Assembly (NCBI RefSeq): GCF_012927165.1
Contig: NZ_JABBGA010000025.1
Coordinates: forward strand, 1-64,000
Source of the DNA: Zoogloea dura
Lineage (GTDB): Bacteria > Pseudomonadota > Gammaproteobacteria > Burkholderiales > Rhodocyclaceae
DNA: 64,000 nucleotides
Direction of reading: 5' to 3'
The notes under the pieces were generated by a model. It ran no database searches. It was given only the letters and a program-made list of their open reading frames with translations, and had not been told where the DNA came from. Positions 1 through 64,000 of the stretch are shown in pieces (position 1 is the first letter of the stretch; each line of letters opens with the position of its first letter). The position numbers and the translations under genes were made by a program.

Positions 1-410
1 CCGTGCCACTCCACCAGGCCCCGGAAGGTCTCGTGATTCGAGATCACGCACGGAATCTCGATGTTCAGCTCGTCCGCCTGCCAGCGCGCCAGCAGGTCGT
101 ACAGGCAGTGCTCCTGCTTGGACACCAGGATCACCACCCGCTTCTTGCGCGCGCTGTCCGAGATCCGCCAGTCCATCTGGAACTCCGCCGCAATCGGCGC
201 GAACTTGTCGCGCAGCGTCTCGATACCGAAGGGCAGCGAGTCCGCCAGGATCTCCTGGCGCATGAAGAAGCGCTCCGCCTGCGCGTCGGCGTGGTGGTTC
301 GCCTCGGTGATCCAGCCCTGGTGGCTGGCCAGGAAGCCGCTCACCGCGGCGACGATGCCGACCCGGTCCGGACAGGACAGTGAGAGGGTGTAACGACGGC
401 TCGATGACAT
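1..410 (-). CDS. purU: Formyltetrahydrofolate deformylase, 3'-truncated by window edge
   Basis: Reading the minus strand from an ATG at 410 gives an open frame to the window edge (about 136 residues). It begins MSSSRRYTLSLSCPDRVGI, the N-terminal ACT-domain signature of PurU, and continues with LASHQGWITEANHHAD and a segment ending EIPCVISNH that leads into the formyltransferase-fold domain. PurU hydrolyses 10-formyl-THF to formate and THF in the cytoplasm, supplying formate for purine synthesis and balancing C1 pools. The catalytic half lies outside the window. It is divergent from the XRE-cupin regulator at 558. Identification is firm; only completeness is unknown. Confidence 0.9.
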   Translation of the reverse strand, partial: MSSSRRYTLSLSCPDRVGIVAAVSGFLASHQGWITEANHHADAQAERFFMRQEILADSLPFGIETLRDKFAPIAAEFQMDWRISDSARKKRVVILVSKQEHCLYDLLARWQADELNIEIPCVISNHETFRGLVEWH

Positions 411-557
411 GTTCTCAACTCCGCTGGAAGTTCATATAACGAATCATTTTTTCGTATAGTGCATTTCTGATTTCCCCATGTCAACTATTTTTTCCTTGAG
501 TGAAACATTCGGCGGTATGCAATAATTCCTCTGGAATTGATTGAGGGAGGACGACCG
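411..557. promoter_or_regulatory. AT-rich divergent promoter region purU / XRE-cupin
   Basis: The 147-nt gap between two divergent genes is much more AT-rich than its surroundings and must hold both promoters. A small inverted repeat ACGAA-N7-TTCGT lies at about 439-455, 30-45 nt upstream of the purU start codon, and could bind a regulator. No single -35/-10 pair stands out enough to call. A ribosome-binding GGGAGG precedes the XRE gene at about 544-550. Confidence 0.4.
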
Positions 558-1160
558 ATGAGCGAGCACGAAGGCAGCGGCAGCCTGGAGCGATATCTGG
601 GCAACACCATCCGCGACCTGCGCCAGAAGCACGGCCTGACCATCGCCGACGTGGCGAATCTGGCCGGGATCAGCCGGGGCATGCTGTCGAAGATCGAGAA
701 CGCCCAGACGGCTACCAGCCTCGACACCCTGTCGCGGCTCGCCGCGGCGCTGGGGGTTTCCATCGCGACCCTGTTCCGGGGCTACGACGTCCGGGACGGC
801 AGCGCCCAGCTGGTGAAGAGCGGAGAAGGCATGGAGGTGGTGCGGCGTGGCACCAAGAAAGGCCACACCTATCACCTGCTGGCCTATGACCAGGGGCCGA
901 CCAAGGTCTTCGAACCCTTCCTGATCACCATCGATCACGAGTCCGAGACCTTCCCGATCTTCGAGCACCCGGGCACCGAGTTCATCTACATGCTGGAGGG
1001 GGAGATCGAGTACCGGCACGGCCAGAACACCTATGTGCTGACTCCGGGGGATGCGCTGACCTTCCGCGCCGACATTCCCCACGGCCCCGAGAAGCTGACG
1101 AAATGCCCGATCCGCTTCCTCAGCGTGCTGATGTACCCCAGCGGCGGCGAAGCCAGCTGA
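558..1160 (+). CDS. XRE-family transcriptional regulator with cupin domain
   Basis: A 200-residue protein with an N-terminal lambda-repressor-type helix-turn-helix (about residues 12-70, containing ADVANLAGISRGMLSKIEN) and a C-terminal cupin_2 barrel (about 115-190, with the EHPGTEFIYMLEGEIEY motif). This is the PuuR/MocR-like 'XRE plus cupin' class, in which the cupin usually senses a small metabolite and the HTH represses a linked operon. The start at 558 is chosen over the upstream in-frame codon at 537 because GGGAGGACG sits just before it. It is divergent from purU and convergent with the chemoreceptor-like gene ending at 1179. The ligand cannot be told from sequence. Confidence 0.85.
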   Translation: MSEHEGSGSLERYLGNTIRDLRQKHGLTIADVANLAGISRGMLSKIENAQTATSLDTLSRLAAALGVSIATLFRGYDVRDGSAQLVKSGEGMEVVRRGTKKGHTYHLLAYDQGPTKVFEPFLITIDHESETFPIFEHPGTEFIYMLEGEIEYRHGQNTYVLTPGDALTFRADIPHGPEKLTKCPIRFLSVLMYPSGGEAS

Positions 1161-1178
1161 GGCCCTCCCAGCCGTGCC

Positions 1179-2978
1179 TCAGGCCGAGGCACGGGCCGCT
1201 CCGGTGCGGGCGGCGTCGGCCGCCAGCGCCTCCTCACCACGCAGGCGGCCGGGCTCGCTGCGGAAGCTGCCGCTGCCCTTGATCACCTCGAACTGCCAAG
1301 TGCGCTCGATATCTTCCCGCTCGCGGCTGCGGGCGAAGGTCGTGATGAAGCGGTTGATCGCCTGCAGGAGCCCGAGGGACGACGGGTCGTCGGCCACCCC
1401 CACTGCGTAGAACCAGGGCTGCGGCGACAGCGCCTGCGGCAGGATCTCGATGCGCCCACGCCAGGGGCTGTCCTTGCCGTAGCAGGCCCAGGCGAAGATC
1501 GGGTGATCCACCGCAAAGGCGTCCACCGTGCCGTCGGCCAGGGCATCGTGGATCACGCCCTGGTCCGAGTAGCCGATCAGGTTGGCCAGGCGCACCGTGC
1601 CCGGGCCACCCCGGGCATGTTTGCTCCAGCGCAGCCCGGCGGCTTCCAGCGCCGCGAAGGCCGCCGGATCGTTGATGCAGCCCAGCACCTTCCCTTCGAG
1701 GCTGGCCAGGCCGCTGATGCGTTCGTCGCCCTGGCGCCGGGCCAGGACGTAGTTGAGATAGGTATAGCTTTCCGAGAAGGCCACGCCCTTGTAGGCCGCG
1801 TTGGGCGGCAGGGCGCTCCACACCAGGTCGGCCTCGGCCTCGCCGGGACGCCGGCCGGCCTGCAGCAGCTCGGTGCATTGGTCCCAGGGGTGTTCGACGA
1901 ACTCCACCTTGACCCCGATGGACCTGGCAAAGGCACGGGCGTAATCCACATCGAGGCCGCGCAGAGGCTCGCCCGGCTTCATGCGGAAGGACAAGCCCTT
2001 GAAGGCCGGCTCGATGGCCACCCGCAGGCAGCCCCGGGCACGGATGGCCGCCAGCCGGTCGAAGGCGCAGTCGGCCTGCAGCCCCTCCCGCTCCAGCAGC
2101 GGCGCCAGGGCCGGCAGGATGCCGTCCCGCGGCAGCCTCTCCAGGCGCCCCAGCTCACGGGCGAGGCGCTCGGCCCATTCCAGCTTGAGGCTCTGGCGTT
2201 CAAAGGTGCTCTGGTTGAGGGCGTGCATGGCCGCGATCACCCGACCATGCTCCTCCAGCGCGGCAAGTGCGCCACGCAGGCCATCAAAAGTCTCGCCGAT
2301 GCGGGCGAAGGCCTCGCCGGTCTCCCGGTTGGCCGCCTCCACGCTGGCTGAACTGGCATTGCGGAAGCCTTCCAGACGAGTCTGGAAGTCACTGAAATCG
2401 AGCAGCCGGGAGGCGCTCTTGGCATTTGCCACGGTATCGCCGGCAAGGGCCCGGATACTGTCGGCGACCACCGCGAAGGCCCGCCCCTGCTCTCCCGCGC
2501 TGGCCGCCTGGATGGCGGCATTGAGGGCCAGCAGATCCAGGTCGCGGCCGATCTTCTCGAGCACCCGCACCACCTGCCCGATGCGCCCGACCTTGTCGGC
2601 CAGAGCAGCCTCAAGCTCCGCCAGCCCCATGCCGACCCCCTGCCCGGCTTCCGACAGGGTGGCCACGGCCCGGTCGCGCAGCGCCAGGGCCTGTTCGCTG
2701 CCCTGGTTCATGGCAGCCTGGCCGCGGGCGGTTTCACCGGTCATGGCCTGGATGCGGGCGGCCACTTCACCCTGATGGGCGGCGTGGGCCGACTCGGCAT
2801 TGAGGCCATGGCGGACCAGGTGGCCGATGCGGCGCCCCCAGGCCGCCAGGGCATGCCCTGGCGAAGGCGCTTCCTGCACGGTCGGCACAGAACCGGCCAG
2901 GTCATCCCCGACCGCATCTCCGGCGGCCACGAAGTCACCCCCGCGGGGGCCCAGGATTCCCTTCATCCAGAGCATCAT
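1179..2978 (-). CDS. Soluble chemoreceptor-like protein fused to a family-3 solute-binding domain
   Basis: A 599-residue protein of unusual layout. The N-terminal half (about 60-280) is helical and carries a methyl-accepting signalling hairpin ([34 protein letters not shown]), diverged at key tip positions: canonical IEAARAGE reads IQAASAGE. The C-terminal half (about 330-580) begins RGCLRVAIEPAFKGLSF and has the features of extracellular solute-binding family 3 (GLDVDYARAFARSIGVKVEF, GVAFSESYTYLNYVLA). I see no transmembrane helix and no convincing signal peptide, so both modules are probably cytoplasmic. It starts 14 nt after amtB stops and is likely the third gene of glnK-amtB, suggesting nitrogen-linked sensing of an amino-acid-like ligand. 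That role is inference. Confidence 0.75.
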   Translation of the reverse strand: MMLWMKGILGPRGGDFVAAGDAVGDDLAGSVPTVQEAPSPGHALAAWGRRIGHLVRHGLNAESAHAAHQGEVAARIQAMTGETARGQAAMNQGSEQALALRDRAVATLSEAGQGVGMGLAELEAALADKVGRIGQVVRVLEKIGRDLDLLALNAAIQAASAGEQGRAFAVVADSIRALAGDTVANAKSASRLLDFSDFQTRLEGFRNASSASVEAANRETGEAFARIGETFDGLRGALAALEEHGRVIAAMHALNQSTFERQSLKLEWAERLARELGRLERLPRDGILPALAPLLEREGLQADCAFDRLAAIRARGCLRVAIEPAFKGLSFRMKPGEPLRGLDVDYARAFARSIGVKVEFVEHPWDQCTELLQAGRRPGEAEADLVWSALPPNAAYKGVAFSESYTYLNYVLARRQGDERISGLASLEGKVLGCINDPAAFAALEAAGLRWSKHARGGPGTVRLANLIGYSDQGVIHDALADGTVDAFAVDHPIFAWACYGKDSPWRGRIEILPQALSPQPWFYAVGVADDPSSLGLLQAINRFITTFARSREREDIERTWQFEVIKGSGSFRSEPGRLRGEEALAADAARTGAARASA

Positions 2979-2992
2979 GGCCGCCGCTCCGC

Positions 2993-4456
2993 TCAGTGGT
3001 GGTAGGCCGTTTCGCCGTGGGCGGCGAGATCCAGCCCTTCGCGCTCGTCTTCCTCATTGACGCGCAGGCCGATGGTCAGGTCGATCAGCTTGAAGGCCAC
3101 GTAGGACACCACGCCCGACCACACCACGGCGGTGCCGACACCCCAGGCCTGAGCGACCATCTGGGCGCTCATGTCGAAGGCGCCCGGCGCGTTGGCGACG
3201 TAGTCCCAGATGCCGGCGCCGCCCAGCTCGGGCGAGGCGAAGACACCGGTGAGCAGCGCACCAAGGATGCCGCCGACGCCATGCACGCCGAACACGTCGA
3301 GGCTGTCATCCACCCCCAGCATGCGCTTCAGGCCATTGACGCCCCAGTAGCAGACGATGCCGCCGAGCAGACCCATGATGATGGCGCCCATCGGCCCCAC
3401 CAGGCCGCAGGCCGGGGTGATCACCACCAGGCCGGCGATGGCACCGGACACCGCGCCCAGCATCGAGGGCTTACCCTTGAACAGGGCTTCGATGATGGTC
3501 CAGGAGACGGTTGCGGCGCAGGTCGCCACCAGGGTGTTGAAGAAGGCCAGGCTGGCCGTGGCACCGGCCTCGAGGGCGGACCCCACGTTGAAGCCGAACC
3601 AGCCCACGAACAACAGCGAGGCGCCAACCAGGGTCATCACCAGGCTGTGGGGGGCCATGGATTCACGGCGGTAGCCGATGCGCGGGCCAACCATGTAGGC
3701 ACCCACCAGGGCGGCGACACCCGCATTGATGTGCACAACGGTGCCACCGGCAAAGTCGAGGGCGCCCTTGTTGAACAGGAAGCCGGCGAACTCGCCCGCC
3801 TTGGCCGCCGCCTCGGCAGAGGTGAAGGCATCCGGACCCGCCCAGTACCACACCATGTGGGCCATCGGGATATAGGAGAAGGTGAACCACAGCACCATGA
3901 AGATCAGCACTGCCGAGAACTTGATGCGCTCCGCGAAGCCGCCGATGATCAGCGCCGGCGTGATGGCGGCGAAGGTCAGCTCGAAGGACGCAAAGAGGTA
4001 CTCGGGGAGCACGACGCCCTTGCTGAAGGTGGCCACCACGGTCTCGGGCGTCACGCCCTTCATGAACAGCTTGTCGAAGCCGCCGATGAAGGCATTGCCG
4101 TCGGTGAAAGCCAGGCTGTAGCCATACACCGCCCACAGCACGCCGAGCAGACAGAAGATCACCAGGGTCTGCATCAGCACCGACAGCATGTTCTTGGAGC
4201 GCACCATGCCGCCGTAGAACAGGCCGAGGCCCGGCGTTGCCATCATCACCACCAGCAGGGTCGCGGTGATCAGCCAGGCGGTATCGCCCTTGTTGGGCAC
4301 CGGCGCGGCGGCGGGGGCCGCTGCCGGGGCGGCAGCGCTGGCCGCATCGGCCACCGCCGAGACCGCGGCCGCGGCGGCCGGCGCATCCTCAGCCCACGCC
4401 GGGGCGGTCATGAACAGGGCAAACAGCAGGCTTGCAAAGACCATCAGACGTTTCAT
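2993..4456 (-). CDS. amtB: Ammonium transporter AmtB
   Basis: A 487-residue Amt/Rh-family protein. It has a cleavable signal peptide (MKRLMVFASLLFALFMTAPAW), an Ala/Pro-rich linker, then about eleven hydrophobic segments with family motifs such as GLGLFYGGMVRSKN, FNKGALDFAGGTVVHINAG and DVFGVHGVGGILGALLTG; the pore His residues lie in these. It conducts NH3/NH4+ across the inner membrane and binds GlnK. The start at 4456 is preceded by GAGGAGAA; the longer in-frame extension overlaps glnK and is rejected. glnK ends 10 nt upstream and the two are surely co-transcribed. Confidence 0.96.
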   Translation of the reverse strand: MKRLMVFASLLFALFMTAPAWAEDAPAAAAAVSAVADAASAAAPAAAPAAAPVPNKGDTAWLITATLLVVMMATPGLGLFYGGMVRSKNMLSVLMQTLVIFCLLGVLWAVYGYSLAFTDGNAFIGGFDKLFMKGVTPETVVATFSKGVVLPEYLFASFELTFAAITPALIIGGFAERIKFSAVLIFMVLWFTFSYIPMAHMVWYWAGPDAFTSAEAAAKAGEFAGFLFNKGALDFAGGTVVHINAGVAALVGAYMVGPRIGYRRESMAPHSLVMTLVGASLLFVGWFGFNVGSALEAGATASLAFFNTLVATCAATVSWTIIEALFKGKPSMLGAVSGAIAGLVVITPACGLVGPMGAIIMGLLGGIVCYWGVNGLKRMLGVDDSLDVFGVHGVGGILGALLTGVFASPELGGAGIWDYVANAPGAFDMSAQMVAQAWGVGTAVVWSGVVSYVAFKLIDLTIGLRVNEEDEREGLDLAAHGETAYHH

Positions 4457-4466
4457 GGGATTCTCC

Positions 4467-4859
<393 letters not shown>

Positions 4860-4903
4860 CTACTCCCCTATTGCACAGTATGAAAAAAAGTTTCCCAACA
4901 AGA

Positions 4904-4919
4904 AGCATGAGCTGTGCCA
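4904..4919 (-). promoter_or_regulatory. Predicted sigma54 (-24/-12) promoter of glnK-amtB
   Basis: On the minus strand the sequence reads TGGCAC-N5-ATGCT, with the invariant GG and GC dinucleotides exactly 10 nt apart. This matches the sigma54 consensus TGGCAC-N5-TTGC except for one -12 position. It predicts transcription starting near 4892 and a leader of about 90 nt before glnK. I could not find a clean NtrC site (TGCACC-N5-GGTGCA) upstream. The remainder of 4806-5237 shows no gene. Confidence 0.7.
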
Positions 4920-5150
4920 GAATCAAGCGCGCCTTAAGAATCAAGCGCTTGGAAAATCTGACGGGAAATCCATGCACAAAAACCCGGCATGCCTCCGGCG
5001 CGCCGCACCAAACGGGCACATCGCGCAGCGGGGCCTACGGCTTTGATCTCAATGGAGATTCACGGAAAGAACCAAGCCAGGTACGCAGCGTGCCCCCTGC
5101 TGGAACATCACTGCCCGGCCACCCGACGATGAAAATTTTCAATCGCGAGG

Positions 5151-5178
5151 TGTACAAATCGAAAGATTCCGGTATAGT
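5151..5178 (+). promoter_or_regulatory. Predicted sigma70 promoter for the tRNA pair
   Basis: A TGTACA -35 box (5151-5156) and a TATAGT -10 box (5173-5178) are separated by 16 nt and lie about 60 nt upstream of tRNA-Gly. A GC-rich segment follows the -10 box, as is common for stable-RNA promoters. Confidence 0.55.
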
Positions 5179-5237
5179 GCCGGCCTTCGACAGACGCAGC
5201 GCAAGCAGTCAAAACGCTGCTTCAAATCGTTGAAAAT

Positions 5238-5313
5238 GCGGCAGTAGCTCAGTTGGTAGAGCGCAACCTTGCCAAGGTTGAGGTCGAGAGTTCGAGACTC
5301 TTCTGCCGCTCCA
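5238..5313 (+). tRNA. tRNA-Gly (anticodon GCC)
   Basis: A complete cloverleaf with encoded CCA. The acceptor stem GCGGCAG pairs with CTGCCGC, the D-arm carries AGCTCAGTTGGTAGAGC, the anticodon stem CAACC/GGTTG encloses TTGCCAA (anticodon GCC at 5271-5273), and the T-arm has GTTCGAGAC. It reads glycine GGC/GGU codons. It is 48 nt upstream of tRNA-Thr and probably shares its transcript. Confidence 0.97.
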
Positions 5314-5361
5314 GTTTCCCGTTCCCCGGGTTGTCACCCGGCGCGGACACTACGGGATACC

Positions 5362-5436
5362 GCTCATGTAGCTCAGTGGCAGAGCACTCCCTTGGTAAGG
5401 GAGAGGTCGGCAGTTCAATCCTGCCCATGAGCACCA
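5362..5436 (+). tRNA. tRNA-Thr (anticodon GGT)
   Basis: A complete tRNA with encoded CCA. The acceptor stem GCTCATG pairs with CATGAGC, the D-arm has AGCTCAGTGGCAGAGC, the anticodon stem CTCCC/GGGAG encloses TTGGTAA (anticodon GGT), and the T-loop is GTTCAATCC. It reads threonine ACC/ACU codons and is followed by a strong terminator. Confidence 0.97.
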
Positions 5437-5449
5437 CCCGATAGGCAGA

Positions 5450-5481
5450 AAGGCCGGTTCCCCTGGGAACCGGCCTTTTTG
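5450..5481. terminator. Bidirectional rho-independent terminator
   Basis: An inverted repeat AAGGCCGGTTCCC / GGGAACCGGCCTT with a very short loop is followed by TTTTT on the plus strand and by TTT on the minus strand. It ends the tRNA transcript from the left and can end the outer-membrane-protein operon that stops at 5522 from the right. Confidence 0.88.
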
Positions 5482-5521
5482 TTTCATCTGGCCCGGGACG
5501 AACAGCGTGCCCCCGCCCCGC

Positions 5522-6793
5522 CTAGAAGTAATACCGTGCCAGCAGCTGCCAGCCGCGGGACTCCGGCACCGCCCCATACACGCTGCCCGCCTCGCCGCCA
5601 TGGCGGACCCACTGGAGTGCGTACTCCACGCTGTCCACGTGGTAGCGCGCCTCCGCCCACAGTCGATGGCTCCGGTCCGCCAGATCGAGGTTGTGCATCA
5701 CACCGAGATCCAGGCGCGGCACCAGGGCGTCCTGCCACAGCGCCTGCAGGAACACCGCCCGGCGGGTGGGCATCTCCTGGGTAACCCGCAGGGCGCTGCG
5801 GTACTGGCCGTAAAGGGCGGCCGGCCCCTGGCGCAGGGCATTCCATGCCGACGCCTCGAGGCCCCCACCGTTATGCTGGTACTCGGCGGTGAGCGAGAGT
5901 TTGTCGGGCGTGGTGTAGGTCAGGCCGCTGGAGACACGGTTGCGCCAGGTGGTGCAGTCACATGCCGGCATGAAGGCTTGCAGGGCGTCGGCCAGCTGCG
6001 TGGCGCTGCGCCCGCCCGACCACTCCAGGTAGGCCACGGTGGCATCGTTGAGCAGGCCGGTCAGGTTGAAACCGAAGCGGGTGGAGCGTGCCTCCTCGTG
6101 AAAGACCAGCAACTGCGGCGTCAGCCCTCCGACCCGCTGGCTGAGGGCCAGCAAGCCCCGATGCCGTGCGTTGGTGGCTCCCACGTCCAGGGCCAGGCCC
6201 TCCGGATTGGACTCCCGCGCCAGGGCCGGCGCGTAAAGGGCGGTCAGCGAGCCGCCGTCCCACAGGTGCTGGGCCCGCAGCATGACACTGCCCTGGCGGT
6301 TCTCGCGGAGACTCGCCGGGTTGATGGAGATCGGCGCACGGACGGCGCCTTCACGAAAGTAGTCGGTAGGGTTGTAGCCTGTCGCCACCCCGTTGCGCAC
6401 ATTGATCCGCCCCAGGTCGAACATGGCATCGGCAGCGAGCTGCCAGCTGACATAGGCTTCCTTGAGGGTGTTGACGGCATGCTCGCCCCTCCCGGGGGCA
6501 GGTTGGCCCAGGTCCAGACGGTCGGCCACGAAGACACGCGTGCCGGGCGCCAGGGAATGCTCGTAGCGGATATCCACCGACAGGCGCCGGCTGCCCTGTA
6601 CGGCGCCGTCACCGCGCCGGACCGAGGCGCCGGCGCCGGCCTCGATGAAACTCCGCCAGTCGCTGGCCTGTGCGACTTCCGCGGGTTGCAGGTCAGCCAG
6701 ACTGAGGGCGGCATCATCGGCATCCGTCGCCCGGGCCGGACCGGCCAGGACGAAAAGCGCCAAGGCGCCCAAGCAGACGCCGGCCCGACTCAT
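5522..6793 (-). CDS. Predicted outer-membrane beta-barrel protein of a Lol-like ABC operon
   Basis: A 423-residue protein with a signal peptide (MSRAGVCLGALALFVLAGPARA) and a beta-rich body with alternating aromatic residues, ending in LLARYYF, a typical C-terminal Phe for BAM-dependent barrel insertion. Its start overlaps the stop of the LolA-like gene (ATGA). The order ABC ATPase, FtsX-type permease, LolA-like carrier, barrel suggests a dedicated route moving a lipid or lipophilic molecule through the envelope. The exact family is not recognised. The longer upstream-extended reading frame lacks a signal peptide and is rejected. Confidence 0.7.
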   Translation of the reverse strand: MSRAGVCLGALALFVLAGPARATDADDAALSLADLQPAEVAQASDWRSFIEAGAGASVRRGDGAVQGSRRLSVDIRYEHSLAPGTRVFVADRLDLGQPAPGRGEHAVNTLKEAYVSWQLAADAMFDLGRINVRNGVATGYNPTDYFREGAVRAPISINPASLRENRQGSVMLRAQHLWDGGSLTALYAPALARESNPEGLALDVGATNARHRGLLALSQRVGGLTPQLLVFHEEARSTRFGFNLTGLLNDATVAYLEWSGGRSATQLADALQAFMPACDCTTWRNRVSSGLTYTTPDKLSLTAEYQHNGGGLEASAWNALRQGPAALYGQYRSALRVTQEMPTRRAVFLQALWQDALVPRLDLGVMHNLDLADRSHRLWAEARYHVDSVEYALQWVRHGGEAGSVYGAVPESRGWQLLARYYF

Positions 6794-7578
6794 TCCGGCT
6801 TGAAGCGCGGCAGGTAATCGCGCTGCAGCCAGGCCTCCGGCACCTCGCGCCGGGTCCAGTCGGAGTAGCGCATGACGGTGACCCAGTCGCTCTCCAGACC
6901 GTCGATGATGACCATCTCGGTGGGCCGCTGCACACCGAAGATGGGCTGGTAGCGGCGGTAATAGGCGGTCTTCAGCAGCTTGCCGCTCTCCGAGTAGAAG
7001 CGCGCCTTGAGCGGACGGGCGTTGGCCACATCCACCCACATCTCGATGCGATGGTAGGTGGCATCCGGGTTGGCGGCGGAGAGACTGAGGCGGTGGCAGC
7101 GCCGCGTCTGGCGGTCACCGTCCTGGGTGTCTTCCTCCACCGCCGCCACGGCCTGGTAGTCCCGCGCGAAATTGACGGTCACCACGTCGCCGTTGGAGGC
7201 CTGGCCGAGCAGGCGTTGCTGGGGCGACAGGCGGATGCTGGCCTTGCTGGACGGATCGTAAAACCACATGTCCTTGCCGTTGAAGAGGATCAGCTTGTTG
7301 GCATCACGGGCCGGCGCGGTATAGCGCACCAGGCTGCGGAACTGGCCGCCCGCAGGATCGGCCTTGGAATAGATGGCCAGCGTGCTGCTCTCGGTCTGCC
7401 GGCCCTGGCGGTACTCCACCAGGGTGTTGGTGAGCCCGAAGGGGAAGTCCGGATTGCGGACCGCATCGCTGGCCACCAGGATCTCCTGCGGGCTGGGCGC
7501 CGCGCGGCCGGGCAGCGCCACCAGGATCAGGGCGAGCGCCAGCAGGCGGATCATCAGGCGGAAAGACGTCATATTCAT
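6790..7578 (-). CDS. LolA-like outer-membrane lipoprotein-sorting family protein
   Basis: A 262-residue secreted protein: a signal peptide (MTSFRLMIRLLALALILVALPGRA) followed by a LolA/LolB-like fold signature (SSTLAIYSKADPAGG, NKLILFNGKDMWFYDPSSK, RIEMWVDVANARPLKARFYSESGKLLKTAYY). The group is often annotated 'outer membrane lipoprotein-sorting protein' and is distinct from housekeeping LolA. It is likely periplasmic and carries a hydrophobic cargo from the ABC transporter to the barrel protein encoded downstream. It starts 3 nt after the permease stop. Confidence 0.75.
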   Translation of the reverse strand: MNMTSFRLMIRLLALALILVALPGRAAPSPQEILVASDAVRNPDFPFGLTNTLVEYRQGRQTESSTLAIYSKADPAGGQFRSLVRYTAPARDANKLILFNGKDMWFYDPSSKASIRLSPQQRLLGQASNGDVVTVNFARDYQAVAAVEEDTQDGDRQTRRCHRLSLSAANPDATYHRIEMWVDVANARPLKARFYSESGKLLKTAYYRRYQPIFGVQRPTEMVIIDGLESDWVTVMRYSDWTRREVPEAWLQRDYLPRFKPE

Positions 7579-7581
7579 GGC

Positions 7582-8963
7582 TCAGGCGTGGCGCAGGGCA
7601 TCGACGATCACCCACCTCGCCGCACGGCGGGCGGGCCACCAGGCGGACAGCAGGGTCACCGCGATGATGCCGGTCACGCTGCCGGCGAGCAACGGGAGGT
7701 CCTCCCCCACCCGCACCAGGATCAGGTAGGCGTAGGCATAGCCCGGCGGGGTCCACGACCAGCCACTGTGATTGATCGCATAGGCCACAGCCAGGGCCGT
7801 GAGCACCCCGATGGCGGCACCGATCAACCCGAGCTGCAGGGCCTCGCACAGGAACAGGCGGCGGATGCCCGAACGGCGCAGCCCCATGGCCCGCAGGGTG
7901 CCGATCTCGGCGGTACGCTCGACCACCGCGGTGCTCATGGTGTTGCCGATGGTGAACAACACGATCACCCCGATCAGCAAGGCAATGAAGCCGAACATGG
8001 AGTCCATGAACTCGTTGGTCTGCCGGTAGGTCGGATTGAGCGTATCGAAGTCCAGCACCTCCAGCCCCTCCTGCCCGGACTCCGCCAGCAACTCCGCCAG
8101 GCGCTGGCGGGCGGCGGGGATCTGTTCCGTATGGCGCAACTGGATCAGGATGGCCGTCACCTGCGGCGTGGCTGTGCCGTAGATCAGGCGCTGGGCCTGA
8201 GCCAGGTGCATCGCCATGTACACATCGTCGAGGGCCTTGATGCCCATGTTGCTGGCCTTGATCACGTTGAGGCTGGCCACATTGGGGGCGCCCCGCGCCG
8301 TCGCGGCGAGCATCTCGATGCGGTTTTCGGCGGATGTCGCCCGGGCGCTGCCCTCGAGGGCCGACAGGGCCGCGACGTCGTCGGGCACCCCTGCCCCCTC
8401 GCCCGCAGCCGGCTGCCCAACGGGCACGCAGTCGGCCGACTCGAGCAGCGCGCACAGCTTCAGCTTGCGCGCCACGCCCATGCCGACGAGCACCGCGTCG
8501 CCAGGCGCCCCCACCAACGGCAGGGGCTGGGCATAGCTGATCACCCCGTAGTCGTTCCACTCGAGCATCCGGTTGCGGTCCTCCGGGATCAGGCCGGTGG
8601 CCATCACCGAGCGTGACACTCCGCCCGAGAAATTGCCGGCGATGCCGCCCAGCTGCAGGGTCGGCGTGGCGATCACCAGCATCGGCGCCAGTTGCGGGTC
8701 CTGCCGGAGGCGCGCCAGGAGGCCTTCGTAGCCGGCGATCCCGTAGGCGGTCGGGTTGTCGCCGCCATCCAGGAAATAGCCCTTGCGCTGGATCTGCAGA
8801 TGGCCGGTCTGCTGCACGAAGCCGGTCTGAGTGCCGTAGAGGATGTTCGAGCGGTAGCCACCGAAGATCAGGATGGCGACCAGGCCGATGACCATCGCCA
8901 GCAGGGTGGTGAGGGAGCGACGGCGGTTGCGCAGCAGGTTGCGCCAGGCCAGGAACCAGGTGT

Positions 8964-8967
<4 letters not shown>
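7582..8967 (-). CDS. FtsX/MacB/LolE-type ABC transporter permease
   Basis: A 461-residue permease with the four-helix MacB/LolCDE layout: one helix near residue 20 (SLTTLLAMVIGLVAILIFGG), a large periplasmic domain (about 45-320), then three C-terminal helices including FGFIALLIGVIVLFTIGNTMSTAVVERTAEIGTLRAMG, the FtsX-domain hallmark. Such permeases work by mechanotransmission and extract substrates from the outer leaflet of the inner membrane. The start overlaps the ATPase stop by four bases. Cargo is unknown. Confidence 0.88.
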
Positions 8968-9707
<740 letters not shown>

Positions 9708-9847
9708 CGTATTCCCCGAAAACTGAAGCGCAGCCGCCCGGAACGAACGGCCGGAGCGGATCCTATCCGGCCTGCGGGGAGAGGGTATTGAACGATTACG
9801 ACATGGCCGGGGCATGCCGGAACTGTAGGCTTTTCTTATACTAGGGC

Positions 9848-10777
9848 ATGCTCAAGATCGCCCCGCCCCCGCCCGCTTCGGGCGCCGCCCCGCTGTCGGC
9901 CACCTCGTCCCAGCTGTGGCTGCCCCGCCCCGCCCTGTCGTCCTGCGTCCGTGCCGTGATGAGCCGGGACACCCGTGGCGTGGCGCTGCGCGCAGAGGAG
10001 CGCTACAACCACTTCCCGGCCACGCCGGCCTGCTCCCTGGTCTGGTATTTCAGCGGCCAGGCCGAGGTGCTGCGCTCCCACCAGCCAGCCCGGGAGGACA
10101 GCCCCGGCAGCCCGCTGCCGGACCGGATCACCTTCTGCGGACCGTTCAACCGCCCGGTGATCAGCCGGAATCCGGGCCCCATGCACGCCATGATGCTGAT
10201 GCTGATGCCCGATGCCCTGGCGCTGATGACCGGCATCGACCCCGGCGCCTACATCAACCGCGTCGTCCCCGCCGCAGAGGTGCTGGATCCCGCATGGATG
10301 GCCATGTGCAGGGAGGTGGACAAGGCCGCCGACGATGATGCAAGGGTCCGGATCATGGCCACCTTCCTGGACCCCCGCTGGCAGCAGGCCAGGCCGGATG
10401 CCGACTCGCCCACCCGCTTCTTCCTGGACTGGTCCCACAACCTCGCGCTGCGGGCCGGCACCTCCGGCCTGGGACGCAGCCTGCGCCAGGTCGAACGCCG
10501 GATCAAGCAATGGACCGGCCAGCCCCTGCGCGAACTGCGCGGCCTCGGGCGCTCCGAGCAGGCCTTCTTCGACGCGGTGGTGGCCGGCCGTTCGGGGAAT
10601 GTGAACTGGAGCGACGTGGCCAGCAACACCGGCTTCGCCGACCAGTCGCACCTGTGCCGCCAGACCCGGCGCCTCACCGGCTTTCCACCGGAAGAACTGC
10701 GCCGCCGGATCTTTGCCGACGAGAGCTTCTGGGCCTACCGGCTGTGGGGCTTCACCGAGAGCGAGCTGCCGGACTGA
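9848..10777 (+). CDS. AraC-family transcriptional regulator
   Basis: A 309-residue protein whose C-terminal portion (about 200-290) has the double helix-turn-helix of AraC/XylS regulators (RQVERRIKQWTGQPLRELRG and NWSDVASNTGFADQSHLCRQTRRLTGFPPEELRRR). The N-terminal region is a non-standard sensor with a cupin-like start. A TATACT box at 9838-9843 lies very close to the ATG at 9848, so the true start may be a downstream ATG at 9958. It is divergent from the Lol-like ABC operon and may regulate it; that is inferred from position only. Confidence 0.85.
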   Translation: MLKIAPPPPASGAAPLSATSSQLWLPRPALSSCVRAVMSRDTRGVALRAEERYNHFPATPACSLVWYFSGQAEVLRSHQPAREDSPGSPLPDRITFCGPFNRPVISRNPGPMHAMMLMLMPDALALMTGIDPGAYINRVVPAAEVLDPAWMAMCREVDKAADDDARVRIMATFLDPRWQQARPDADSPTRFFLDWSHNLALRAGTSGLGRSLRQVERRIKQWTGQPLRELRGLGRSEQAFFDAVVAGRSGNVNWSDVASNTGFADQSHLCRQTRRLTGFPPEELRRRIFADESFWAYRLWGFTESELPD

Positions 10778-10796
10778 AGCCGGCAGCCCCGGCAGC

Positions 10797-10821
10797 AAAA
10801 AGGGCGGCCTAAGCCGCCCTT
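10797..10821 (-). terminator. Rho-independent terminator of the CRP-AckA-PduL gene
   Basis: A perfect hairpin AAGGGCGGC / GCCGCCCTT with a four-base loop is followed, reading the minus strand, by TTTTTG. It sits between the convergent araC-type gene and the fusion gene and points toward termination of the latter. Confidence 0.82.
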
Positions 10822-10854
10822 GCCGGGACACGGGATGAGGGCACAGCCCCCGCC

Positions 10855-13176
10855 TCAGACCCGGCTCTGGATCTCCTCGATGTAGCCCTGCATGCCGGTG
10901 CGGATGTTGGCGGCGTTGCCCTCGTCCGTGTCGATGTGCATGGCCAGCCGGTAGGCCGGATTCACCCGCACCACCACGTCACCGAAGATCAGCTCACGCT
11001 CGCCCTCGACGCGCACCCGCACCACGTACTTGTCACGCACCCGGAAGCGCCGCGCGTCCTCGGGTGTCATGTGGATGTGGCGCTGGGCGCAGATCACGCC
11101 ACGCTCGATGACGGTGCTGCCGGCCGGGCCTTCCAGGGTGATGCCCGGGGTGTTGGTCAGGTCGCCGGATTCGCGGATGGGAGGCTGGATGCCGACCTTG
11201 AACTGCTCGGTCATGGCGATCTCCACCTGGGTCTCCTTGCGCGTCGGGCCCAGCACCCGGACGTTGGCGATGCGCCCCTTGGGGCCGACCAGGTGCACCT
11301 TCTCGGCACAGGCAAACTGACCCGGCTGGGACAGCTCGTGCTCGGGCGTGAGCTGGTGGCCCTCACCGAAGAGCTTGTCCACGTCGGCCTGGCAGAGGTG
11401 CACGTGGTGGGCCGAGATCTCGATGGGGATGGCCGGCGCCTCCTCGGCACGCGCTTCCAGCAGCAGCTGGTTGCGCTCGATGGAGCGCAGGGTCTCCCAG
11501 GCCACCAGACGCTCGTCATCGTTGTTGATGACCAGGATGGTGACCGGCGAGTCGTCGGCCGAGATGACGGCGTGGGAGCCGAAGTTGCCCAGGTTGCGGT
11601 TCTTTTCCTCGTCCAGCTTGATGCCCATGTAGCCGAGGCCCTGACAGGCCAGGCTGCGCACGGTGGCGCTGGATTCGCCCACTTCGCCGGTGAAGGCCAG
11701 CACGTCGATGCCGCCCATGGCCGCCACGTAGGCGCCGATGTTCTTGCGCACCTGGTAGCAGAAGGCCTTGTGGGCCAGCAGGGCGCGGTGATGGCCGTTG
11801 CTGGCAGCGGTCTCGATGTCGTGGATGTTGCTGGAGATGCCCGAGATACCCTTCAGGCCGCTACCGGTATTGATGAGCCGGGACAGCTCCTCCGGCGACA
11901 TGTGGTGATGCTCCATCAGGTGGATCATCACCGCCGGGTCGATGCTGCCGGAGCGGCTGGGCATGATCAGGCCGTCGGCGGGGGTCATGCCCATCGAGGT
12001 GTCCACCGAGCGGCCATGGTCGATGGCGCACACGGAGGCGCCGATGCCCAGGTGGCAGGAGATGATCTCCAGCTCGCCCAGGGGGCGCTTCACCACTTCC
12101 GCCGACTTGAGGGACACATAGCGGTGGGAGGTGCCGTGGAAGCCGTAACGGCGGATCCCTTCCTGCTTGTACAGGTCGTAGGGCAGGCCGTAGAGGTAGG
12201 CGTAGGGCGGCAGGGTCTGGTGGAAGGCGGTATCGAACACCGCCACATGGGGCACGCCAGGCAGCTGCTGCATGGCCATGCGGATCCCTTCCACGTTCAC
12301 CGGGTTGTGCAGCGGCGCGAAGATGGACAAGGCCTCGATGTCGGCGATCACGTTGGGGGAGATCACCACCGCGCTGGAGAACTTGCTGCCGCCATGGACC
12401 ACCCGGTGGCCGACCGCCACCACATCCTCAGGATGGAAGGCAAAGACGTCACCGAGCAGCCGCGTCGCCTCACTCATCACCCGGAACAGCTCGGTGAGGG
12501 CGAAAGGCTCGCGCACCTGGGTCTTGGTCTGGGTGCCGACATTCACCGTCACGCAGGACACGGCTGGATCGGAGTTGTCGATGATGCCGTGGACGTCGGA
12601 GCCGAGATCCTTGGTGTCGTAGACCCCGAAGTGGATCTGGCTGATGCCGACGTTGAGCGCCAGCACCTTGCCCGGCGTGCCGTTGATCAGGGACAGGGCG
12701 TAGGGGTCGTCGGACTTGGCGGCGCCGGCGGGTTGGCCGGCCACGATGTCCAGGGACATGCTGCGCATGCGGTCGAGCAGCAGGCGCGACAGGTAAGCCA
12801 CCGCCCTGGGGTTGGTCAGGATGTGGCTGTTGAAGATCGCCTGGGGAATCAGCAGCACATAGCAGCGGTTGCCGGCGATCACGTCGGCAGCCAGCTTGTC
12901 GCCGGTCAGGATCGACATCACGCCGAACACATCACCCGGGGCCAGTTGGGACAGCACCGAGCGGGTGCCGATATTGTCGGTGACGGAAATCTCCGCATGG
13001 CCGGTGATCAGCACGCCGATGTACTTGCTGTCGTCGCCGGTTTCCAGGATGGCCTCGTTGCCCTCGTAGGTGGCGAGTTGCCCCTGGCTGACGATCTCCT
13101 CGACCTTGTCGGCCGGGAAATGCTCGAAAAGGCGTACCTGTTCGAGGAAGAACCGTTTCAGATCGATTTCACTCAC
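10855..13176 (-). CDS. Triple fusion: cyclic-nucleotide-binding domain + acetate kinase + PduL phosphotransacylase
   Basis: A 773-residue three-domain protein. Residues about 10-130 form a CRP-type cNMP-binding fold (PGDVFGVMSILTGDKLAADVIA). Residues about 168-565 are an acetate/propionate kinase with catalytic Arg258 (GHRVVHGG), His290, Asp315, His347 region (YGFHGTSHR), Arg408 and Glu501. Residues about 583-770 are a PduL-type phosphotransacylase with both metal-binding His motifs (SAHHVHL, RHIHM). The pair would convert acyl-CoA to acyl-phosphate to acetate plus ATP in one polypeptide, perhaps gated by a nucleotide. The kinase N-terminal loop, usually NxGSSSLKF, reads NVGISQIHF and the ATP loop GGIGEN reads GEVGES, so kinase activity may be altered. 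A GTG start at 13176 fits the domain start; an ATG at 13257 adds 27 atypical residues. Confidence 0.9.
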   Translation of the reverse strand: MSEIDLKRFFLEQVRLFEHFPADKVEEIVSQGQLATYEGNEAILETGDDSKYIGVLITGHAEISVTDNIGTRSVLSQLAPGDVFGVMSILTGDKLAADVIAGNRCYVLLIPQAIFNSHILTNPRAVAYLSRLLLDRMRSMSLDIVAGQPAGAAKSDDPYALSLINGTPGKVLALNVGISQIHFGVYDTKDLGSDVHGIIDNSDPAVSCVTVNVGTQTKTQVREPFALTELFRVMSEATRLLGDVFAFHPEDVVAVGHRVVHGGSKFSSAVVISPNVIADIEALSIFAPLHNPVNVEGIRMAMQQLPGVPHVAVFDTAFHQTLPPYAYLYGLPYDLYKQEGIRRYGFHGTSHRYVSLKSAEVVKRPLGELEIISCHLGIGASVCAIDHGRSVDTSMGMTPADGLIMPSRSGSIDPAVMIHLMEHHHMSPEELSRLINTGSGLKGISGISSNIHDIETAASNGHHRALLAHKAFCYQVRKNIGAYVAAMGGIDVLAFTGEVGESSATVRSLACQGLGYMGIKLDEEKNRNLGNFGSHAVISADDSPVTILVINNDDERLVAWETLRSIERNQLLLEARAEEAPAIPIEISAHHVHLCQADVDKLFGEGHQLTPEHELSQPGQFACAEKVHLVGPKGRIANVRVLGPTRKETQVEIAMTEQFKVGIQPPIRESGDLTNTPGITLEGPAGSTVIERGVICAQRHIHMTPEDARRFRVRDKYVVRVRVEGERELIFGDVVVRVNPAYRLAMHIDTDEGNAANIRTGMQGYIEEIQSRV

Positions 13177-13376
13177 GCTGATTCTCGCTTCAGATTGGTG
13201 TGCCAACAGGCCACAGGATAGTCCTGCTGTTGCAATGCAGCAAAGCACATTTGCCACACTGGCGCCACGCTTGACGGGCCTGCCAGGCCCCCCTATGGCG
13301 GCGGCATGGCCCGTGCATAAGCCTAATGCGCTGTTGTGACGGTCATTCGCGGGAAATCTGAAGGGTCAGCTGCAGT

Positions 13377-13568
13377 TCAGGGCGTGTCGTCGTCGGAAAG
13401 GCGGATAAAGGCACGGCTGGCGCGGCGCAGAAAGGCGGTCTGGCGCCGGAAGGCGCGGCAGCCCCGGCAGAAGGCCAGGTGGAAGCGCAGCTGGAGCCGC
13501 TCGCCCAGGCTGAGGGGCCGGTCCATGCCCTCGGACATGATTCGGGTGGCGTGACGACAAGTCAGCAT
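13377..13568 (-). CDS. Small zinc-finger anti-sigma factor
   Basis: A 63-residue protein with an N-terminal CRHATRIMSEGMDR segment and a HLAFCRGC motif (His-x3-Cys-x2-Cys), the zf-HC2 pattern of soluble anti-sigma factors. It has no transmembrane helix. Its start overlaps the end of the ECF sigma gene by a few codons, so the pair is translationally coupled. It probably holds the ECF sigma factor inactive until a metal or redox signal is received. Confidence 0.8.
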   Translation of the reverse strand: MLTCRHATRIMSEGMDRPLSLGERLQLRFHLAFCRGCRAFRRQTAFLRRASRAFIRLSDDDTP

Positions 13569-14149
13569 GGCGCGCCCTCCCCGGCAAACCAGCCGGTGCT
13601 GAGGCACTGGCGCAGACCCGCCCGCGCCCGGTGCAGGATCACGTTGCAGTTACTGATGCTGAGCTGCAAGGTGGTGCAGATCTCGTCGGTTTCCAGGCCC
13701 AGGAACTCCCGCATCATGAACACCCTGGCGGTGCGCGCCGGCAGCACCTCGAGACAGGTCTCGAAGACCTGCCAGAACTGGCGCTGTGCCAGGGCTTCTT
13801 CCGGATCACCCCAGGCCCGCGGCCGGCCGGCCGGGCTCCAGTGGCCGTTTTCGCGGAACAAGGCCTCGAAGGCTTCGTCCATGTCAGCCTCGTCCCGCTC
13901 GAGGCTGGACACCTGCACGCTGCGGCCACGTTCCCGCAGGGCGTCGATGACCTTGTGGCGGACGATGGTGAACAACCAGGTCTTGAGGGCCGAACGGCCG
14001 CCAAAGCGATCAACCCCCCGCAGGGCGGACTCCATGGCCTCCTGCACCACATCCTCGGCGGCCGCGTCATCCTGCAGCTGCAGGCGGGCGAACTTGAGCA
14101 TCTGGGGGCGGAAGCTGGAAATGAGTTCGGCCTGGGGGGTATCCGTCAT
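13562..14149 (-). CDS. ECF sigma factor of the copper-RiPP operon
   Basis: A 195-residue sigma-70 family protein with region 2 ([43 protein letters not shown]) and region 4 ([41 protein letters not shown]). It has no extra C-terminal domain. The start at 14149 overlaps the DoxX stop as ATGA. ECF sigma genes of this kind accompany bufferin/Hvf operons in proteobacteria and are induced by copper; it likely recognises the promoter proposed upstream of the precursor gene. Confidence 0.9.
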
Positions 14150-14691
14150 GGCTGGCGGGCGGCTCCTGACAAAAGGACGCGGTGGCGGATCCATGCATCC
14201 ACGCTGAGGCGCCCGGGACCGAGCAGGATCAGCGGCAGCAGCATAGCAAGAAAGATCACCGGCAACTTGAAGTTGCCGAAACCCTCATCGCTGATCGCAT
14301 AGCCCTGCGCCAGTTCGGCCAGGCTGCCCCATGCCTCGGGCCAATGCACGGCGGCGGTGGCCACCACCGTCAGGACGGCCAGCGAGACACCAAAGAAGCG
14401 GGTCCCCAGGCCGAGCAGCAGAGCGATGCCACCGGCCAGCTCGAAGGTGGTGGCGAGCTGCCAGCTGATGTCGGTCGGCACCTGGTCGAAGGGAAACGGG
14501 AAGCGCTCCCGGATGTCGTCGAACCAGTTGCTGCCATGGAGCTTTTCGAGGCCGGACTCGAAGAACTCCCAGGCCAGCACCAGGCGCAGGCCGAGCAACG
14601 CTGCCCACTGGCCCGCGCCGTCGAGACCGCGGAGGCCGGCACGCAGCAAGTCAAGGGATGCGGAAAGCAGCGGGGCAGAGGCGGTATTCAT
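14146..14691 (-). CDS. DoxX-family membrane protein
   Basis: A 181-residue integral membrane protein with about four hydrophobic segments and the DoxX motif [23 protein letters not shown] near the first helix. The start at 14691 overlaps the DUF2063 stop (ATGA). DoxX proteins recur as the terminal membrane partner of DUF692/DUF2063 RiPP operons. The biochemical function is not established; a role in electron transfer or in exporting or receiving the modified peptide is possible. Confidence 0.85.
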
Positions 14692-15428
14692 GCTTGAACT
14701 CCCAGAATGATGCCGAGGCGACACAGGTCGGCCAAGGCGTGACGACCGAATTCGAGAAAGGCGGCATCCGCCTCCCGCCCCATCTGCCCGGCCAGGCTGG
14801 CCAGCACATCCCGCCCCCGCCGGGCCGCCGGCTCCAGGAGGGCCAGCAAGGCCGCGGTGGCGGGGCTGAGCTCGACGAAGCACACCGTATCGGCGGCATC
14901 GCGATACACCAGCAGGCGGACAGGCTGCGGCCGGCGTGGCCGGTAGTCGGGGCCGATGTGCTGCACCGGCCAGTCGAAGGCCAGCGACAGCAGGGCCGGG
15001 TTGAGCACCGGGATGCCGTCGAGCAGGTCCCCGCCGGGGTCGGCCGGGGCACCCTCACCGTCCATCAGCTCCACCGCCAGCTCGGCCCATTCATAGTGCG
15101 CCAGGGCGGCAAACCAGCGCGGCAGCGGCGGGGTCTCGCCAGCTTCCAGATAGGCCACGAAGGCCCGGGGGATGTCGCGGAACCAGGGAGACTCACAGGC
15201 CCCGTCGCGGAAGAAGGCGCGGCACAGGCGGGCCCAGCGCGCCTCGCCGAGGCAGGCCCGGCCGACCGGGAAGCAGCGATCCAGGAAGCCGCGCAGGTTG
15301 GCGAAGAGCAGGCCCTCGTAGCGCGCCATGGCCGCAGCCGGCACACCGGCGGGCCACGGCGTGCGGCCGCCGCCGCGGATGCGCGCGCCGAAGCTGCGCT
15401 GGAAGTCATGCAGGCCAGGCGCGCTCAT
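14688..15428 (-). CDS. HvfC-like DUF2063 protein (RiPP maturation partner)
   Basis: A 246-residue protein starting [17 protein letters not shown]. It matches the DNA-binding-like DUF2063 family, here with [25 protein letters not shown] and [17 protein letters not shown]. Family members act with the DUF692 enzyme, binding the precursor peptide so that its cysteines can be modified. Start and stop overlap the neighbours as ATGA. Family placement is strong; the precise role here is inferred from homologues. Confidence 0.87.
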
Positions 15429-16270
15429 GCCACACGCTCCGGTAAACGGGCCGCCGCACGCTGCAAGGTGGCGATGCGGGCCACCTCGCGGCCGAGTTCA
15501 TCCAGGGTGGGAAACTCGGTGTCCCGCTCCAGGCAGGTGGGCACCGGCCCGCAGTGGCGATAGGCCTCGGCCAGCAGGTCCCACACCGGGTCGATGACCG
15601 GCGCGCCATGGGTGTCGAGCCGCCAGCCGTCCTCTTCCACGTGATGCCCCGCCACGTGGATGTAGCAGGTCCGCTCCAGGGGCAGGGCGCGCAGGAAGGC
15701 CAGCGCGTCGAAGCCGAAATTGGCGCTGTTCACCACGATGTTGTTGACGTCCAGGTGGAGCAGGCAGTCGGCTTCCTCGATCACCGCGCGGATGAAGCCG
15801 GCCTCGTCCATCTCGGCCCCCGGCGGCACCAGGTAGCAGGAGGCGTTCTCGATGCCGATGCGCATGCCTAGCACGTCCTGGGCCTGGCGGATGCGGGCGG
15901 CGGTCCACCGCACCGCCTCCCAGGTCCACGGTAGCGGCAGCAGATCGTAGAGCGGCCGGCCGTCGTCGGCCCAGGCGAGGTGCTCGGTGTAGAGGGCGAT
16001 GCCGTGGCTGTCCATGAAGCGGCGGATGCGCTGCAGCAGGTCGGTGTCCAGCGGACGCATGCCACCCAGCGACAGGGACAGGCCGTGGCAGACGAAGGGA
16101 TAGCGCTCGGTGCAGGCCCGCAGCTGGCGGGCCTGCCGCCCGCCGGTACCGGCCCAGTTCTCCGGGGCCAGCTCAAAGAAGGCTACGCTGTCGGGCACCC
16201 CGGCCTCCATCGCGGGCAGCAGCTCGCGGCGGAAGCCGAGGCCGGCGCCGGCCGGCAGGCGGGTGCTCAC
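15425..16270 (-). CDS. HvfB/MNIO-like DUF692 iron oxidase
   Basis: A 281-residue TIM-barrel protein of the multinuclear non-heme iron-dependent oxidase family. Recognisable elements are GAGLGFRRELLPAM, SVAFFELAPENW (metal-site Glu), HGLSLSLGG, TEHLAWAD, GIENASCYL, LHLDVNNIVVNS and HVAGHHVEEDG. Family enzymes convert Cys residues of a precursor into thiooxazole or oxazolone-type copper ligands. The start is GTG at 16270 overlapping the precursor TGA as GTGA; no ATG fits the family start better. Cytoplasmic. Confidence 0.92.
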   Translation of the reverse strand: MSTRLPAGAGLGFRRELLPAMEAGVPDSVAFFELAPENWAGTGGRQARQLRACTERYPFVCHGLSLSLGGMRPLDTDLLQRIRRFMDSHGIALYTEHLAWADDGRPLYDLLPLPWTWEAVRWTAARIRQAQDVLGMRIGIENASCYLVPPGAEMDEAGFIRAVIEEADCLLHLDVNNIVVNSANFGFDALAFLRALPLERTCYIHVAGHHVEEDGWRLDTHGAPVIDPVWDLLAEAYRHCGPVPTCLERDTEFPTLDELGREVARIATLQRAAARLPERVA

Positions 16271-16587
16271 TTCTTGTCGGCCGCGCACTTGCCGTCGGCC
16301 TTCTTGTCGCTGGCGCAGCTGGCTTCCTTCATCTTGTCACCGCTGCATTTGCCATGGCCTGCCTTGTCGGCGGCGCAACTGCCGTCGGCCTTCTTGGACA
16401 TCTTCTTCTTGGCGGCGGAACACTTGCCTTCACCGCACTTGCCATCCTTGGCCTTGGTGTCGGCCTGGGCGAGCTGGTAGCCGCCGTCCAGCGCTTTGGC
16501 GGCAAACGGATTGTCGGCCGCATGGGCGAGGCCGGCGAGCAGCAGGGTGGAGGCCAGGGCAGCGGTCAGGGTGGCGGTCTTCTTCAT
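16267..16587 (-). CDS. Cys-rich secreted RiPP precursor (HvfA/bufferin-like)
   Basis: A 106-residue peptide with a typical Sec signal (MKKTATLTAALASTLLLAGLAHA) and a Lys-rich core with six Cys: GKCGEGKCS, GSCA, GKCS, ASCA and GKCA. The EGKC motif is the one modified by DUF692 enzymes in Hvf-type copper peptides. The signal peptide serves as leader, after which the mature peptide would reside in the periplasm or outside and chelate copper. A good AAGGAG ribosome site precedes the ATG. First gene of a six-gene coupled operon. Confidence 0.88.
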   Translation of the reverse strand: MKKTATLTAALASTLLLAGLAHAADNPFAAKALDGGYQLAQADTKAKDGKCGEGKCSAAKKKMSKKADGSCAADKAGHGKCSGDKMKEASCASDKKADGKCAADKK

Positions 16588-16665
16588 GATGGAACTCCTT
16601 GCAGTTGGGGGGGATCAGCCCTGGCGGCCCCGGGAGAGGTGCCGCAAATCGCAGGTGCTGATTCT

Positions 16666-16693
16666 TAGTCGGGGCCGGCGGCGGGTTCTTACA
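16666..16693 (-). promoter_or_regulatory. Candidate ECF-sigma promoter of the copper-RiPP operon
   Basis: Reading the minus strand, TGTAAGAA (16686-16693) and CGACTA (16666-16671) are separated by about 14-16 nt, roughly 80 nt upstream of the precursor ATG. The arrangement resembles ECF promoters with a GTAA-containing -35 and a CGTC/CGAC-type -10. It is the best candidate for autoregulation by the operon's own sigma factor, but it is a single instance and unproven. Confidence 0.4.
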
Positions 16694-16762
16694 CGGCCGG
16701 ATCAAAAAAAACCGGGGGAGCGACGGTTATCATTGCGCACTCCGGCTCCTGCCCTGATCCCG

Positions 16763-17374
16763 ATGGCCTCCGACGCTCCGCCTCCCCACCACAGCCCCCT
16801 GGAAGACGTCCAGGGTGTCCTCACCGGCTGCCTGTTCATGGCCCTGGCCATCCTGATGTTCCGGGAAAGCCGCCTGCTGCTGGGCGGCACGGCGGGGCTG
16901 GCCTTCCTGCTCCACTACCTGGCCGGCTGGCGGCTGGGCCCCGTGCTGTTCCTGATCAACCTGCCCTTCTATGTGTTTGCCTACCGGGCCCTGGGGCGCG
17001 CGTTCACGGTGAAGACCTTCTGTGCGGTGGCGGTGTTGGCGGTGTATACGGAGATGTTGCCGGGGCTGATCGCCTTCGAGCGGATCGACCCGCTCTTTGC
17101 CGCGGTGATGGCCGGCCTGCTGGCGGGCATCGGCATCCTGATCCTGATCCGCCACGGCGCCAGCCTGGGCGGGCTGGGGGTGCTGGCGATCTACCTGCAG
17201 AAGGTGAAGGGATGGCGCGCCGGCACGGTGCAGATGCTGGGGGATTGCGTGGTGCTGGCGATCGGCCTGCTGGCCGTGTCACCGGGCCAGGTGGCCCTGT
17301 CGGTGCTGGCGGCCGCAGCCCTGAACCTGGTGATCGCCATCAACCACCGGCCGGACCGCTATTTCGGTGCCTGA
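16763..17374 (+). CDS. YitT/DUF161-family membrane protein
   Basis: A 203-residue protein with about five or six transmembrane segments and the YitT family signatures LGGTAGLAFLLHYL, LINLPFYVFAYRALGR and RHGASLGGLGVLAIYLQKVKG. It lacks the C-terminal DUF2179 domain found in longer relatives. Function is unknown. It is divergent from the copper-RiPP operon and convergent with the MarR gene. The start at 16763 was chosen because the long upstream extension reads through the RiPP promoter region. Confidence 0.8.
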   Translation: MASDAPPPHHSPLEDVQGVLTGCLFMALAILMFRESRLLLGGTAGLAFLLHYLAGWRLGPVLFLINLPFYVFAYRALGRAFTVKTFCAVAVLAVYTEMLPGLIAFERIDPLFAAVMAGLLAGIGILILIRHGASLGGLGVLAIYLQKVKGWRAGTVQMLGDCVVLAIGLLAVSPGQVALSVLAAAALNLVIAINHRPDRYFGA

Positions 17375-17389
17375 GCGGCCCCGCGGGGC

Positions 17390-17863
17390 TCAGTGGTCGG
17401 CCAGGTTGTTGAAGATCTGCTCGAGATCCTGGCTGATGCGCATCAGGCGGGCTTCGCTCAGGCCCGCATAGCCACGCAGGAAGATCTTGCCGGTGGCCTG
17501 CTGGATGTCGGTGAGCAGGCTCTCGCCCTTGGGCGTCATGGACACGTCGGTGATCCGCGCGTCATCCGGATTGGTGGCCGTCTGCACCAGCCCCTCGTCG
17601 CGCATGCGCTGCACGATGCGGGTGATGGTGGACAGCTTGATGATGGCGTGGGTGGAGATCTCGGACACGCTGAGCGTGCCGTGATTCTTCAGGAGCAGCA
17701 GCACGCGCCGAGTCGGTACGTCGGTGCCCAGCTTCTTGAGGACCTGCTCCATCTGCTGGGTGTAGATGGCATGGGCCCGCGCCAGCCAGTAGAAGGGGAA
17801 CTCCTCGTAACGGAAGTTCTCGCTGGTCGGCAGGAAGCGGTTGTTCTTTTTTGCGCTCGACAT
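17390..17863 (-). CDS. MarR-family transcriptional regulator
   Basis: A 157-residue winged-helix regulator with RRVLLLLKNHGTLSVSEISTHAIIKLSTITRIVQRMRDEGLVQ as the DNA-binding region and DARITDVSMTPKGESLL as the wing. The start MSSAKKNNRFLPTSENFRYEEF at 17863 is favoured over an upstream extension. It lies downstream of the liv and iac genes in the same direction. Known IAA operons are controlled by MarR repressors, so this is the best local candidate for an IacR-like regulator; the link is positional only. Confidence 0.88.
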   Translation of the reverse strand: MSSAKKNNRFLPTSENFRYEEFPFYWLARAHAIYTQQMEQVLKKLGTDVPTRRVLLLLKNHGTLSVSEISTHAIIKLSTITRIVQRMRDEGLVQTATNPDDARITDVSMTPKGESLLTDIQQATGKIFLRGYAGLSEARLMRISQDLEQIFNNLADH

Positions 17864-17966
17864 ATCGGGGGGTTCTTGAAAGCCCTGAAGACTCGGCTCG
17901 GCCGGTTGCTCCGCCGGCGGCCCCGGGCATGATACCTGCACAAGGGGCCATCCGGCAGCGCGGGGC

Positions 17967-18566
17967 TCAGCCCTCCTTGTAAGGACCCGCCCCCAGCCCG
18001 ATGGGCTCCGGCGCAGCGGCCACCAGGCGTGAGAAGATCCGCGCGAAATCCTCGGGCTCCGCCGGGGTGCGGGTCCCGCTCATGGGGTCCACCGAACCGG
18101 CAAAGCCGGCGTTGGCGATCGCCCAGTCCTCGGCGGTGAAATGCTTGTGCACCAGCGGCAGGATCTCCCGCTCCTCGCGCATCATGTGGTCCCGGTAGAA
18201 GGCCGCGAAGGCCTCGAAGGCCTCCACGAAGCCCTGGAATCCGCCCGGGGCGCCGTCGGCATAGTTCTGCACGGCCACTTCCAGGGCCTTGATGCGGTCG
18301 TTGCCGTGGGTGTGCTCTTCCTCCAGGCGGGCCACGGCCTCGGCCCCTTCGGCGGTGCGCTGCTTGAGCAGGGCGAAGATGAACTGGTCTTCCTTGGGGT
18401 GGTGGCGCTTCTCGGGGTAGGCGTCCAGGTAGTGGACCATGGCGCGCAGCAGGCCCATGTCGGGCTGCAGGGTGCCGGAACCGATGTCCCGGAGCATCAG
18501 CCGGATGGCGTGCAGGATGGCCGCCAGGGACTGATGTTCGTCGATCATGATGCGCAGGGCTTCCAT
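17967..18566 (-). CDS. Hemerythrin HHE domain protein
   Basis: A 199-residue protein with a hemerythrin-type four-helix bundle supplying di-iron ligands: DEHQSL (His), HHPKEDQFIF, EEEHTHGND and FYRDHMMREEREILP. These proteins bind O2, NO or iron. It starts 23 nt after livF ends and may be transcribed with the transporter, though a functional link to it is not apparent. Confidence 0.87.
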   Translation of the reverse strand: MEALRIMIDEHQSLAAILHAIRLMLRDIGSGTLQPDMGLLRAMVHYLDAYPEKRHHPKEDQFIFALLKQRTAEGAEAVARLEEEHTHGNDRIKALEVAVQNYADGAPGGFQGFVEAFEAFAAFYRDHMMREEREILPLVHKHFTAEDWAIANAGFAGSVDPMSGTRTPAEPEDFARIFSRLVAAAPEPIGLGAGPYKEG

Positions 18567-18588
18567 TCTTGTGTCTCCTTGGGTGCGC

Positions 18589-19347
18589 TCAGGTGGCCAG
18601 CATGGCTTGATGCTTGCCGCCGAGGCCGAGATAGGCTTCGATCACGCGGGGGTCGTCGGCCAGCTGGTGGGCGGGGCCGTGCATGGCGATCTGGCCGGTT
18701 TCCAGCACGTAGGCGTAGTCGGCCACCTGCAGGGCGGCGCGGGCGTTCTGCTCGACCAGCAGGATGGACACGCCGCGACGGCGTAGCTCGGCGATGATGC
18801 GGAAGATCTCCCGCACGATCAGCGGCGCCAGGCCCAGGCTCGGCTCGTCCAGCATCAGCAGCTTGGGCTTGGCCATCAGGGCGCGGCCCACCGCCAGCAT
18901 CTGCCGCTCGCCACCCGACAGGGTGCCGGCCAGCTGGCTGCGCCGCTCCTTGAGGCGTGGGAACAGGGTGTAGATCTCTTCCATGGTATTGGCATGGTCG
19001 CGCAGGCCGCTGCGGTAGCGCTGGAAGGCGCCGAGCAGGAGGTTGTCCTCCACGCTCATCTCGCTGAACAGCTCGCGCTTCTCGGGCACCAGGTTCATGC
19101 CGCGGGCGACCATGCGCTCCACCTCGGGCACCACCTCGATGCTGCCGTCGAAGGCCACCTGGCCCTTCGACTCGAGCACCCCCATGATGGCCGACAGCAT
19201 GGTGGTCTTGCCGGCGCCGTTGGGGCCGATCACGGTGACGATCTGGCCCTCGCCCACCGTCAGGCTGGCATTGCTGAGGGCCTCGACCTTGCCATAGGAG
19301 ACGCTGAGGTCGCGGATCTCCAGCACGGTGTTGTTCGGATTTGCCAT
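18589..19347 (-). CDS. livF: Branched-chain-amino-acid-type ABC transporter ATPase LivF
   Basis: A 252-residue ATPase with Walker [17 protein letters not shown], signature [16 protein letters not shown] and Walker [14 protein letters not shown], all LivF-like. The start is taken as the ATG in the TGATG overlap with the upstream stop; a GTG three bases earlier is possible. GGGAGGGG precedes it. The system probably imports an aromatic or carboxylate substrate for the linked degradation operon rather than leucine. Confidence 0.92.
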
Positions 19348-21149
19348 CACTCCACCCCTCCCAGATAGGCTTCGAGCACTGCCGGGTCCTTCTGGATCTC
19401 GTCGGGCAGGCCTTCGGCGATCTTCTGGCCGAATTCCATCACCACCACCCGGTCCACCAGGTTCATCACAAAGTCCATGTCGTGCTCGACGATCAACGTG
19501 GCCAGACCTTCACCGCGCAGCTTGCGCAGCAGGTCGCCGAGGGCCTGCTTTTCCTTGTGGCGCAGGCCGGCGGCAGGCTCGTCGAGGAGCAGCAGGCAGG
19601 GATCGGCACACAGGGCGCGGGCGATCTCGAGGATGCGCTGCTGGCCGAGGGCCAGGCTGCCCGCCTCGGCGTGCATGAACTCGCCCAGCCCGACCCGCTC
19701 GATCTGCCGGGCGGCCTCCTTGAGCAGGCGTGCCTCTTCGGCCCGGTCCAGGCGCCAGGCCGACGACAGCACGCCCTTGTCGCCGCGCAGGTGGGCGCCG
19801 ATGGCCACGTTCTCGAGCACGCTCATGGTGGGCAGCAGCTTGACGTGCTGGAAGGTGCGGCTCATGCCCATCCGGGCGATGTCGCGGGAATCCTTGCCGG
19901 CCACCGGCTGGCCCATGAACAGCACCTCGCCGGAGGTCGGCGTATCCACGCCGGAAAGCTGGTTGAACATGGTGCTCTTGCCGGCGCCGTTGGGGCCGAT
20001 CAGGGCCAGGATCTCGCCGGCCTTCACCTCCAGGCTCATGTTGTTGTTGGCCACCAGGCCGCCGAACTTGCGGGTCACCTTGCGCGCTTCGAGGATCAGC
20101 TCGCCGGCCTTCGGCGGCGTGCGTCGCGGCAGCGCCTCGGCAGACTCCTCGATGTGCTTGTTGTCGACCCGCACCGGCACCAGCCGGCGCAGCAGCGGCC
20201 ACAGGCCACCACGGGCGCGCTGCAGCACCAGGATCATCATCAGGCCGAAGACGATCACTTCGAAGTTGCCGGCCTGGCCCAGCAGCTTGGGCAGGATGTC
20301 CTGCAGCCACTGCTTGAGCAGGGTGATCACCCCGGCGCCCACCAGCGCGCCCCAGACGTGGCCGGCACCGCCGATCACCGCCATGAAGAGGTACTCGATA
20401 CCGATGTTGAGGCCGAAGGGCGTCGGATTGACGAAGCGCTGCATGTGGGCATACAGCCAGCCCGAGGCACAGGCGTGCAGGGCCGCGATCAGAAAGATCA
20501 CCATGCGCGAGCGGGAGGTGTTCACGCCCATCGCCTCGGCCATCACGATGCCGCCCTTGAGGGCGCGGATGGCCCGGCCTTCGCGGGAGTCGAGCAGGTT
20601 CTGGGTGGTCAGCACGGCCGCCAGCAGGAAGGCCCAGATCAGGTAGAAGATCTTCTCGCCGGTGTCGAGGACGATGCCGAACAGGCTGATCGGCGGAATG
20701 CCGGTGAGGCCGGAATGGCCGCCCAGGCTTTCCGAGGTGCCGAACAGGAAGTACAGGCTGATCCCCCAGGCCATCGTCCCGAGCGGCAGGAAGTGGCCGG
20801 ACAGGCGCAGGGTCAGGGAACCCAGCAGCAGCGCCACCACGGCGGTCAGCAGCAGGCCGGCCAGCAGGGTCAGCCACGGCGAGGCGCCGATCCAGGCCAG
20901 CCAGCCCGGCAGGGAGGTCATGGTGGTCAGGGTGGCGGTGGTGTAGGCCCCCAGGCCGACGAAGGCCGCCTGGCCGAAGCTGGTCAGGCCGCCGACACCA
21001 GTCAGCAGCACCAGCCCCAGGGACACCATGGCGTACAGGCCGATGTAGTTGAGCAGGGTCACCGAGAAGGGCGACAGGAACAGGGGCGCCGCGGCCAGCA
21101 GGGCCAGGAAGGCCCCGAGGACCAGGCGCGGAGACAGCTTGGCGTTCAT
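19347..21149 (-). CDS. Fused ABC permease-ATPase (LivM-LivG)
   Basis: A 600-residue fusion. The N-terminal part (about 1-330) is a LivM-type permease with [33 protein letters not shown] and [22 protein letters not shown]. After a linker, about residues 350-600 are a LivG-type ATPase with [32 protein letters not shown] and [11 protein letters not shown]. Separate livM and livG are the norm, but such fusions occur in aromatic-substrate transporters. It starts in an ATGA overlap with livH and ends in a TGATG overlap with livF. Confidence 0.93.
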
Positions 21150-22183
21150 TCTTCTTCCTCCACATGGCGGCTGTTGAGGGAACGCCACAGCAGCACGGGG
21201 ATGATCAGGGTGAAGACAATGACTTCCTTGTAGGCACTGGCCCAGAAGGAGGAGAAGGACTCCAGCTGGCCGACCAGCAGCGCACCCAGGGCGGCCAGGG
21301 GGTAGCTGCCCAGCCCGCCGATGATGGCGGCCACGAAGCCCTTGAGGGCGATCAGGAAGCCGGTGTCGTAATACACGGTGGTGATGGGCGCGATCAGCAC
21401 ACCCGACAGGGCCCCGATGAAGGCGGCCAGGAAGAAGGTGAGCTTGCCGGCCAGCGACGGGGAGATCCCCATCAGCCGCGCGCCCACCCGGTTCATGGCG
21501 GTGGCCCGCAGGGCCTTGCCGTAGAGGGTGCGCTCAAAGAACTGGAACAGGGCGACGATCAGGGTCAGCGACACGGCGACGATGACCAGGGTTTGACCGG
21601 GCACCATCAGCGGGCCCAGATCGAGCACGGCCTCCGAGAACGCCGGGGTACGCTGGCCTTCGGCACCGAAGAACAGCAGGCCCATGCCGACCATGGTCAG
21701 GTGAGCGGCGACGGACACGATCAGCAGGATCAGGATCGGCGCGGAGGCGATCGGCTGATACACCAGCCGGTACATCTGCGGGCCCATCGGCACGACGATG
21801 GCCAGGGCCAGGGCCACCTGGGCCAGCTGGGGCAGGCTCTGCAGGGGCACTACGCTCAACAGTGCGGCCAGGCCCAGGGGATAGGCCAGGTTCCAGCCCG
21901 CCACGCCAAGCAGCCTGCCCGGCCGCCCGGCACGCAGGGCGGGGACACCGTCCACCACGGTCACGGCGACACCCAGGCCAACCAGCAGCCACAGGGTGGT
22001 CGGCACCACGCCGGCCTGCAGCATGGCCAGGGTCAGGGCACCGTAGGCGACAAACTCGCCCTGGGGGATGAAGATGACCCGGGTGACGGCAAAGACCAGC
22101 ACCAGGGCCAGGGCCAACAGCGCATAGATCGCACCGTTGGTGATGCCGTCCTGCACGAGCATCAACGCAATCGGAAATTCCAT
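21146..22183 (-). CDS. livH: ABC transporter permease LivH
   Basis: A 345-residue permease with LivH family features: ALALVLVFAVTRVIFIPQGEFVAYGAL, RTLYGKALRATAMNRVGARLMGI and FLIALKGFVAAIIGGLGSYPLAALGALLVG. It has about eight membrane segments. The start at 22183 (MEFPIALMLVQDGITNGAIY) fits the family. A hairpin separates it from livJ, as often seen where the binding protein is needed in excess. Confidence 0.92.
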   Translation of the reverse strand: MEFPIALMLVQDGITNGAIYALLALALVLVFAVTRVIFIPQGEFVAYGALTLAMLQAGVVPTTLWLLVGLGVAVTVVDGVPALRAGRPGRLLGVAGWNLAYPLGLAALLSVVPLQSLPQLAQVALALAIVVPMGPQMYRLVYQPIASAPILILLIVSVAAHLTMVGMGLLFFGAEGQRTPAFSEAVLDLGPLMVPGQTLVIVAVSLTLIVALFQFFERTLYGKALRATAMNRVGARLMGISPSLAGKLTFFLAAFIGALSGVLIAPITTVYYDTGFLIALKGFVAAIIGGLGSYPLAALGALLVGQLESFSSFWASAYKEVIVFTLIIPVLLWRSLNSRHVEEEE

Positions 22184-22250
22184 GGACAAACCCTCGTACA
22201 AGACACCGCCCCATGGCGGTTGAACCGGGCGCTCCCCACTGGAACGCCCG

Positions 22251-22279
22251 CGCCAGCCGGACCGGAGACCCGGCCGGCG
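22251..22279 (-). terminator. Intercistronic hairpin between livJ and livH
   Basis: A ten-base inverted repeat CGCCAGCCGG / CCGGCCGGCG with one mismatch and a nine-base loop follows livJ on the minus strand. No T-run follows, so it is more likely a 3'-stabilising or partial attenuation structure than a full terminator. It would raise the binding protein over the permeases. Confidence 0.5.
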
Positions 22280-22289
22280 CACACGACGC

Positions 22290-23435
22290 TTACTGGATCA
22301 GGGTCCACTTGCCGTCCTTGACGGCGATGAGTTCGCGGCCCCGCTCGTCAAAGCCGCTGTGGTCGGCCGCCGTCATGTTGTAAACACCCTGGGTGGCGGG
22401 CATGTCCTTGGTCTGCTCGAGGGCGTCACGCAGGGCGGCACGGAAGGCCGGGGTGCCCGGCTTGCCCTTGGCAGCGGCGTGGGGGATCGCGTTCTTGAGC
22501 AGCAGGCCGGCATCGAAGACGTTGCCGCCGAAGGTGGCCGGCTTGGATCCGTTCAGCTTCTCGTAGGCGTTCACGTAGTCGATGGCGATCTTCTTGGACG
22601 GGTGGCTGTCGGAGATCTGGTCCAGCACCAGCATCAGGCTGGCGGCCAGCACCGTGCCCTCGACCTTCTTGCCGCCGAGCTTCAGGAACTCGGGCAGCGC
22701 GGCGCCATGGGTCTGGTAGACCTTGCCCCGGTAGCCCTGATCGTAGAGGGTGATCTGCGGCAGCACGGCCGGCGTGCCGGGTGCAGCGATCAGCACGGCG
22801 TCGGGTTTGGACATCAGCACCTTGAGGCCCTGGGCGGTCACCGAGCTGTCGCTGCGCTGGAAGCGCTCGCTGGACACCACCTTGATGCCCTTGCGGCCGG
22901 CGCTCTCGGTGAAGACCTTGGCCCAGTTTTCACCGTAGGGGTCGGAGGTGCCGATGAAACCCACGGTCTTGATCCCGCTCTTGGCCATGTGGCCGACCAG
23001 CGCATCGGCGATCAGCTGGTCGTTCTGGGTGGTCTTGAAGACCCACTTCTTCTGCTCGTTCATCGGCAGCACCACCGCGGCGGTGCCCACCGGCGCCAGC
23101 AGCGGCACGCCGGCTTCGGCGGCGAACTGGATGACGCCCATGGCGTTCGGAGAGCCGGACGGTCCGATGATGGCATCCACGTTCTCTTCGCTGATCAGCT
23201 TCTTGATCGCCACCACCGAGGCGGTGGGATCGCTGCCGTCATCCAACGGAATGTACTGCACCGTGAGGTTGCCGACCTTGGTCGGCATCAGTGGCACGGA
23301 GTTCTTCTGGGGAATGCCCACCATCGCCACCGGGCCGGTGGAGGACGATACGACGCCCACCTTCACCTGAGCCCACGCCGCCCCGGAAAACAGGGCACCC
23401 ATCACTACCGACGCTACCAGACGCTTGCATTTCAT
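22290..23435 (-). CDS. livJ: Periplasmic substrate-binding protein (LivJ-type)
   Basis: A 381-residue Leu/Ile/Val-binding-type protein with a signal peptide (MKCKRLVASVVMGALFSGAAWA), then QVKVGVVSSSTGPVAMVG and GPSGSPNAMGVIQFAAEAGVPLLAPVGTAAVV. This family includes many aromatic-acid binding proteins. The start at 23435 gives a proper signal peptide; the longer frame does not. First gene of livJHMGF; the 363-nt upstream region carries a 15-bp sequence also found at the iacH promoter, supporting a role in auxin or related aromatic uptake. Confidence 0.9.
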   Translation of the reverse strand: MKCKRLVASVVMGALFSGAAWAQVKVGVVSSSTGPVAMVGIPQKNSVPLMPTKVGNLTVQYIPLDDGSDPTASVVAIKKLISEENVDAIIGPSGSPNAMGVIQFAAEAGVPLLAPVGTAAVVLPMNEQKKWVFKTTQNDQLIADALVGHMAKSGIKTVGFIGTSDPYGENWAKVFTESAGRKGIKVVSSERFQRSDSSVTAQGLKVLMSKPDAVLIAAPGTPAVLPQITLYDQGYRGKVYQTHGAALPEFLKLGGKKVEGTVLAASLMLVLDQISDSHPSKKIAIDYVNAYEKLNGSKPATFGGNVFDAGLLLKNAIPHAAAKGKPGTPAFRAALRDALEQTKDMPATQGVYNMTAADHSGFDERGRELIAVKDGKWTLIQ

Positions 23436-23798
23436 GATGTTCGATCTCCGTTCAAAGGTTGGAACTGCCTGCTTCGATCTGCCTGCCGCCCAGCGCAGGG
23501 AAAACATGATTCACACATCAGCCAAAGCGAATCAATTCACGTGATTTTTCACGTTTATATAGAAAAATAAAGCCGTTTGCACTGCCCCTTTTTGAAGAAA
23601 CTCCTGCCCTTCATCCAGTTTCCGCAGCGCATCACGGACAATATTGAAGAGCATTCTTCATGCCATTTCCGCAAAATTGGCGGAACTCAGGCTTTCCGGG
23701 GCCTTCGGGAGCACTTCGAATTGGCATCCTTTACGTCCTGCCATATTGCAGTGCAGCGCCCCGATTTATTGCACCAATTACGTGCCCATTCCGGCGGA
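23436..23798 (-). promoter_or_regulatory. Leader/promoter region of livJ, no gene
   Basis: No convincing gene lies in these 363 nt. The part proximal to livJ (23501-23580) is AT-rich and holds the shared TTCACGTGATTTTTC element at 23536-23550 plus a TGATGTGTGAATCA near-palindrome (minus-strand reading) nearer the gene, which resembles the iacH operator. The distal part, next to the tautomerase stop, shows no clear signal. Confidence 0.5.
23536..23550 (-). promoter_or_regulatory. 15-bp element shared with the iacH upstream region
   Basis: The minus strand reads GAAAAATCACGTGAA, identical over 15 bases to plus-strand 31700-31714 upstream of iacH. The CACGTG core is palindromic. It lies about 100 nt upstream of livJ. 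A common regulator of transport and catabolism would explain the match. Confidence 0.5.
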
Positions 23799-24203
23799 TC
23801 AGCGGCCGAGGGACTTGGCGGTCACGCCCTGCATGCCGAAGTCGGTATTGGCCACATCGAAGATCATGACCCGGACCGGCGCCGGAGGAATCGCCAGGAC
23901 TTCATCCACCACCCCCGTCAGGGCACCGATCAGCGCTTCCTTCTGGGCATCCGTGCGACCACTGATGAGAAAGGCATGAATCGTCGGACCGCCCGGTGAG
24001 AGCGGCCCGCCGGCCCGCGCCTCGGCGGCCAGCACGACGCCGCCGGCACAGATGTGGGCACGCGGCAGCTCGATCAGGAAGATCCGCACCGACGCTTTGG
24101 GGGCGGCAATGCTGTCGACCACCGCATCGGTCATGCGGACCAACAGGGTTTCCTTCTGCGCCTCGGAATAACCCTCGACCAGATAGACATTCAGATTTGG
24201 CAT
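23799..24203 (-). CDS. Tandem 4-oxalocrotonate-tautomerase-like protein
   Basis: A 134-residue protein made of two tautomerase repeats: MPNLNVYLVEGYSEAQKETLLVRMTDAVVDSI at the start, and PTIHAFLISGRTDAQKEALIGALTGVVDEVL from about residue 72. Removal of Met exposes Pro1, the catalytic base of the superfamily; the second repeat also starts with Pro but internally. The fused arrangement recalls the cis-CaaD and fused-4-OT groups (about 130-150 residues). It follows iacG by 60 nt and is probably the last gene of the iac transcript, perhaps isomerising an intermediate. Not part of the canonical iacHABICDEFG set. Confidence 0.75.
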   Translation of the reverse strand: MPNLNVYLVEGYSEAQKETLLVRMTDAVVDSIAAPKASVRIFLIELPRAHICAGGVVLAAEARAGGPLSPGGPTIHAFLISGRTDAQKEALIGALTGVVDEVLAIPPAPVRVMIFDVANTDFGMQGVTAKSLGR

Positions 24204-24263
24204 GGCCTCAGCCTTTCCGGATATTCATTTCGGCAATATGCAAGAAAATGGTCACGACGAAAC

Positions 24264-24767
24264 TCAACCCGCCGCGCGCATTTCCTCGCCGACCCGGTGG
24301 TAATTGCGATTGAAATAGACCAGCCCCGGACGCGGATCGCTCCGGCGCACCTGGACCACTTCGCAATAGAAGATGCTGTGGGAGCCGACGTCGTGAATCT
24401 GGGCAATGCGGCAATCGAAATTCACCAGGGCATCGTCGAGGGCCGGGCTGCCGGTTTCCAGGGCCTGCCAGGCGCTCCGCTGGAAACGCTCTTCCATGCT
24501 CACGTTGCGGTCTGCAAACAGGCCGGACAGACCTTGCTGGTCGGCCCCCAGCAGATTGACGCAGAGCACTCCGTTGGCGGTGAAGAAGCGATGGGCGTAG
24601 GACGAACGGTTCATGCACACCAGCAGGGTCGGCGGCTGGTCGGTGACACTGCAGACGGCGGTGGCGGTAAAGCCGGCGAGGCCTTCCTGGCCACCCGTGG
24701 TGATCACGTTGACGGCGCCACTGAGCATGGCCATGCCGTTACGGAATTCATTGGTATCGATCATCAT
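24264..24767 (-). CDS. iacG: Flavin reductase IacG
   Basis: A 167-residue FMN-binding flavin:NAD(P)H oxidoreductase of the HpaC/RutF type (FRNGMAMLSGAVNVITTGGQEGLAGFTATAVCSVTDQPPTLLVCMNRS split across its flavin fold; GSHSIFYCEVVQVR near the end). It supplies reduced flavin to the IacA oxygenase. The position, last in the iacHABICDEFG order, supports the name. It starts 23 nt after iacF. Confidence 0.87.
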   Translation of the reverse strand: MMIDTNEFRNGMAMLSGAVNVITTGGQEGLAGFTATAVCSVTDQPPTLLVCMNRSSYAHRFFTANGVLCVNLLGADQQGLSGLFADRNVSMEERFQRSAWQALETGSPALDDALVNFDCRIAQIHDVGSHSIFYCEVVQVRRSDPRPGLVYFNRNYHRVGEEMRAAG

Positions 24768-24790
24768 GGCTCTCCTTGGGGATGATCAGG

Positions 24791-25753
24791 CTAGAGGTCC
24801 AGCACCAGGGTGTCGCTGAGGGAACGGGAACAGCACAGCAGGATCTGGTCGTTGTCGGCCTTCTCCTCGTCGGTCAGGAAGACATCCCGGTGGTCGGGCG
24901 TGCCCTCGAGCACGTTGCACAGGCAGGTGCCGCAGACGCCCTGCTCGCAGGACACCTTGATCTTGATGCCGACACCGGCCAGGGCGTCGACGATGGTCTG
25001 GCCTTCGGCCACATGCACCGTCTTGCCGGATTTCTTCAGGGCCACGTCGAAGGCCTTGCCGCCCGCGCTGGGCGCCTCGACCTGGAAGTACTCCTTGTGG
25101 ATCTGCCCGGCGGACAGCCCCAGGCGGCCCGCTTCGGCGATGACCCAGTCCATGAAGCCGGAGGGGCCGCAGACGTACAGGTGGGTTCCCGCATCGGCAC
25201 CGGTCAGCACTTCAACCAGGTTCAGGCGCTGCTCCACCGCACCGTCGTCGAAGTGGGTGTGCACCTGGGCGCGGAAGGGCGCAGCCGCCAACTCGTCGAG
25301 GAAGGCACAGGACGAACGGGTGCGCCCGCTGTAATGCAGCTCGAAAGGCTTGTCCTGGGCCGACAGGGTGTGCGCCATGGCGATCATGGGCGTCACGCCG
25401 ATACCGCCGCCCACCAGGATGCTGCGGCGTGCGCCGGCCTCCAGCGGGAAGAGGTTGCGCGGCACCCCGATCTCGACCACGGTGCCTTCGCGGAGGCGCT
25501 CGTGGGCGGCGATGGAGCCACCGCGGGAATTCGGATCCTTGAGGATGCCAAGGCGGTAAACCTGGCGATCGGCGGGATTGCCGCACAGGGAATACTGGCG
25601 CACCAGCCCCTCGCCCAGATGCAGGTCCACGTGGGCCCCCGCCTCGAAGGGGGGCAGTTCGCCACCGTCTGCGGGTGCCAGGTCGAGGACGAGAACGCCC
25701 TGGCCCTGGGACTCGCTGCGGCGTACGACAACCCGGAGCGTTTCTTCAGACAT
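24791..25753 (-). CDS. iacF: Rieske oxygenase reductase IacF (FMN/NAD/2Fe-2S)
   Basis: A 320-residue phthalate-dioxygenase-reductase-type protein. It has an N-terminal flavin domain (RQYSLCGNP), a nucleotide domain (SILVGGGIGVTPMIAMA and LYVCGPSGFMDWV) and a C-terminal plant-type 2Fe-2S ferredoxin with CEQGVCGTCLC and a distal Cys (ILLCCSRS). It passes electrons from NADH to the IacCD oxygenase. Cytoplasmic. Confidence 0.9.
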   Translation of the reverse strand: MSEETLRVVVRRSESQGQGVLVLDLAPADGGELPPFEAGAHVDLHLGEGLVRQYSLCGNPADRQVYRLGILKDPNSRGGSIAAHERLREGTVVEIGVPRNLFPLEAGARRSILVGGGIGVTPMIAMAHTLSAQDKPFELHYSGRTRSSCAFLDELAAAPFRAQVHTHFDDGAVEQRLNLVEVLTGADAGTHLYVCGPSGFMDWVIAEAGRLGLSAGQIHKEYFQVEAPSAGGKAFDVALKKSGKTVHVAEGQTIVDALAGVGIKIKVSCEQGVCGTCLCNVLEGTPDHRDVFLTDEEKADNDQILLCCSRSLSDTLVLDL

Positions 25754-25790
25754 TTTTGTGTTTTCCCTTCTGTTGGTTTCGCGTCGCCGC

Positions 25791-26531
25791 TCAGCGCATG
25801 AAGATGCCGCCGTTCACATCCCAGGCGGCGCCGGTGGCGAAGTCGGCTTCGACGGAGGCCAGTTGCACGACCAGGCTGGCGACGAACTCGGGGTTGCCGA
25901 GACGCTTCACCGGAATCATTTCGATGAGCTTCTCGAGGCGCTCGGGTGGCACGGCAGCCCGCACCGAGGGCAGCTCCATGGGGCCGGGGGCGATGGCGTT
26001 GACGGTGACACCGGAGGCCGCCAGCTCGCGGGCGAAGATCTTGGTGAGGGTCAGGATGCCCCCCTTCGACGCGGCGTAATGGGCGCCGGATGCGGTGCCG
26101 CCGTTCTGCCCGGCCAGGGAGGCGACGTTGATGAGGCGGCCGTAACCGGCCTGCCCCATCGCCGCACCGAACACCTGGCAGCCGAGGAAGGTGCCGCGCA
26201 GGTTGATCGCCAGCACCTTGTCGAACTCTTCCGGGGTGATCTGCATCACCGGCGTGGTGGGCGTGATGGCGGCGTTGTTGACCACCACGTGCAGCCCGCC
26301 CCAGCGTTGCTGGACGGCGGCCAGGGCGGCCTCGAAGGCCGCCTTCTGCATCACGTCCAGGGCCAGCGGCAGAACCGTGTCGCCGCTCGCGTCCAGCTGC
26401 CCGGCCGCGGCACGGGCCATGTCTTCGGACACGTCGGTGAGGACCAGCTTGTAGCCGGCCGCATGCAGGCGCCGGGCGATGATGTTGCCGAGGCCTTGGG
26501 CGGCACCGGTCACGAGTGCGACTTGGCTCAT
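25791..26531 (-). CDS. iacE: Short-chain dehydrogenase IacE
   Basis: A 246-residue SDR with cofactor motif TGAAQGLGNIIA, NNAA at the central strand (VVNNAAITPTTP) and the catalytic Ser-x12-Tyr-x3-Lys (VASLAGQNGGTASGAHYAASKGG). The start at 26531 (MSQVALVTGAAQG) is right for the fold; the upstream extension overlaps iacD. In the IAA pathway IacE is thought to act on a hydroxylated oxindole intermediate. Confidence 0.88.
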   Translation of the reverse strand: MSQVALVTGAAQGLGNIIARRLHAAGYKLVLTDVSEDMARAAAGQLDASGDTVLPLALDVMQKAAFEAALAAVQQRWGGLHVVVNNAAITPTTPVMQITPEEFDKVLAINLRGTFLGCQVFGAAMGQAGYGRLINVASLAGQNGGTASGAHYAASKGGILTLTKIFARELAASGVTVNAIAPGPMELPSVRAAVPPERLEKLIEMIPVKRLGNPEFVASLVVQLASVEADFATGAAWDVNGGIFMR

Positions 26532-26541
26532 GCAGCGCTCC

Positions 26542-27018
26542 TTACGGGATGTAGCCGATGCACTGCAGCGCATCGGAGGAGTTGAGCAGGCGCACCACCT
26601 TCTGCTGGATGCGGAAGCTGTCACCGTCGCGGACCAGGGTGTAGGTCAGGTTGGCGGTGTAGTGCTTCTGGATCTCCTTGCGGAACTCCCGCAGGTTCTG
26701 GGCACAGCGCACGGTGACGGTCTTGCCGTCGTCGGCGAGGATGCGGAAGCGCGACACGCTGCGGATGGTGCGCGGCGCCGGGGAGGTGGAGATGGACTCG
26801 CCGCTGCCCAGACGGGCCACACGCAGATTGCGCATCTTGGCGTCGTCGCAGGCGTAGTTGAGGGTGTTGGCGAAGTCGGTCTCGTCCGGGTTGATCGGCA
26901 CGATGTACAGGCCCTTCTCTTCCCACAGGGCGAGCCACTCGGGGTACTCGCCGTGGTCGAGCATGTCGGCTTCCTGGCTGATAAAGGCGCTGGCTTGGTT
27001 GAGCAGTTCAATGTTCAT
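26542..27018 (-). CDS. iacD: Rieske oxygenase small subunit IacD
   Basis: A 158-residue ring-hydroxylating dioxygenase beta subunit (SnoaL-like cone): NQASAFISQEADMLDHGEYPEWLALWEEKGLYIVP and NLTYTLVRDGDSFRIQQKVVRLLN. It forms the structural partner of IacC and begins 16 nt after its stop. Confidence 0.9.
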   Translation of the reverse strand: MNIELLNQASAFISQEADMLDHGEYPEWLALWEEKGLYIVPINPDETDFANTLNYACDDAKMRNLRVARLGSGESISTSPAPRTIRSVSRFRILADDGKTVTVRCAQNLREFRKEIQKHYTANLTYTLVRDGDSFRIQQKVVRLLNSSDALQCIGYIP

Positions 27019-27034
27019 GGCTTCGTCCTCCGCC

Positions 27035-28300
27035 TCAGGCGGTCATCAGTTTTTTCCATTGGCGGTAGGCGGCACGCATGCCGGTTTCCGCACTCACGTC
27101 GCTGCGGCGGCCATCGGCCGTTTCCTGTTCCTTGGCAAGGCCGCGGTTGAGCAGGATCCACTGGTCGGTGCCGGCGTTGGAGCCCTTCTGCACGCGCTCC
27201 CAGGCTTCCGAGTCATCGGGGGTGCCGAAGCCCATCGGCCCCTGGAAGTGTTCGTGCATGCGCAGGCGGGCGCGATTGCCGGCCTCGGGGCCGCCGTCCA
27301 TGGTGATCACCGCGTGGTGGATCTCGGTCTCGGTCACCGACACCGGGCGCAGCACCCGGAAGAAGGCCATGGAGCAGGCGATGTTCGGGAAGATGTTGAG
27401 GTTGAAGCCGGAACCACCCACCGCACGCACGATGCGGCGCACCTGGTCTTCGGGGTAGTCGGCGCGCAGCTCCTCGGCCAGCGCGGCGAAGCGCTCGGGG
27501 ATGGGGGCATCGAGGTTGGCCTCCAGGTCCACCAGGTCGGGGATCATGACCATCACGCTGTGGCCGTTGCCCAGGTCTTCCACAAAGCCCGGCCCTTCGA
27601 CAAAGTCGAGCATCTCTTCGGTCTGCTTGTCCACCGAGGACAGGAAGGACTTGTGCACCAGCGGGAAGTGATAGGCGTCGGTGGTGTTCTCGAGCTGGAT
27701 CTTCCAGTTGCCGGGGAAGCGGAAGCGATGCTCGCCGCCCACCTTGACCGGGAAGCCGCCGCCCTGCTTCATGAACAGGTCCATCCACTTCTTGGCCGGG
27801 CCGAGGAAATCGACGAGGGGCTCGATATCGTCCTTGAAAGTGGCGAAGATCATGCCGGCGTATTCCTCGACGCGCAGCTTGACCAGCGGGTAGTCGGCCT
27901 TGTCGAGCAGGTCACCATAGCTCTCCGGGCTGGGCACGCCGCGCAGGGCGCCGTCCAGGGAGTAGCTCCAGCCGTGGTAGGGGCACACGAAGCTGTTGGT
28001 CTTGCCCTTGTGGCCTTCGCAGACGGTGGCGGCGCGGTGGCGGCAGCGGTTGAGCAGCACATGCACCTGCTGCTTGCGGTCGCGCACGGTCACCACCGGC
28101 TGGCGGCCGATGTAGCCGGTCTTGTAGCTGCCGGCTTCGGGGATCTCGCTGGTGTGGGCAACCCACACCCAGGTGTTGGCGAAGACCTTGTCCATCTCCG
28201 TCTCGAAGATGGCGGGGTCGGTGTACAGGGAGGTATGCACCCGGTCGTGCTGGACCAGGTCGGCCAGGGTGTGGCCCTTGCTAGTGGCTTGGCTTGTCAT
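27035..28300 (-). CDS. iacC: Rieske oxygenase large subunit IacC
   Basis: A 421-residue ring-hydroxylating oxygenase alpha subunit. The Rieske ligands are C86-x-H88 and C106-x2-H109 (CRHRAATVCEGHKGK and VCPYHGWSY). The mononuclear iron ligands H211 and H216 lie in NTTDAYHFPLVHKSF, with bridging Asp208. IacC with IacD, fed by IacF, is required in the conversion of IAA to catechol. The synteny makes the assignment stronger than the motif alone. Confidence 0.92.
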   Translation of the reverse strand: MTSQATSKGHTLADLVQHDRVHTSLYTDPAIFETEMDKVFANTWVWVAHTSEIPEAGSYKTGYIGRQPVVTVRDRKQQVHVLLNRCRHRAATVCEGHKGKTNSFVCPYHGWSYSLDGALRGVPSPESYGDLLDKADYPLVKLRVEEYAGMIFATFKDDIEPLVDFLGPAKKWMDLFMKQGGGFPVKVGGEHRFRFPGNWKIQLENTTDAYHFPLVHKSFLSSVDKQTEEMLDFVEGPGFVEDLGNGHSVMVMIPDLVDLEANLDAPIPERFAALAEELRADYPEDQVRRIVRAVGGSGFNLNIFPNIACSMAFFRVLRPVSVTETEIHHAVITMDGGPEAGNRARLRMHEHFQGPMGFGTPDDSEAWERVQKGSNAGTDQWILLNRGLAKEQETADGRRSDVSAETGMRAAYRQWKKLMTA

Positions 28301-28362
28301 GGTGTGTCTTCCTTGTTTCTCAATCTCTAGGGTTCGCTAAACGGAGCCTGGCTGAACGGCAA

Positions 28363-28884
28363 TCAGCGGGGCACCGGCAGGGCGGCGCTGGCATTCCAGT
28401 GCTCCACCGGACGGCTGAACAGGTTCTCGGTGCGGAAATGGGCCATCCGCCAGATGCCGTCCTGACGGGCGAAGTCGATGCTCAGACGCGCCGCGTTGAG
28501 GTGGGAGGCGCCGCTGGCGAAGGTCGATGTCTGCAGCATGACCCACGCGCCGGTGGCCGCGTCCGGGGCATGCACGCGGATAGTCTCGCTGGTCAGGAAA
28601 TGCACGTTGAGGGCAAAGTGCGCCGGCTCGACCATGTACTTGGCCATCATCGCGCCGATCGCCTCGCGCCCCTCGATACGCCCGAAGGTGCCCTTGTACT
28701 TCTCGCCGATGCCTTCCCACACCGCATCGGTGGTGAACAACCCGGCCAGTTCATCCAGCGGCGTACGGGCATCCAGGTAGTCGCACAGGAACATGTAGCG
28801 GTTGATGCAGGCGCGGATTGCGCCTTCGCTTTCCAGGCGGTCCAGGCGCTCCTCGAGCTGGCGGACGTGGGCGAGGTCGGTCAT
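28363..28884 (-). CDS. iacI: SnoaL-like protein IacI
   Basis: A 173-residue SnoaL/NTF2-like protein (RACINRYMFLCDYLDARTPLDELAGLFTTDAVWEG, IDFARQDGIWRMAHFRTENLF). It resembles a dioxygenase beta subunit but sits between iacB and iacC, where IacI is found in Pseudomonas and Paraburkholderia IAA clusters. Its biochemical role is not settled. Confidence 0.82.
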   Translation of the reverse strand: MTDLAHVRQLEERLDRLESEGAIRACINRYMFLCDYLDARTPLDELAGLFTTDAVWEGIGEKYKGTFGRIEGREAIGAMMAKYMVEPAHFALNVHFLTSETIRVHAPDAATGAWVMLQTSTFASGASHLNAARLSIDFARQDGIWRMAHFRTENLFSRPVEHWNASAALPVPR

Positions 28885-28902
28885 GGTCGGCTCCGCAGGG
28901 GG

Positions 28903-29262
28903 TTACTCGGGAATCACCAGCTCGCGGCCGATGCGGGCCTCGACGCGGATGTACTTCCACAGCTTGTAGGTGCCGTCGCCCACCGGGGTGGCACGGAACA
29001 GGTTGCAGGCGGCGGTGACCGTCTCGAGGTCGGGCACGTCGGCCAGCACGTAGGTGGTCCAGGGGAAGGCGACGGACGGGCCGACCATGATCTGGTCGTC
29101 GTCCATGTTGCCCAGCACGCGCACGCCGGGCAGGCGCGCGATGCCCTGCATCATCGAGACGAAGGCGCCCCACACGTCCTTCATCTCGTCGGCCGTGCCG
29201 TCCATGAAGTTCTGGTTCACGCCCATGCAGAACAGCACGCGCAGCGGTTTCTTGTCGCTCAT
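28903..29262 (-). CDS. iacB: IacB, small conserved protein of IAA degradation
   Basis: A 119-residue protein (MSDKKPLRVLFCMGVNQNF start) resembling the small ferredoxin-like alpha-beta-barrel (EthD/YciI-like) proteins, with FPWTTYVLADVPDLETVTAACNLF. In characterised clusters iacB follows iacA, as here, 26 nt apart. Its activity in the pathway is uncertain. Confidence 0.78.
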   Translation of the reverse strand: MSDKKPLRVLFCMGVNQNFMDGTADEMKDVWGAFVSMMQGIARLPGVRVLGNMDDDQIMVGPSVAFPWTTYVLADVPDLETVTAACNLFRATPVGDGTYKLWKYIRVEARIGRELVIPE

Positions 29263-29288
29263 CTCTATCTCCGTTGGATCGATCGGTT

Positions 29289-30452
29289 TTACAGGTAGCC
29301 CGGCAGCGGCTTGAGGCCGAAGAGCATGGCGCCGGCGTTCTGGTAGGTGATGTCGCCCATGAAGGCGTGCTGGGTGATCATCTGGGCGTCGCGGACCTGG
29401 GCGGCCAGCGGGCTCGACTCATACACGCCAGTGCCGCCGGACAGCATCTGGGCACGGCGGGCCACGTCGGCACCGACGCGGGAGGCGTGGGTGGTGGACA
29501 GGCGCAGCATGCTCACCAGGTGATCGCTCGGCTTGTCGCCGGCCAGCAGCACCTGCCAGACGTCGTCGATGGCCTCGTAGAACCACGCCCGTGCGGCGCG
29601 CAGTTCGGCCTCGATCTTGGCGATCTCGAGCTGTACATAGACACGCTCGCCCAGGTTCGGGGCGCCGGTCACCGAGGCACGCCCGGCGGCCATGCCCAGC
29701 ACTTCGTCGATGGCGGCGCGGCCGATGCCGAGGCCGACCACGGTCAGCACCTGGGCCGCGAAGGAGAGGGTCGGGTAGCGGTACAGCGGCGTGTCGAGGG
29801 ACGCCGGGCCACCGCGTACGAAGGTCCACTCCTCCGGCACCACCACATCCTTGACCACGATGTCGTGGCTGCCGGTCCCGAGCAGGCCCATGACCTCCCA
29901 GTTAGGGGATATCTGCACCTTCTCGCGGGGCATCACGGCCATGCGCGGCAGGCCGGAGCCATCGCCGTTCTTCGGCAGGATGCCGGCGCCGACCACTTCG
30001 GCGCCCATGCTGCCGCTGCCCCAGCTCCAGCGGCCATTCACCTTGAAGCCGCCATCCACGATCTCGGCCGGCTGCGGCGGGAAGATGCCACCGGCAAAGA
30101 CCACGTCGGGCCCGTTGGCGTAGAGCTTCTCCAGGGTCGCCAGGGGCAGCGCGGCCAGGTAGATGCCGCCGATGCCGAAGCTCGCCACCCAGCCGGCGGA
30201 ACCGTCGGCCTGGGAGATGCGCTCGATCAGCTTGCAGAACTCGGCGGGGGACTTTTCGTCACCGCCGAAGCGCTTGGCCACGAGGGCACGGTAAACGCCG
30301 GCCTTCTTGAAGCCCTGGATGATGTCCGGGGAGATGAAGCGCTGGGCTTCGAATTCCTTCCGGCGCTTCCGGATGTCCTGCAGGAGGTCGTCCAGGCCGG
30401 CCGCCGCATTGGCGGCATCGCAGTCCCGGGTCTCTTTGATAGCCACTAACAT
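29289..30452 (-). CDS. iacA: IacA, acyl-CoA-dehydrogenase-like flavin monooxygenase
   Basis: A 387-residue protein of the acyl-CoA-dehydrogenase-fold flavin monooxygenase group (HpaH/HsaA/IacA): GDEKSPAEFCKLIERISQADGSAGW, RWSWGSGS and a C-terminal TGVYESSPLAAQVRDAQMITQHAFM. IacA with IacG-supplied flavin performs the first oxidation of indole-3-acetate. The start at 30452 (MLVAIKETRD) excludes a poor extension overlapping iacH. Confidence 0.9.
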   Translation of the reverse strand: MLVAIKETRDCDAANAAAGLDDLLQDIRKRRKEFEAQRFISPDIIQGFKKAGVYRALVAKRFGGDEKSPAEFCKLIERISQADGSAGWVASFGIGGIYLAALPLATLEKLYANGPDVVFAGGIFPPQPAEIVDGGFKVNGRWSWGSGSMGAEVVGAGILPKNGDGSGLPRMAVMPREKVQISPNWEVMGLLGTGSHDIVVKDVVVPEEWTFVRGGPASLDTPLYRYPTLSFAAQVLTVVGLGIGRAAIDEVLGMAAGRASVTGAPNLGERVYVQLEIAKIEAELRAARAWFYEAIDDVWQVLLAGDKPSDHLVSMLRLSTTHASRVGADVARRAQMLSGGTGVYESSPLAAQVRDAQMITQHAFMGDITYQNAGAMLFGLKPLPGYL

Positions 30453-30477
30453 GGGTGTCTCCGCTTGAGAATTGATG

Positions 30478-31587
30478 TCACTGCAACCGGCTGGCCACGT
30501 GCCGGGCCACGGCACACAGCAGTTCGTCGCGCCCCTTGGCGGCGACCAGTTGCAGGCTGACGGGGAAACCGCTCCGGGCTGGCAGCGGGATGGCGATGGC
30601 CGGATGGCCGGACAGGTTGAAGGGGCGGACCAGGGAGGTCATGTTGACCAGCCTGGAGGTATCGGCAGCCTGGTCGAGGCTGGGCGGTGCGTCTGCCATG
30701 GTCGGCAGGGCCAGTACGGAAAAACGTTCCAGGGCGGCATCCACTTCCGCACTGAAGGCGGCGCGCACCTGGTTGGCAGCATCCACGTCGGCCTGGGTGG
30801 TGCGGGAGGCATTGATCAGACGCTGGGCCACGTCGGGGCCCACCTTGCCGGTCTCCACGAGCGGCCCGCAGGCGGCCCAGGTCTCGGCATTGATCACCGC
30901 CAGGCCGGCTTGGTAGGCCGCCTCGAAGTGTTCGAATTTCACCGACGCGGCCGGCAAGCCGCTGGCCGCCACGGCTTCCGCCACCGCCTCGCGGATCTCG
31001 GCCAGGGCGGGCACGTCCACCAGTCCGATGGAGGCAGTCTCCACCGCCGGCAGATCACCGAAGCTCGGATCGATGGCCCGCATGCAGGCGATCAGGCTGT
31101 CCATGTCGGCAGCAAAGGGGCCGACGCAGTCCAGGGTGGTAGCGGCAGGCAGCGCCCCCTTGCGGCTGACCCGGCCGAAGGTCGGCTTGAGACCGAAGAC
31201 CCCACAACAGGCCGCCGGAATGCGGATCGAACCGCCGGTGTCGGTACCGATGGCGACATCGACCTCCTTGCCCGCCACCGCGGCAGCTGATCCGCTGGAG
31301 GAACCACCCGGCACGCGATCCGGGAACAACGGATTGAGCGGCGTACCGGCCCAGGCATTGATGCCGGTGGTGCCGAAGGCCAGCTCATGCATGGTCACCT
31401 TGCCGGTGATGCGGTAGCCGGCGGCGAGCAGGCGCTCGACCACCTCGGCATGCGCCGCGGCCGGCGGCGCATCGGCCAGGGCCCGACTGCCGGCCTGGGT
31501 CGGCACACCCGCCACGTCGATCGAATCCTTGATCGCCACGGACGGCCCCTGGCCTCCCAGATTCAGCGCTCTCACGAAGATGCTCAT
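30478..31587 (-). CDS. iacH: Amidase-signature protein IacH
   Basis: A 369-residue amidase-signature enzyme with the Ser-cisSer-Lys triad: Lys in VAIKDSIDVAG, serines in GGSSSGSAAAVA and GTDTGGSIRIPA. IacH is the first gene of the canonical order iacHABICDEFG and may open an indole-derived ring or amide intermediate. It is shorter than the amidase at 61758 and only distantly similar to it. The sigma70 promoter lies directly upstream. Confidence 0.87.
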   Translation of the reverse strand: MSIFVRALNLGGQGPSVAIKDSIDVAGVPTQAGSRALADAPPAAAHAEVVERLLAAGYRITGKVTMHELAFGTTGINAWAGTPLNPLFPDRVPGGSSSGSAAAVAGKEVDVAIGTDTGGSIRIPAACCGVFGLKPTFGRVSRKGALPAATTLDCVGPFAADMDSLIACMRAIDPSFGDLPAVETASIGLVDVPALAEIREAVAEAVAASGLPAASVKFEHFEAAYQAGLAVINAETWAACGPLVETGKVGPDVAQRLINASRTTQADVDAANQVRAAFSAEVDAALERFSVLALPTMADAPPSLDQAADTSRLVNMTSLVRPFNLSGHPAIAIPLPARSGFPVSLQLVAAKGRDELLCAVARHVASRLQ

Positions 31588-31652
31588 GCTGCGACTCCTG
31601 AAAATCCGGTCTCTGACGACCGGCCTCTGCTCGCCCTGCGGGCTGATTTATA

Positions 31653-31697
31653 AACATCACTGATGTTAAGATTAGTTTTAATGATTTCCGATGTCAA
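31653..31697 (-). promoter_or_regulatory. sigma70 promoter with overlapping palindromic operator for iacH
   Basis: On the minus strand TTGACA (31692-31697), a 17-nt spacer and TAATCT (31669-31674) make a near-consensus promoter. The 15-bp palindrome AACATCA-C-TGATGTT (31653-31667) covers the predicted transcription start, a textbook position for a repressor of the MarR type. The leader to iacH would be about 70 nt. Confidence 0.8.
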
Positions 31698-31699
31698 CC

Positions 31700-31714
31700 G
31701 AAAAATCACGTGAA
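31700..31714 (+). promoter_or_regulatory. 15-bp element shared with the livJ region
   Basis: GAAAAATCACGTGAA lies just upstream of the iacH -35 box and is identical to 23536-23550 on the opposite strand. It could be an activator or second regulator site. Confidence 0.5.
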
Positions 31715-32023
31715 CATTCAACTATTTTTCGCAAAAAGTTCTGACTTGAAGAGCGAACGGAGCTCGGTCACTGGAAGACAAAAACCCCTTTTATTTCAAC
31801 ACCACGAACTCATCAATGCACGGAACGTGCCAGGCAAAACTGCTTGAATAATCAATCAATTTGCACATGGCAATCCAAGTTTTTGCACCGCAATAATGCA
31901 CGACGCCTCTTATCGGTGCGCCCAGCCGTCAACGCACGAAGGCCCCCTCACCTCGCGGTGAAGGGGCCTCCACATGCACGGCCGGGGTGCATCGCGTGAT
32001 GCGGTCTCCCCGGTGCGCCTTGC
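31715..32023. other. Intergenic region with a GC hairpin, no gene
   Basis: AT-rich at the left, GC-rich at the right, without a plausible reading frame. It carries a hairpin at 31940-31969 (AGGCCCCCTCACC / GGTGAAGGGGCCT, one mismatch). That hairpin is downstream of the DUF1329 gene on the minus strand but lacks a T-run, so it may stabilise the mRNA end or act as a weak terminator. Confidence 0.55.
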
Positions 32024-33334
32024 CTACTTGCCGCCGGTGGCGACTTCCTCGAGCTTGCTCAGGGACACGTCGCCTTCCTTGACGCCCTTGGGGTTGGCCT
32101 TCATGTTGGCCGACCAGGTGGTGGAGTGATTGCGCTTCACATCGATGACGTGGCCGACCACCGGCATCACCGCCTTGTAGCCGTCGTCGCCGACGTCCGG
32201 ACGGTTCTGGAAGATCATGTATTTCCAGAATTCGCCCTTCTGGTCATACATCTCGCCCAGGTAGGGGCGCGGGAAGTTCACCTCCATGTACACCACCTTC
32301 TTGCTGTAGGGGTGCTCCGCAGGCGGGGTGCCCTCTACCACGTAGACTTCGCGTGGCTCCCACTCGATGTGCTTGGCCGGGAAGTAGTACGGTGCCTCGG
32401 TCAGACCCACCGACGGAAACTCGGCCGGCGTATCGCGCTTGCTGTTGTCCACGCTGACCAGCGGGCTGTGGGCCACGGCGAGCACCCAGCGCTTGCCGAT
32501 GAGCTTGTTGGCCCGGTACTTGGTGGGGAAGGCATCCCAGATATCCCAGTCGTCATACAGCTGATCGGTGCCGCCGATCGGGTCCATCCAGGCGCCGCCG
32601 GACAGCCGGCGGGTGCGCCGCACGGACTTGAGATAGGCCCAGGTGTCGTCCGGCTTGGCCGAGGTGGCGTCGTTGTAGCGGATCGAGAAGGTGCCGAGGC
32701 CGCGGATGTCCTGCGGGCTGGTGGCAAACAGGTAGGTCTTCTGGGCGATGCTGCCGTCACCCTCGCTCACCGGCCCGCCGTCCAGGCGGCCTTCCATGTA
32801 GTAGCGGCGGGACTGCCAGCGCTGCACCCGCTCGACACCGGTGCCGCCGCCGATGAACACGAAGGAGATGTCGCGCAGGTCCATGGTGGCGCCATAGGTG
32901 GCGGCCCGCAGGTTCCAGATGACCTTGTCGCCGGCGTTCGGGTCGTCCAGCTTGATGCTCTCCGGCGGGAAGGGCATGCCCGCCTTCCAGCCGCTCATGG
33001 TGCGGGTGGCCGGGTCGAACTTGACGTTCTTGGCGTACTCCTTGGTGGCGTTGACGTACTTCGGGTCCATCTCGATCTTCTTCGAGTTGGCCAGCTTGAT
33101 GGTCAGGCCGAACTTCTTGATCATCATCTCGAGCTTCTCGGGAACCATGCTGGCGATGGTCTTGCCCTCGAAGGTCTCGGTCTTGATCTTGTCGTAGTTG
33201 TCCTTGGTGATGACGAAGCCGGCCTGCAGCTCGGCGGCCTGGACCTGGCCGGCGAGGCACGCGCCGACGCCCAGCAGCAGCGCGCCGCGGGCAAAGCGGC
33301 GTCGCGACGGATTGATCTTCGTGGTGGTCTTCAT
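32024..33334 (-). CDS. DUF1329 periplasmic protein
   Basis: A 436-residue protein with a long signal peptide carrying a twin-Arg-like RRRFARGALLLGVGACLAG. The body has DUF1329 markers DPATRTMSGWKAGMPFPPESI, LFATSPQDIRGLGTFSIRYND and SRRYYMEGRLDGGPV. The fold is LolA/LolB-like, suggesting a carrier of hydrophobic molecules between membranes. It pairs with DUF1302 and an RND protein, a recurrent set in aromatic- and steroid-degrading proteobacteria. A second, truncated DUF1329 lies at 63265-64000. The substrate is unknown. Confidence 0.85.
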   Translation of the reverse strand: MKTTTKINPSRRRFARGALLLGVGACLAGQVQAAELQAGFVITKDNYDKIKTETFEGKTIASMVPEKLEMMIKKFGLTIKLANSKKIEMDPKYVNATKEYAKNVKFDPATRTMSGWKAGMPFPPESIKLDDPNAGDKVIWNLRAATYGATMDLRDISFVFIGGGTGVERVQRWQSRRYYMEGRLDGGPVSEGDGSIAQKTYLFATSPQDIRGLGTFSIRYNDATSAKPDDTWAYLKSVRRTRRLSGGAWMDPIGGTDQLYDDWDIWDAFPTKYRANKLIGKRWVLAVAHSPLVSVDNSKRDTPAEFPSVGLTEAPYYFPAKHIEWEPREVYVVEGTPPAEHPYSKKVVYMEVNFPRPYLGEMYDQKGEFWKYMIFQNRPDVGDDGYKAVMPVVGHVIDVKRNHSTTWSANMKANPKGVKEGDVSLSKLEEVATGGK

Positions 33335-33356
33335 GGGTGGGTCTCCTCTCTAGTGC

Positions 33357-34907
33357 TTAGAACTGACGGGTCAAACGGAAGGTGAGCTGGCTGTTGTTGG
33401 CGAAGTAGCCGAACAGCTGCACGCCGGGGTTGGGGTCGAACAAGGCCTTGCCGGAATGGGAGGCCCAGAAGATGTCGGCCTCGGCCTTGGCCCGCCACTT
33501 GTCGCCCAGCACGATGTCGACGCTGGGGATCAGGAAGCCGCCGCCGTGGTTGAGATCGACGCCCACGGCGATGCCCGGGTTGATGGTGTCGCCCTTGTAG
33601 TTGAGCACCGTGAAGGCGGTCAGGATGGTGCTGTGCTCGGTGAGCGGCGAGCCATAGGCGAACAGGCGGACCAGGTCTTCGGAATCCTTGTGGCTCTGGA
33701 TCCAGGTGTCGAAGATCTGCACCGACGAGAAGGACGGCCGGTTGGTGCCCAGCAGGTTCTCGAAGTGCAGGTTCTTGTCGGCCCGCAGCATGGTGGTCAC
33801 CGTGTCCTTGAGCTTGATCCCGCCCAGGCCGAGGCCCGCCGCCGCGCCGAGGGTCGGCGTGGTCAGGCCGCCGGTGCCGACGTTGTAGGGCTGGTCCTTG
33901 GTGTAGGCGATCTCGGCGCTGAAGACGGTGTCGAGGGCGGCCGAATAGCCGCTCACGGTGGCCCCGAAGACGTCGATCATGGGATGGATCAGGTCGAACA
34001 GCGGGCCGGCCGGCGCCTTCTTGTACGGCGCGAAGACCGAGTTGGCCACCGGATCGGCGGCGAAGGTGCGCACATAGGCCAGGGAGTAGTTGAGCGAGCC
34101 GGCCTCGCCCGACCAGCGGATGCCGCCCGTCCAGTCGTCCTTGTTGCCCTCGGGGTGCTTGCAGTCGTAGCTGGTCACCGCCGACAGGTCATAGCCCCGG
34201 TAGGGCTGGAAGAACCAGCGCCCGCCGCGGATATCGTAGGTGTTGCCGATGTCCTTGCAGCGGTCGAGGCCCGGACGCACATAGGCGTGGATCTGGCCGG
34301 CCGCCTCGGGCACGTCGAACTTCACGCTGGCCAGCCACAGGGGCTTGCGCCACTCCTCGTTCTCCCCCTCGAAGAACAGGCGCCAGCTCATGTCATAGCC
34401 ATGCACCACGTCCATGGCATGGAAGAAGTCCGACTCGCCCCACACGATCTGCTGCTTGCCGATGCGGAAGGTGGCCCGCTCGCCGGCCTTGAACTCGCCC
34501 CAGAACTCGCGCAGGTCGCCGCCGTTGTAGTTGTCCATGATGCTGGAGTGATCACCGCCGGTGGTGCCGTTGGTCTTGCGCAGCTCCTCCAGGTCGCGCA
34601 GATAAGGGGTCTTGGCCTCGCGGTCGAGGCGCGCCACCGCCTTCCACTTGATCGGGCCGGTGGCCGCATCCGCGTCGAGCAGCATCGAGCCGCGCAGCAT
34701 CGACAGCTTGCCCTTGTCATTGCCCCGGGTTTCCGGGATGTCCTGCAGGTTGAACGCCGCCCAGCCGCGCACATAGCCGCCGATCCGGAAATAGTTGCCG
34801 TCCTGGTCGGCCTCGCCGGATGCTTCCTGGGCGAGCGCCGGCGCGCACGCCAGCCCCAGGCCCAGAACCGCGCCGACAGCGCGCGCCCGCCTTGTATTTG
34901 CCTTCAT
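33357..34907 (-). CDS. DUF1302 outer-membrane protein
   Basis: A 516-residue protein with a signal peptide (AVGAVLGLGLACAPALA) and a barrel-like sequence with alternating aromatics, ending in FRLTRQF with a terminal Phe. Family marks are FRIGGYVRGWAAFNLQD, RIGKQQIVWGESDFFHAMDVVHG and KAEADIFWA. It probably forms an outer-membrane channel for the DUF1329/RND system, 22 nt upstream of DUF1329. Confidence 0.85.
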   Translation of the reverse strand: MKANTRRARAVGAVLGLGLACAPALAQEASGEADQDGNYFRIGGYVRGWAAFNLQDIPETRGNDKGKLSMLRGSMLLDADAATGPIKWKAVARLDREAKTPYLRDLEELRKTNGTTGGDHSSIMDNYNGGDLREFWGEFKAGERATFRIGKQQIVWGESDFFHAMDVVHGYDMSWRLFFEGENEEWRKPLWLASVKFDVPEAAGQIHAYVRPGLDRCKDIGNTYDIRGGRWFFQPYRGYDLSAVTSYDCKHPEGNKDDWTGGIRWSGEAGSLNYSLAYVRTFAADPVANSVFAPYKKAPAGPLFDLIHPMIDVFGATVSGYSAALDTVFSAEIAYTKDQPYNVGTGGLTTPTLGAAAGLGLGGIKLKDTVTTMLRADKNLHFENLLGTNRPSFSSVQIFDTWIQSHKDSEDLVRLFAYGSPLTEHSTILTAFTVLNYKGDTINPGIAVGVDLNHGGGFLIPSVDIVLGDKWRAKAEADIFWASHSGKALFDPNPGVQLFGYFANNSQLTFRLTRQF

Positions 34908-34997
34908 GTGTCACCTCCGCTTCTGTTTTGTTGTGGACAAGACTTGCCCTACCCTCCGGTGCCGCAGCACCGGAGGTCGGACGGGTGGAACGGGAAA

Positions 34998-37382
34998 TCA
35001 GACAGCCTGGGCGGGCTCGACCTGGATGGCCTGCTCGACGGGATGGCGCTTGGAGCCGACGATGAACTCCGGCCGGAAGACATAGACCATGGCCGGCATC
35101 AGGAACAGGGCCGAAGCCGCCGAGATGAACAGCCAGATGGCGATCAGCACGCCCATGTCGGCCTGCAGGCGCAGGGACGAGAAGCTCCACAGCACCACGC
35201 TGGTGACCAGGGTCAGGGCAGTGATCAGCACCCCCTTGCCGGAGGTGGCGATGGACTTGGCGATGGCGCGGCCCACGTCCTTGTGGTGGTGCAGTTCCTC
35301 GCGGATGCCATCGACGATGTAGAAGCTGTAATCCACCCCCAGGCCGATGCCCAGGGCCACCACCGGCAGGGTGTTGATGTTCATGCCGATGCCCTTCCAG
35401 GCCATGTAGCTGAAGGTCAGGGTGTTGGAGAGCAGCACCGGCACCATGAAGAACATGCCGGCCACCGTAGAGCGGTAGGTGAACATGCAGCAGGCCACCA
35501 GCACCAGCAGGGCAAAGGCGATCGACTCGATCTGGCCGGCCAGGATCACCTCGTTCACCGCCGCCAGCACCCCCACCAGCCCCCCGGCAAGCAGGAACTC
35601 CGCATCCTCGAGCTTGTTGTTGGCCACGTAGTCCTTGACCCGCGCGATGGCGGTACGGATGGTCTCGCCCTGGTGGTCACGGAAGAACAAAGTCACCGCG
35701 CCGTTCTTGGCCTGGGGGTCGGCGAAGCGGTCCATGTCGCCCGGGTCGGCGCCGGAGACGAACATGTACACCAGCTCGCCGTTCTCGTCGGCGCTGCCGC
35801 CCAGCTCCTGGTAGCGCGCATTGCCCTCGCGCACCACCCGCTTCACCGCCGGCAGGATGTCGGCCAGGGAGATGCTGCCACCCACTTCCGGCTGGGCCTC
35901 CATGTACTTCTGGAAGCGCTCCATGCCTTCGAGCACCGCCGGCTCCTTGAGGGCGCCCTCCTTCTTGCCCGACACCACCACGAACATCCGGTCCGAGCCC
36001 TGGAACTTGTGGTTGATCGCCGTGGCGTCCTGGTTATAGGTGGAGTCCGGCCACAGGATGGGCGAGCCCGGGTTGGCATCGCCGACCTTCAGCTTGAAGG
36101 CGTAGATGCCCGACACCACGAAGGCCACCCCGGCAACGGCCACCACCGCGAAGCGCAGCTTCGAGGTGACCAGCGCCGCGCACAGGCCGAGCACCTTGTG
36201 CAGCAGCGGCTGCACATTGATCGGGTGGGCGTAACGCTTCTTCACCCCGCACCACGACAACAGCACCGGGGTCAGCACCATGGCGCTGAGCATGATCGAC
36301 AGGATCCACACCGTGCCGATGTAGGAGATCTTCTCCAGCATCGGGATCGGCGTCAGGGCCACCACCAGCACACAGCCCGCGTCCGCCACGATGGCCAGCA
36401 TGCCGGGCTTGAACAGGTTGAGCAGGCTGGCCCGCGCCGCCGCCGCCGCCGAGCTCGCCCCGGCGGCCACCTCGTCATCGAAGCGCGAGACCAGCTGCAC
36501 CGAATTGGAGATGGCCTGGGCGGTGATCAGGAAGGCCACCACGATGACCAGCGGGTCCAGGTGGAAGTGCATCAGCTTGGCCGCGCCCAGCGCCCAGATC
36601 GCACTGACCACGCCGGTCACCAGCGGCAGCACGGTGCCGTGCCAGGTGCGGGTGATGAGCAGCAGCAGGACCACCAGCGCCCCCACCGTGATCATGAAGA
36701 TCTGCAGGGTCTCGCCCAGGTAGTGGTTGACCAGCCCGTACAGGATCGGCTCGCCGACCACCCGCACCAGCACCCCGTCACCCTTGGCCCGCTCGGCGAT
36801 CTCCTCGATCTGGCGGTAGGCCTTGACGTAGTCCACCGCCCCGTCGATGAAGTCGGCGGTGATCAGGGTGGCGCGCATGTCGATCGACACATAGGGCCCG
36901 TACACCAGCGGATTGTTGAGCACCGCCTCGCGCAGGGTGGCGATCTCCGCCGCATCCTTCGGCAGGCCGGGCCACATCAGCGGCCGCGACTCGATGCCTT
37001 CGGTGGAGGCCCGCACCTCCTTCATCTTCTTCGAAGCCAGGGAGGCGATCTGGTAGGTGTCCACCCCCTCCACCTTCTGCAGCTCCTGGGTGATCTGCCG
37101 CACCTTGGACAGCACGGTCATGTTGAACACATCGCCCTGCTCCACCTCCAGCATGATGCTGACCATGTTGGAGCCGCCGAAGGTCTGCTTGAACTGGTTG
37201 TTCACCTCCACGTAGGGGTGGTTGCGGGGCAGCAGGTCGCTGAACACCGTCTTCACTTCGATCTGCGCGGCCAGGTAGCCCATCACCGCGGTAAAGCCGA
37301 CGATGGCCGCCAGCACCGGCACCCGGTGGCGCAGGATCCAGTCGATCACCTGGGCCAGCGCCTTGAATGTCGCATTCTTCAT
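34998..37382 (-). CDS. RND/MMPL-family transporter
   Basis: A 794-residue membrane protein with two repeats, each with one helix, a large periplasmic loop and five helices: repeat 1 helix near 18-38 (VPVLAAIVGFTAVMGYLA), loop with GLPKDAAEIATLREAVLNN, and repeat 2 with VVALGIGLGVDYSFYIVDG. It belongs to the COG1033 branch, shorter than tripartite RND pumps and lacking adjacent adaptor and TolC genes. With DUF1302 and DUF1329 it likely moves a hydrophobic compound across the envelope; direction is unknown. Confidence 0.86.
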   Translation of the reverse strand: MKNATFKALAQVIDWILRHRVPVLAAIVGFTAVMGYLAAQIEVKTVFSDLLPRNHPYVEVNNQFKQTFGGSNMVSIMLEVEQGDVFNMTVLSKVRQITQELQKVEGVDTYQIASLASKKMKEVRASTEGIESRPLMWPGLPKDAAEIATLREAVLNNPLVYGPYVSIDMRATLITADFIDGAVDYVKAYRQIEEIAERAKGDGVLVRVVGEPILYGLVNHYLGETLQIFMITVGALVVLLLLITRTWHGTVLPLVTGVVSAIWALGAAKLMHFHLDPLVIVVAFLITAQAISNSVQLVSRFDDEVAAGASSAAAAARASLLNLFKPGMLAIVADAGCVLVVALTPIPMLEKISYIGTVWILSIMLSAMVLTPVLLSWCGVKKRYAHPINVQPLLHKVLGLCAALVTSKLRFAVVAVAGVAFVVSGIYAFKLKVGDANPGSPILWPDSTYNQDATAINHKFQGSDRMFVVVSGKKEGALKEPAVLEGMERFQKYMEAQPEVGGSISLADILPAVKRVVREGNARYQELGGSADENGELVYMFVSGADPGDMDRFADPQAKNGAVTLFFRDHQGETIRTAIARVKDYVANNKLEDAEFLLAGGLVGVLAAVNEVILAGQIESIAFALLVLVACCMFTYRSTVAGMFFMVPVLLSNTLTFSYMAWKGIGMNINTLPVVALGIGLGVDYSFYIVDGIREELHHHKDVGRAIAKSIATSGKGVLITALTLVTSVVLWSFSSLRLQADMGVLIAIWLFISAASALFLMPAMVYVFRPEFIVGSKRHPVEQAIQVEPAQAV

Positions 37383-37445
37383 TGCTGTTCCTTGTCTGAA
37401 ATTGAGGGGGCGCTCAAGAAAGCCCGGCCCGGCCGTGGAGGCCGC

Positions 37446-38462
37446 TCACTCACGGCCGAGGATGCGCAGTTCGTCCTGGTGCAGCACGGCCAGGTTGGCC
37501 CCCGCCAGCACGAAGTCGTCCGCCGTCTTGACGATCTGGGTGCGCCACGACAGGTCCTTGTCGGAGATCCGCGCCGCCTTCCAGTCCTTGCCCGCCTCGT
37601 CCGAGGTGACCCGGATGCCCTTGTCGCCCACGGCGACCCAGTGGCTGCCATCCCAGATCACGCAGTTGAGATGCTCGCGGGTCAGCGGCGGCGCCTCCTT
37701 CCAGCTCGCCCCGCCGTCGCTGCTCACCAGCACGGTGCCGGCCAGGCCGACCGCCACGCCGTTGTCCGCGTCACGGAAGTACACCGACATCAGGCTGTTC
37801 TTCACCGGGCTGGCCACGCTCACCCAGGTCTGCCCCGCATCGGTCGAACGCTGGATCTGGCCGAACTCACCGACCATCCAGCCATTGCGCCCGACGAAGA
37901 AGATGTCGTTCCAGGCCTGATCCTTCTCGGCCTGGACCCGCTCCCAGGTGGCGCCGTAGTCGGTGCTCTTCAGCACCGCCCCCACCTCGCCCACCGCCCA
38001 GGCCACGCCGTCCGGATAGGTGCGAACCTGCAGCAGCTTGTTGGCCACTTCCGAGCGCGGCACCTTCACTTCCTTCCAGCTCTTGCCGCCGTCGTCGGTC
38101 ACCACCGCCACACCGCGGTTGCCCACCGCCACGGCGCGCCGTGCATCCCACGCGGAGATGGACTGCAGGTGCGCCACCACCGGCGTGTCCTGCACCCCCC
38201 AGCTCTTGCCGCCATCCTCGCTGCGCACGATCTTGCCGTAGGAGCCCGCGGCCCACAGCACCGCCCCGCCCGGCGCCGCCACGCTGTAGAAGGCATCGCG
38301 CCGCTCCAGGGGGCGCGATGCGAGGTTGCCGATGCTCGGCTCGGCCTTGACGAAGAAGGCCGCGTACAGCAGCCCGCCGATGATCAGCACCGGCAGGGAC
38401 GAAGTCCCCGTGGCGCTCAGCCCCCGGGCCACCGGCCCGAGCTTGTTGATGGCCTTAAGCAT
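37446..38462 (-). CDS. YCF48/BNR-repeat beta-propeller protein
   Basis: A 338-residue protein with one N-terminal helix (SLPVLIIGGLLYAAFFV) and repeated propeller blades of the form SEDGGKSWG, TDDGGKSWKEV, STDYGATWERV, STDAGQTWVSV and SSDGGASWKE. It resembles the YCF48 photosystem-II assembly family and accompanies DUF1302/DUF1329/RND sets. It is likely inner-membrane anchored and periplasmic, assisting the RND protein that starts 63 nt downstream. First gene of the four-gene operon. Confidence 0.83.
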   Translation of the reverse strand: MLKAINKLGPVARGLSATGTSSLPVLIIGGLLYAAFFVKAEPSIGNLASRPLERRDAFYSVAAPGGAVLWAAGSYGKIVRSEDGGKSWGVQDTPVVAHLQSISAWDARRAVAVGNRGVAVVTDDGGKSWKEVKVPRSEVANKLLQVRTYPDGVAWAVGEVGAVLKSTDYGATWERVQAEKDQAWNDIFFVGRNGWMVGEFGQIQRSTDAGQTWVSVASPVKNSLMSVYFRDADNGVAVGLAGTVLVSSDGGASWKEAPPLTREHLNCVIWDGSHWVAVGDKGIRVTSDEAGKDWKAARISDKDLSWRTQIVKTADDFVLAGANLAVLHQDELRILGRE

Positions 38463-38995
38463 GTCCCACCTCCCCCGCCCCCTGCCCCGCCCGCGGCTGC
38501 GGATCGATGCGCTGCGGCCTGTTGAATACAGTCTCCATACCCACTCCCTTGCCTGTTGCTGTTTTGGCCTATTGGTCTCCAGAGCGCGTCGTCCATTGCC
38601 GTATTGATTCCGGACGGTCAGACGGTATTTCCCTCCACCGCCTGCCTATTTGCCCGAATTCAGCGCCGGACGCCTCCTTCAGGCTGAATTAGCAACTTGA
38701 ATGCCAATATAAGAAACGTTTTTATATTCATCGAAATCAATGATTTAAATGATTTTTATGAACGGATTCCAATTGCGGCGTAGCAGCATTCCGATTGAGG
38801 GCGTCCGGTAATGCTTCGGTCGATTGAACGGCTACCGGACGGACGGTGGGGGCGTCTTCAAGCGCACCGGGTTCTGCATTAAAGGCAGGGTGTGGCTCTT
38901 TATTATTTGGAATGGATTTGTTTGGGGGAGGGCTTGGTTTCTTTGGGGGAGAGGGGGGCTGCTTGTGAGGTTGGTGGGGCTTTACTGGGGGGCTT
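38463..38995. other. Gene-free promoter region of the YCF48-RND operon
   Basis: No plausible gene. The 38690-38770 part is strongly AT-rich with overlapping TTTAAAT- and ATATAA-like stretches and is the likely promoter area for the operon beginning at 38462, although the leader would be long. No sigma54 element was seen. Confidence 0.45.
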
Positions 38996-39584
38996 TCCGT
39001 TGTTTTGGGTTGGATTGGCCGGGATTTCGCCCCGGCGGGCGACTCACTTCTTTGCTTCGCCAAAGAAGTAAGCAAGAAAGGCGACCCGCCTCCCCGGTCG
39101 TTCGCTGCGCGAACGACTGCCCTGCGCTGCTCACGGCAGGCGGCCGGCGCGGAACTCGCCCTGCGGGCTCAAACAGCCGCGCCGGACTTCCCCGCCTGCC
39201 GTTCCGCTGCTCGGCGGGTCGGAACGGGCTTTGGCCAAGCACCGAGCCTTTACGGAAAAGTCGGTGGGTGCGAGACGCTGGGTTTTGCTTTTCTCGTTGG
39301 AAGCCAGCCTCGGCTTCAGCAAACGCGCGGTGTTTGCGAAAAGCCCGTTCTGACCCGCCGAGCAGCGGAGTATCGGGCGGGGCCTTCCGGCGCGGCTGTC
39401 TGAGGAGGCGCAGCCGACGAGTTCCGCGCCGGCCGCACGATGCGAGCAGCGCAGGGGAGTCGTTCGCGAAGCGGACGACCGGGGAAGCCCGGTCGCCTTT
39501 CTTTCCCCCTTTCTTTGGCGACGCAAAGAAAGGGGTCGCCCGCCGGGGCGAAATCCCGGCCAATCCAACGCAAAACAACGGAAC
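38996..39584. repeat. 589-nt imperfect inverted-repeat element
   Basis: The sequence from 38996 rightward (TTCCGTTGTTTTGGGTTGGA onward) matches the reverse complement of the sequence ending at 39584 over roughly 240 nt per arm, with a few dozen mismatches. The arms close near 39213 and 39359, leaving a spacer with little symmetry. Each arm also has a local hairpin (CTTCTTTG-N5-CAAAGAAG and its partner). It encodes no credible protein. It is probably a non-autonomous intergenic element or a MITE-like structure; transposase and target-site duplication were not seen. Confidence 0.75.
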
Positions 39585-39621
39585 GCCGACCAGCCAAGGC
39601 ACAAACGAGCACGCCACCTCC

Positions 39622-39873
39622 AGCCCTGGACAGCCCCCGTCCAGCCCTGGACGCCCCCCCTCCAGGCACTGACAAAATCCATCCAACGCTGAACAAAATC
39701 CCCCCAGCCCTGGACCCCGCCCATCCACCCCTAGACAAATTCCATCCACCGCTACACAAAATTCATCCAGCCCTGGACCAAAATCACCCAGCCCCTGACC
39801 TCCCCCATCCACCCCTGCACAAAAATCACCCAACCGTGGACACCCCGCGTCCACGCCTGGGTGATTTTCGTCA
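39622..39873. repeat. Twelve tandem degenerate 21-nt units
   Basis: Twelve consecutive units of exactly 21 nt, starting at 39622, 39643, 39664, 39685, 39706, 39727, 39748, 39769, 39790, 39811, 39832 and 39853. Each begins near AGCCCTGGAC or ACCCCTGCAC and ends ATCC or CACCC. The period is seven codons, and one minus-strand frame reads a heptad of the type GLDGFCx. The last unit carries the inverted form of AAAATCACCCA. Whether it is coding is doubtful. Confidence 0.85.
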
Positions 39874-39982
39874 GCACCTGGACCTCCGCCATGCATTCAT
39901 TCAGCGACGCAAGGCAAGGGCCCACCCGCCGGGCCGAGGCGGGGTTTCGCGGAGCACTGCTCCGCAAAGGCTCAACGCACAC

Positions 39983-40756
39983 TCACATCAGCACGTGCTC
40001 CGCCAGGTGGTGCGCCACGCCGATCGACACCACCCCCGCCCCGATCAACACCACCTGCTCGGCCGTTGCGGCCAGGTGGGTGCGTTGGCGGAGGCCGGGC
40101 ATCAGGTCGGCGGCGGCCACGTAGAGCATGCTGGCGCAGGCCAGGGCCAGCAGCACCGGCACCGCCCCATCCACCGCCGGCAGGGCCCAGTGGGCCAGCA
40201 GTGCGCCGGCGCCCATGGCCAGGCTGGAGAACAGGTTGAAGACCAGCGCGCGGCCGCGGCTGAGGCCGGAGTGGATCAGCACGGCGAAGTCGCCCAGCTC
40301 CTGGGGGATCTCGTGGGCGATGATGGCGGCGGCGGTGATCAGGCCGAGGGACAGATCCTGGCTGAAGGCGGTGGCGATCAGCACCCCGTCCACGAAGTTG
40401 TGGAAGGTATCGCCGAGCATCACCAGCATGCCGCTGCGGCCGCCATCGCCGTGGCCGTGGTGGGCATGCCCATGCCCGAAGCGCCACAGCAGCAGCTTCT
40501 CGAGCAGGAAGAACAGCAGCACGCCGCCGAGGATCAGCGCGCAGGTGAGTTCGGCATCGCCGGAGGCTTCGACAGCGTGGGGCAGGAGCTCGAGGAAGGC
40601 CGCGCCGAGCAGCGCCCCCACCGCGTAGCTGAGCAGGCGCGGCACGGCGCGCGGGCCCGCGGCGACGGCCAGGCTGGCGGCAGCCAGCACCGACAGCAGG
40701 CCGCCCGCCAGGCTCGCCAGCATGCTGAGGGTGAAGGGCGAGAGCGTGGAGAACAT
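39983..40756 (-). CDS. ZIP-family divalent metal transporter
   Basis: A 257-residue membrane protein with about eight segments. The His-rich loop HGHAHHGHGDGG lies between helices III and IV, followed by GDTFHNFVDGVLIATAF and IIAHEIPQELGDFAVL, the helix IV/V metal-site motifs HNF.DG and HEIPQELGD of ZIP transporters. It imports Zn2+ or another metal into the cytoplasm. Start 40756 (MFSTLSPFTLSM) avoids a low-quality extension. Its neighbour apcABCDE encodes zinc-ribbon-containing enzymes, which may be coincidence. Confidence 0.86.
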   Translation of the reverse strand: MFSTLSPFTLSMLASLAGGLLSVLAAASLAVAAGPRAVPRLLSYAVGALLGAAFLELLPHAVEASGDAELTCALILGGVLLFFLLEKLLLWRFGHGHAHHGHGDGGRSGMLVMLGDTFHNFVDGVLIATAFSQDLSLGLITAAAIIAHEIPQELGDFAVLIHSGLSRGRALVFNLFSSLAMGAGALLAHWALPAVDGAVPVLLALACASMLYVAAADLMPGLRQRTHLAATAEQVVLIGAGVVSIGVAHHLAEHVLM

Positions 40757-40805
40757 GGGCGGCGGATCCTCGCTGCGGGGCGCCACGCAGCACCTGCGGA
40801 AATCG

Positions 40806-40849
40806 AAAAAAGACGGATGCCGGGGCGCGAAGGATCGCCCCGGCATCCG
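40806..40849 (-). terminator. Terminator of the apc operon
   Basis: A perfect 14-bp inverted repeat CGGATGCCGGGGCG / CGCCCCGGCATCCG with an eight-base loop (40814-40849) is followed on the minus strand by TCTTTTTT. It lies six bases downstream of the apcE stop. Confidence 0.9.
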
Positions 40850-40855
40850 CCAGGC

Positions 40856-41719
40856 CTAGGCTCTCAGACGAGCCAGGCTTTCCAGGACAAACTCGGGCCG
40901 CTGGTTGGCCGGCACTTCGGCGAAGTAGAACTGCCCTTGCGCCAGGGCCGGCAGCGCCTCGCCGGCCCACAGGGGCAGGCTCACATCCACCCCTGTGGAG
41001 ACCGGCGGGGCCGCCGTCACATCACGGCTCAGCACCGCATCGAACTCGCCCAGCACGGGCGATTCGAGCACCCCGCTGCTGCGCGGGCGCAGCGCCAGGG
41101 ACCAGCGGTAGTGGTGGGCCACGTTGATCAGCGGACGGTAGCGCTCCAGGTCGGTCTCGCCCATCTGCGCATCGTCCGGGTGCTCTTCCAGCAGCACCCC
41201 GCCCACCGGGCTGGCCGACACCGAGCGGAGCAGGTCGGCCATGTACATGGCGGCGTCCTCGATCCCGTCCGGGTCCAGCTCCACGTCGCTGCGCCCGGCC
41301 AGCTGGTTGGCATGCAGCAGCCAGTGCTTGGGCGAGGGCATGGCCAGCACCAGCGGGGTCTGGCCGCGCAGGTTGGCGATCACCGCCTCCACCACTTCGG
41401 CCAGCAGCTGGCGCGGGCCTTCCAGCTCCAGCAGGCGGCGCAGCGGGTAGGACAGGCGCCGCTTGGCGCCCAGCTCGGCACGCAGCTCCGGATGGCGGGC
41501 GAGCCAGGCATCGAAGAGCTCGCCGACTTCCACCACGGCCACGTCGGGACGCAGCAGCCCCTGGGCCTGGGAGAACCAGGCCAGGAACTGGGCGGCGCCC
41601 AGCCACGGGTCGCCCCCCTCCCCCAACAGCAGGCGGCGGGTATAGGCCGAGGACTTCAGCCACACCCGGAGCCCGCTGCCGCCCTTGCCGGGCAGGCTGT
41701 CGGCGAGGCTCTGGCTCAT
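40856..41719 (-). CDS. apcE: Acetophenone-carboxylase-type subunit E
   Basis: A 287-residue protein with no recognised catalytic motif, beginning MSQSLADSLPGKGGSGLRVW. It overlaps apcD by four bases and is the last gene of the operon, as ApcE is in Aromatoleum aromaticum. In that system the ABCD core complex needs the separate E subunit for activity. Size (about 32 kDa) and position fit. The assignment rests on synteny. Confidence 0.75.
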   Translation of the reverse strand: MSQSLADSLPGKGGSGLRVWLKSSAYTRRLLLGEGGDPWLGAAQFLAWFSQAQGLLRPDVAVVEVGELFDAWLARHPELRAELGAKRRLSYPLRRLLELEGPRQLLAEVVEAVIANLRGQTPLVLAMPSPKHWLLHANQLAGRSDVELDPDGIEDAAMYMADLLRSVSASPVGGVLLEEHPDDAQMGETDLERYRPLINVAHHYRWSLALRPRSSGVLESPVLGEFDAVLSRDVTAAPPVSTGVDVSLPLWAGEALPALAQGQFYFAEVPANQRPEFVLESLARLRA

Positions 41720-43992
41720 TGCTTTTCACCTCCCATGGCGCCCATGGCCAGCAGACGGCTTTCCAGCTCGGCGATGCGCACGTCCTTCGGATGGGGCATG
41801 TAGTTGGGGCGCGGCGCGTTGGCGTCGCGGAACTTGTCGGGGCTGCCCATGTAGAGCTTGGCCACGTCGTCGCCCCAGCAGCCGAAGTACTGCAGGTGGG
41901 TCGGCGGGGTCGGCTTGTTCCAGCCCTTGATGAACTCGGCATAGGGCACGCCACGGGCGATACGGGCCTTGCGCTCGGCATCGCGGGCCGCCGCGGTGGC
42001 CTCGTGGTTGACCGCCAGGGTGTCCGGATCGAACTTGACCTTGTAGAGGCGCTCGGCCACGCCCGGCGACATCAGGCCTTCCTCGATGTCGCGGATCACG
42101 CCGGCCGGGTCGCGCTCCAGCAGGTCGCCGTAACCGGCGCCCGCGCCCTGGGAGATCATGAACAGCTCGCCGCGCTTGGAGATCTCGAAGCCCATGCCCA
42201 TGTGGTGGGTGGTGTAGGTGGCCTCCTCGAAGGGCCGCTCGTTCATGATCTCCTCGATGGAGTGCTTGAACTTGTGCGGTTCGTTGAGGAGCACGTCATA
42301 CACATCCACGCCCTGCACCTTGCACAGGGGGTAGGAGCCGCAGGCGTAGCCGCCGAAGAGGCCTTGCAGGGGCGGGAACTTGGCGCCCTGGCAGACCGTC
42401 ATGAAGCCCCACTGCTCGCTGTCCTTGGTGGCCACCATCATGGTGTAGCCCTGGCCGCCACGGTACTTGCCCGGGGCGATGGCGTCGCGGGTCATCTTCT
42501 TGGAGACGAGCTGCAGGAAGGGCACCTCCTCCTCGTTGAGCTCCTGCTCGCCGATGTCGGCCATGGTGGCGAAGATCGGCGCCAGGGCGTGCTCGCCGTC
42601 GCGGTCGACAGTGGCGCCGGCGCCCATGCCGTTGAGGTCGGCGCACAGGTTGCCCAGCGTCTCGCCGTGCTGGCTGACCCCACCCCAGATGAAGGTGTTG
42701 ATCATGTTGAAGGTGGGCGCATGCACCTTGGTGTACTTCTCCGGGCAGCTGTACAGGAACTTGGCGACAGCGTGCTGGCCGGCGGTGAAGCCGGTGAAGA
42801 TGGACATCAGGCTCTGGGAGTTGGGCGCGTCGTAGGAGCAATTGACGATCGAGTGAGGATCGGTGATCACCTCGATCGGCGCGAAGGCGGCCTGGCCGCG
42901 CGGCAGGTCGGGCCACACGTAGCACAGGAAGACCTGGGCCAGCATGCCCTTGAGGCCGGCCACGATGGTGTTGGTGGCGCGGTTGGTGAATTCCGGGCTG
43001 GAGCCGCGGAAGTCGAAGATCAGCCGGTCGCCCGTCTTGGTGAGCTTGCAGTTGATCTTCACCACGCAGTTCTCGCGCAGGGTCGAGTCCTGGATGATGT
43101 AGGTGCGCACCGTCATGTCGGGCCATTCGCTGACCCGCCGCTTGACCTCGGCACGCACGTTTTCCATGGTGGTGCGCAGGGTCGAGATGAGCGCCTCGGG
43201 GCCGTCGGTGTTGAGCGTTTCCTCGATGCGCTGCTTGATGCGCAGGCAGGCGAACAGCTTGACCTTCATGTCTTCGTACTGGAGCTTGGGCTCGCGCACG
43301 GAGTTCTGCAGGAAGGTCAGGATGTCGCGCTTGATCTGGTAGTTCTCGACCACCTTGAACGGGCACATCTTGAGGCCTTCGTCGCAGGGGCTCTCGGCCA
43401 TCGACGGCATGCCGCCCGGCTCGATGGCGCCGTTCTCGCCCTCATGCACCGTGGAGGCCACCCAGCACACCAGCTTGCCCTTGTGGAAGATGGGCAGGAT
43501 CATCGACTGGTCGGTGTTGTGCACGTTACCGTAGCGGGAGTCGTTGTGGATGAAGCCGTCGCCTTCATTCACGCCCACGGTGGGGTCGTTCACCCAGTTC
43601 TTGATGATGAACTTGATCGGGTGGTGCACCAGGGCCGAGAAGATCAGCACCCCGCCGGCGCTGGCGATGGCCAGATCGCCCGAGGCGGAGTACACCCCGG
43701 TGATCACGTCGCCCCACTTGGCGCCGGGGGCGGCGCCCATCTGTTCGACCATCTCGTAGCCTTCGTCGCAGCCCGCCTGGATGCGGTCGCGGATCTTGGC
43801 GATGGTGTGGGCGTCGCCCACCTTGCGCATGCATTCGTCCTCGACCTCGCTGCGCGGCATCAGGTCGTGGTTCTGCATGATCTCCGGGTCGGGCCCGAGG
43901 AACAGGGTGGTGTCGTTGAGGAACTTCTTGATCAGCGCCACTTCCTCGGGGCTCGGCAGCTTGGCCGCTACCGGCGTATTCATTTCGCTCAT
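41716..43992 (-). CDS. apcD: Acetophenone-carboxylase-type subunit D (HyuB/AcxB-like)
   Basis: A 758-residue hydantoinase-B-type protein, related to the acetone carboxylase alpha subunit. Recognisable regions are GDGFIHNDSRYGNVHNTDQSMI, NCKLTKTGDRLIFDFRGSS, SIVNCSYDAPNSQSLMS and KYRGGQGYTMMV. The HyuB-type subunit carries out the carboxylation half-reaction. Start at 43992 follows an AGGA; an upstream TTG is unlikely. The letters C and D follow position. Confidence 0.85.
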   Translation of the reverse strand: MSEMNTPVAAKLPSPEEVALIKKFLNDTTLFLGPDPEIMQNHDLMPRSEVEDECMRKVGDAHTIAKIRDRIQAGCDEGYEMVEQMGAAPGAKWGDVITGVYSASGDLAIASAGGVLIFSALVHHPIKFIIKNWVNDPTVGVNEGDGFIHNDSRYGNVHNTDQSMILPIFHKGKLVCWVASTVHEGENGAIEPGGMPSMAESPCDEGLKMCPFKVVENYQIKRDILTFLQNSVREPKLQYEDMKVKLFACLRIKQRIEETLNTDGPEALISTLRTTMENVRAEVKRRVSEWPDMTVRTYIIQDSTLRENCVVKINCKLTKTGDRLIFDFRGSSPEFTNRATNTIVAGLKGMLAQVFLCYVWPDLPRGQAAFAPIEVITDPHSIVNCSYDAPNSQSLMSIFTGFTAGQHAVAKFLYSCPEKYTKVHAPTFNMINTFIWGGVSQHGETLGNLCADLNGMGAGATVDRDGEHALAPIFATMADIGEQELNEEEVPFLQLVSKKMTRDAIAPGKYRGGQGYTMMVATKDSEQWGFMTVCQGAKFPPLQGLFGGYACGSYPLCKVQGVDVYDVLLNEPHKFKHSIEEIMNERPFEEATYTTHHMGMGFEISKRGELFMISQGAGAGYGDLLERDPAGVIRDIEEGLMSPGVAERLYKVKFDPDTLAVNHEATAAARDAERKARIARGVPYAEFIKGWNKPTPPTHLQYFGCWGDDVAKLYMGSPDKFRDANAPRPNYMPHPKDVRIAELESRLLAMGAMGGEKQ

Positions 43993-44038
43993 TTTCAATC
44001 CTGTCGTCTATGTGGGTTGAATCGGTCCGCCGCGGCGC

Positions 44039-46174
44039 TCAGGCACGCAGGAACCAGGACGCGCCCTGCTTGGCCGCCACGAAGTTCCAGCCCGGGTTAA
44101 CCAGGAAGGTGGTGACTTCGGAGGCGATGATCGCGGGCCCCGGGATCTGCACGCCCGGCTCGATGGCGGCGCGGCTCCACACCGGCGTCTCGAAGGAGCC
44201 CTCGTGGCCGACGAACCAGCACTTGCGGGTGCTGCTGGGCGCCGGCGGGTTCTTGCGCTGCTCGACGGGCACCGGCTTGATGTCCTCGAACTGCACGGTC
44301 TCGTGGCGCACGTAGGCGGCCACCCGGATGGTGTTGATGCGGATGCCTGCCTCCGGTGCCTGGGAGCCCTCGCCGAAGCGCTTGCCGTAGTCGTTGGAGA
44401 ACTGGGAGATCATCGCCAGCACATCGGTGGGGCCATGCAGCTCGTGCTTGGGGATCACCGCGGTGGTCTGCACCAGCTGGTTGCCATAGCGCATGTCCAG
44501 CTCGAGGTTGTGGCAGATGTCTTCCTTGGCGATGCCCTGGCGCAGCAGATCCTGGGTGCCCTGCTCCTTGAGCTCGGCGACGATGCTGTTGAAGCGGGTG
44601 TAGTCGTCGAAGATGTGCCGGGTGTTGGAGTCGTACAGCACCATGTACAGCGACTGCTCGTGGATGTGCAGCTGGTGCATGTTGCCGGCCCCCACCGCGG
44701 AGAACACCGAGCTGAGCGGCGGCGCCAGGATCTTGTCGATGGACAGGTTCTGGGCGATGCCGCAGCAGTGCAGCGGGCCGTTGCCGCCATAGGCCAGCAT
44801 GGTGAAGTCCTTGGGGTCGTAGCCGCGCGCCCGCAGTTCGGTGAACAGGCCGTTGGCCATGTTGTCATCCACCTTCTCGCGGATCAGCAGGGCGGCTTCG
44901 ATCACCGAGCAGTCCAGGTCGTCGCACAGGGCGTCCTCGATGGCCGCCGAGGCGCGCCGCGGGTTGAGGGGGATCGAACCGCCGGCGTAGTTCTTGGCGT
45001 CCAGGTAGCCCAGCAGCAGGTCGGCGTCGGTCACCGTCGGCTTCATGCCGCCGCGGTCGTAGCAGGCCGGGCCGGGGTCGGAGCCGGCGGATTCGGGGCC
45101 GCACTTGACGGTGTCGTACATGCGGTCGTAGCTCGCCACCGAGCCGCCACCCGCGCCCAGGGTGACCAGGTGCACCATCGGCACCGACACCAGCCAGCGG
45201 TCGATCACCGGGTTGAAGTCGTAGTGCTTGATGCCGCCATCCACCACGATGCCGATGTCGTAGCTGGTGCCGCCCATGTCGGTGGCGACCACGTTGCCGA
45301 GGCCGGCCTGCATGGCCAGGTGCTCGGAGGCGCCGATGCCGGACACCGGGCCGGAGTGGATGGTCTGCAGCGCATCGGTGGAGTTGAGCTGGGCCATGCC
45401 GCCGGAGTTGTGGATGACCAGCATCGGCTTCTCGTAGCGGTGGGCGCGCAGGTTCTGCTCGAGGGCCGACAGGGCGTGGTACATGGTGCTGTGCAGGTAG
45501 CCGTCGACGATGGCCGAGGTGGCCCGCACGTACTCGCCCTTGCGGCCGGCCACCTGGTGGGACAGGATCACCGGGATCGCGCCGAGCAGGTGGGAGGGAT
45601 ATTCCTCCAGCAGGATCTCCTCGATGCGCTGCTCATGGTCCGGATTGACCACCGCATTCACCAGGGCCACCACGATGATCTCGGCGCCCCGGTCCACCAG
45701 CTCGCGGATCTGGCTGCGCACGTCGTCCTCGTCCAGGGGCATCACCAGCTTGCCCTGGAAGTCCACCCGCTCGCGCACGCCGCGGATCATGTGGGGCAGC
45801 ACCAGGGGGTCGGGACGCTGGGCGTTGGGCATGTCCTGCTGGCCCAGGTTGTCAAGGCCTTCGCCGTAGCCGCGGGCCCGGGACAGGGGCACGGTGGCTT
45901 CGAAACCGGCCGTCACCAGCATGCCGATCTTGGGGCCCTTGTGCTCGATCAGGGCGTTGGTGCCCAGGGTGGTGGCGTAGCGCACCGAATCCACTTCGGA
46001 CAGGATCTTCTCCAGATCCAGGTCCAGCACATGGCAGGCCTTGCCGAGGGCCTCGTTGAAGCCGAGGGCCAGGTTGTGATGGGTGGTCAGGGCCTTGGCT
46101 TCGATGTATTTGCCATCCCAGACCACGAAACAATCGGTGAAGGTCCCACCGATATCGACGGATACACGCCTCAT
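44039..46174 (-). CDS. apcC: Acetophenone-carboxylase-type subunit C (HyuA/AcxA-like)
   Basis: A 711-residue hydantoinase-A-type protein with ASKHA-fold ATPase motifs: N-terminal RVSVDIGGTFTDCFVVW and VVATDMGGTSYDIGIVVDGG. Such subunits use ATP to phosphorylate a substrate, enolate or bicarbonate. It resembles the acetone carboxylase beta subunit in length. A GAGGAG ribosome site precedes the ATG. It lies 97 nt after apcB and 46 nt before apcD. Confidence 0.86.
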   Translation of the reverse strand: MRRVSVDIGGTFTDCFVVWDGKYIEAKALTTHHNLALGFNEALGKACHVLDLDLEKILSEVDSVRYATTLGTNALIEHKGPKIGMLVTAGFEATVPLSRARGYGEGLDNLGQQDMPNAQRPDPLVLPHMIRGVRERVDFQGKLVMPLDEDDVRSQIRELVDRGAEIIVVALVNAVVNPDHEQRIEEILLEEYPSHLLGAIPVILSHQVAGRKGEYVRATSAIVDGYLHSTMYHALSALEQNLRAHRYEKPMLVIHNSGGMAQLNSTDALQTIHSGPVSGIGASEHLAMQAGLGNVVATDMGGTSYDIGIVVDGGIKHYDFNPVIDRWLVSVPMVHLVTLGAGGGSVASYDRMYDTVKCGPESAGSDPGPACYDRGGMKPTVTDADLLLGYLDAKNYAGGSIPLNPRRASAAIEDALCDDLDCSVIEAALLIREKVDDNMANGLFTELRARGYDPKDFTMLAYGGNGPLHCCGIAQNLSIDKILAPPLSSVFSAVGAGNMHQLHIHEQSLYMVLYDSNTRHIFDDYTRFNSIVAELKEQGTQDLLRQGIAKEDICHNLELDMRYGNQLVQTTAVIPKHELHGPTDVLAMISQFSNDYGKRFGEGSQAPEAGIRINTIRVAAYVRHETVQFEDIKPVPVEQRKNPPAPSSTRKCWFVGHEGSFETPVWSRAAIEPGVQIPGPAIIASEVTTFLVNPGWNFVAAKQGASWFLRA

Positions 46175-46271
46175 GCTAACTCCTCAATTCGTTCGTTCGG
46201 GCGTCCGGCCACAGCGGGCGGACGCCGGCGATTCACGGGGGGCCCGCCGCGTCGCGGCGAGCCGGGGGGCA

Positions 46272-46670
46272 TCAGTGCCCGTGGCCCTTGTCGGCGGTCA
46301 CCGCGGGGCCGACCACCGCTTCCTTGACCTCTTCGCGCCGGGCCCACTGGGCGCGCAGCGCCGGCAGGTCGGGCTCCATGTCATGGAGGGGCGGGTGGCC
46401 GGGGACGGCGTATTCGGTTTCCACCTGGGTGCCGCAATGGGGGCAGTAGTACTCGAGGATGCGCACCCATTCCGGATCGGGGCTGAAGGTGAACCGGTAC
46501 TTCTCCGGATCGATGATGGGCGGGTGGATCTCCCGCGGATCCCGGTTGTGCACCAGCATCCCTTCCTTGTAGCTCTTGCCCGCCGAGCCGATGACGTGGT
46601 CGCAGACGCGGCATTCCCACTGTTCCGCATCCAGGTCGATGCGCAGGTATTCGGTCATCAGTACTTTCAT
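46272..46670 (-). CDS. apcB: Acetophenone-carboxylase-type small subunit B (zinc ribbon)
   Basis: A 132-residue protein (about 15 kDa) with four Cys arranged as C20-x2-C23 and C76-x2-C79 (ECRVCDHV and YYCPHCGTQVETEY), a zinc-ribbon like that of the acetone carboxylase gamma subunit. It is only five bases after the apcA stop. The fit of size, Cys pattern and position is good. Confidence 0.84.
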   Translation of the reverse strand: MKVLMTEYLRIDLDAEQWECRVCDHVIGSAGKSYKEGMLVHNRDPREIHPPIIDPEKYRFTFSPDPEWVRILEYYCPHCGTQVETEYAVPGHPPLHDMEPDLPALRAQWARREEVKEAVVGPAVTADKGHGH

Positions 46671-46675
46671 TTTTC

Positions 46676-48613
46676 TCAGGCCTTTCTGTTGAGCAGGATG
46701 TCGCCCGCGTCGCTGATGACGAAACTCCAGCCATCCAGCACCCGGCAGGTGAAATAGTCTTCTTCGAGGATTGCCGGCCCGGCGGCGTGGTCGCCCGGAT
46801 TGAGCTGGGCGAGGCGATAGACCGGCACGTCGATGCGGCCCTGACCGCGGGTCAGCACGTTGCGGGTGCCGTCGGCCTGGGCCGGCTGGCCCTGGACGAA
46901 GCTCGCCTTCTTGTCGCCGGCCCGGCGCAGGGACTTGACCGCGCGCAGCTCCAGCTCGACGGACTTGACGCTGGCCAGCTCGGCCGGGAAGGCGGTGCTG
47001 TCGCCGAGGGGCAGCACGCGGTCTGCGGCGCCATCGACTTCACCGACCAGCCAGGCCTCGACCTCGTATTCGCCCGGCCCGAAGCCTTCGGCGAACATGT
47101 CGCGGGAGGCCTTGACCTTGAGGTTCTCCAGCGCAGCCGCCAGGGCTGCATCGCTGCGCTCTTCGAGGACCAGCGCATAGCGCTGCGAGATGTCGCAGGC
47201 GCCGATGCCGAAGGCGCTGAACACCGCCGCCAGCTTGGGCACCGCCACCCGGTCGATGCCGGCCTTCTCGGCCACGCCGCAGGCGTTGAGGGGGCCGGCG
47301 CCGCCGAAGGCGAGCATCACGGTGTCCTTGGAGAGCTTGGTGAAGCGGTGCAGCTCGACCGCGATCTTGTCCTCGTAGGCGTGTTCCATCTGCAGCAGCG
47401 CATCGTCGAGGCTGATGCCCAGGGGCTGGGCGATGGCCAGGGACACGGCGGTGGCCGCCCGGTCCAGGTCGAGGCCCATGCCGCCGCCGAAGAAGGACTT
47501 GGGATCGAAGAGGCCGGACAGCAGGCTGGCGTCGGTGATGGTGGCTTCCTTGCCGCCACGGCCGAAGCAGGCGGGGCCGGGCACCGCGCCCACGCTCTCG
47601 GGGCCGATCACGATGCGCTTGTTCACCACCTTGAAGATGGAGCTGCCGCCGGCACCCGCGCTCATGATCTCGCACAGGGGGAAGGACACGCTGATGCCTT
47701 CCACGTGGCCGCGCTGCACCTCGGCGACCTTGCCGTCCAGGCACTGGCCGATGTCGGTGGTGGTGCCGCCCACGTCGATGGCCACCACGTCGGGCATGTT
47801 GTACAGGCGGGCGAAGGTCTTCATGCCCTCCATGCCGCCGCGCGGGCCGGAGCTGTAGGTCTTGATCGCCACGGTCTTGGCCACCCGGGAGGCGTCGCCA
47901 TCGTTGCGGAAGATCAGCAGCGGGTTCTTGGTGCGGTAGTCGCGCAGGCGGTTTTCCGCATTGAACAGGAAGGCCTCCATGGCCGGGTGCAGGAAGGAGT
48001 TGATCAGCGCCGTCCAGGTGCGGCGGACCACGTCCCGGTCGGTGGTCAGGTCGCTGCCGTAGAGCACCGGCACGGCGCCCAGCAGGTGGCGCGGGTACTT
48101 GCGCAGCACGACCTTCTTGAAACGGGTCTCCAGGTCGAGGAACTCCCCGCCGCCGAAACTCACCACCAGGCGGTTGGCACCGGCCGCGGTGAGCTGGTTG
48201 ATGGCCTTGACCACCTCGATGTCGGCCTCTGCGCCGGTCACCGCCGCGGTGTCGAGGAAGACCACCCGGTCACCGACCAGGGCCTCGAAGACCTCCGGAT
48301 CATGCTCGGCCAGGCGCACCGGCAGGTCACGGGCCTTGGCGTCGATGATCAGGCCCAGGCGCGGCCCCTTGCGCTCACAGATGGCGTTGGTGCCCTGGGT
48401 GGTGGAATAGCGGATCAGGTCCACCTCCTCCAGCAGGCGCGCCACGTTCTGCTCGCCGTAGATCACCCCCGACGCTTTTTGCAGCCCTTCGAAAAAGCAT
48501 TTGCTCAAGTCGTAGGGCGTGGTCAACACCTTCGTCTTCTTGACGGTGTCGTCCATGATGATGCAGATATCGGTGAGCGTCCCACCGTTATCGATGTTGA
48601 TTTGCAATGCCAT
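46676..48613 (-). CDS. apcA: Acetophenone-carboxylase-type subunit A (HyuA-like)
   Basis: A 645-residue HyuA-type subunit of about 70 kDa with ATP-fold motifs INIDNGGTLTDICIIMDDTVKK and VVAIDVGGTTTDIGQCLDG. It shares its fold with apcC but is shorter and diverged; the presence of two HyuA-like subunits separates this operon from acetone carboxylase, which has one. An AGGAGG sits just upstream of the ATG, and a sigma54 promoter lies about 120 nt upstream. First gene of apcABCDE. Confidence 0.85.
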   Translation of the reverse strand: MALQINIDNGGTLTDICIIMDDTVKKTKVLTTPYDLSKCFFEGLQKASGVIYGEQNVARLLEEVDLIRYSTTQGTNAICERKGPRLGLIIDAKARDLPVRLAEHDPEVFEALVGDRVVFLDTAAVTGAEADIEVVKAINQLTAAGANRLVVSFGGGEFLDLETRFKKVVLRKYPRHLLGAVPVLYGSDLTTDRDVVRRTWTALINSFLHPAMEAFLFNAENRLRDYRTKNPLLIFRNDGDASRVAKTVAIKTYSSGPRGGMEGMKTFARLYNMPDVVAIDVGGTTTDIGQCLDGKVAEVQRGHVEGISVSFPLCEIMSAGAGGSSIFKVVNKRIVIGPESVGAVPGPACFGRGGKEATITDASLLSGLFDPKSFFGGGMGLDLDRAATAVSLAIAQPLGISLDDALLQMEHAYEDKIAVELHRFTKLSKDTVMLAFGGAGPLNACGVAEKAGIDRVAVPKLAAVFSAFGIGACDISQRYALVLEERSDAALAAALENLKVKASRDMFAEGFGPGEYEVEAWLVGEVDGAADRVLPLGDSTAFPAELASVKSVELELRAVKSLRRAGDKKASFVQGQPAQADGTRNVLTRGQGRIDVPVYRLAQLNPGDHAAGPAILEEDYFTCRVLDGWSFVISDAGDILLNRKA

Positions 48614-48732
48614 GCCGCATTACCTCCTGCCATCCATTTGTGGATTGAAAGCGTTTCCAGTTCTTGGTCTGGAAACCGTGCTCTTCGGGATTCCGGGAAT
48701 GAAGGCTCCCGGACTGTCCGTACAGGGATATG

Positions 48733-48747
48733 GCAAGCAGCGTGCCA
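48733..48747 (-). promoter_or_regulatory. sigma54 promoter of apcABCDE
   Basis: The minus strand reads TGGCAC-GCTGC-TTGC, a perfect match to the -24/-12 consensus with GG and GC ten bases apart. It gives a leader of about 110 nt to apcA. Confidence 0.88.
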
Positions 48748-48851
48748 GCGGAAAGAGAGAATTGATAAACAGCCAACCAATTGATTTTATTTGATTAAAA
48801 ATAAAATCAACAAACCCGTGAATTAATCTCCCGTTTTCCTTCCGGATACCC

Positions 48852-48907
48852 GTCCGGATTCCGGTTGAAATAATGCAACGCAACATCGAACGCCCGGACC
48901 GTCCGGA
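48852..48907. promoter_or_regulatory. Candidate upstream activator sites for apcA promoter
   Basis: Two GTCCGGA half-sites at 48852-48858 and 48901-48907 lie about 105-160 nt upstream of the sigma54 promoter. The second is part of a CCGTCC-GGA-GGACGG palindrome. The same half-site flanks the other three sigma54 promoters of this region. Confidence 0.5.
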
Positions 48908-48964
48908 GGACGGACGCTCTGCATTTCGGGATGAAATAAGGCGGAAAGGGCTTTCAGAAATGGA

Positions 48965-48988
48965 CAGGGGCGGCTTCCGCCGCCCCTG
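48965..48988 (-). terminator. Hairpin after the sigma54 activator gene
   Basis: A perfect ten-base inverted repeat CAGGGGCGGC / GCCGCCCCTG with a TTCC loop follows the regulator stop by about 28 nt on the minus strand. The downstream T-run is poor, so termination may be partial and some regulator mRNA could extend toward apcA. Confidence 0.6.
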
Positions 48989-49015
48989 CATCCCCCAGAA
49001 AAGCCGTCCGGGCAA

Positions 49016-51046
<2,031 letters not shown>

Positions 51047-51367
51047 CCTCCTTTGGTTGTAGGCCCGACCAGGTCATCGCGGCATACCCTGCCGCCCGCC
51101 CGGTTCTGTCTTTCTGCGGAGCCCCGGCGGACGGCTCAAAGGCCGTTTACCCCCGGGGCTTCATTCCTTGCGCCGCCATTCCGGCGACGCGGGCAATCCC
51201 GTGTCTCGGCGGGATTACCCTTGCCACGGCCGGGTGCCAGACAAGGGCACCGCGCACCGGTCGGCCTGCCCCGGGATGCAGGGCAGGCACGCAACATCTT
51301 CATTTTGGACCATCCCTCCCGGGAACGCGCGACGTAAATGGAACTGCAAAGCCGGCAGGGTGATTTA
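51047..51367. other. Long leader of the activator gene, no gene seen
   Basis: If the sigma54 element at 51368-51382 is used, this is a 5' leader of about 310 nt. It has no plausible reading frame with a ribosome site and is moderately GC-rich. A second, sigma70 promoter closer to the ATG cannot be excluded. Confidence 0.4.
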
Positions 51368-51382
51368 GCACTCTTTGTGCCA
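51368..51382 (-). promoter_or_regulatory. Probable sigma54 promoter upstream of the activator
   Basis: The minus strand reads TGGCAC-AAAGA-GTGC with ten bases between GG and GC. It differs from consensus at one -12 position, so it may be weaker than its three neighbours. It points to autoregulation of the activator. Confidence 0.6.
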
Positions 51383-51467
51383 GTGCGCTGCCACACATGC
51401 TCATGCGCCCTGGCACGGGCGATCCGGTGACAGGGCGCGGGGAGAAACAAGCGAAAAAGGCGGGTTC

Positions 51468-51508
51468 CGTTCGATTTCCGGACGCAGCGACCGTCCGGAA
51501 ATCGAACG
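51468..51508. promoter_or_regulatory. 16-bp perfect inverted repeat, likely enhancer site
   Basis: CGTTCGATTTCCGGAC (51468-51483) and GTCCGGAAATCGAACG (51493-51508) are perfect reverse complements with a nine-base spacer. The repeat includes two GTCCGGA half-sites in opposite orientation and lies 85-125 nt upstream of the -24/-12 element, a typical place for an activator of this class. Confidence 0.75.
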
Positions 51509-51593
51509 ACAGGAATAAAAAAAACGGGGGCTTCCAGAAACAGAGGTTTCCGAGGAGAGAGAGGGATTCCTCACTGGATGATGCCCTGCCCCC

Positions 51594-51624
51594 AAAAAGC
51601 CGGTGCCCGAAGGAGGGGCTCACC
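51594..51624 (-). terminator. Terminator of the CoA-transferase operon
   Basis: On the minus strand CCGGTGAGCCC and GGGCACCGG pair with a small bulge and are followed by CTTTTTGG. It starts directly after the subunit B stop at 51627. Confidence 0.8.
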
Positions 51625-51626
51625 GG

Positions 51627-52262
51627 TTATTGCAGCGCCACGAGAAACTCCGCTTCAGTGTTGTTGCGCACCTCGTCGAGGGTGACGTCCGGCGCCAGGT
51701 CCACCAGGGCCAGCCCTTCCGGACGCAGCTCGAAGACACACAGGTCGGTCACGATCATGTTCACCACGCCGGCGCCGGTGAGGGGCAGGGAGCACTCGCG
51801 GACGATCTTCGCCTCGCCCTTGGCGGTGTGCTCCATGATCACCACGACGCGGCCGACGCCGGCCACTAGGTCCATCGCGCCACCAATGCCCTTGACCATC
51901 TTGCCGGGCACCGCCCAGTTGGCCAGATCGCCCTTTTCCGACACCTGCAGCGCCCCCAGCATGGACAGCTGGATGTGGCCGCCGCGGATCATGCCGAAGG
52001 AGGCGGCGCTGTCGAAGAAGCTGGTGGTCGGCAGGGTGGTGATGGTCTGCTTGCCGGCATTGATGAGGTCGGCGTCCTCCTCGCCCTCCCACGGGAAGGG
52101 GCCCATGCCGAGCATGCCGTTCTCGCTCTGCAACTGGATCGACATGCCCGGCGGCACATGGTTGGCGACCAGGGTCGGAATGCCGATCCCGAGGTTCACG
52201 TAATAGCCGTCGCGCAGCTCGCGGGCGGCGCGGGCCGCCATCTGGTCACGGGTCCAGGCCAT
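51627..52262 (-). CDS. 3-oxoacid CoA-transferase subunit B
   Basis: A 211-residue class I CoA-transferase beta subunit. The catalytic Glu lies in the QSENGMLGMGP motif, and NLGIGIPTLVANHVP and GAMDLVAGVGRVVVIMEH are typical of ScoB/AtoA/PcaJ. With subunit A it would transfer CoA from succinyl-CoA or acetyl-CoA to a 3-oxoacid. The genes are three bases apart. Confidence 0.92.
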   Translation of the reverse strand: MAWTRDQMAARAARELRDGYYVNLGIGIPTLVANHVPPGMSIQLQSENGMLGMGPFPWEGEEDADLINAGKQTITTLPTTSFFDSAASFGMIRGGHIQLSMLGALQVSEKGDLANWAVPGKMVKGIGGAMDLVAGVGRVVVIMEHTAKGEAKIVRECSLPLTGAGVVNMIVTDLCVFELRPEGLALVDLAPDVTLDEVRNNTEAEFLVALQ

Positions 52263-52265
52263 CTC

Positions 52266-52988
52266 TCATTCCTCCACGGTGGCGGCGCGACGACGGACGG
52301 TGCGCTGCTCGATGCGTTTATCGACGACATCCAGGCGGACGATGCGGTCCACGAAGATGCCCGGGGTGATGATGTGGTCCGGATCGATCTGCCCCGGCTC
52401 GAGCAAGTGCTCGACTTCGGCGACGGTCAGGTCGGCAGCGGAGGCCATCATCGGATTGAAGTTGCGGGCGGTCATGCGATAGACCAGGTTGCCCTCGCTG
52501 TCGCCCTGCCAGGCATGGACCAGGGCCAGGTCGGCACGCAGGCCGCGCTCCATCAGGTAGGTCTTGCCGTCGAACTCGGCCAGCGGCTTGCCTTCGGCGA
52601 TCACGGTGCCCACCCCGGTGCGCGTGTAGAAGGCCGGAATGCCGGCGCCCCCGGCGCGGATGCGTTCGGCCAGGGTCCCCTGGGGGTTGAACTCCACCTC
52701 CACCTCACCGGCCAGGAACTGGCGGGCAAATTGGGCGTTCTCGCCGGCATAGGAGCAGATCAGCTTGCGCACCTGACGGGTCGCGAACAGCTTGCCCAGG
52801 CCCAGGCCCTCCGCCCCCGGATTGTTGGAGATGAGGGTCAGCCCCTTCACGCCGGATTCGAGCACCACGTCGATCAGCGCCGAAGGAATGCCGCAGACCC
52901 CGAAACCACCCGACATGATGGTCATGTCGTCACGCAATACGCCGGCCAGCGCCGCGGCCGCCGTCGAATGGATCTTTCTCACAGACAC
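52266..52988 (-). CDS. 3-oxoacid CoA-transferase subunit A
   Basis: A 240-residue alpha subunit with GGFGVCGIPSALIDVVLESG, NNPGAEGLGLGKL and EGKPLAEFDGKTYLMERGLRADLALVHAWQGD. The start is GTG at 52988, preceded by GAGAGGA. It is driven by its own sigma54 promoter about 95 nt upstream and so belongs to the same regulon as apc. Confidence 0.92.
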   Translation of the reverse strand: MSVRKIHSTAAAALAGVLRDDMTIMSGGFGVCGIPSALIDVVLESGVKGLTLISNNPGAEGLGLGKLFATRQVRKLICSYAGENAQFARQFLAGEVEVEFNPQGTLAERIRAGGAGIPAFYTRTGVGTVIAEGKPLAEFDGKTYLMERGLRADLALVHAWQGDSEGNLVYRMTARNFNPMMASAADLTVAEVEHLLEPGQIDPDHIITPGIFVDRIVRLDVVDKRIEQRTVRRRAATVEE

Positions 52989-53081
52989 CTTGCGTCCTCT
53001 CTATTCCAGAAATAGCCCCATGTGGCGGGAATACCGTGATCCCGCCTGCGGGCAAACGGCCATTCCACGGCAGGCTATTCA

Positions 53082-53096
53082 GCAAGAGGGGTGCCA
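53082..53096 (-). promoter_or_regulatory. sigma54 promoter of the CoA-transferase genes
   Basis: The minus strand reads TGGCAC-CCCTC-TTGC, a perfect consensus with ten bases between GG and GC. Confidence 0.88.
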
Positions 53097-53161
53097 GCAA
53101 AAACAAGACGCTGATTTAAAAGGAATACATTCCCAAAAGAGTGTATTGCTGACGGAATACC

Positions 53162-53200
53162 GTCCGGATGACGGCCATAGGCTGGCCCCCGTCGTCCGGA
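53162..53200. promoter_or_regulatory. Candidate activator sites for the CoA-transferase promoter
   Basis: GTCCGGA half-sites at 53162-53168 and 53194-53200 lie about 65-105 nt upstream of the -24/-12 element and just after the acyl-CoA ligase stop. Confidence 0.5.
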
Positions 53201-53243
53201 ATCCGGGCGGCGCAACCCGGACTCCCGAACAAGGGCCGGCAGC

Positions 53244-54773
53244 CTATTCCCGCAACAGCGCCCGCAATTCCGTCTTGAGGACCTTGCCGTAATTGTTCTT
53301 CGGCAGGGCGGCCACGAAACGGTATTCCTTGGGACGCTTGAAGCGGGCGATATGGGCCAGACAATGCTGGTCCAGCGCCTCGGCACCCAGAGCTCCGTGA
53401 CCGTCCTCGAGCACCACGAAGGCCACCACGGACTCCCCCCATTCCGCGTCGCGACGCCCGATCACCGACACCTCGCGCACCGCCGGGTGGGCGATCAGCG
53501 CCTCCTCCACCTCCCGCGGGTAGATGTTGGAGCCACCGGAGATGATGACGTCCTTGGAGCGGTCGCGCAGGGTCACGAAACCATGGGAATCCATCGAGCC
53601 CAGGTCGCCGGTCCACAGCCAGCCATCGCGCAGGGCGCTGGCCGTGGCCGCCGGATTGCGCCAGTAGCCGGCCATCACCGTGTCGCCGCGCACCACCACC
53701 TCGCCCACCTCGTCGTTGGCCAGGGGCTGGCCTTCGGGGTCGACGATGCGCACCTCCACCAGGGCCTGGGCCACCCCCACCGACCCGACCCATGCCGCCC
53801 AGGCCGCCTCGCTGCGGTCGGCCAGCACGCTGCGGGACAGGGCCGTGATGGTCATCGGCGATTCGCCCTGGCCGTAGATCTGCACGAAGCGCGGCCCCAT
53901 GCTGTCGAGGGCGGCACGGATGTCGTCGGCGTACATCGGGCCGCCGCCGTAGATGATGGTCTGGAAGCCGGAGGGATCGGCCTTCTCCGCCCTCACCCGG
54001 TCCACCAGCCGGCGCACCATGGTGGGCGCCGCAAACAGGCACAGACGCCCGACCCGGCGGGACAGGTGGAGCAGCTCCTCGGGCTCGAAACCGCCCGACG
54101 CGGGGATCACGTGGCGACAGCCCCGCAGCACGTAGGGGAAGCTGTACAGGCCGGCGCCGTGGGACATGGGTGCCGCGTAGACCACCGCGTCGTCCGCGTG
54201 CACCGGATCCACATCCATGAAGAAGCAGGCCGTCATGGCCTGCAGGTTGCGATGGCTGAGCATCACGCCCTTGGGCTGGCCGGTGGTGCCCGAGGTGTAG
54301 AACAGCCAAGCCAGGTCGTCCGGGGCGCGGTCCTGCACCGGGATCGCCAGGGCCGACACGGCGCGCAGGTAATGGCCGTCGCCGGGCACCAGCAGGGGCA
54401 CGGGCGCCGCGCCTTCGGTGAGGGCCGGGGCCAGCCCGCCGGCGAGTTCCGCCGACACGCAGACCAGCCGGGCCTCGGCGTTGCCGATGATCCAGGCCGC
54501 CTCGCGGGGGTGCAGCTTGGCGTTGATGGGCACCACCACCAACCCCGCCCACAGCACGCCATACAGGCACTCCATGTACTCCGGCGTATTGCCCATGAAG
54601 ATCGCCACCCGCGCCCCGGGCTCGAGGCCCAGGTTGTGGCGCAGGTAGCCGGCCAGCCGCGCGGACCGGGCGGCCAGGGCCGCGTAGGTGTGCATGCAGC
54701 GCTCGCCGACCAGCAGCGCCGGACGCTCCGGGAAGCTGCGGGCGGAACGGGCGAGGATGTGGGCCAGATTCAT
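53244..54773 (-). CDS. AMP-forming acyl-CoA ligase
   Basis: A 509-residue adenylate-forming enzyme with the P-loop-like LFYTSGTTGQPKGVMLSH, the YGQGESPMT core, the TGDLGSMDSHGF hinge region and C-terminal Lys (PKNNYGKVLK) that is needed for adenylation. It could activate the carboxylation product (benzoylacetate in the acetophenone route) to its CoA ester, as Bal does in A. aromaticum. The start at 54773 overlaps the thiolase stop; the longer frame enters that gene. Confidence 0.88.
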   Translation of the reverse strand: MNLAHILARSARSFPERPALLVGERCMHTYAALAARSARLAGYLRHNLGLEPGARVAIFMGNTPEYMECLYGVLWAGLVVVPINAKLHPREAAWIIGNAEARLVCVSAELAGGLAPALTEGAAPVPLLVPGDGHYLRAVSALAIPVQDRAPDDLAWLFYTSGTTGQPKGVMLSHRNLQAMTACFFMDVDPVHADDAVVYAAPMSHGAGLYSFPYVLRGCRHVIPASGGFEPEELLHLSRRVGRLCLFAAPTMVRRLVDRVRAEKADPSGFQTIIYGGGPMYADDIRAALDSMGPRFVQIYGQGESPMTITALSRSVLADRSEAAWAAWVGSVGVAQALVEVRIVDPEGQPLANDEVGEVVVRGDTVMAGYWRNPAATASALRDGWLWTGDLGSMDSHGFVTLRDRSKDVIISGGSNIYPREVEEALIAHPAVREVSVIGRRDAEWGESVVAFVVLEDGHGALGAEALDQHCLAHIARFKRPKEYRFVAALPKNNYGKVLKTELRALLRE

Positions 54774-55936
54774 TTCGCTCTCTCCAGGATGCTCACGTAG
54801 TTGGCCACGGCAGCGCCCCCCATGTTGAAGACGCCGCCGAGGCGGGGGCTGTCCACCTGCATGTCGCCGGCCTCCCCGGCCAGTTGCATCGCCGCCAGCA
54901 CGTGCATCGACACCCCGGTGGCACCGATGGGATGGCCCTTGGCCTTGAGGCCGCCGGACAGATTGACCGGCAGGGCTCCGCCAGGCAGCACCGTGCCGTC
55001 GGCCAGGCGGTCGGCGCCCCGCCCCGGCCGGGCCAGGCCCATCGCCTCGTAGGTCAGCAGCTCGGCAATGGTGAAGCAATCATGCACTTCGGCAAAGGAC
55101 AGGTCGGTGACGCGGCAGCCGGCATCGGTCAGGGCCGTCCCCCAGGCCCGCCGCGGCCCCTCGAAGCTCAGCACGTCGCGCCGGGAGATCGGCAGAAAGT
55201 CATTCACCTGGGCCCGCGCCCGGAAACGGATGGCCCGCACCGCCCGGGCCAGCAGGGACTCGTCGGCCAGCACCAGGGCAGCCGCCCCGTCGGAGACCAG
55301 GGAGCAGTCGGTCTTGCGCAGGGGCCCGGCGATGCGCGGATTGCGCTCGGAGACCGTATTGCAGAACTCAAAGCCCAGGTCGCGGCGCATCTGGGCCCAG
55401 GGGTTGCGGGTGCCGTTGGCGTGGTTCTTGGCGGCGATCCGGGCCAGGGTGGAGGCGTGATCGCCGTAGGCATCGAAGTAGGCCTGGGCCAGATCGCCGA
55501 ACAGGCCCGGGAAGCTCATGCCGCAGGCGGCTTCTTCCTTCACATAGGACGCCGACCCCAGGATACGGGTCACCTCGGGCCCGGAGACTCCGGTCATCTT
55601 CTCGGCCCCCACCACCAGGGCCAGACCGGCACGGCCCGACTCGATGGCGTCGCAGGCCGCGAACACCGCCGCCGCCCCCGAGGCGCAGGCGTTCTCGACC
55701 CGGGTGGCCGGGCACCAGCGCAGCCGCTGATCGGCCTGCAGGACCAGTGAAGAACAGAAGATCTCCGGCACGAAGCCACCGTTGAGCTGACCCAGCCAGA
55801 TCCCGTCCACCTCGGCCCCGTCCACCTGCGCATGGGCCAGGGCGTCGCGGCTCACCTGCACGATCAGGTCTTCCAGCGACAGGCCGTCCAGCCGTCCGAA
55901 GGGCGAATGAGCCCAGCCGATGGTGCATACCCCCAT
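54770..55936 (-). CDS. SCP2/acetyl-CoA-acetyltransferase-type thiolase
   Basis: A 388-residue thiolase of the SCP-x/PaaJ-distant branch. The nucleophile Cys is in VENACASGAAAVFAACDAI, and the His motif is GHPIGATG. The C-terminal Cys-Gly motif of classical thiolases is replaced by FNMGGAAVANYV. It likely cleaves a 3-oxoacyl-CoA with CoA, in the acetophenone case to benzoyl-CoA and acetyl-CoA. GGAGA precedes the ATG. It and the ligase share one sigma54 promoter. Confidence 0.85.
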   Translation of the reverse strand: MGVCTIGWAHSPFGRLDGLSLEDLIVQVSRDALAHAQVDGAEVDGIWLGQLNGGFVPEIFCSSLVLQADQRLRWCPATRVENACASGAAAVFAACDAIESGRAGLALVVGAEKMTGVSGPEVTRILGSASYVKEEAACGMSFPGLFGDLAQAYFDAYGDHASTLARIAAKNHANGTRNPWAQMRRDLGFEFCNTVSERNPRIAGPLRKTDCSLVSDGAAALVLADESLLARAVRAIRFRARAQVNDFLPISRRDVLSFEGPRRAWGTALTDAGCRVTDLSFAEVHDCFTIAELLTYEAMGLARPGRGADRLADGTVLPGGALPVNLSGGLKAKGHPIGATGVSMHVLAAMQLAGEAGDMQVDSPRLGGVFNMGGAAVANYVSILERAK

Positions 55937-55999
55937 GTTGTCTCCTTCTCTTTGCTTGTCGGGTGATGGCCCGCGGCAGCGGGCCCCGCAGGGGACATG

Positions 56000-56014
56000 G
56001 CAAGGGGCATGCCA
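56000..56014 (-). promoter_or_regulatory. sigma54 promoter of the thiolase-ligase genes
   Basis: The minus strand reads TGGCAT-GCCCC-TTGC with ten bases between GG and GC, giving a leader of about 55 nt. Because the element is nearly palindromic it also reads as a weak -24/-12 in the plus direction toward the GTPase gene. A TCCGGAC half-site is at 56096-56102. The rest of 55937-56285 has no gene. Confidence 0.8.
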
Positions 56015-56285
56015 TCAGGCCCGCGGGACGACGACACCGTCAAGCTCCTGAATAGGTGTCGGCCCGACCGGTGGAGCGCGTGCCGCAGATCGGTTTCCGG
56101 ACACCCGCTCACCCGCCATCGACCGCTTCCCGGACAGGCATGCCGCCACCTCCGACCGCCCATCCCGGCAGACACGCGGCCCGCCGGCCGGCCCACCGCC
56201 GTGGCACGACCCTTGCCAGCATCCAGGCCTGCCGGCGGCACGCGGTGCTGCACGCACGGCCCGACAAGAACGACAGGAGACACCC

Positions 56286-57560
56286 ATGAACACACCGCTC
56301 CCCGTGGACCGCATTCCGGTCAGCGTACTCACCGGCTTTCTAGGCGCCGGCAAGACCACCCTCCTCAACGCCCTGATGGGCGACCCGGCCATGGCCGGCA
56401 CCGCCCTGCTGATCAACGAGTTCGGCGCGGTGGGCGTCGACCACCACCTGGTCGAGAAGATCGACGAGAGCACCCTGCTGCTCGATTCGGGCTGCATTTG
56501 CTGCAGCGTGCAGGGCGACCTGGTCAAGGCCCTCAAGACCCTGCACCAGCGCAACGCCCGCCGGGAGATCCCGCCGCTGCGCAGGGTCGTCATCGAGACC
56601 ACCGGCCTGGCCGACCCGGTGCCGGTGGTCTACACGCTGATGGAGGAACGCTTCGTCTCCGCCCGCTACGTCTGCGACGGCGTGCTGACGGCGGTGGACT
56701 GCACCCACGCAGAAGCCCAGCTCGACGGCCACCGGGAGGCGGTACGCCAGGTGGCCCTGGCCGACCGCCTGCTGCTGACCAAGACCGACCTCGCCGACTC
56801 CGCCGCGCTGGCCCGCCTGGAGGCGCGCCTGCAGGCCCTCAACCCCGGCGCGCCGCGCATCCCGGTGCGCCATGGCCGGATCGCCCCGGCCCAACTGTTC
56901 GGCAGCGGCCTGTACGCGGATGGCCAGCGCACGGCCGGCAAGCTCCCCGACGTGGCCGCCTGGCTCGGCGAGGAGAAGGCCCGCCACGCCCCCGCCGAAC
57001 CCTTCACCAGTCCGGGTGCCGGCACCTCGCCCTGGCGCCCCGTCGGCGCAGCGGCGCCCCGCGCCCTCGCCGCCGGGCGCCACGAGGACGGCGTATCGAG
57101 CTTCGTGGTGGAGTTCGACGCCCCCGTGCCCTGGTTCGGCTTCGCCCTCGCCCTCGGGCGCATCCTGCAGGCCCACGGCCCGCAACTGCTGCGCGTGAAG
57201 GGCCTGCTGGCGGTGGCCGGCGAGGCGCTGCCGCGGGTCATCCAGTGTGTCCAGGAAGTGGCCTACCCGAGCCTGACCCTGCCGGCCTGGCCGGCCGACG
57301 GCAGCTTCGCCGATCACCGCGGGCGGCTGGTCTTCATCGTCCGCGACCTGCCCGAGGCAGCGGCGGCGGCGATCCGCGCCAGCCTCGCGGCCCTGCCCGG
57401 CGACCCGGCGGCGATCCGGGCCAGCGCCTCCAGCCCGGGCCTGCCCACCCGCTGCTGGTTCAACGAGCGGATCGCCGTCACCGGCACCGGCCTGCCACAG
57501 CTCGACGGCTGGGTCATCCAGTCTCCCCGCTTCAGCCGCCGCAACGGCGCAGCCGCCTGA
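56286..57560 (+). CDS. COG0523 (CobW/P47K) metal-chaperone GTPase
   Basis: A 424-residue G3E GTPase. Walker A is GFLGAGKTT (17-25), the metal-binding CxCC motif is GCICC (69-73), followed by ETTGLADP and the NKxD-type motif TKTD. The C-terminal CobW_C domain is present with an Ala/Pro-rich linker. Members deliver Zn, Fe or Co to target enzymes. It is divergent from the thiolase operon and 2.8 kb from the iron-dependent amidohydrolase genes; a role for that enzyme or for the Apc proteins is possible. Confidence 0.88.
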
Positions 57561-57582
57561 TCCCCCCCGAGGAGCCCCCACC

Positions 57583-58899
57583 GTGTTTGCCAACCGAAAG
57601 TGGCTTGCCCACCTGCGCCACTACGCCGACGCCATCGAAGCCGGCACCCCCTTCCCCGCCCCCTTCCGCGGCACCCGTGCCTTCCGGGAGCTCGACACCC
57701 GCCTGCATGCGGCGCAGGAGGCCGGCCTGCAACGCAGCACCGCCATCGCCCGCCGGAGCGAGGCCCTCGAACAGCAGCTGGCCGGCCAGGCCGCCGAGCT
57801 GGCAGCCGCCCGCGCCGAACTCGAGCGCCTGGCCGAACGCTTCGACCTGATCAGCCGGGCCAGCGGCGAAGGCCTGTGGGACATCAGCCTGGTGGGCGGC
57901 GACCCGGCCCATCCGGCCAGCGTGGTCTGGTGGTCGCGCCAGCTGCGTCAGCTGCTGGGCTTCCACGACACCGGCGACTTCCCCGACCGGCTGGACAGCT
58001 GGAGCGGGCGCCTGCATCCGGACGACGCGCCACAGGTCGCCGCCGCCTTCACCGCCCACCTGTCCGATCGCAGCGGCCGCACGCCCTATGACATCGAATA
58101 CCGGATGGCCCGCAAGGACGGCAGCTACCGCTGGTTCCGCGCCATCGGCACCACTCTGCGCGACGGCCAGGGCACACCGCTGCGGGTGGCCGGCTCGCTG
58201 GTGGACATCCATGAACAACGCGAACAGGCCGCCCTGCTGACCCGCAGCGTGGACCGCTTCGAACTGGTGCGGGAGCTGCTCTCCGATGGCCTGTGGGACA
58301 TCGAGATCCTCAACGGGCGGGCCCTCGACCCCGCCAACCCGGTGTGGTGGTCGCAACAGTTCCGCCGCCTGCTTGGCTTCACCGACGAGAGCGACTTCCC
58401 GAACACCCTCGATGCCTGGGCCTCGCGCCTGCACCCGGACGACCGGGACGCCACCTTCAGCGCCTTCATCGCCCACCTGGAAGACCGCCGCGGCCTCACC
58501 CCCTACGACCAGCGCTTCCGGCTGGCCCTGAAGAATGGCGACTACCACTGGTTCCGCGCCTCGGCCCAGACCCGCCGCCACCCGGACGGGCGCCCCCTGC
58601 GGGCGGTCGGCGCCCTGATCGACATCGACGCCCAGCTGCGCGAAAGCGAGGCGCGCAACACGCGCGACAAACAGCAGGCGCGCCTGGAGGCCACCCTCGC
58701 GCGGATCAACGCCCTGGTCGGCACCATCAAGGAGATCGCCGACCAGACCAACCTGCTGGCCCTCAACGCCGCCATCGAGGCCGCCCGCGCCGGCGAAAGC
58801 GGCCGCGGCTTCGCCGTGGTGGCCGACGAGGTGCGCAAGCTTGCCGAGCGCACCCGGGACACCACAGCGCGGATCGAGCAGATGGCTGAAGAAGCGTAA
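57583..58899 (+). CDS. Soluble PAS-PAS chemoreceptor with short signalling domain
   Basis: A 438-residue cytoplasmic receptor. After an N-terminal coiled coil (about 50-80) it has two PAS_3 domains (about 85-205 and 225-345), each with GLWDI and a YRWFRA/YHWFRA motif, then a compact MCP tip ([41 protein letters not shown]) that ends about 20 residues later. It lacks membrane helices and has no C-terminal receptor tail. The start is GTG with GAGGAG eight bases earlier. It follows the GTPase by 22 nt. Confidence 0.88.
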
Positions 58900-58901
58900 T
58901 G

Positions 58902-59000
58902 GCCCCCACGCTCCCCGCTGCGCGGCTCGCTGCCCCCCGGGGGGGCGCCTTTCATCTTGGGGCGGCCCGGCGATGAAAGATGCCCCCACGCTCCCCGCTG
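58902..59000. repeat. Short intergenic direct repeat with hairpins
   Basis: GCCCCCACGCTCCCCGCTG occurs identically at 58902-58920 and 58982-59000. Between the copies are a CCCCCCGGGGGG palindrome and CTTTCATC/GATGAAAG arms. It looks like an intergenic palindromic repeat unit common in GC-rich beta-proteobacteria. Confidence 0.7.
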
Positions 59001-59008
59001 TGCGGCAA

Positions 59009-59043
59009 TAAAAAAACGGGTCCTCCCCGGCCAGGGAGGACCC
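59009..59043 (-). terminator. Terminator of the dimethylformamidase-like operon
   Basis: A perfect ten-base hairpin GGGTCCTCCC / GGGAGGACCC (59018-59043) is followed on the minus strand by GTTTTTTT. A second inverted repeat CACCGCCCC / GGGGCGGTG (59047-59089) lies between it and the stop at 59112. Confidence 0.88.
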
Positions 59044-59111
59044 GAACACCGCCCCGTGCTCCAGGGAGGAGGGTGAAACCGGGGCGGTGGCCTCACACAG
59101 GAAAATGGGTT

Positions 59112-61400
59112 TCAGGGACGGGCGGCGCGCCCGGGTAGCGGCCCCGGCCGGATGAAGGCATCCAGCACATTGGCGGTGATCCGCGACACCGGGTTGTCGA
59201 AGCCCCGGCTGGGCAGGGCGCTGGTCCAGGCGATGGAGCCGGTGGAGAACACCGCGCCGTCGTTCAGCGTGTCGAAGAACACCACGTCGGCCCGGCACTG
59301 GTAGTCCTGGGTCGCCCCCTGGCCGGGGAACATGTAGTAGATCTCCTCGGAGACCCGCGGGTAGTTGTCGCTGAGCCCTTGCGAGGTGGCCAGCAGGTAG
59401 GCACCCGGCGGGGTGCCCAGGTGGAGGTCGTAGCGGTCCAGCTCGAGGCCGGCGGCGCCGCCCAGGGCCAGGCCGAAGTCGCCGATCAGGGTCTCCGGTA
59501 CGCCCGCCATGATCCACTCCAGCTCCGGCTTGTCGGCGTCGGGCATGCGGCTGTAGGAACCGGAGGCATCGAAGCCCTCGGTGGCGAAGCCGACCCCGAG
59601 CAGCTTCTGCGGCGTGCGCCCGATGTTGCGCCACAGGCCGCTGCGCACCGGCTCGCTCTGGTTGTAGTGCTCGCCAGGCTGGGCCTGCCAGGCGCGGGAG
59701 CCGGAATCGAGCTTGCGCACCTCCATGCACCAGGGCTCGTCGTCACGGAAGCTCACCGCCCAGTAGTAGCCGTTGGCGCCGGTGTAGATCAGCCGCCCGC
59801 CGCCGCCCAGGTACTGTTCGGTGGCGTCCATCATGCGCCACGAGTAGTACTCCGGATGGCTGCCGGTGATCACCGCCTGGTAGGGCTGCAGGGCGGCCAG
59901 GCCGTCCCGGTGCAGGTCGTGGTCGGTGAGCACCTCGTAGTCGTAACCCTTGTGGGTGAGCCAGGCGATCATCGACAGGTCGGCCGGAAACTGCCAGGTG
60001 CTGCCCAGGGCCATGCGGTAACGCGGCCGCATGTTGAGGATGGGGCGCCGCCAGGAGCTGAAGCAGACCCCTGCCCCATCGCTGTGGCAGTCGTAGGCCG
60101 ACAGGCCCAGCTCCGGCCGCTCGACGCGGATCATGTCGTCCTCGCTGAGGATGGGCGTGCGCCCGAAGATGGGCTGCACCACCGGCGAGCTGAAGGACAG
60201 CTGCTCGTTGGCATAAGCCAGGTAGGAGGCGGTGGCCATCAGCACGGCGATCGGAGCCCTGGGGGTGGCGGCCCGCACGAAGAAGGGGATGTGCTCCTCC
60301 ACGCCGCCCTGGCGCAGCTTGAGGGCATAGCAGCCGCTGGGCAGGTCGGCCGGCACTTCGAGGCTGCAGGCAGGCGTCCACCGGCAGTCGATCAGCGCGT
60401 CGTCGTGGAAATGCACGCCGCCGTACTGCTCCGGGGCCAGGCGGTAGCTGTCGTCACGGCCGCTCCAGTTGAAGCCGGTCATGGCCCGCACCGGGCGGTT
60501 GAAGCCCTCCAGGTCGAGCGCCGCCGGGCCCTGGTCCACCAGGGTATCGCCGATGCCGGCCGGGCCGTAGCCGATGCTCGGGTTCCAGTAGGCGAGCAGC
60601 CGGAATTCCCGGCCCGGCAGGCCGTCGGCGTCGCGCCGGATGGCGTCAAAGGCGGCGGCGTCGAGGGCACGACCGACCAGGCCGCAGCGATCGATCTTGC
60701 CGTTGTACAGATCCACCACCTGGGCCGGCGTACCCAAACGATGGCTGCCGGCCAGCACGAAGGGAGTGTCGGGCAGGTGCAGGATGGCCTGGGTCAGCAC
60801 GCCCGCCCGCCGTTCGGCATAGGCATAGGGCAGGATCGGTGCATGCAGGGAGTTGCTGGCATTGATCACCGCCTCCTGGTACAGGCGCGTCTCGCCGCTG
60901 GCCGGGTCGTGGCTGAAGCCCACCAGGTACCAGCAGCGGGCGAACAGGGGCACCTCGCCGAGCAGGTGGGCGACGCTGATGCCGTCGCCGAGGGCCAGCT
61001 CGAGCCGCCCCTGGGCGTCGATGCCGAAGCGGTAGCCGCTGACCCGCGCCGCATCCCAGCGCCCGAAGAGGGTCTGGGAGCGGCCGCCGGGCGTGGTCGG
61101 CCAGATGAAGGCAAAGCCACTGAAGGCCCCGTCGGGCGCCAGCAGCCCGGCCGGATCGGCGACCCGGGCGAAGCTGCCCACCTGGGTGAACTGGCGCGCC
61201 ACCGCCAGCGCCCCGTCCAGCGGGCTGGCGACGGGCGTGTCCAGGTAGCCCGGGCCGTCCGGGTGCTCATCGCCGTGGATCAGGCGGACCAGTTGGGCCT
61301 CCACCCGGGTGGTGCCCTCGGCGCTGACCATGAAGTCGACACGTTCGCCGGCACGCACCGAGAGGGGATCGCAATAGCCAAAGATGCGGACGTTTTCCAT
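59112..61400 (-). CDS. N,N-dimethylformamidase-like large subunit
   Basis: A 762-residue protein of the same length as the known DMFase heavy chain. It has a LamG-like N-terminal region (about 60-250) and a C-terminal glutamine-amidotransferase-like fold. Tyr396 (ASYLAYANE), Tyr436 (GLSAYDCHSDG) and Glu517 (GSHPEYYS) fall within four residues of the Tyr-Tyr-Glu iron ligands reported for DMFase, so an iron centre is likely. It would hydrolyse an N-substituted amide such as dimethylformamide to an amine and formate. The actual substrate is not proven because relatives occur in non-DMF settings. Confidence 0.85.
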   Translation of the reverse strand: MENVRIFGYCDPLSVRAGERVDFMVSAEGTTRVEAQLVRLIHGDEHPDGPGYLDTPVASPLDGALAVARQFTQVGSFARVADPAGLLAPDGAFSGFAFIWPTTPGGRSQTLFGRWDAARVSGYRFGIDAQGRLELALGDGISVAHLLGEVPLFARCWYLVGFSHDPASGETRLYQEAVINASNSLHAPILPYAYAERRAGVLTQAILHLPDTPFVLAGSHRLGTPAQVVDLYNGKIDRCGLVGRALDAAAFDAIRRDADGLPGREFRLLAYWNPSIGYGPAGIGDTLVDQGPAALDLEGFNRPVRAMTGFNWSGRDDSYRLAPEQYGGVHFHDDALIDCRWTPACSLEVPADLPSGCYALKLRQGGVEEHIPFFVRAATPRAPIAVLMATASYLAYANEQLSFSSPVVQPIFGRTPILSEDDMIRVERPELGLSAYDCHSDGAGVCFSSWRRPILNMRPRYRMALGSTWQFPADLSMIAWLTHKGYDYEVLTDHDLHRDGLAALQPYQAVITGSHPEYYSWRMMDATEQYLGGGGRLIYTGANGYYWAVSFRDDEPWCMEVRKLDSGSRAWQAQPGEHYNQSEPVRSGLWRNIGRTPQKLLGVGFATEGFDASGSYSRMPDADKPELEWIMAGVPETLIGDFGLALGGAAGLELDRYDLHLGTPPGAYLLATSQGLSDNYPRVSEEIYYMFPGQGATQDYQCRADVVFFDTLNDGAVFSTGSIAWTSALPSRGFDNPVSRITANVLDAFIRPGPLPGRAARP

Positions 61401-61402
61401 GA

Positions 61403-61756
61403 TTACCTCGCTGCCGCGTTGAAGTCGGCCAGGCGCTTGAGAAAGACGGCGTGGTAGACCGCGTCCATGCTGTCGTAGAGGGTGTCGTCGGCGGGCTGCG
61501 GGCGCCGGCCGCGCTGCCCGGTCAGGCGGACGATGCGATAGGGGCCGAAGGGCCCGGCGGTGGCGATGCCGTACTTGCCGGGCACCGGCCCGCGCCGGAA
61601 GTAGTTGAGGACCCGCGCCAGGGCATCGCTGTGGGCGCCCAGCGGCGCCAGGCGATGCTCTTCGATCAGCGCCGGGGTGATGCTGCGGGCGATCTGCCCG
61701 GCCAGGCGCTGGTCGAAGCGGGCGTAGCAGAGGAGATCGCGGTTCTCGATGTTCAT
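61403..61756 (-). CDS. N,N-dimethylformamidase-like small subunit
   Basis: A 117-residue protein starting MNIENRDLLCYARFDQRLA; it ends two bases before the large subunit starts. Known DMFase light chains are about 130 residues and share this short, positively charged helical character (RGPVPGKYGIATAGPFGPYRIVRLTG). The start lies one base beyond the amidase stop; the longer frame runs backward through the amidase and is rejected. Confidence 0.8.
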   Translation of the reverse strand: MNIENRDLLCYARFDQRLAGQIARSITPALIEEHRLAPLGAHSDALARVLNYFRRGPVPGKYGIATAGPFGPYRIVRLTGQRGRRPQPADDTLYDSMDAVYHAVFLKRLADFNAAAR

Positions 61757-61757
61757 C

Positions 61758-63197
61758 TCAGCCTCCGGCGAGTTTCGACGCGTGGATGGCAGGGGTGCGC
61801 TGATGCCATGGCATGGCGGTCTCCAGCTCGGCGGCCAGTTGCAGCAGGGTGCCCTCCCCGCCCATCGGCGCCGCAAAGTGCATGCCGACAGGCAGCTCGC
61901 CGGCCATGCCGAGGGGCAGCGAGATGGCCGGCAGGCCGGTGAAGTTGAACAGCGCGGTGTAGGGGCAGATGTCGAAGATGCGGTCGTACCAGCCACGGGC
62001 ATCCAGGCTCGGATCGTTCTGGTTGAGGTAGCCGATGGGCGGCGGCGGCGTGCGCATGGTGGGGGTGAGCAGCAGGTCGTACTTGCCGTAGAAGGCGGCC
62101 ACCTGGCGGCTGACGCTGTTCATCGCGGCCAGGGCCTGCTCCAGCTGCAGGCCGCTGAGGCGCCGCCCGTAGTCGATGCAGGCGCGGGTGCAGGCCTCGA
62201 CCTCGTTCTCGTCGTAGTCCCGGCCCAGCGCCGCGGCGGTGCCGAGGGCCGCCGAGGCGAGGAAGGACGACCAGATCATCACGTTGGCCGAATGGAACTG
62301 CTCCGCGTCATAGGACGGTGCGTCGATCTCGACCGAATGGCCCAGGTCGGTGAGGGTTCGGATGGTCTGCTGCAGCACGGCCTGGCAGGCCGGATCGGCC
62401 TTGTCGCTGCCGGGCAGGCGGTCGGCCACGGCGATCGACAGGCGGTGCCCCGGCCGGCGGATCTGCAGGGCGTAGGCCTCGGCGGGCCGCTCGATGTTGA
62501 ACATCTCGCCGGGATGCGGCCCTTCCAGGGCGTCGAGCAGGGCTGCCGCGTCGCGCACGCTGCGGGTCACCACGAACTCGTTGGCCTGCCCCATCAAGGG
62601 CAGCCCGTAATCGGGCCCGAAGGGCAGGCGCCCGCGGGAGGGCTTGAGCCCGACCAGCCCACAGGCCGATGCCGGGATGCGGATGGAGCCGCCGCCGTCG
62701 TTGGCATGGGCCACCGGCACGATGCCGGCCGCCACCGCTGCGCTGGCTCCGCCGCTGGAACCGCCCGAGCTGTGGCCCAGGTGCCAGGGGTTGCGGGTGG
62801 GGCCGTGCAGCACGCACTCGGTGCTGGCATTGAAGCCCAGCTCCGGCGTGGTGGTGCGCCCCAGGGTGGCCAGCCCGGCGCGCCGGAAGCGGGCCATCAG
62901 CTCGCTGTCATGGGCCGACACGTAGCGGCCGGCCATCAGCCGGGAACCGCCGTCGCAGGCGATCCCCTCGGCATGCAGCACCAGGTCCTTGATCAGGAAG
63001 GGCACGCCGGCAAACAGGCCGTCCTGCTCGTAGTGCAAGGCGTGGGGAAAGATCTCGATGATGGCGTTGATGTCCGGGTTGAGGCCGGCAGCAGCACGGC
63101 GGGCGCAGTCGTGCAGTTCCTGGGCACTCACTTCGCCGCGGTCGAGCAGGGCCGCCAGGGCGGTGGCGTCGAGGCGGCTGTATTCGTCAATCTTCAT
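61758..63197 (-). CDS. Amidase-signature hydrolase
   Basis: A 479-residue amidase with Lys in PFLIKDLVLHAEG, the Ser-rich loop GHSSGGSSGGASAAVAAG and NDGGGSIRIPASACGLVGLKPSRG. It could hydrolyse a related amide or carbamoyl compound in the same pathway as the iron amidase. It is 68 nt after the DUF1329 stop. It is not close to IacH. Confidence 0.88.
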   Translation of the reverse strand: MKIDEYSRLDATALAALLDRGEVSAQELHDCARRAAAGLNPDINAIIEIFPHALHYEQDGLFAGVPFLIKDLVLHAEGIACDGGSRLMAGRYVSAHDSELMARFRRAGLATLGRTTTPELGFNASTECVLHGPTRNPWHLGHSSGGSSGGASAAVAAGIVPVAHANDGGGSIRIPASACGLVGLKPSRGRLPFGPDYGLPLMGQANEFVVTRSVRDAAALLDALEGPHPGEMFNIERPAEAYALQIRRPGHRLSIAVADRLPGSDKADPACQAVLQQTIRTLTDLGHSVEIDAPSYDAEQFHSANVMIWSSFLASAALGTAAALGRDYDENEVEACTRACIDYGRRLSGLQLEQALAAMNSVSRQVAAFYGKYDLLLTPTMRTPPPPIGYLNQNDPSLDARGWYDRIFDICPYTALFNFTGLPAISLPLGMAGELPVGMHFAAPMGGEGTLLQLAAELETAMPWHQRTPAIHASKLAGG

Positions 63198-63264
63198 GGT
63201 GTCTGGCTCTCTTTCGATGAATGGGGGGATGCGGGGCGGGCGGGCCCGCCTTGCGTGCCAAGCC

Positions 63265-64000
63265 TTACTTGCCGGCCTCGCGCTCGAGGGCTTCGGCGGT
63301 GATGGTCTTGTCGTTGATCTTGGGATCGTTCATGACCCAGTCGCTGGCGAACACCGTGGCGTGGCGCCGCTTGACGTCGATGAAGCGGCCCTGCAGCGCG
63401 GAGAAGCCCTTGAAGCCGTCCTTGCCGACGACGGGCGCGCGCTCGTAGCTGATGAACTTCCAGAACTCGCCCTTCTTGTCGTAGATCTCCGAGTGGTAGG
63501 CCTGGAACAGCTCGGCATCCACGTACACCACGCGCTTGCCATAGGGGTGCTCGGTGGCCGGGGTCACCTCCAGCTCGTACACCTCGCGGGGTTCCCAGGC
63601 ATTGCGGCTGTTGATGTAGGGCGGCTGCTCCAGGTCGGACTGCAGCAGTTCGGCGGGGGTGCGCTTCTTCGATTCATCGACCGGCTTGCCCGCATGGGCC
63701 ACCGCCAGCACCCAGCGCTTGCCCTTCAGCTTGACGCTGGGATACCAGTTGGGCGGGGTGTCCCACACATTGAGGTCTTCCTGCAGGATGTCCACGCCGC
63801 CGCCCAGGGGGTCCATCCAGCCGCCGCCGGAGACCCGCTTGGTGCGCCGGAACTGGTTGATGTAAACCCACTTGTCATCCACCTTGGAGGCATCCAGGTG
63901 GCGCAAGGAGAAGGAGCCGATGCCACGGATGTCCTGGGGATAGGTCAGGAAGACCAAAGTCTTGGCGAGCACCGAACCGTCGCCCAGGGTGCCCGCCTCG
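63265..64000 (-). CDS. DUF1329 protein, 5'-truncated by window edge
   Basis: The frame is open to the window edge; its visible part (about 245 residues, C-terminal half) has DUF1329 marks AKTLVFLTYPQDIRGIGSFSLRH, GGGWMDPLGGGVDILQ, RTPAELLQSDLEQPPYI and GKRVVYVDAEL. It aligns with the complete paralogue at 32024-33334 in order and spacing but is clearly diverged. First visible gene of the operon with the amidase and DMFase-like subunits; a DUF1302 partner may lie beyond the edge. Confidence 0.88.
   Translation of the reverse strand, partial: EAGTLGDGSVLAKTLVFLTYPQDIRGIGSFSLRHLDASKVDDKWVYINQFRRTKRVSGGGWMDPLGGGVDILQEDLNVWDTPPNWYPSVKLKGKRWVLAVAHAGKPVDESKKRTPAELLQSDLEQPPYINSRNAWEPREVYELEVTPATEHPYGKRVVYVDAELFQAYHSEIYDKKGEFWKFISYERAPVVGKDGFKGFSALQGRFIDVKRRHATVFASDWVMNDPKINDKTITAEALEREAGK

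What the first reader, a model, noticed from the sequence alone, without database searches (positions are those of the whole stretch)
48733..56014. Four sigma54 promoters with a common upstream half-site define one ketone-catabolism regulon
TGGCAC/T-N5-TTGC elements with exact GG-N10-GC spacing occur upstream of apcA (48733), the CoA-transferase genes (53082) and the thiolase-ligase genes (56000), with a one-mismatch version upstream of the AcoR-type activator (51368). GTCCGGA half-sites sit about 65-160 nt upstream of each. This suggests the activator controls all transcription units, including itself. A 7-mer alone is expected several times in GC-rich DNA, so position is the key evidence.
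Basis: partly seen in the sequence, partly recalled or inferred. Interest (0 to 1): 0.82.

Follow-up and report, generated by a model that had tools for sequence, protein, structure and literature searches.

The report
Sigma-54 ketone-carboxylase regulon with shared operator
Six promoters around a bacterial gene cluster for breaking down an unknown ketone appear to be switched on together, through one shared 17-letter DNA mark, by a regulator encoded in the middle of the cluster; the kind of system is known, but the mark and the full set of promoters look new.

Summary
The window holds five perfect TGGCAY-N5-TTGC sites (0.38 expected), not three, plus the one-mismatch site before the activator. 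Two were unlisted: 56202 (+), before a CobW-type GTPase gene, and 38706 (-), before YCF48/MMPL/DUF1302/DUF1329 genes. GTCCGGA is part of a 17-bp palindrome, CGTYCG-N5-CGRACG, found de novo in 46 related upstream regions. It outscores all 44 other sigma54-like promoters of the genome and is predicted across clades. With at most one mismatch the full consensus occurs at four places in 5.83 Mb, three of them here. Sought alone in 199 family genomes, it occurs in 28: in 13 directly before a homologue of this activator, in 3 before acetone-carboxylase-like genes, in 10 with no such neighbour seen. Best reading: a GAF-AAA+-Fis activator of the AcxR/AcoR kind switches on itself, an acetophenone-carboxylase-like ketone carboxylase, CoA-transferase, thiolase/ligase, CobW and an envelope/transport set. 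Binding, sigma54 dependence and the ketone are inferred. Known kind; operator and six-promoter set are the new part.

The parts
49016..51046 (-). sigma54 activator, AcxR/AcoR-like: GAF, AAA+ with GSFTGA loop, Fis-type HTH (an ATG at 51040 follows the GTG at 51046 and may be the true start)
   Evidence: Pfam GAF 81-217, Sigma54_activat 353-519, HTH_8 622-662; sequence
48733..48747 (-). P1, sigma54 promoter of the apc operon
   Evidence: perfect match; 29 of 36 sequences (window plus 35 loci) have such a match 60-290 nt before apcA
48851..48867 (-). P1 operator, proximal
   Evidence: matrix score 19.2, centre -112
48900..48916 (-). P1 operator, distal
   Evidence: score 13.4, centre -161
48774..48786 (-). 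IHF-like site between operator and P1
   Evidence: 0 mismatches to WATCAANNNNTTR (consensus recalled)
51368..51382 (-). P2, sigma54-like promoter of the activator gene, -12 box GTGC
   Evidence: one mismatch; similar elements with ATGC/GTGC in Zoogloea and Xanthobacter loci
51468..51484 (-). P2 operator, proximal
   Evidence: score 22.2; exact consensus
51492..51508 (-). P2 operator, distal; the two form a 41-bp inverted repeat with perfect 17-bp arms and a 7-bp loop
   Evidence: score 22.2; both arms change together in L005
53082..53096 (-). P3, sigma54 promoter of the CoA-transferase genes
   Evidence: perfect match
53193..53209 (-). P3 operator, main
   Evidence: score 19.5, centre -105
53161..53177 (-). 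P3 operator, weak, 32 bp nearer
   Evidence: score 10.9
56000..56014 (-). P4, sigma54 promoter of thiolase and ligase
   Evidence: perfect match
56202..56216 (+).
   Evidence: perfect match; 13 of 36 sequences have a perfect promoter before cobW
56087..56103 (.). operator shared by P4 and P5
   Evidence: score 15.5; centre -81 to P4, -107 to P5
56120..56136 (.). second operator shared by P4 and P5, 33 bp away
   Evidence: score 10.6
38692..38706 (-).
   Evidence: perfect match; 8 of 36 sequences have a perfect promoter before the YCF48 gene
38825..38841 (-). P6 operator, weak
   Evidence: score 13.1, centre -127
38735..38747 (+). IHF-like site between operator and P6
   Evidence: 0 mismatches (consensus recalled)
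46676..48613 (-). apcA-like, carboxylase alpha'
   Evidence: PDB 5l9w_b E 3.8e-91; NCBIfam ApcA 354 bits, cut-off 1250
46272..46670 (-). apcB-like, carboxylase gamma
   Evidence: 130.6 bits, cut-off 250
44039..46174 (-). apcC-like, carboxylase alpha
   Evidence: 572.5 bits, cut-off 1500
41716..43998 (-). apcD-like, carboxylase beta
   Evidence: 321.5 bits, cut-off 1500
40856..41719 (-). apcE-like fifth gene, 287 aa
   Evidence: ORF; named by position only, no family search run
52266..52988 (-). 3-oxoacid CoA-transferase subunit A
   Evidence: TIGR02429 over cut-off
51627..52262 (-). 3-oxoacid CoA-transferase subunit B
   Evidence: TIGR02428 over cut-off
54770..55936 (-). thiolase
   Evidence: NF005704 over cut-off
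53244..54776 (-). AMP-forming acyl-CoA ligase
   Evidence: Pfam AMP-binding
56286..57560 (+). CobW-type G3E GTPase
   Evidence: Pfam cobW and CobW_C; homologue in 27 of 35 related loci
37446..38462 (-). YCF48-like protein
   Evidence: Pfam PSII_BNR
34998..37382 (-). MMPL-family RND transporter
   Evidence: Pfam MMPL
33357..34907 (-). DUF1302 protein
   Evidence: Pfam
32024..33334 (-). DUF1329 protein
   Evidence: Pfam

Best explanation
The activator encoded at 49016-51046 senses a ketone or a metabolite of it through its GAF region, binds 17-bp inverted repeats (CGTYCG-N5-CGRACG), usually in pairs, some 50-165 nt upstream of -24/-12 elements, and by ATP-driven remodelling of sigma54 polymerase turns on six transcription units. 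These are the ketone carboxylase operon, the activator itself, the CoA-transferase pair, thiolase plus ligase, the divergent CobW GTPase, and a YCF48/MMPL/DUF1302/DUF1329 set. The likely route is ketone, carboxylation to a 3-oxoacid, CoA ester, then thiolysis. Shown by sequence: the promoters, the operator, their conservation and their link to activator genes. Inferred: binding by this protein, sigma54 dependence, the ligand, the enzyme chemistry.
For: Promoters: 5 perfect against 0.38 expected; 49 in the 5.83-Mb genome against 10 for the reversed pattern. Operator: palindrome found without a preset motif in 46 upstream regions, log-likelihood 315 against 25-37 in six shuffles and 56 in the 44 control promoters. 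Best operator per window promoter 13.1-22.2 bits against a control maximum of 7.5. A matrix trained on 32 regions that I grouped as Rhodocyclales separates 14 regions of other taxa from the controls, AUC 0.935, p 5.8e-7. Consensus with up to one mismatch: 4 places in the genome, 3 in the window; the fourth appears to lie in coding DNA. Family scan with the palindrome alone: 28 of 199 genomes hold it. In 13 it lies within 500 nt upstream of an activator homologue (54-100% identity), 9 of these in clusters that are not apc clusters; in 3 before an acetone-carboxylase-like alpha gene; in 1 before cobW; in 1 about 1.7 kb from an activator gene; 14 genomes have a perfect sigma54 element next to it. 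The genome has one rpoN match, and the next-best full-length activator homologue is 43% identical. No site above 12 bits in L026 and L027 (nearest activator homologue at most 34% identical) or in L024 (none in view).
Against: No wet-lab data. P2 has a non-consensus -12 box, and one-mismatch sites in general are at chance level. P6's operators are weak (13.1, 7.7 and 6.9 bits). L013, L023 and L029 have an operator before apcA but no sigma54-like element with at most one mismatch near it; the same holds for operators before the activator gene in L004, L011, L012, L023, L028 and L029; L007, L009, L010 and L034 show no operator above 12 bits directly before their activator genes. L002, L003, L006, L015 and L019 have operators but no full-length activator gene in the fetched flank. 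One of the 14 cross-clade regions scores 3.8 and one -2.3. In 10 of the 28 family genomes no fitting neighbour was seen (7 of these read only over 3 kb). A strict joint operator-promoter pattern found 0 of 399 genomes of the order, the window's own included.
Confidence: 0.83

Rival explanations
1. The promoters are sigma54-dependent, but the palindrome is bound by another protein (a different enhancer-binding paralogue or a local repressor), and the activator controls only some units.
For: The genome has 20 stretches similar to the activator at E below 1e-60, itself included, the best full-length paralogue at 43%. Operators occur in L002, L003, L006, L015 and L019 without a full-length activator gene in the fetched flank.
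Against: In a scan that used only the palindrome, 13 of 28 positive genomes have it directly before an activator homologue; none of the 44 other sigma54-like promoters of the genome scores above 7.5 bits.
Confidence: 0.12
2. The inverted repeats are terminators or REP-like repeats, and the half-site match is a by-product of GC-rich repeats.
For: The 51468-51508 repeat could form a hairpin and changes symmetrically in L005. A dispersed CGTTCGC-N3-GCGAACG repeat exists in the genome.
Against: The dispersed repeat has a different spacer (C-N3-G, not R-WWW-Y). Operators sit at similar distances upstream of sigma54 elements across clades, and a separate hairpin with a T run follows the CoA-transferase genes (my reading).
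Confidence: 0.03
3. P6 and P5 are sigma54 promoters of other regulons that happen to lie nearby; the true regulon is the reader's four units.
For: P6 operators are weak.
Against: P5 shares its operators with P4. A perfect promoter precedes cobW in 13 and the YCF48 gene in 8 of 36 sequences, with GTCCGG/CCGGAC pairs at nearly the same positions in L016 and L032 as in the window.
Confidence: 0.15

Closest known systems
AcxR-acxABC acetone carboxylase systems (Xanthobacter Py2, Cupriavidus metallidurans; PMC2864759, passages read)
   Same: sigma54 activator next to a ketone carboxylase operon; a TGGCATGNNNNTTGC promoter is reported there; in family genomes, activators beside clusters with the acx gene order are 54-57% identical to this one where full length and have the same operator
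   Different: here a four- to five-gene apc-type carboxylase, six promoters, CobW and transport genes; the passages read describe no operator; AcxR itself was not compared with this protein
Acetophenone carboxylase ApcABCDE of Aromatoleum aromaticum EbN1 (PMC5214803, passages read)
   Same: same gene order alpha', gamma, alpha, beta, plus a fifth gene
   Different: the four core subunits fall far below the NCBIfam equivalog cut-offs, so the substrate is probably not acetophenone
EtpR of A. aromaticum (PMC4630880, abstract start in a listing and one passage seen)
   Same: predicted sigma54 regulator of an aryl-ketone pathway
   Different: acts on p-ethylphenol/p-hydroxyacetophenone genes; no sequence comparison made
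NtrC-type enhancer sites (recalled, no call)
   Same: 6-5-6 inverted repeat geometry, paired sites upstream of -24/-12
   Different: different half-site sequence; no receiver domain among the Pfam hits here

Membership tests
sigma54 enhancer-binding proteins, AcoR/AcxR architecture | GAF sensor, AAA+ sigma54 interaction domain, Fis-type HTH | tested here: met
   all three Pfam domains over cut-off
sigma54 enhancer-binding proteins, AcoR/AcxR architecture | intact GAFTGA loop and Walker motifs | tested here: met
   GSFTGA (A to S; GAFTGA in many orthologues), [16 protein letters not shown]
sigma54 enhancer-binding proteins, AcoR/AcxR architecture | activates transcription with sigma54 on a ketone signal | not testable with these tools
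   no experiment
AcxR, the acetone carboxylase activator itself | closest sequence match to characterised AcxR proteins | not tested
   no AcxR sequence was compared
sigma54-dependent promoters | GG-N10-GC with TGGCAY/TTGC boxes, above chance | tested here: met
   5 perfect, 0.38 expected; P2 is a one-mismatch site and not above chance by pattern
sigma54-dependent promoters | enhancer site upstream | tested here: met
   operators listed in parts have centres at -73 to -161
acetophenone carboxylase (NCBIfam ApcA-D equivalogs) | score above the equivalog cut-off | tested here: not met
   354/1250, 130.6/250, 572.5/1500, 321.5/1500 bits
hydantoinase/ketone carboxylase superfamily | Hydantoinase_A and Hydantoinase_B domains | tested here: met
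   Pfam
PhaR operator | TGCRNYGCASMA upstream of apcA more often than at control promoters | tested here: inconclusive
   24 of 35 against 14 of 44 with up to one mismatch, Fisher p 0.001, but loci are related; in the window one mismatch

The most novel reading that the evidence does not exclude
CGTYCG-N5-CGRACG is the common operator of a whole clade of ketone-sensing sigma54 activators, spanning acetone-type and acetophenone-type carboxylases in beta-, alpha- and gammaproteobacteria. In the apc branch this regulon carries a dedicated CobW GTPase that metallates the carboxylase, plus an envelope transport set. (Lowered from 0.40 to 0.35 on recheck: PMC10865871 reports that two acetone carboxylases take up their metal without chaperones.)
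Probability: 0.35. Interest if true: 0.6.

Novelty: new member of a known kind. Interest (0 to 1): 0.45.

Why it matters
It turns a vague half-site into an exact operator that predicts binding, autoregulation and target genes, and links clusters of the acetone- and acetophenone-carboxylase type under one recognition code. It also ties a CobW GTPase of unknown role to a ketone carboxylase; whether that enzyme needs a metal chaperone is open, since two acetone carboxylases were reported to need none (PMC10865871, passages read). The promoters could serve as ketone sensors.

Tried and rejected
An expectation-maximisation run with a GC-rich fixed background found only AT-rich or undefined motifs; a background taken from the sequences found the palindrome at widths 19 and 21, while the limited seeds at the other widths settled on weaker motifs; with more seeds all six widths from 13 to 23 gave it or its core. 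CCGGAC-N0-25-GTCCGG in the genome is not enriched (49 places, reversed-pattern control 335): the pair of half-sites alone is not the signal. CGTYCG-N5-CGRACG with a free spacer mostly hits another repeat family among the listed places; restricting the spacer removes it. A strict joint pattern in 399 genomes of the order gave 0 matches; it needs an exact operator 60-90 nt from an exact promoter, which the window itself lacks, so it says little beyond rarity. The PhaR idea was kept only as a side note: background matches are common (14 of 44 controls). In one search and later, 64 promoter regions plus P2 were cut to 46 by dropping near-duplicates and shared regions. Papers: seven library searches; I saw no mention of this operator in the listings, but one search had 777 papers of which 12 were listed, and only passages of five papers were read (PMC4630880, PMC6201568, PMC5214803, PMC2864759, PMC10865871). 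The query called apcE in my scripts (40864-41718) was out of frame, so its rows should be ignored; the query names d1329 and d1302 were swapped (Pfam is right). Of the 28 family loci, 19 were extended (17 with a promoter, activator or other window-protein homologue in view, 2 without), plus a second site of one further listed genome (G110), 20 regions in all; the window's own locus was not extended again.
Full report
What was checked. The four sites named in the finding are present at the stated places, on the minus strand. The exact pattern TGGCAY-N5-TTGC occurs five times in the window against 0.38 expected, and 49 times in the 5.83-Mb genome against 10 for the reversed pattern. The two sites not listed in the finding are 56202-56216 (+), 84 nt before a CobW-type GTPase gene, and 38692-38706 (-), before genes for a YCF48-like protein, an MMPL transporter, a DUF1302 and a DUF1329 protein. 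With one mismatch allowed, the window is not enriched (13 against 10.9), so the activator's promoter needs other support.

Half-sites against other promoters. I fetched the surroundings of the 44 other perfect matches in the genome. At -40 to -180, 0 of 44 have two CCGGAC/GTCCGG and 3 of 44 have one; the 5 window promoters each have at least two. Of 258 tiles of 140 nt in the first 36 kb of the window, 0.8% have two or more.

The real unit. ApcA-like genes with flanks of up to 10 kb were collected from 35 loci: Zoogloea, Aromatoleum, Azoarcus, Methyloversatilis, Cupriavidus, Xanthobacter, Acidocella, Gemmobacter, Geobacter, Novosphingobium, Acinetobacter and others. A perfect sigma54 element lies 60-290 nt before apcA in 29 of 36 sequences, the window included; L030 has no upstream DNA, and L013, L023, L024, L027, L029 and L031 lack such a match. 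De novo search of 46 upstream regions, near-duplicates removed, gave a palindrome CGTCCG-N5-CGGACG with an A/T-rich spacer. Log-likelihood was 315 at width 19, against 25-37 for six shuffles and 56 for the 44 control promoters; a search without the symmetry constraint gave the same motif. The finding's GTCCGGA is one arm plus the first spacer bases. In the window the best operator of each promoter scores 19.2 (P1), 22.2 twice (P2), 19.5 (P3), 15.5 (P4 and P5, shared) and 13.1 (P6); the control maximum is 7.5. Weaker hits between 6 and 8 bits also occur at P3 and P6 and were not counted as parts.

Independent tests. A matrix trained on 32 regions grouped as Rhodocyclales separates 14 regions from other taxa from the controls (AUC 0.935, p 5.8e-7; control maximum 8.4); one of the 14 (L022 apcA) scores 3.8 and one (L026, Geobacter) scores -2.3. 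No sites above 12 bits are found in L026 and L027, whose nearest activator homologue is at most 34% identical, or in L024, where none is in view; L030, which has no upstream DNA, also has none. The consensus CGTYCGRWWWYCGRACG with up to one mismatch occurs at 4 places in the genome, 3 of them operators here; the fourth appears to lie in coding DNA (my reading, no gene search).

Family scan with the palindrome alone. The exact consensus was sought in 199 genomes of the family, with no reference to any gene; 28 have it. ApcA relatives at 72% identity or more are in 10 of the 199. Twenty regions were extended and compared with the window's proteins. In 13 genomes, the own one included, the palindrome lies within 500 nt upstream of an activator homologue (54-100% identity); 4 of these are apc clusters (G000, G060, G086, G106) and 9 are not. 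In 3 it precedes a Hydantoinase_A-type gene 28-29% identical to apcC, with a perfect sigma54 element between (G039, G191, G096). I call these acetone-carboxylase-like because the gene order alpha, beta, gamma is that given for acxABC in PMC5214803 where the contig is long enough; no acetone carboxylase model was matched. In 1 genome the palindrome precedes a cobW homologue near a contig end (G030), and in 1 it lies about 1.7 kb from an activator gene (G028). In the remaining 10 no such neighbour was seen, though 7 of these were read only over 3 kb. A perfect sigma54 element follows the palindrome in 14 genomes, one of them (G134) before a porin gene with no activator in view. So the operator serves other pathways too.

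Autoregulation. The two operators before the activator form a 41-bp inverted repeat whose arms change together in L005. The element TGGCAC-N5-[GA]TGC recurs before the activator gene in L001, L005, L016, L032 and L035, and a TGGCAY-N5-ATGC element lies 72-106 nt from operators before the activator gene in six Xanthobacter loci (L014, L018, L020, L022, L025, L033). Against this: operators before the activator gene in L004, L011, L012, L023, L028 and L029 have no element with at most one mismatch, and L007, L009, L010 and L034 have no operator above 12 bits there. The odd -12 box is common but not universal in the apc branch: G060, an apc cluster, has TTGC, as do the six activator promoters of acx-like clusters. 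That the odd box limits self-activation is my inference.

Other promoter parts. A perfect IHF consensus (WATCAANNNNTTR, recalled) lies between operator and promoter in P1 and P6, and in 16 of 64 promoters, related ones included, against 0.2 expected from shuffles; P3 has one mismatch, and P2, P4 and P5 have two or three.

Protein and pathway. The activator has GAF, AAA+ and Fis HTH domains and intact motifs. The alpha' gene product matches the solved acetophenone carboxylase (5l9w), but the four core subunits miss the NCBIfam equivalog cut-offs. With a 3-oxoacid CoA-transferase, a thiolase and an acyl-CoA ligase, carboxylation of a ketone followed by activation and thiolysis is the natural reading. 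The ketone is unknown.

Comparison with the literature. AcxR of Cupriavidus metallidurans and Xanthobacter is described as a sigma54 activator of acxABC, with a TGGCATGNNNNTTGC promoter in the acxR-acxA gap (PMC2864759, passages read). The kind of system is therefore known. In seven library searches I saw no report of this operator, but listings show only titles and the starts of abstracts, one search listed 12 of 777 papers, and most subscription journals are not held.

Verdict. It is a well-supported prediction of a known kind of regulon with a newly defined operator.

Noticed in passing
window 48874-48883 (-): TTGCGTTGCA between the two P1 operators resembles the PhaR site TGCRNYGCASMA (PMC6201568, passages) and elements near three of six phasin genes of this genome; similar sites in 24 of 35 apcA upstream regions against 14 of 44 controls. 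Possible link to PHB storage; one phaR-type gene is present.
   Followed up: partly
window 56286-57560: A CobW-type G3E GTPase gene accompanies the carboxylase in 27 of 35 loci, including Geobacter and Acinetobacter: candidate metal-delivery partner, though two acetone carboxylases are reported to need no chaperone.
   Followed up: partly
window 38975-39603: Nested inverted repeats (arms 93, 90 and 71 nt), with CGTTCGC-N3-GCGAACG-like units about 362 nt apart; similar pairs recur elsewhere in the genome: looks like a dispersed element.
   Followed up: partly
window 39610-39870: Degenerate tandem units around CATCCANCCCTGGACAAAAT next to that element (seen).
   Followed up: no
window 39983-40846 (-): A ZIP-like membrane protein ORF (my reading of the sequence, no family search) between the carboxylase genes and P6: possibly metal uptake for the carboxylase.
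   Followed up: no
L123 (G134:C9:10000-26000), 8135-8264: Exact operator plus perfect sigma54 element before a porin gene, with a gene similar to MFS transporters on the other side and no homologue of the window's proteins found in 16 kb: another possible regulon type.
   Followed up: no
L035 (Zoogloea MAG contig): A second copy of the cluster, matched in split pieces, in the same MAG as L032; may be an assembly artefact.
   Followed up: no
window 59112-61400 (-): Gene with an N,N-dimethylformamidase beta-subunit-like domain (PF20254) next to a gene similar to amidases at 61758-63197.
   Followed up: no
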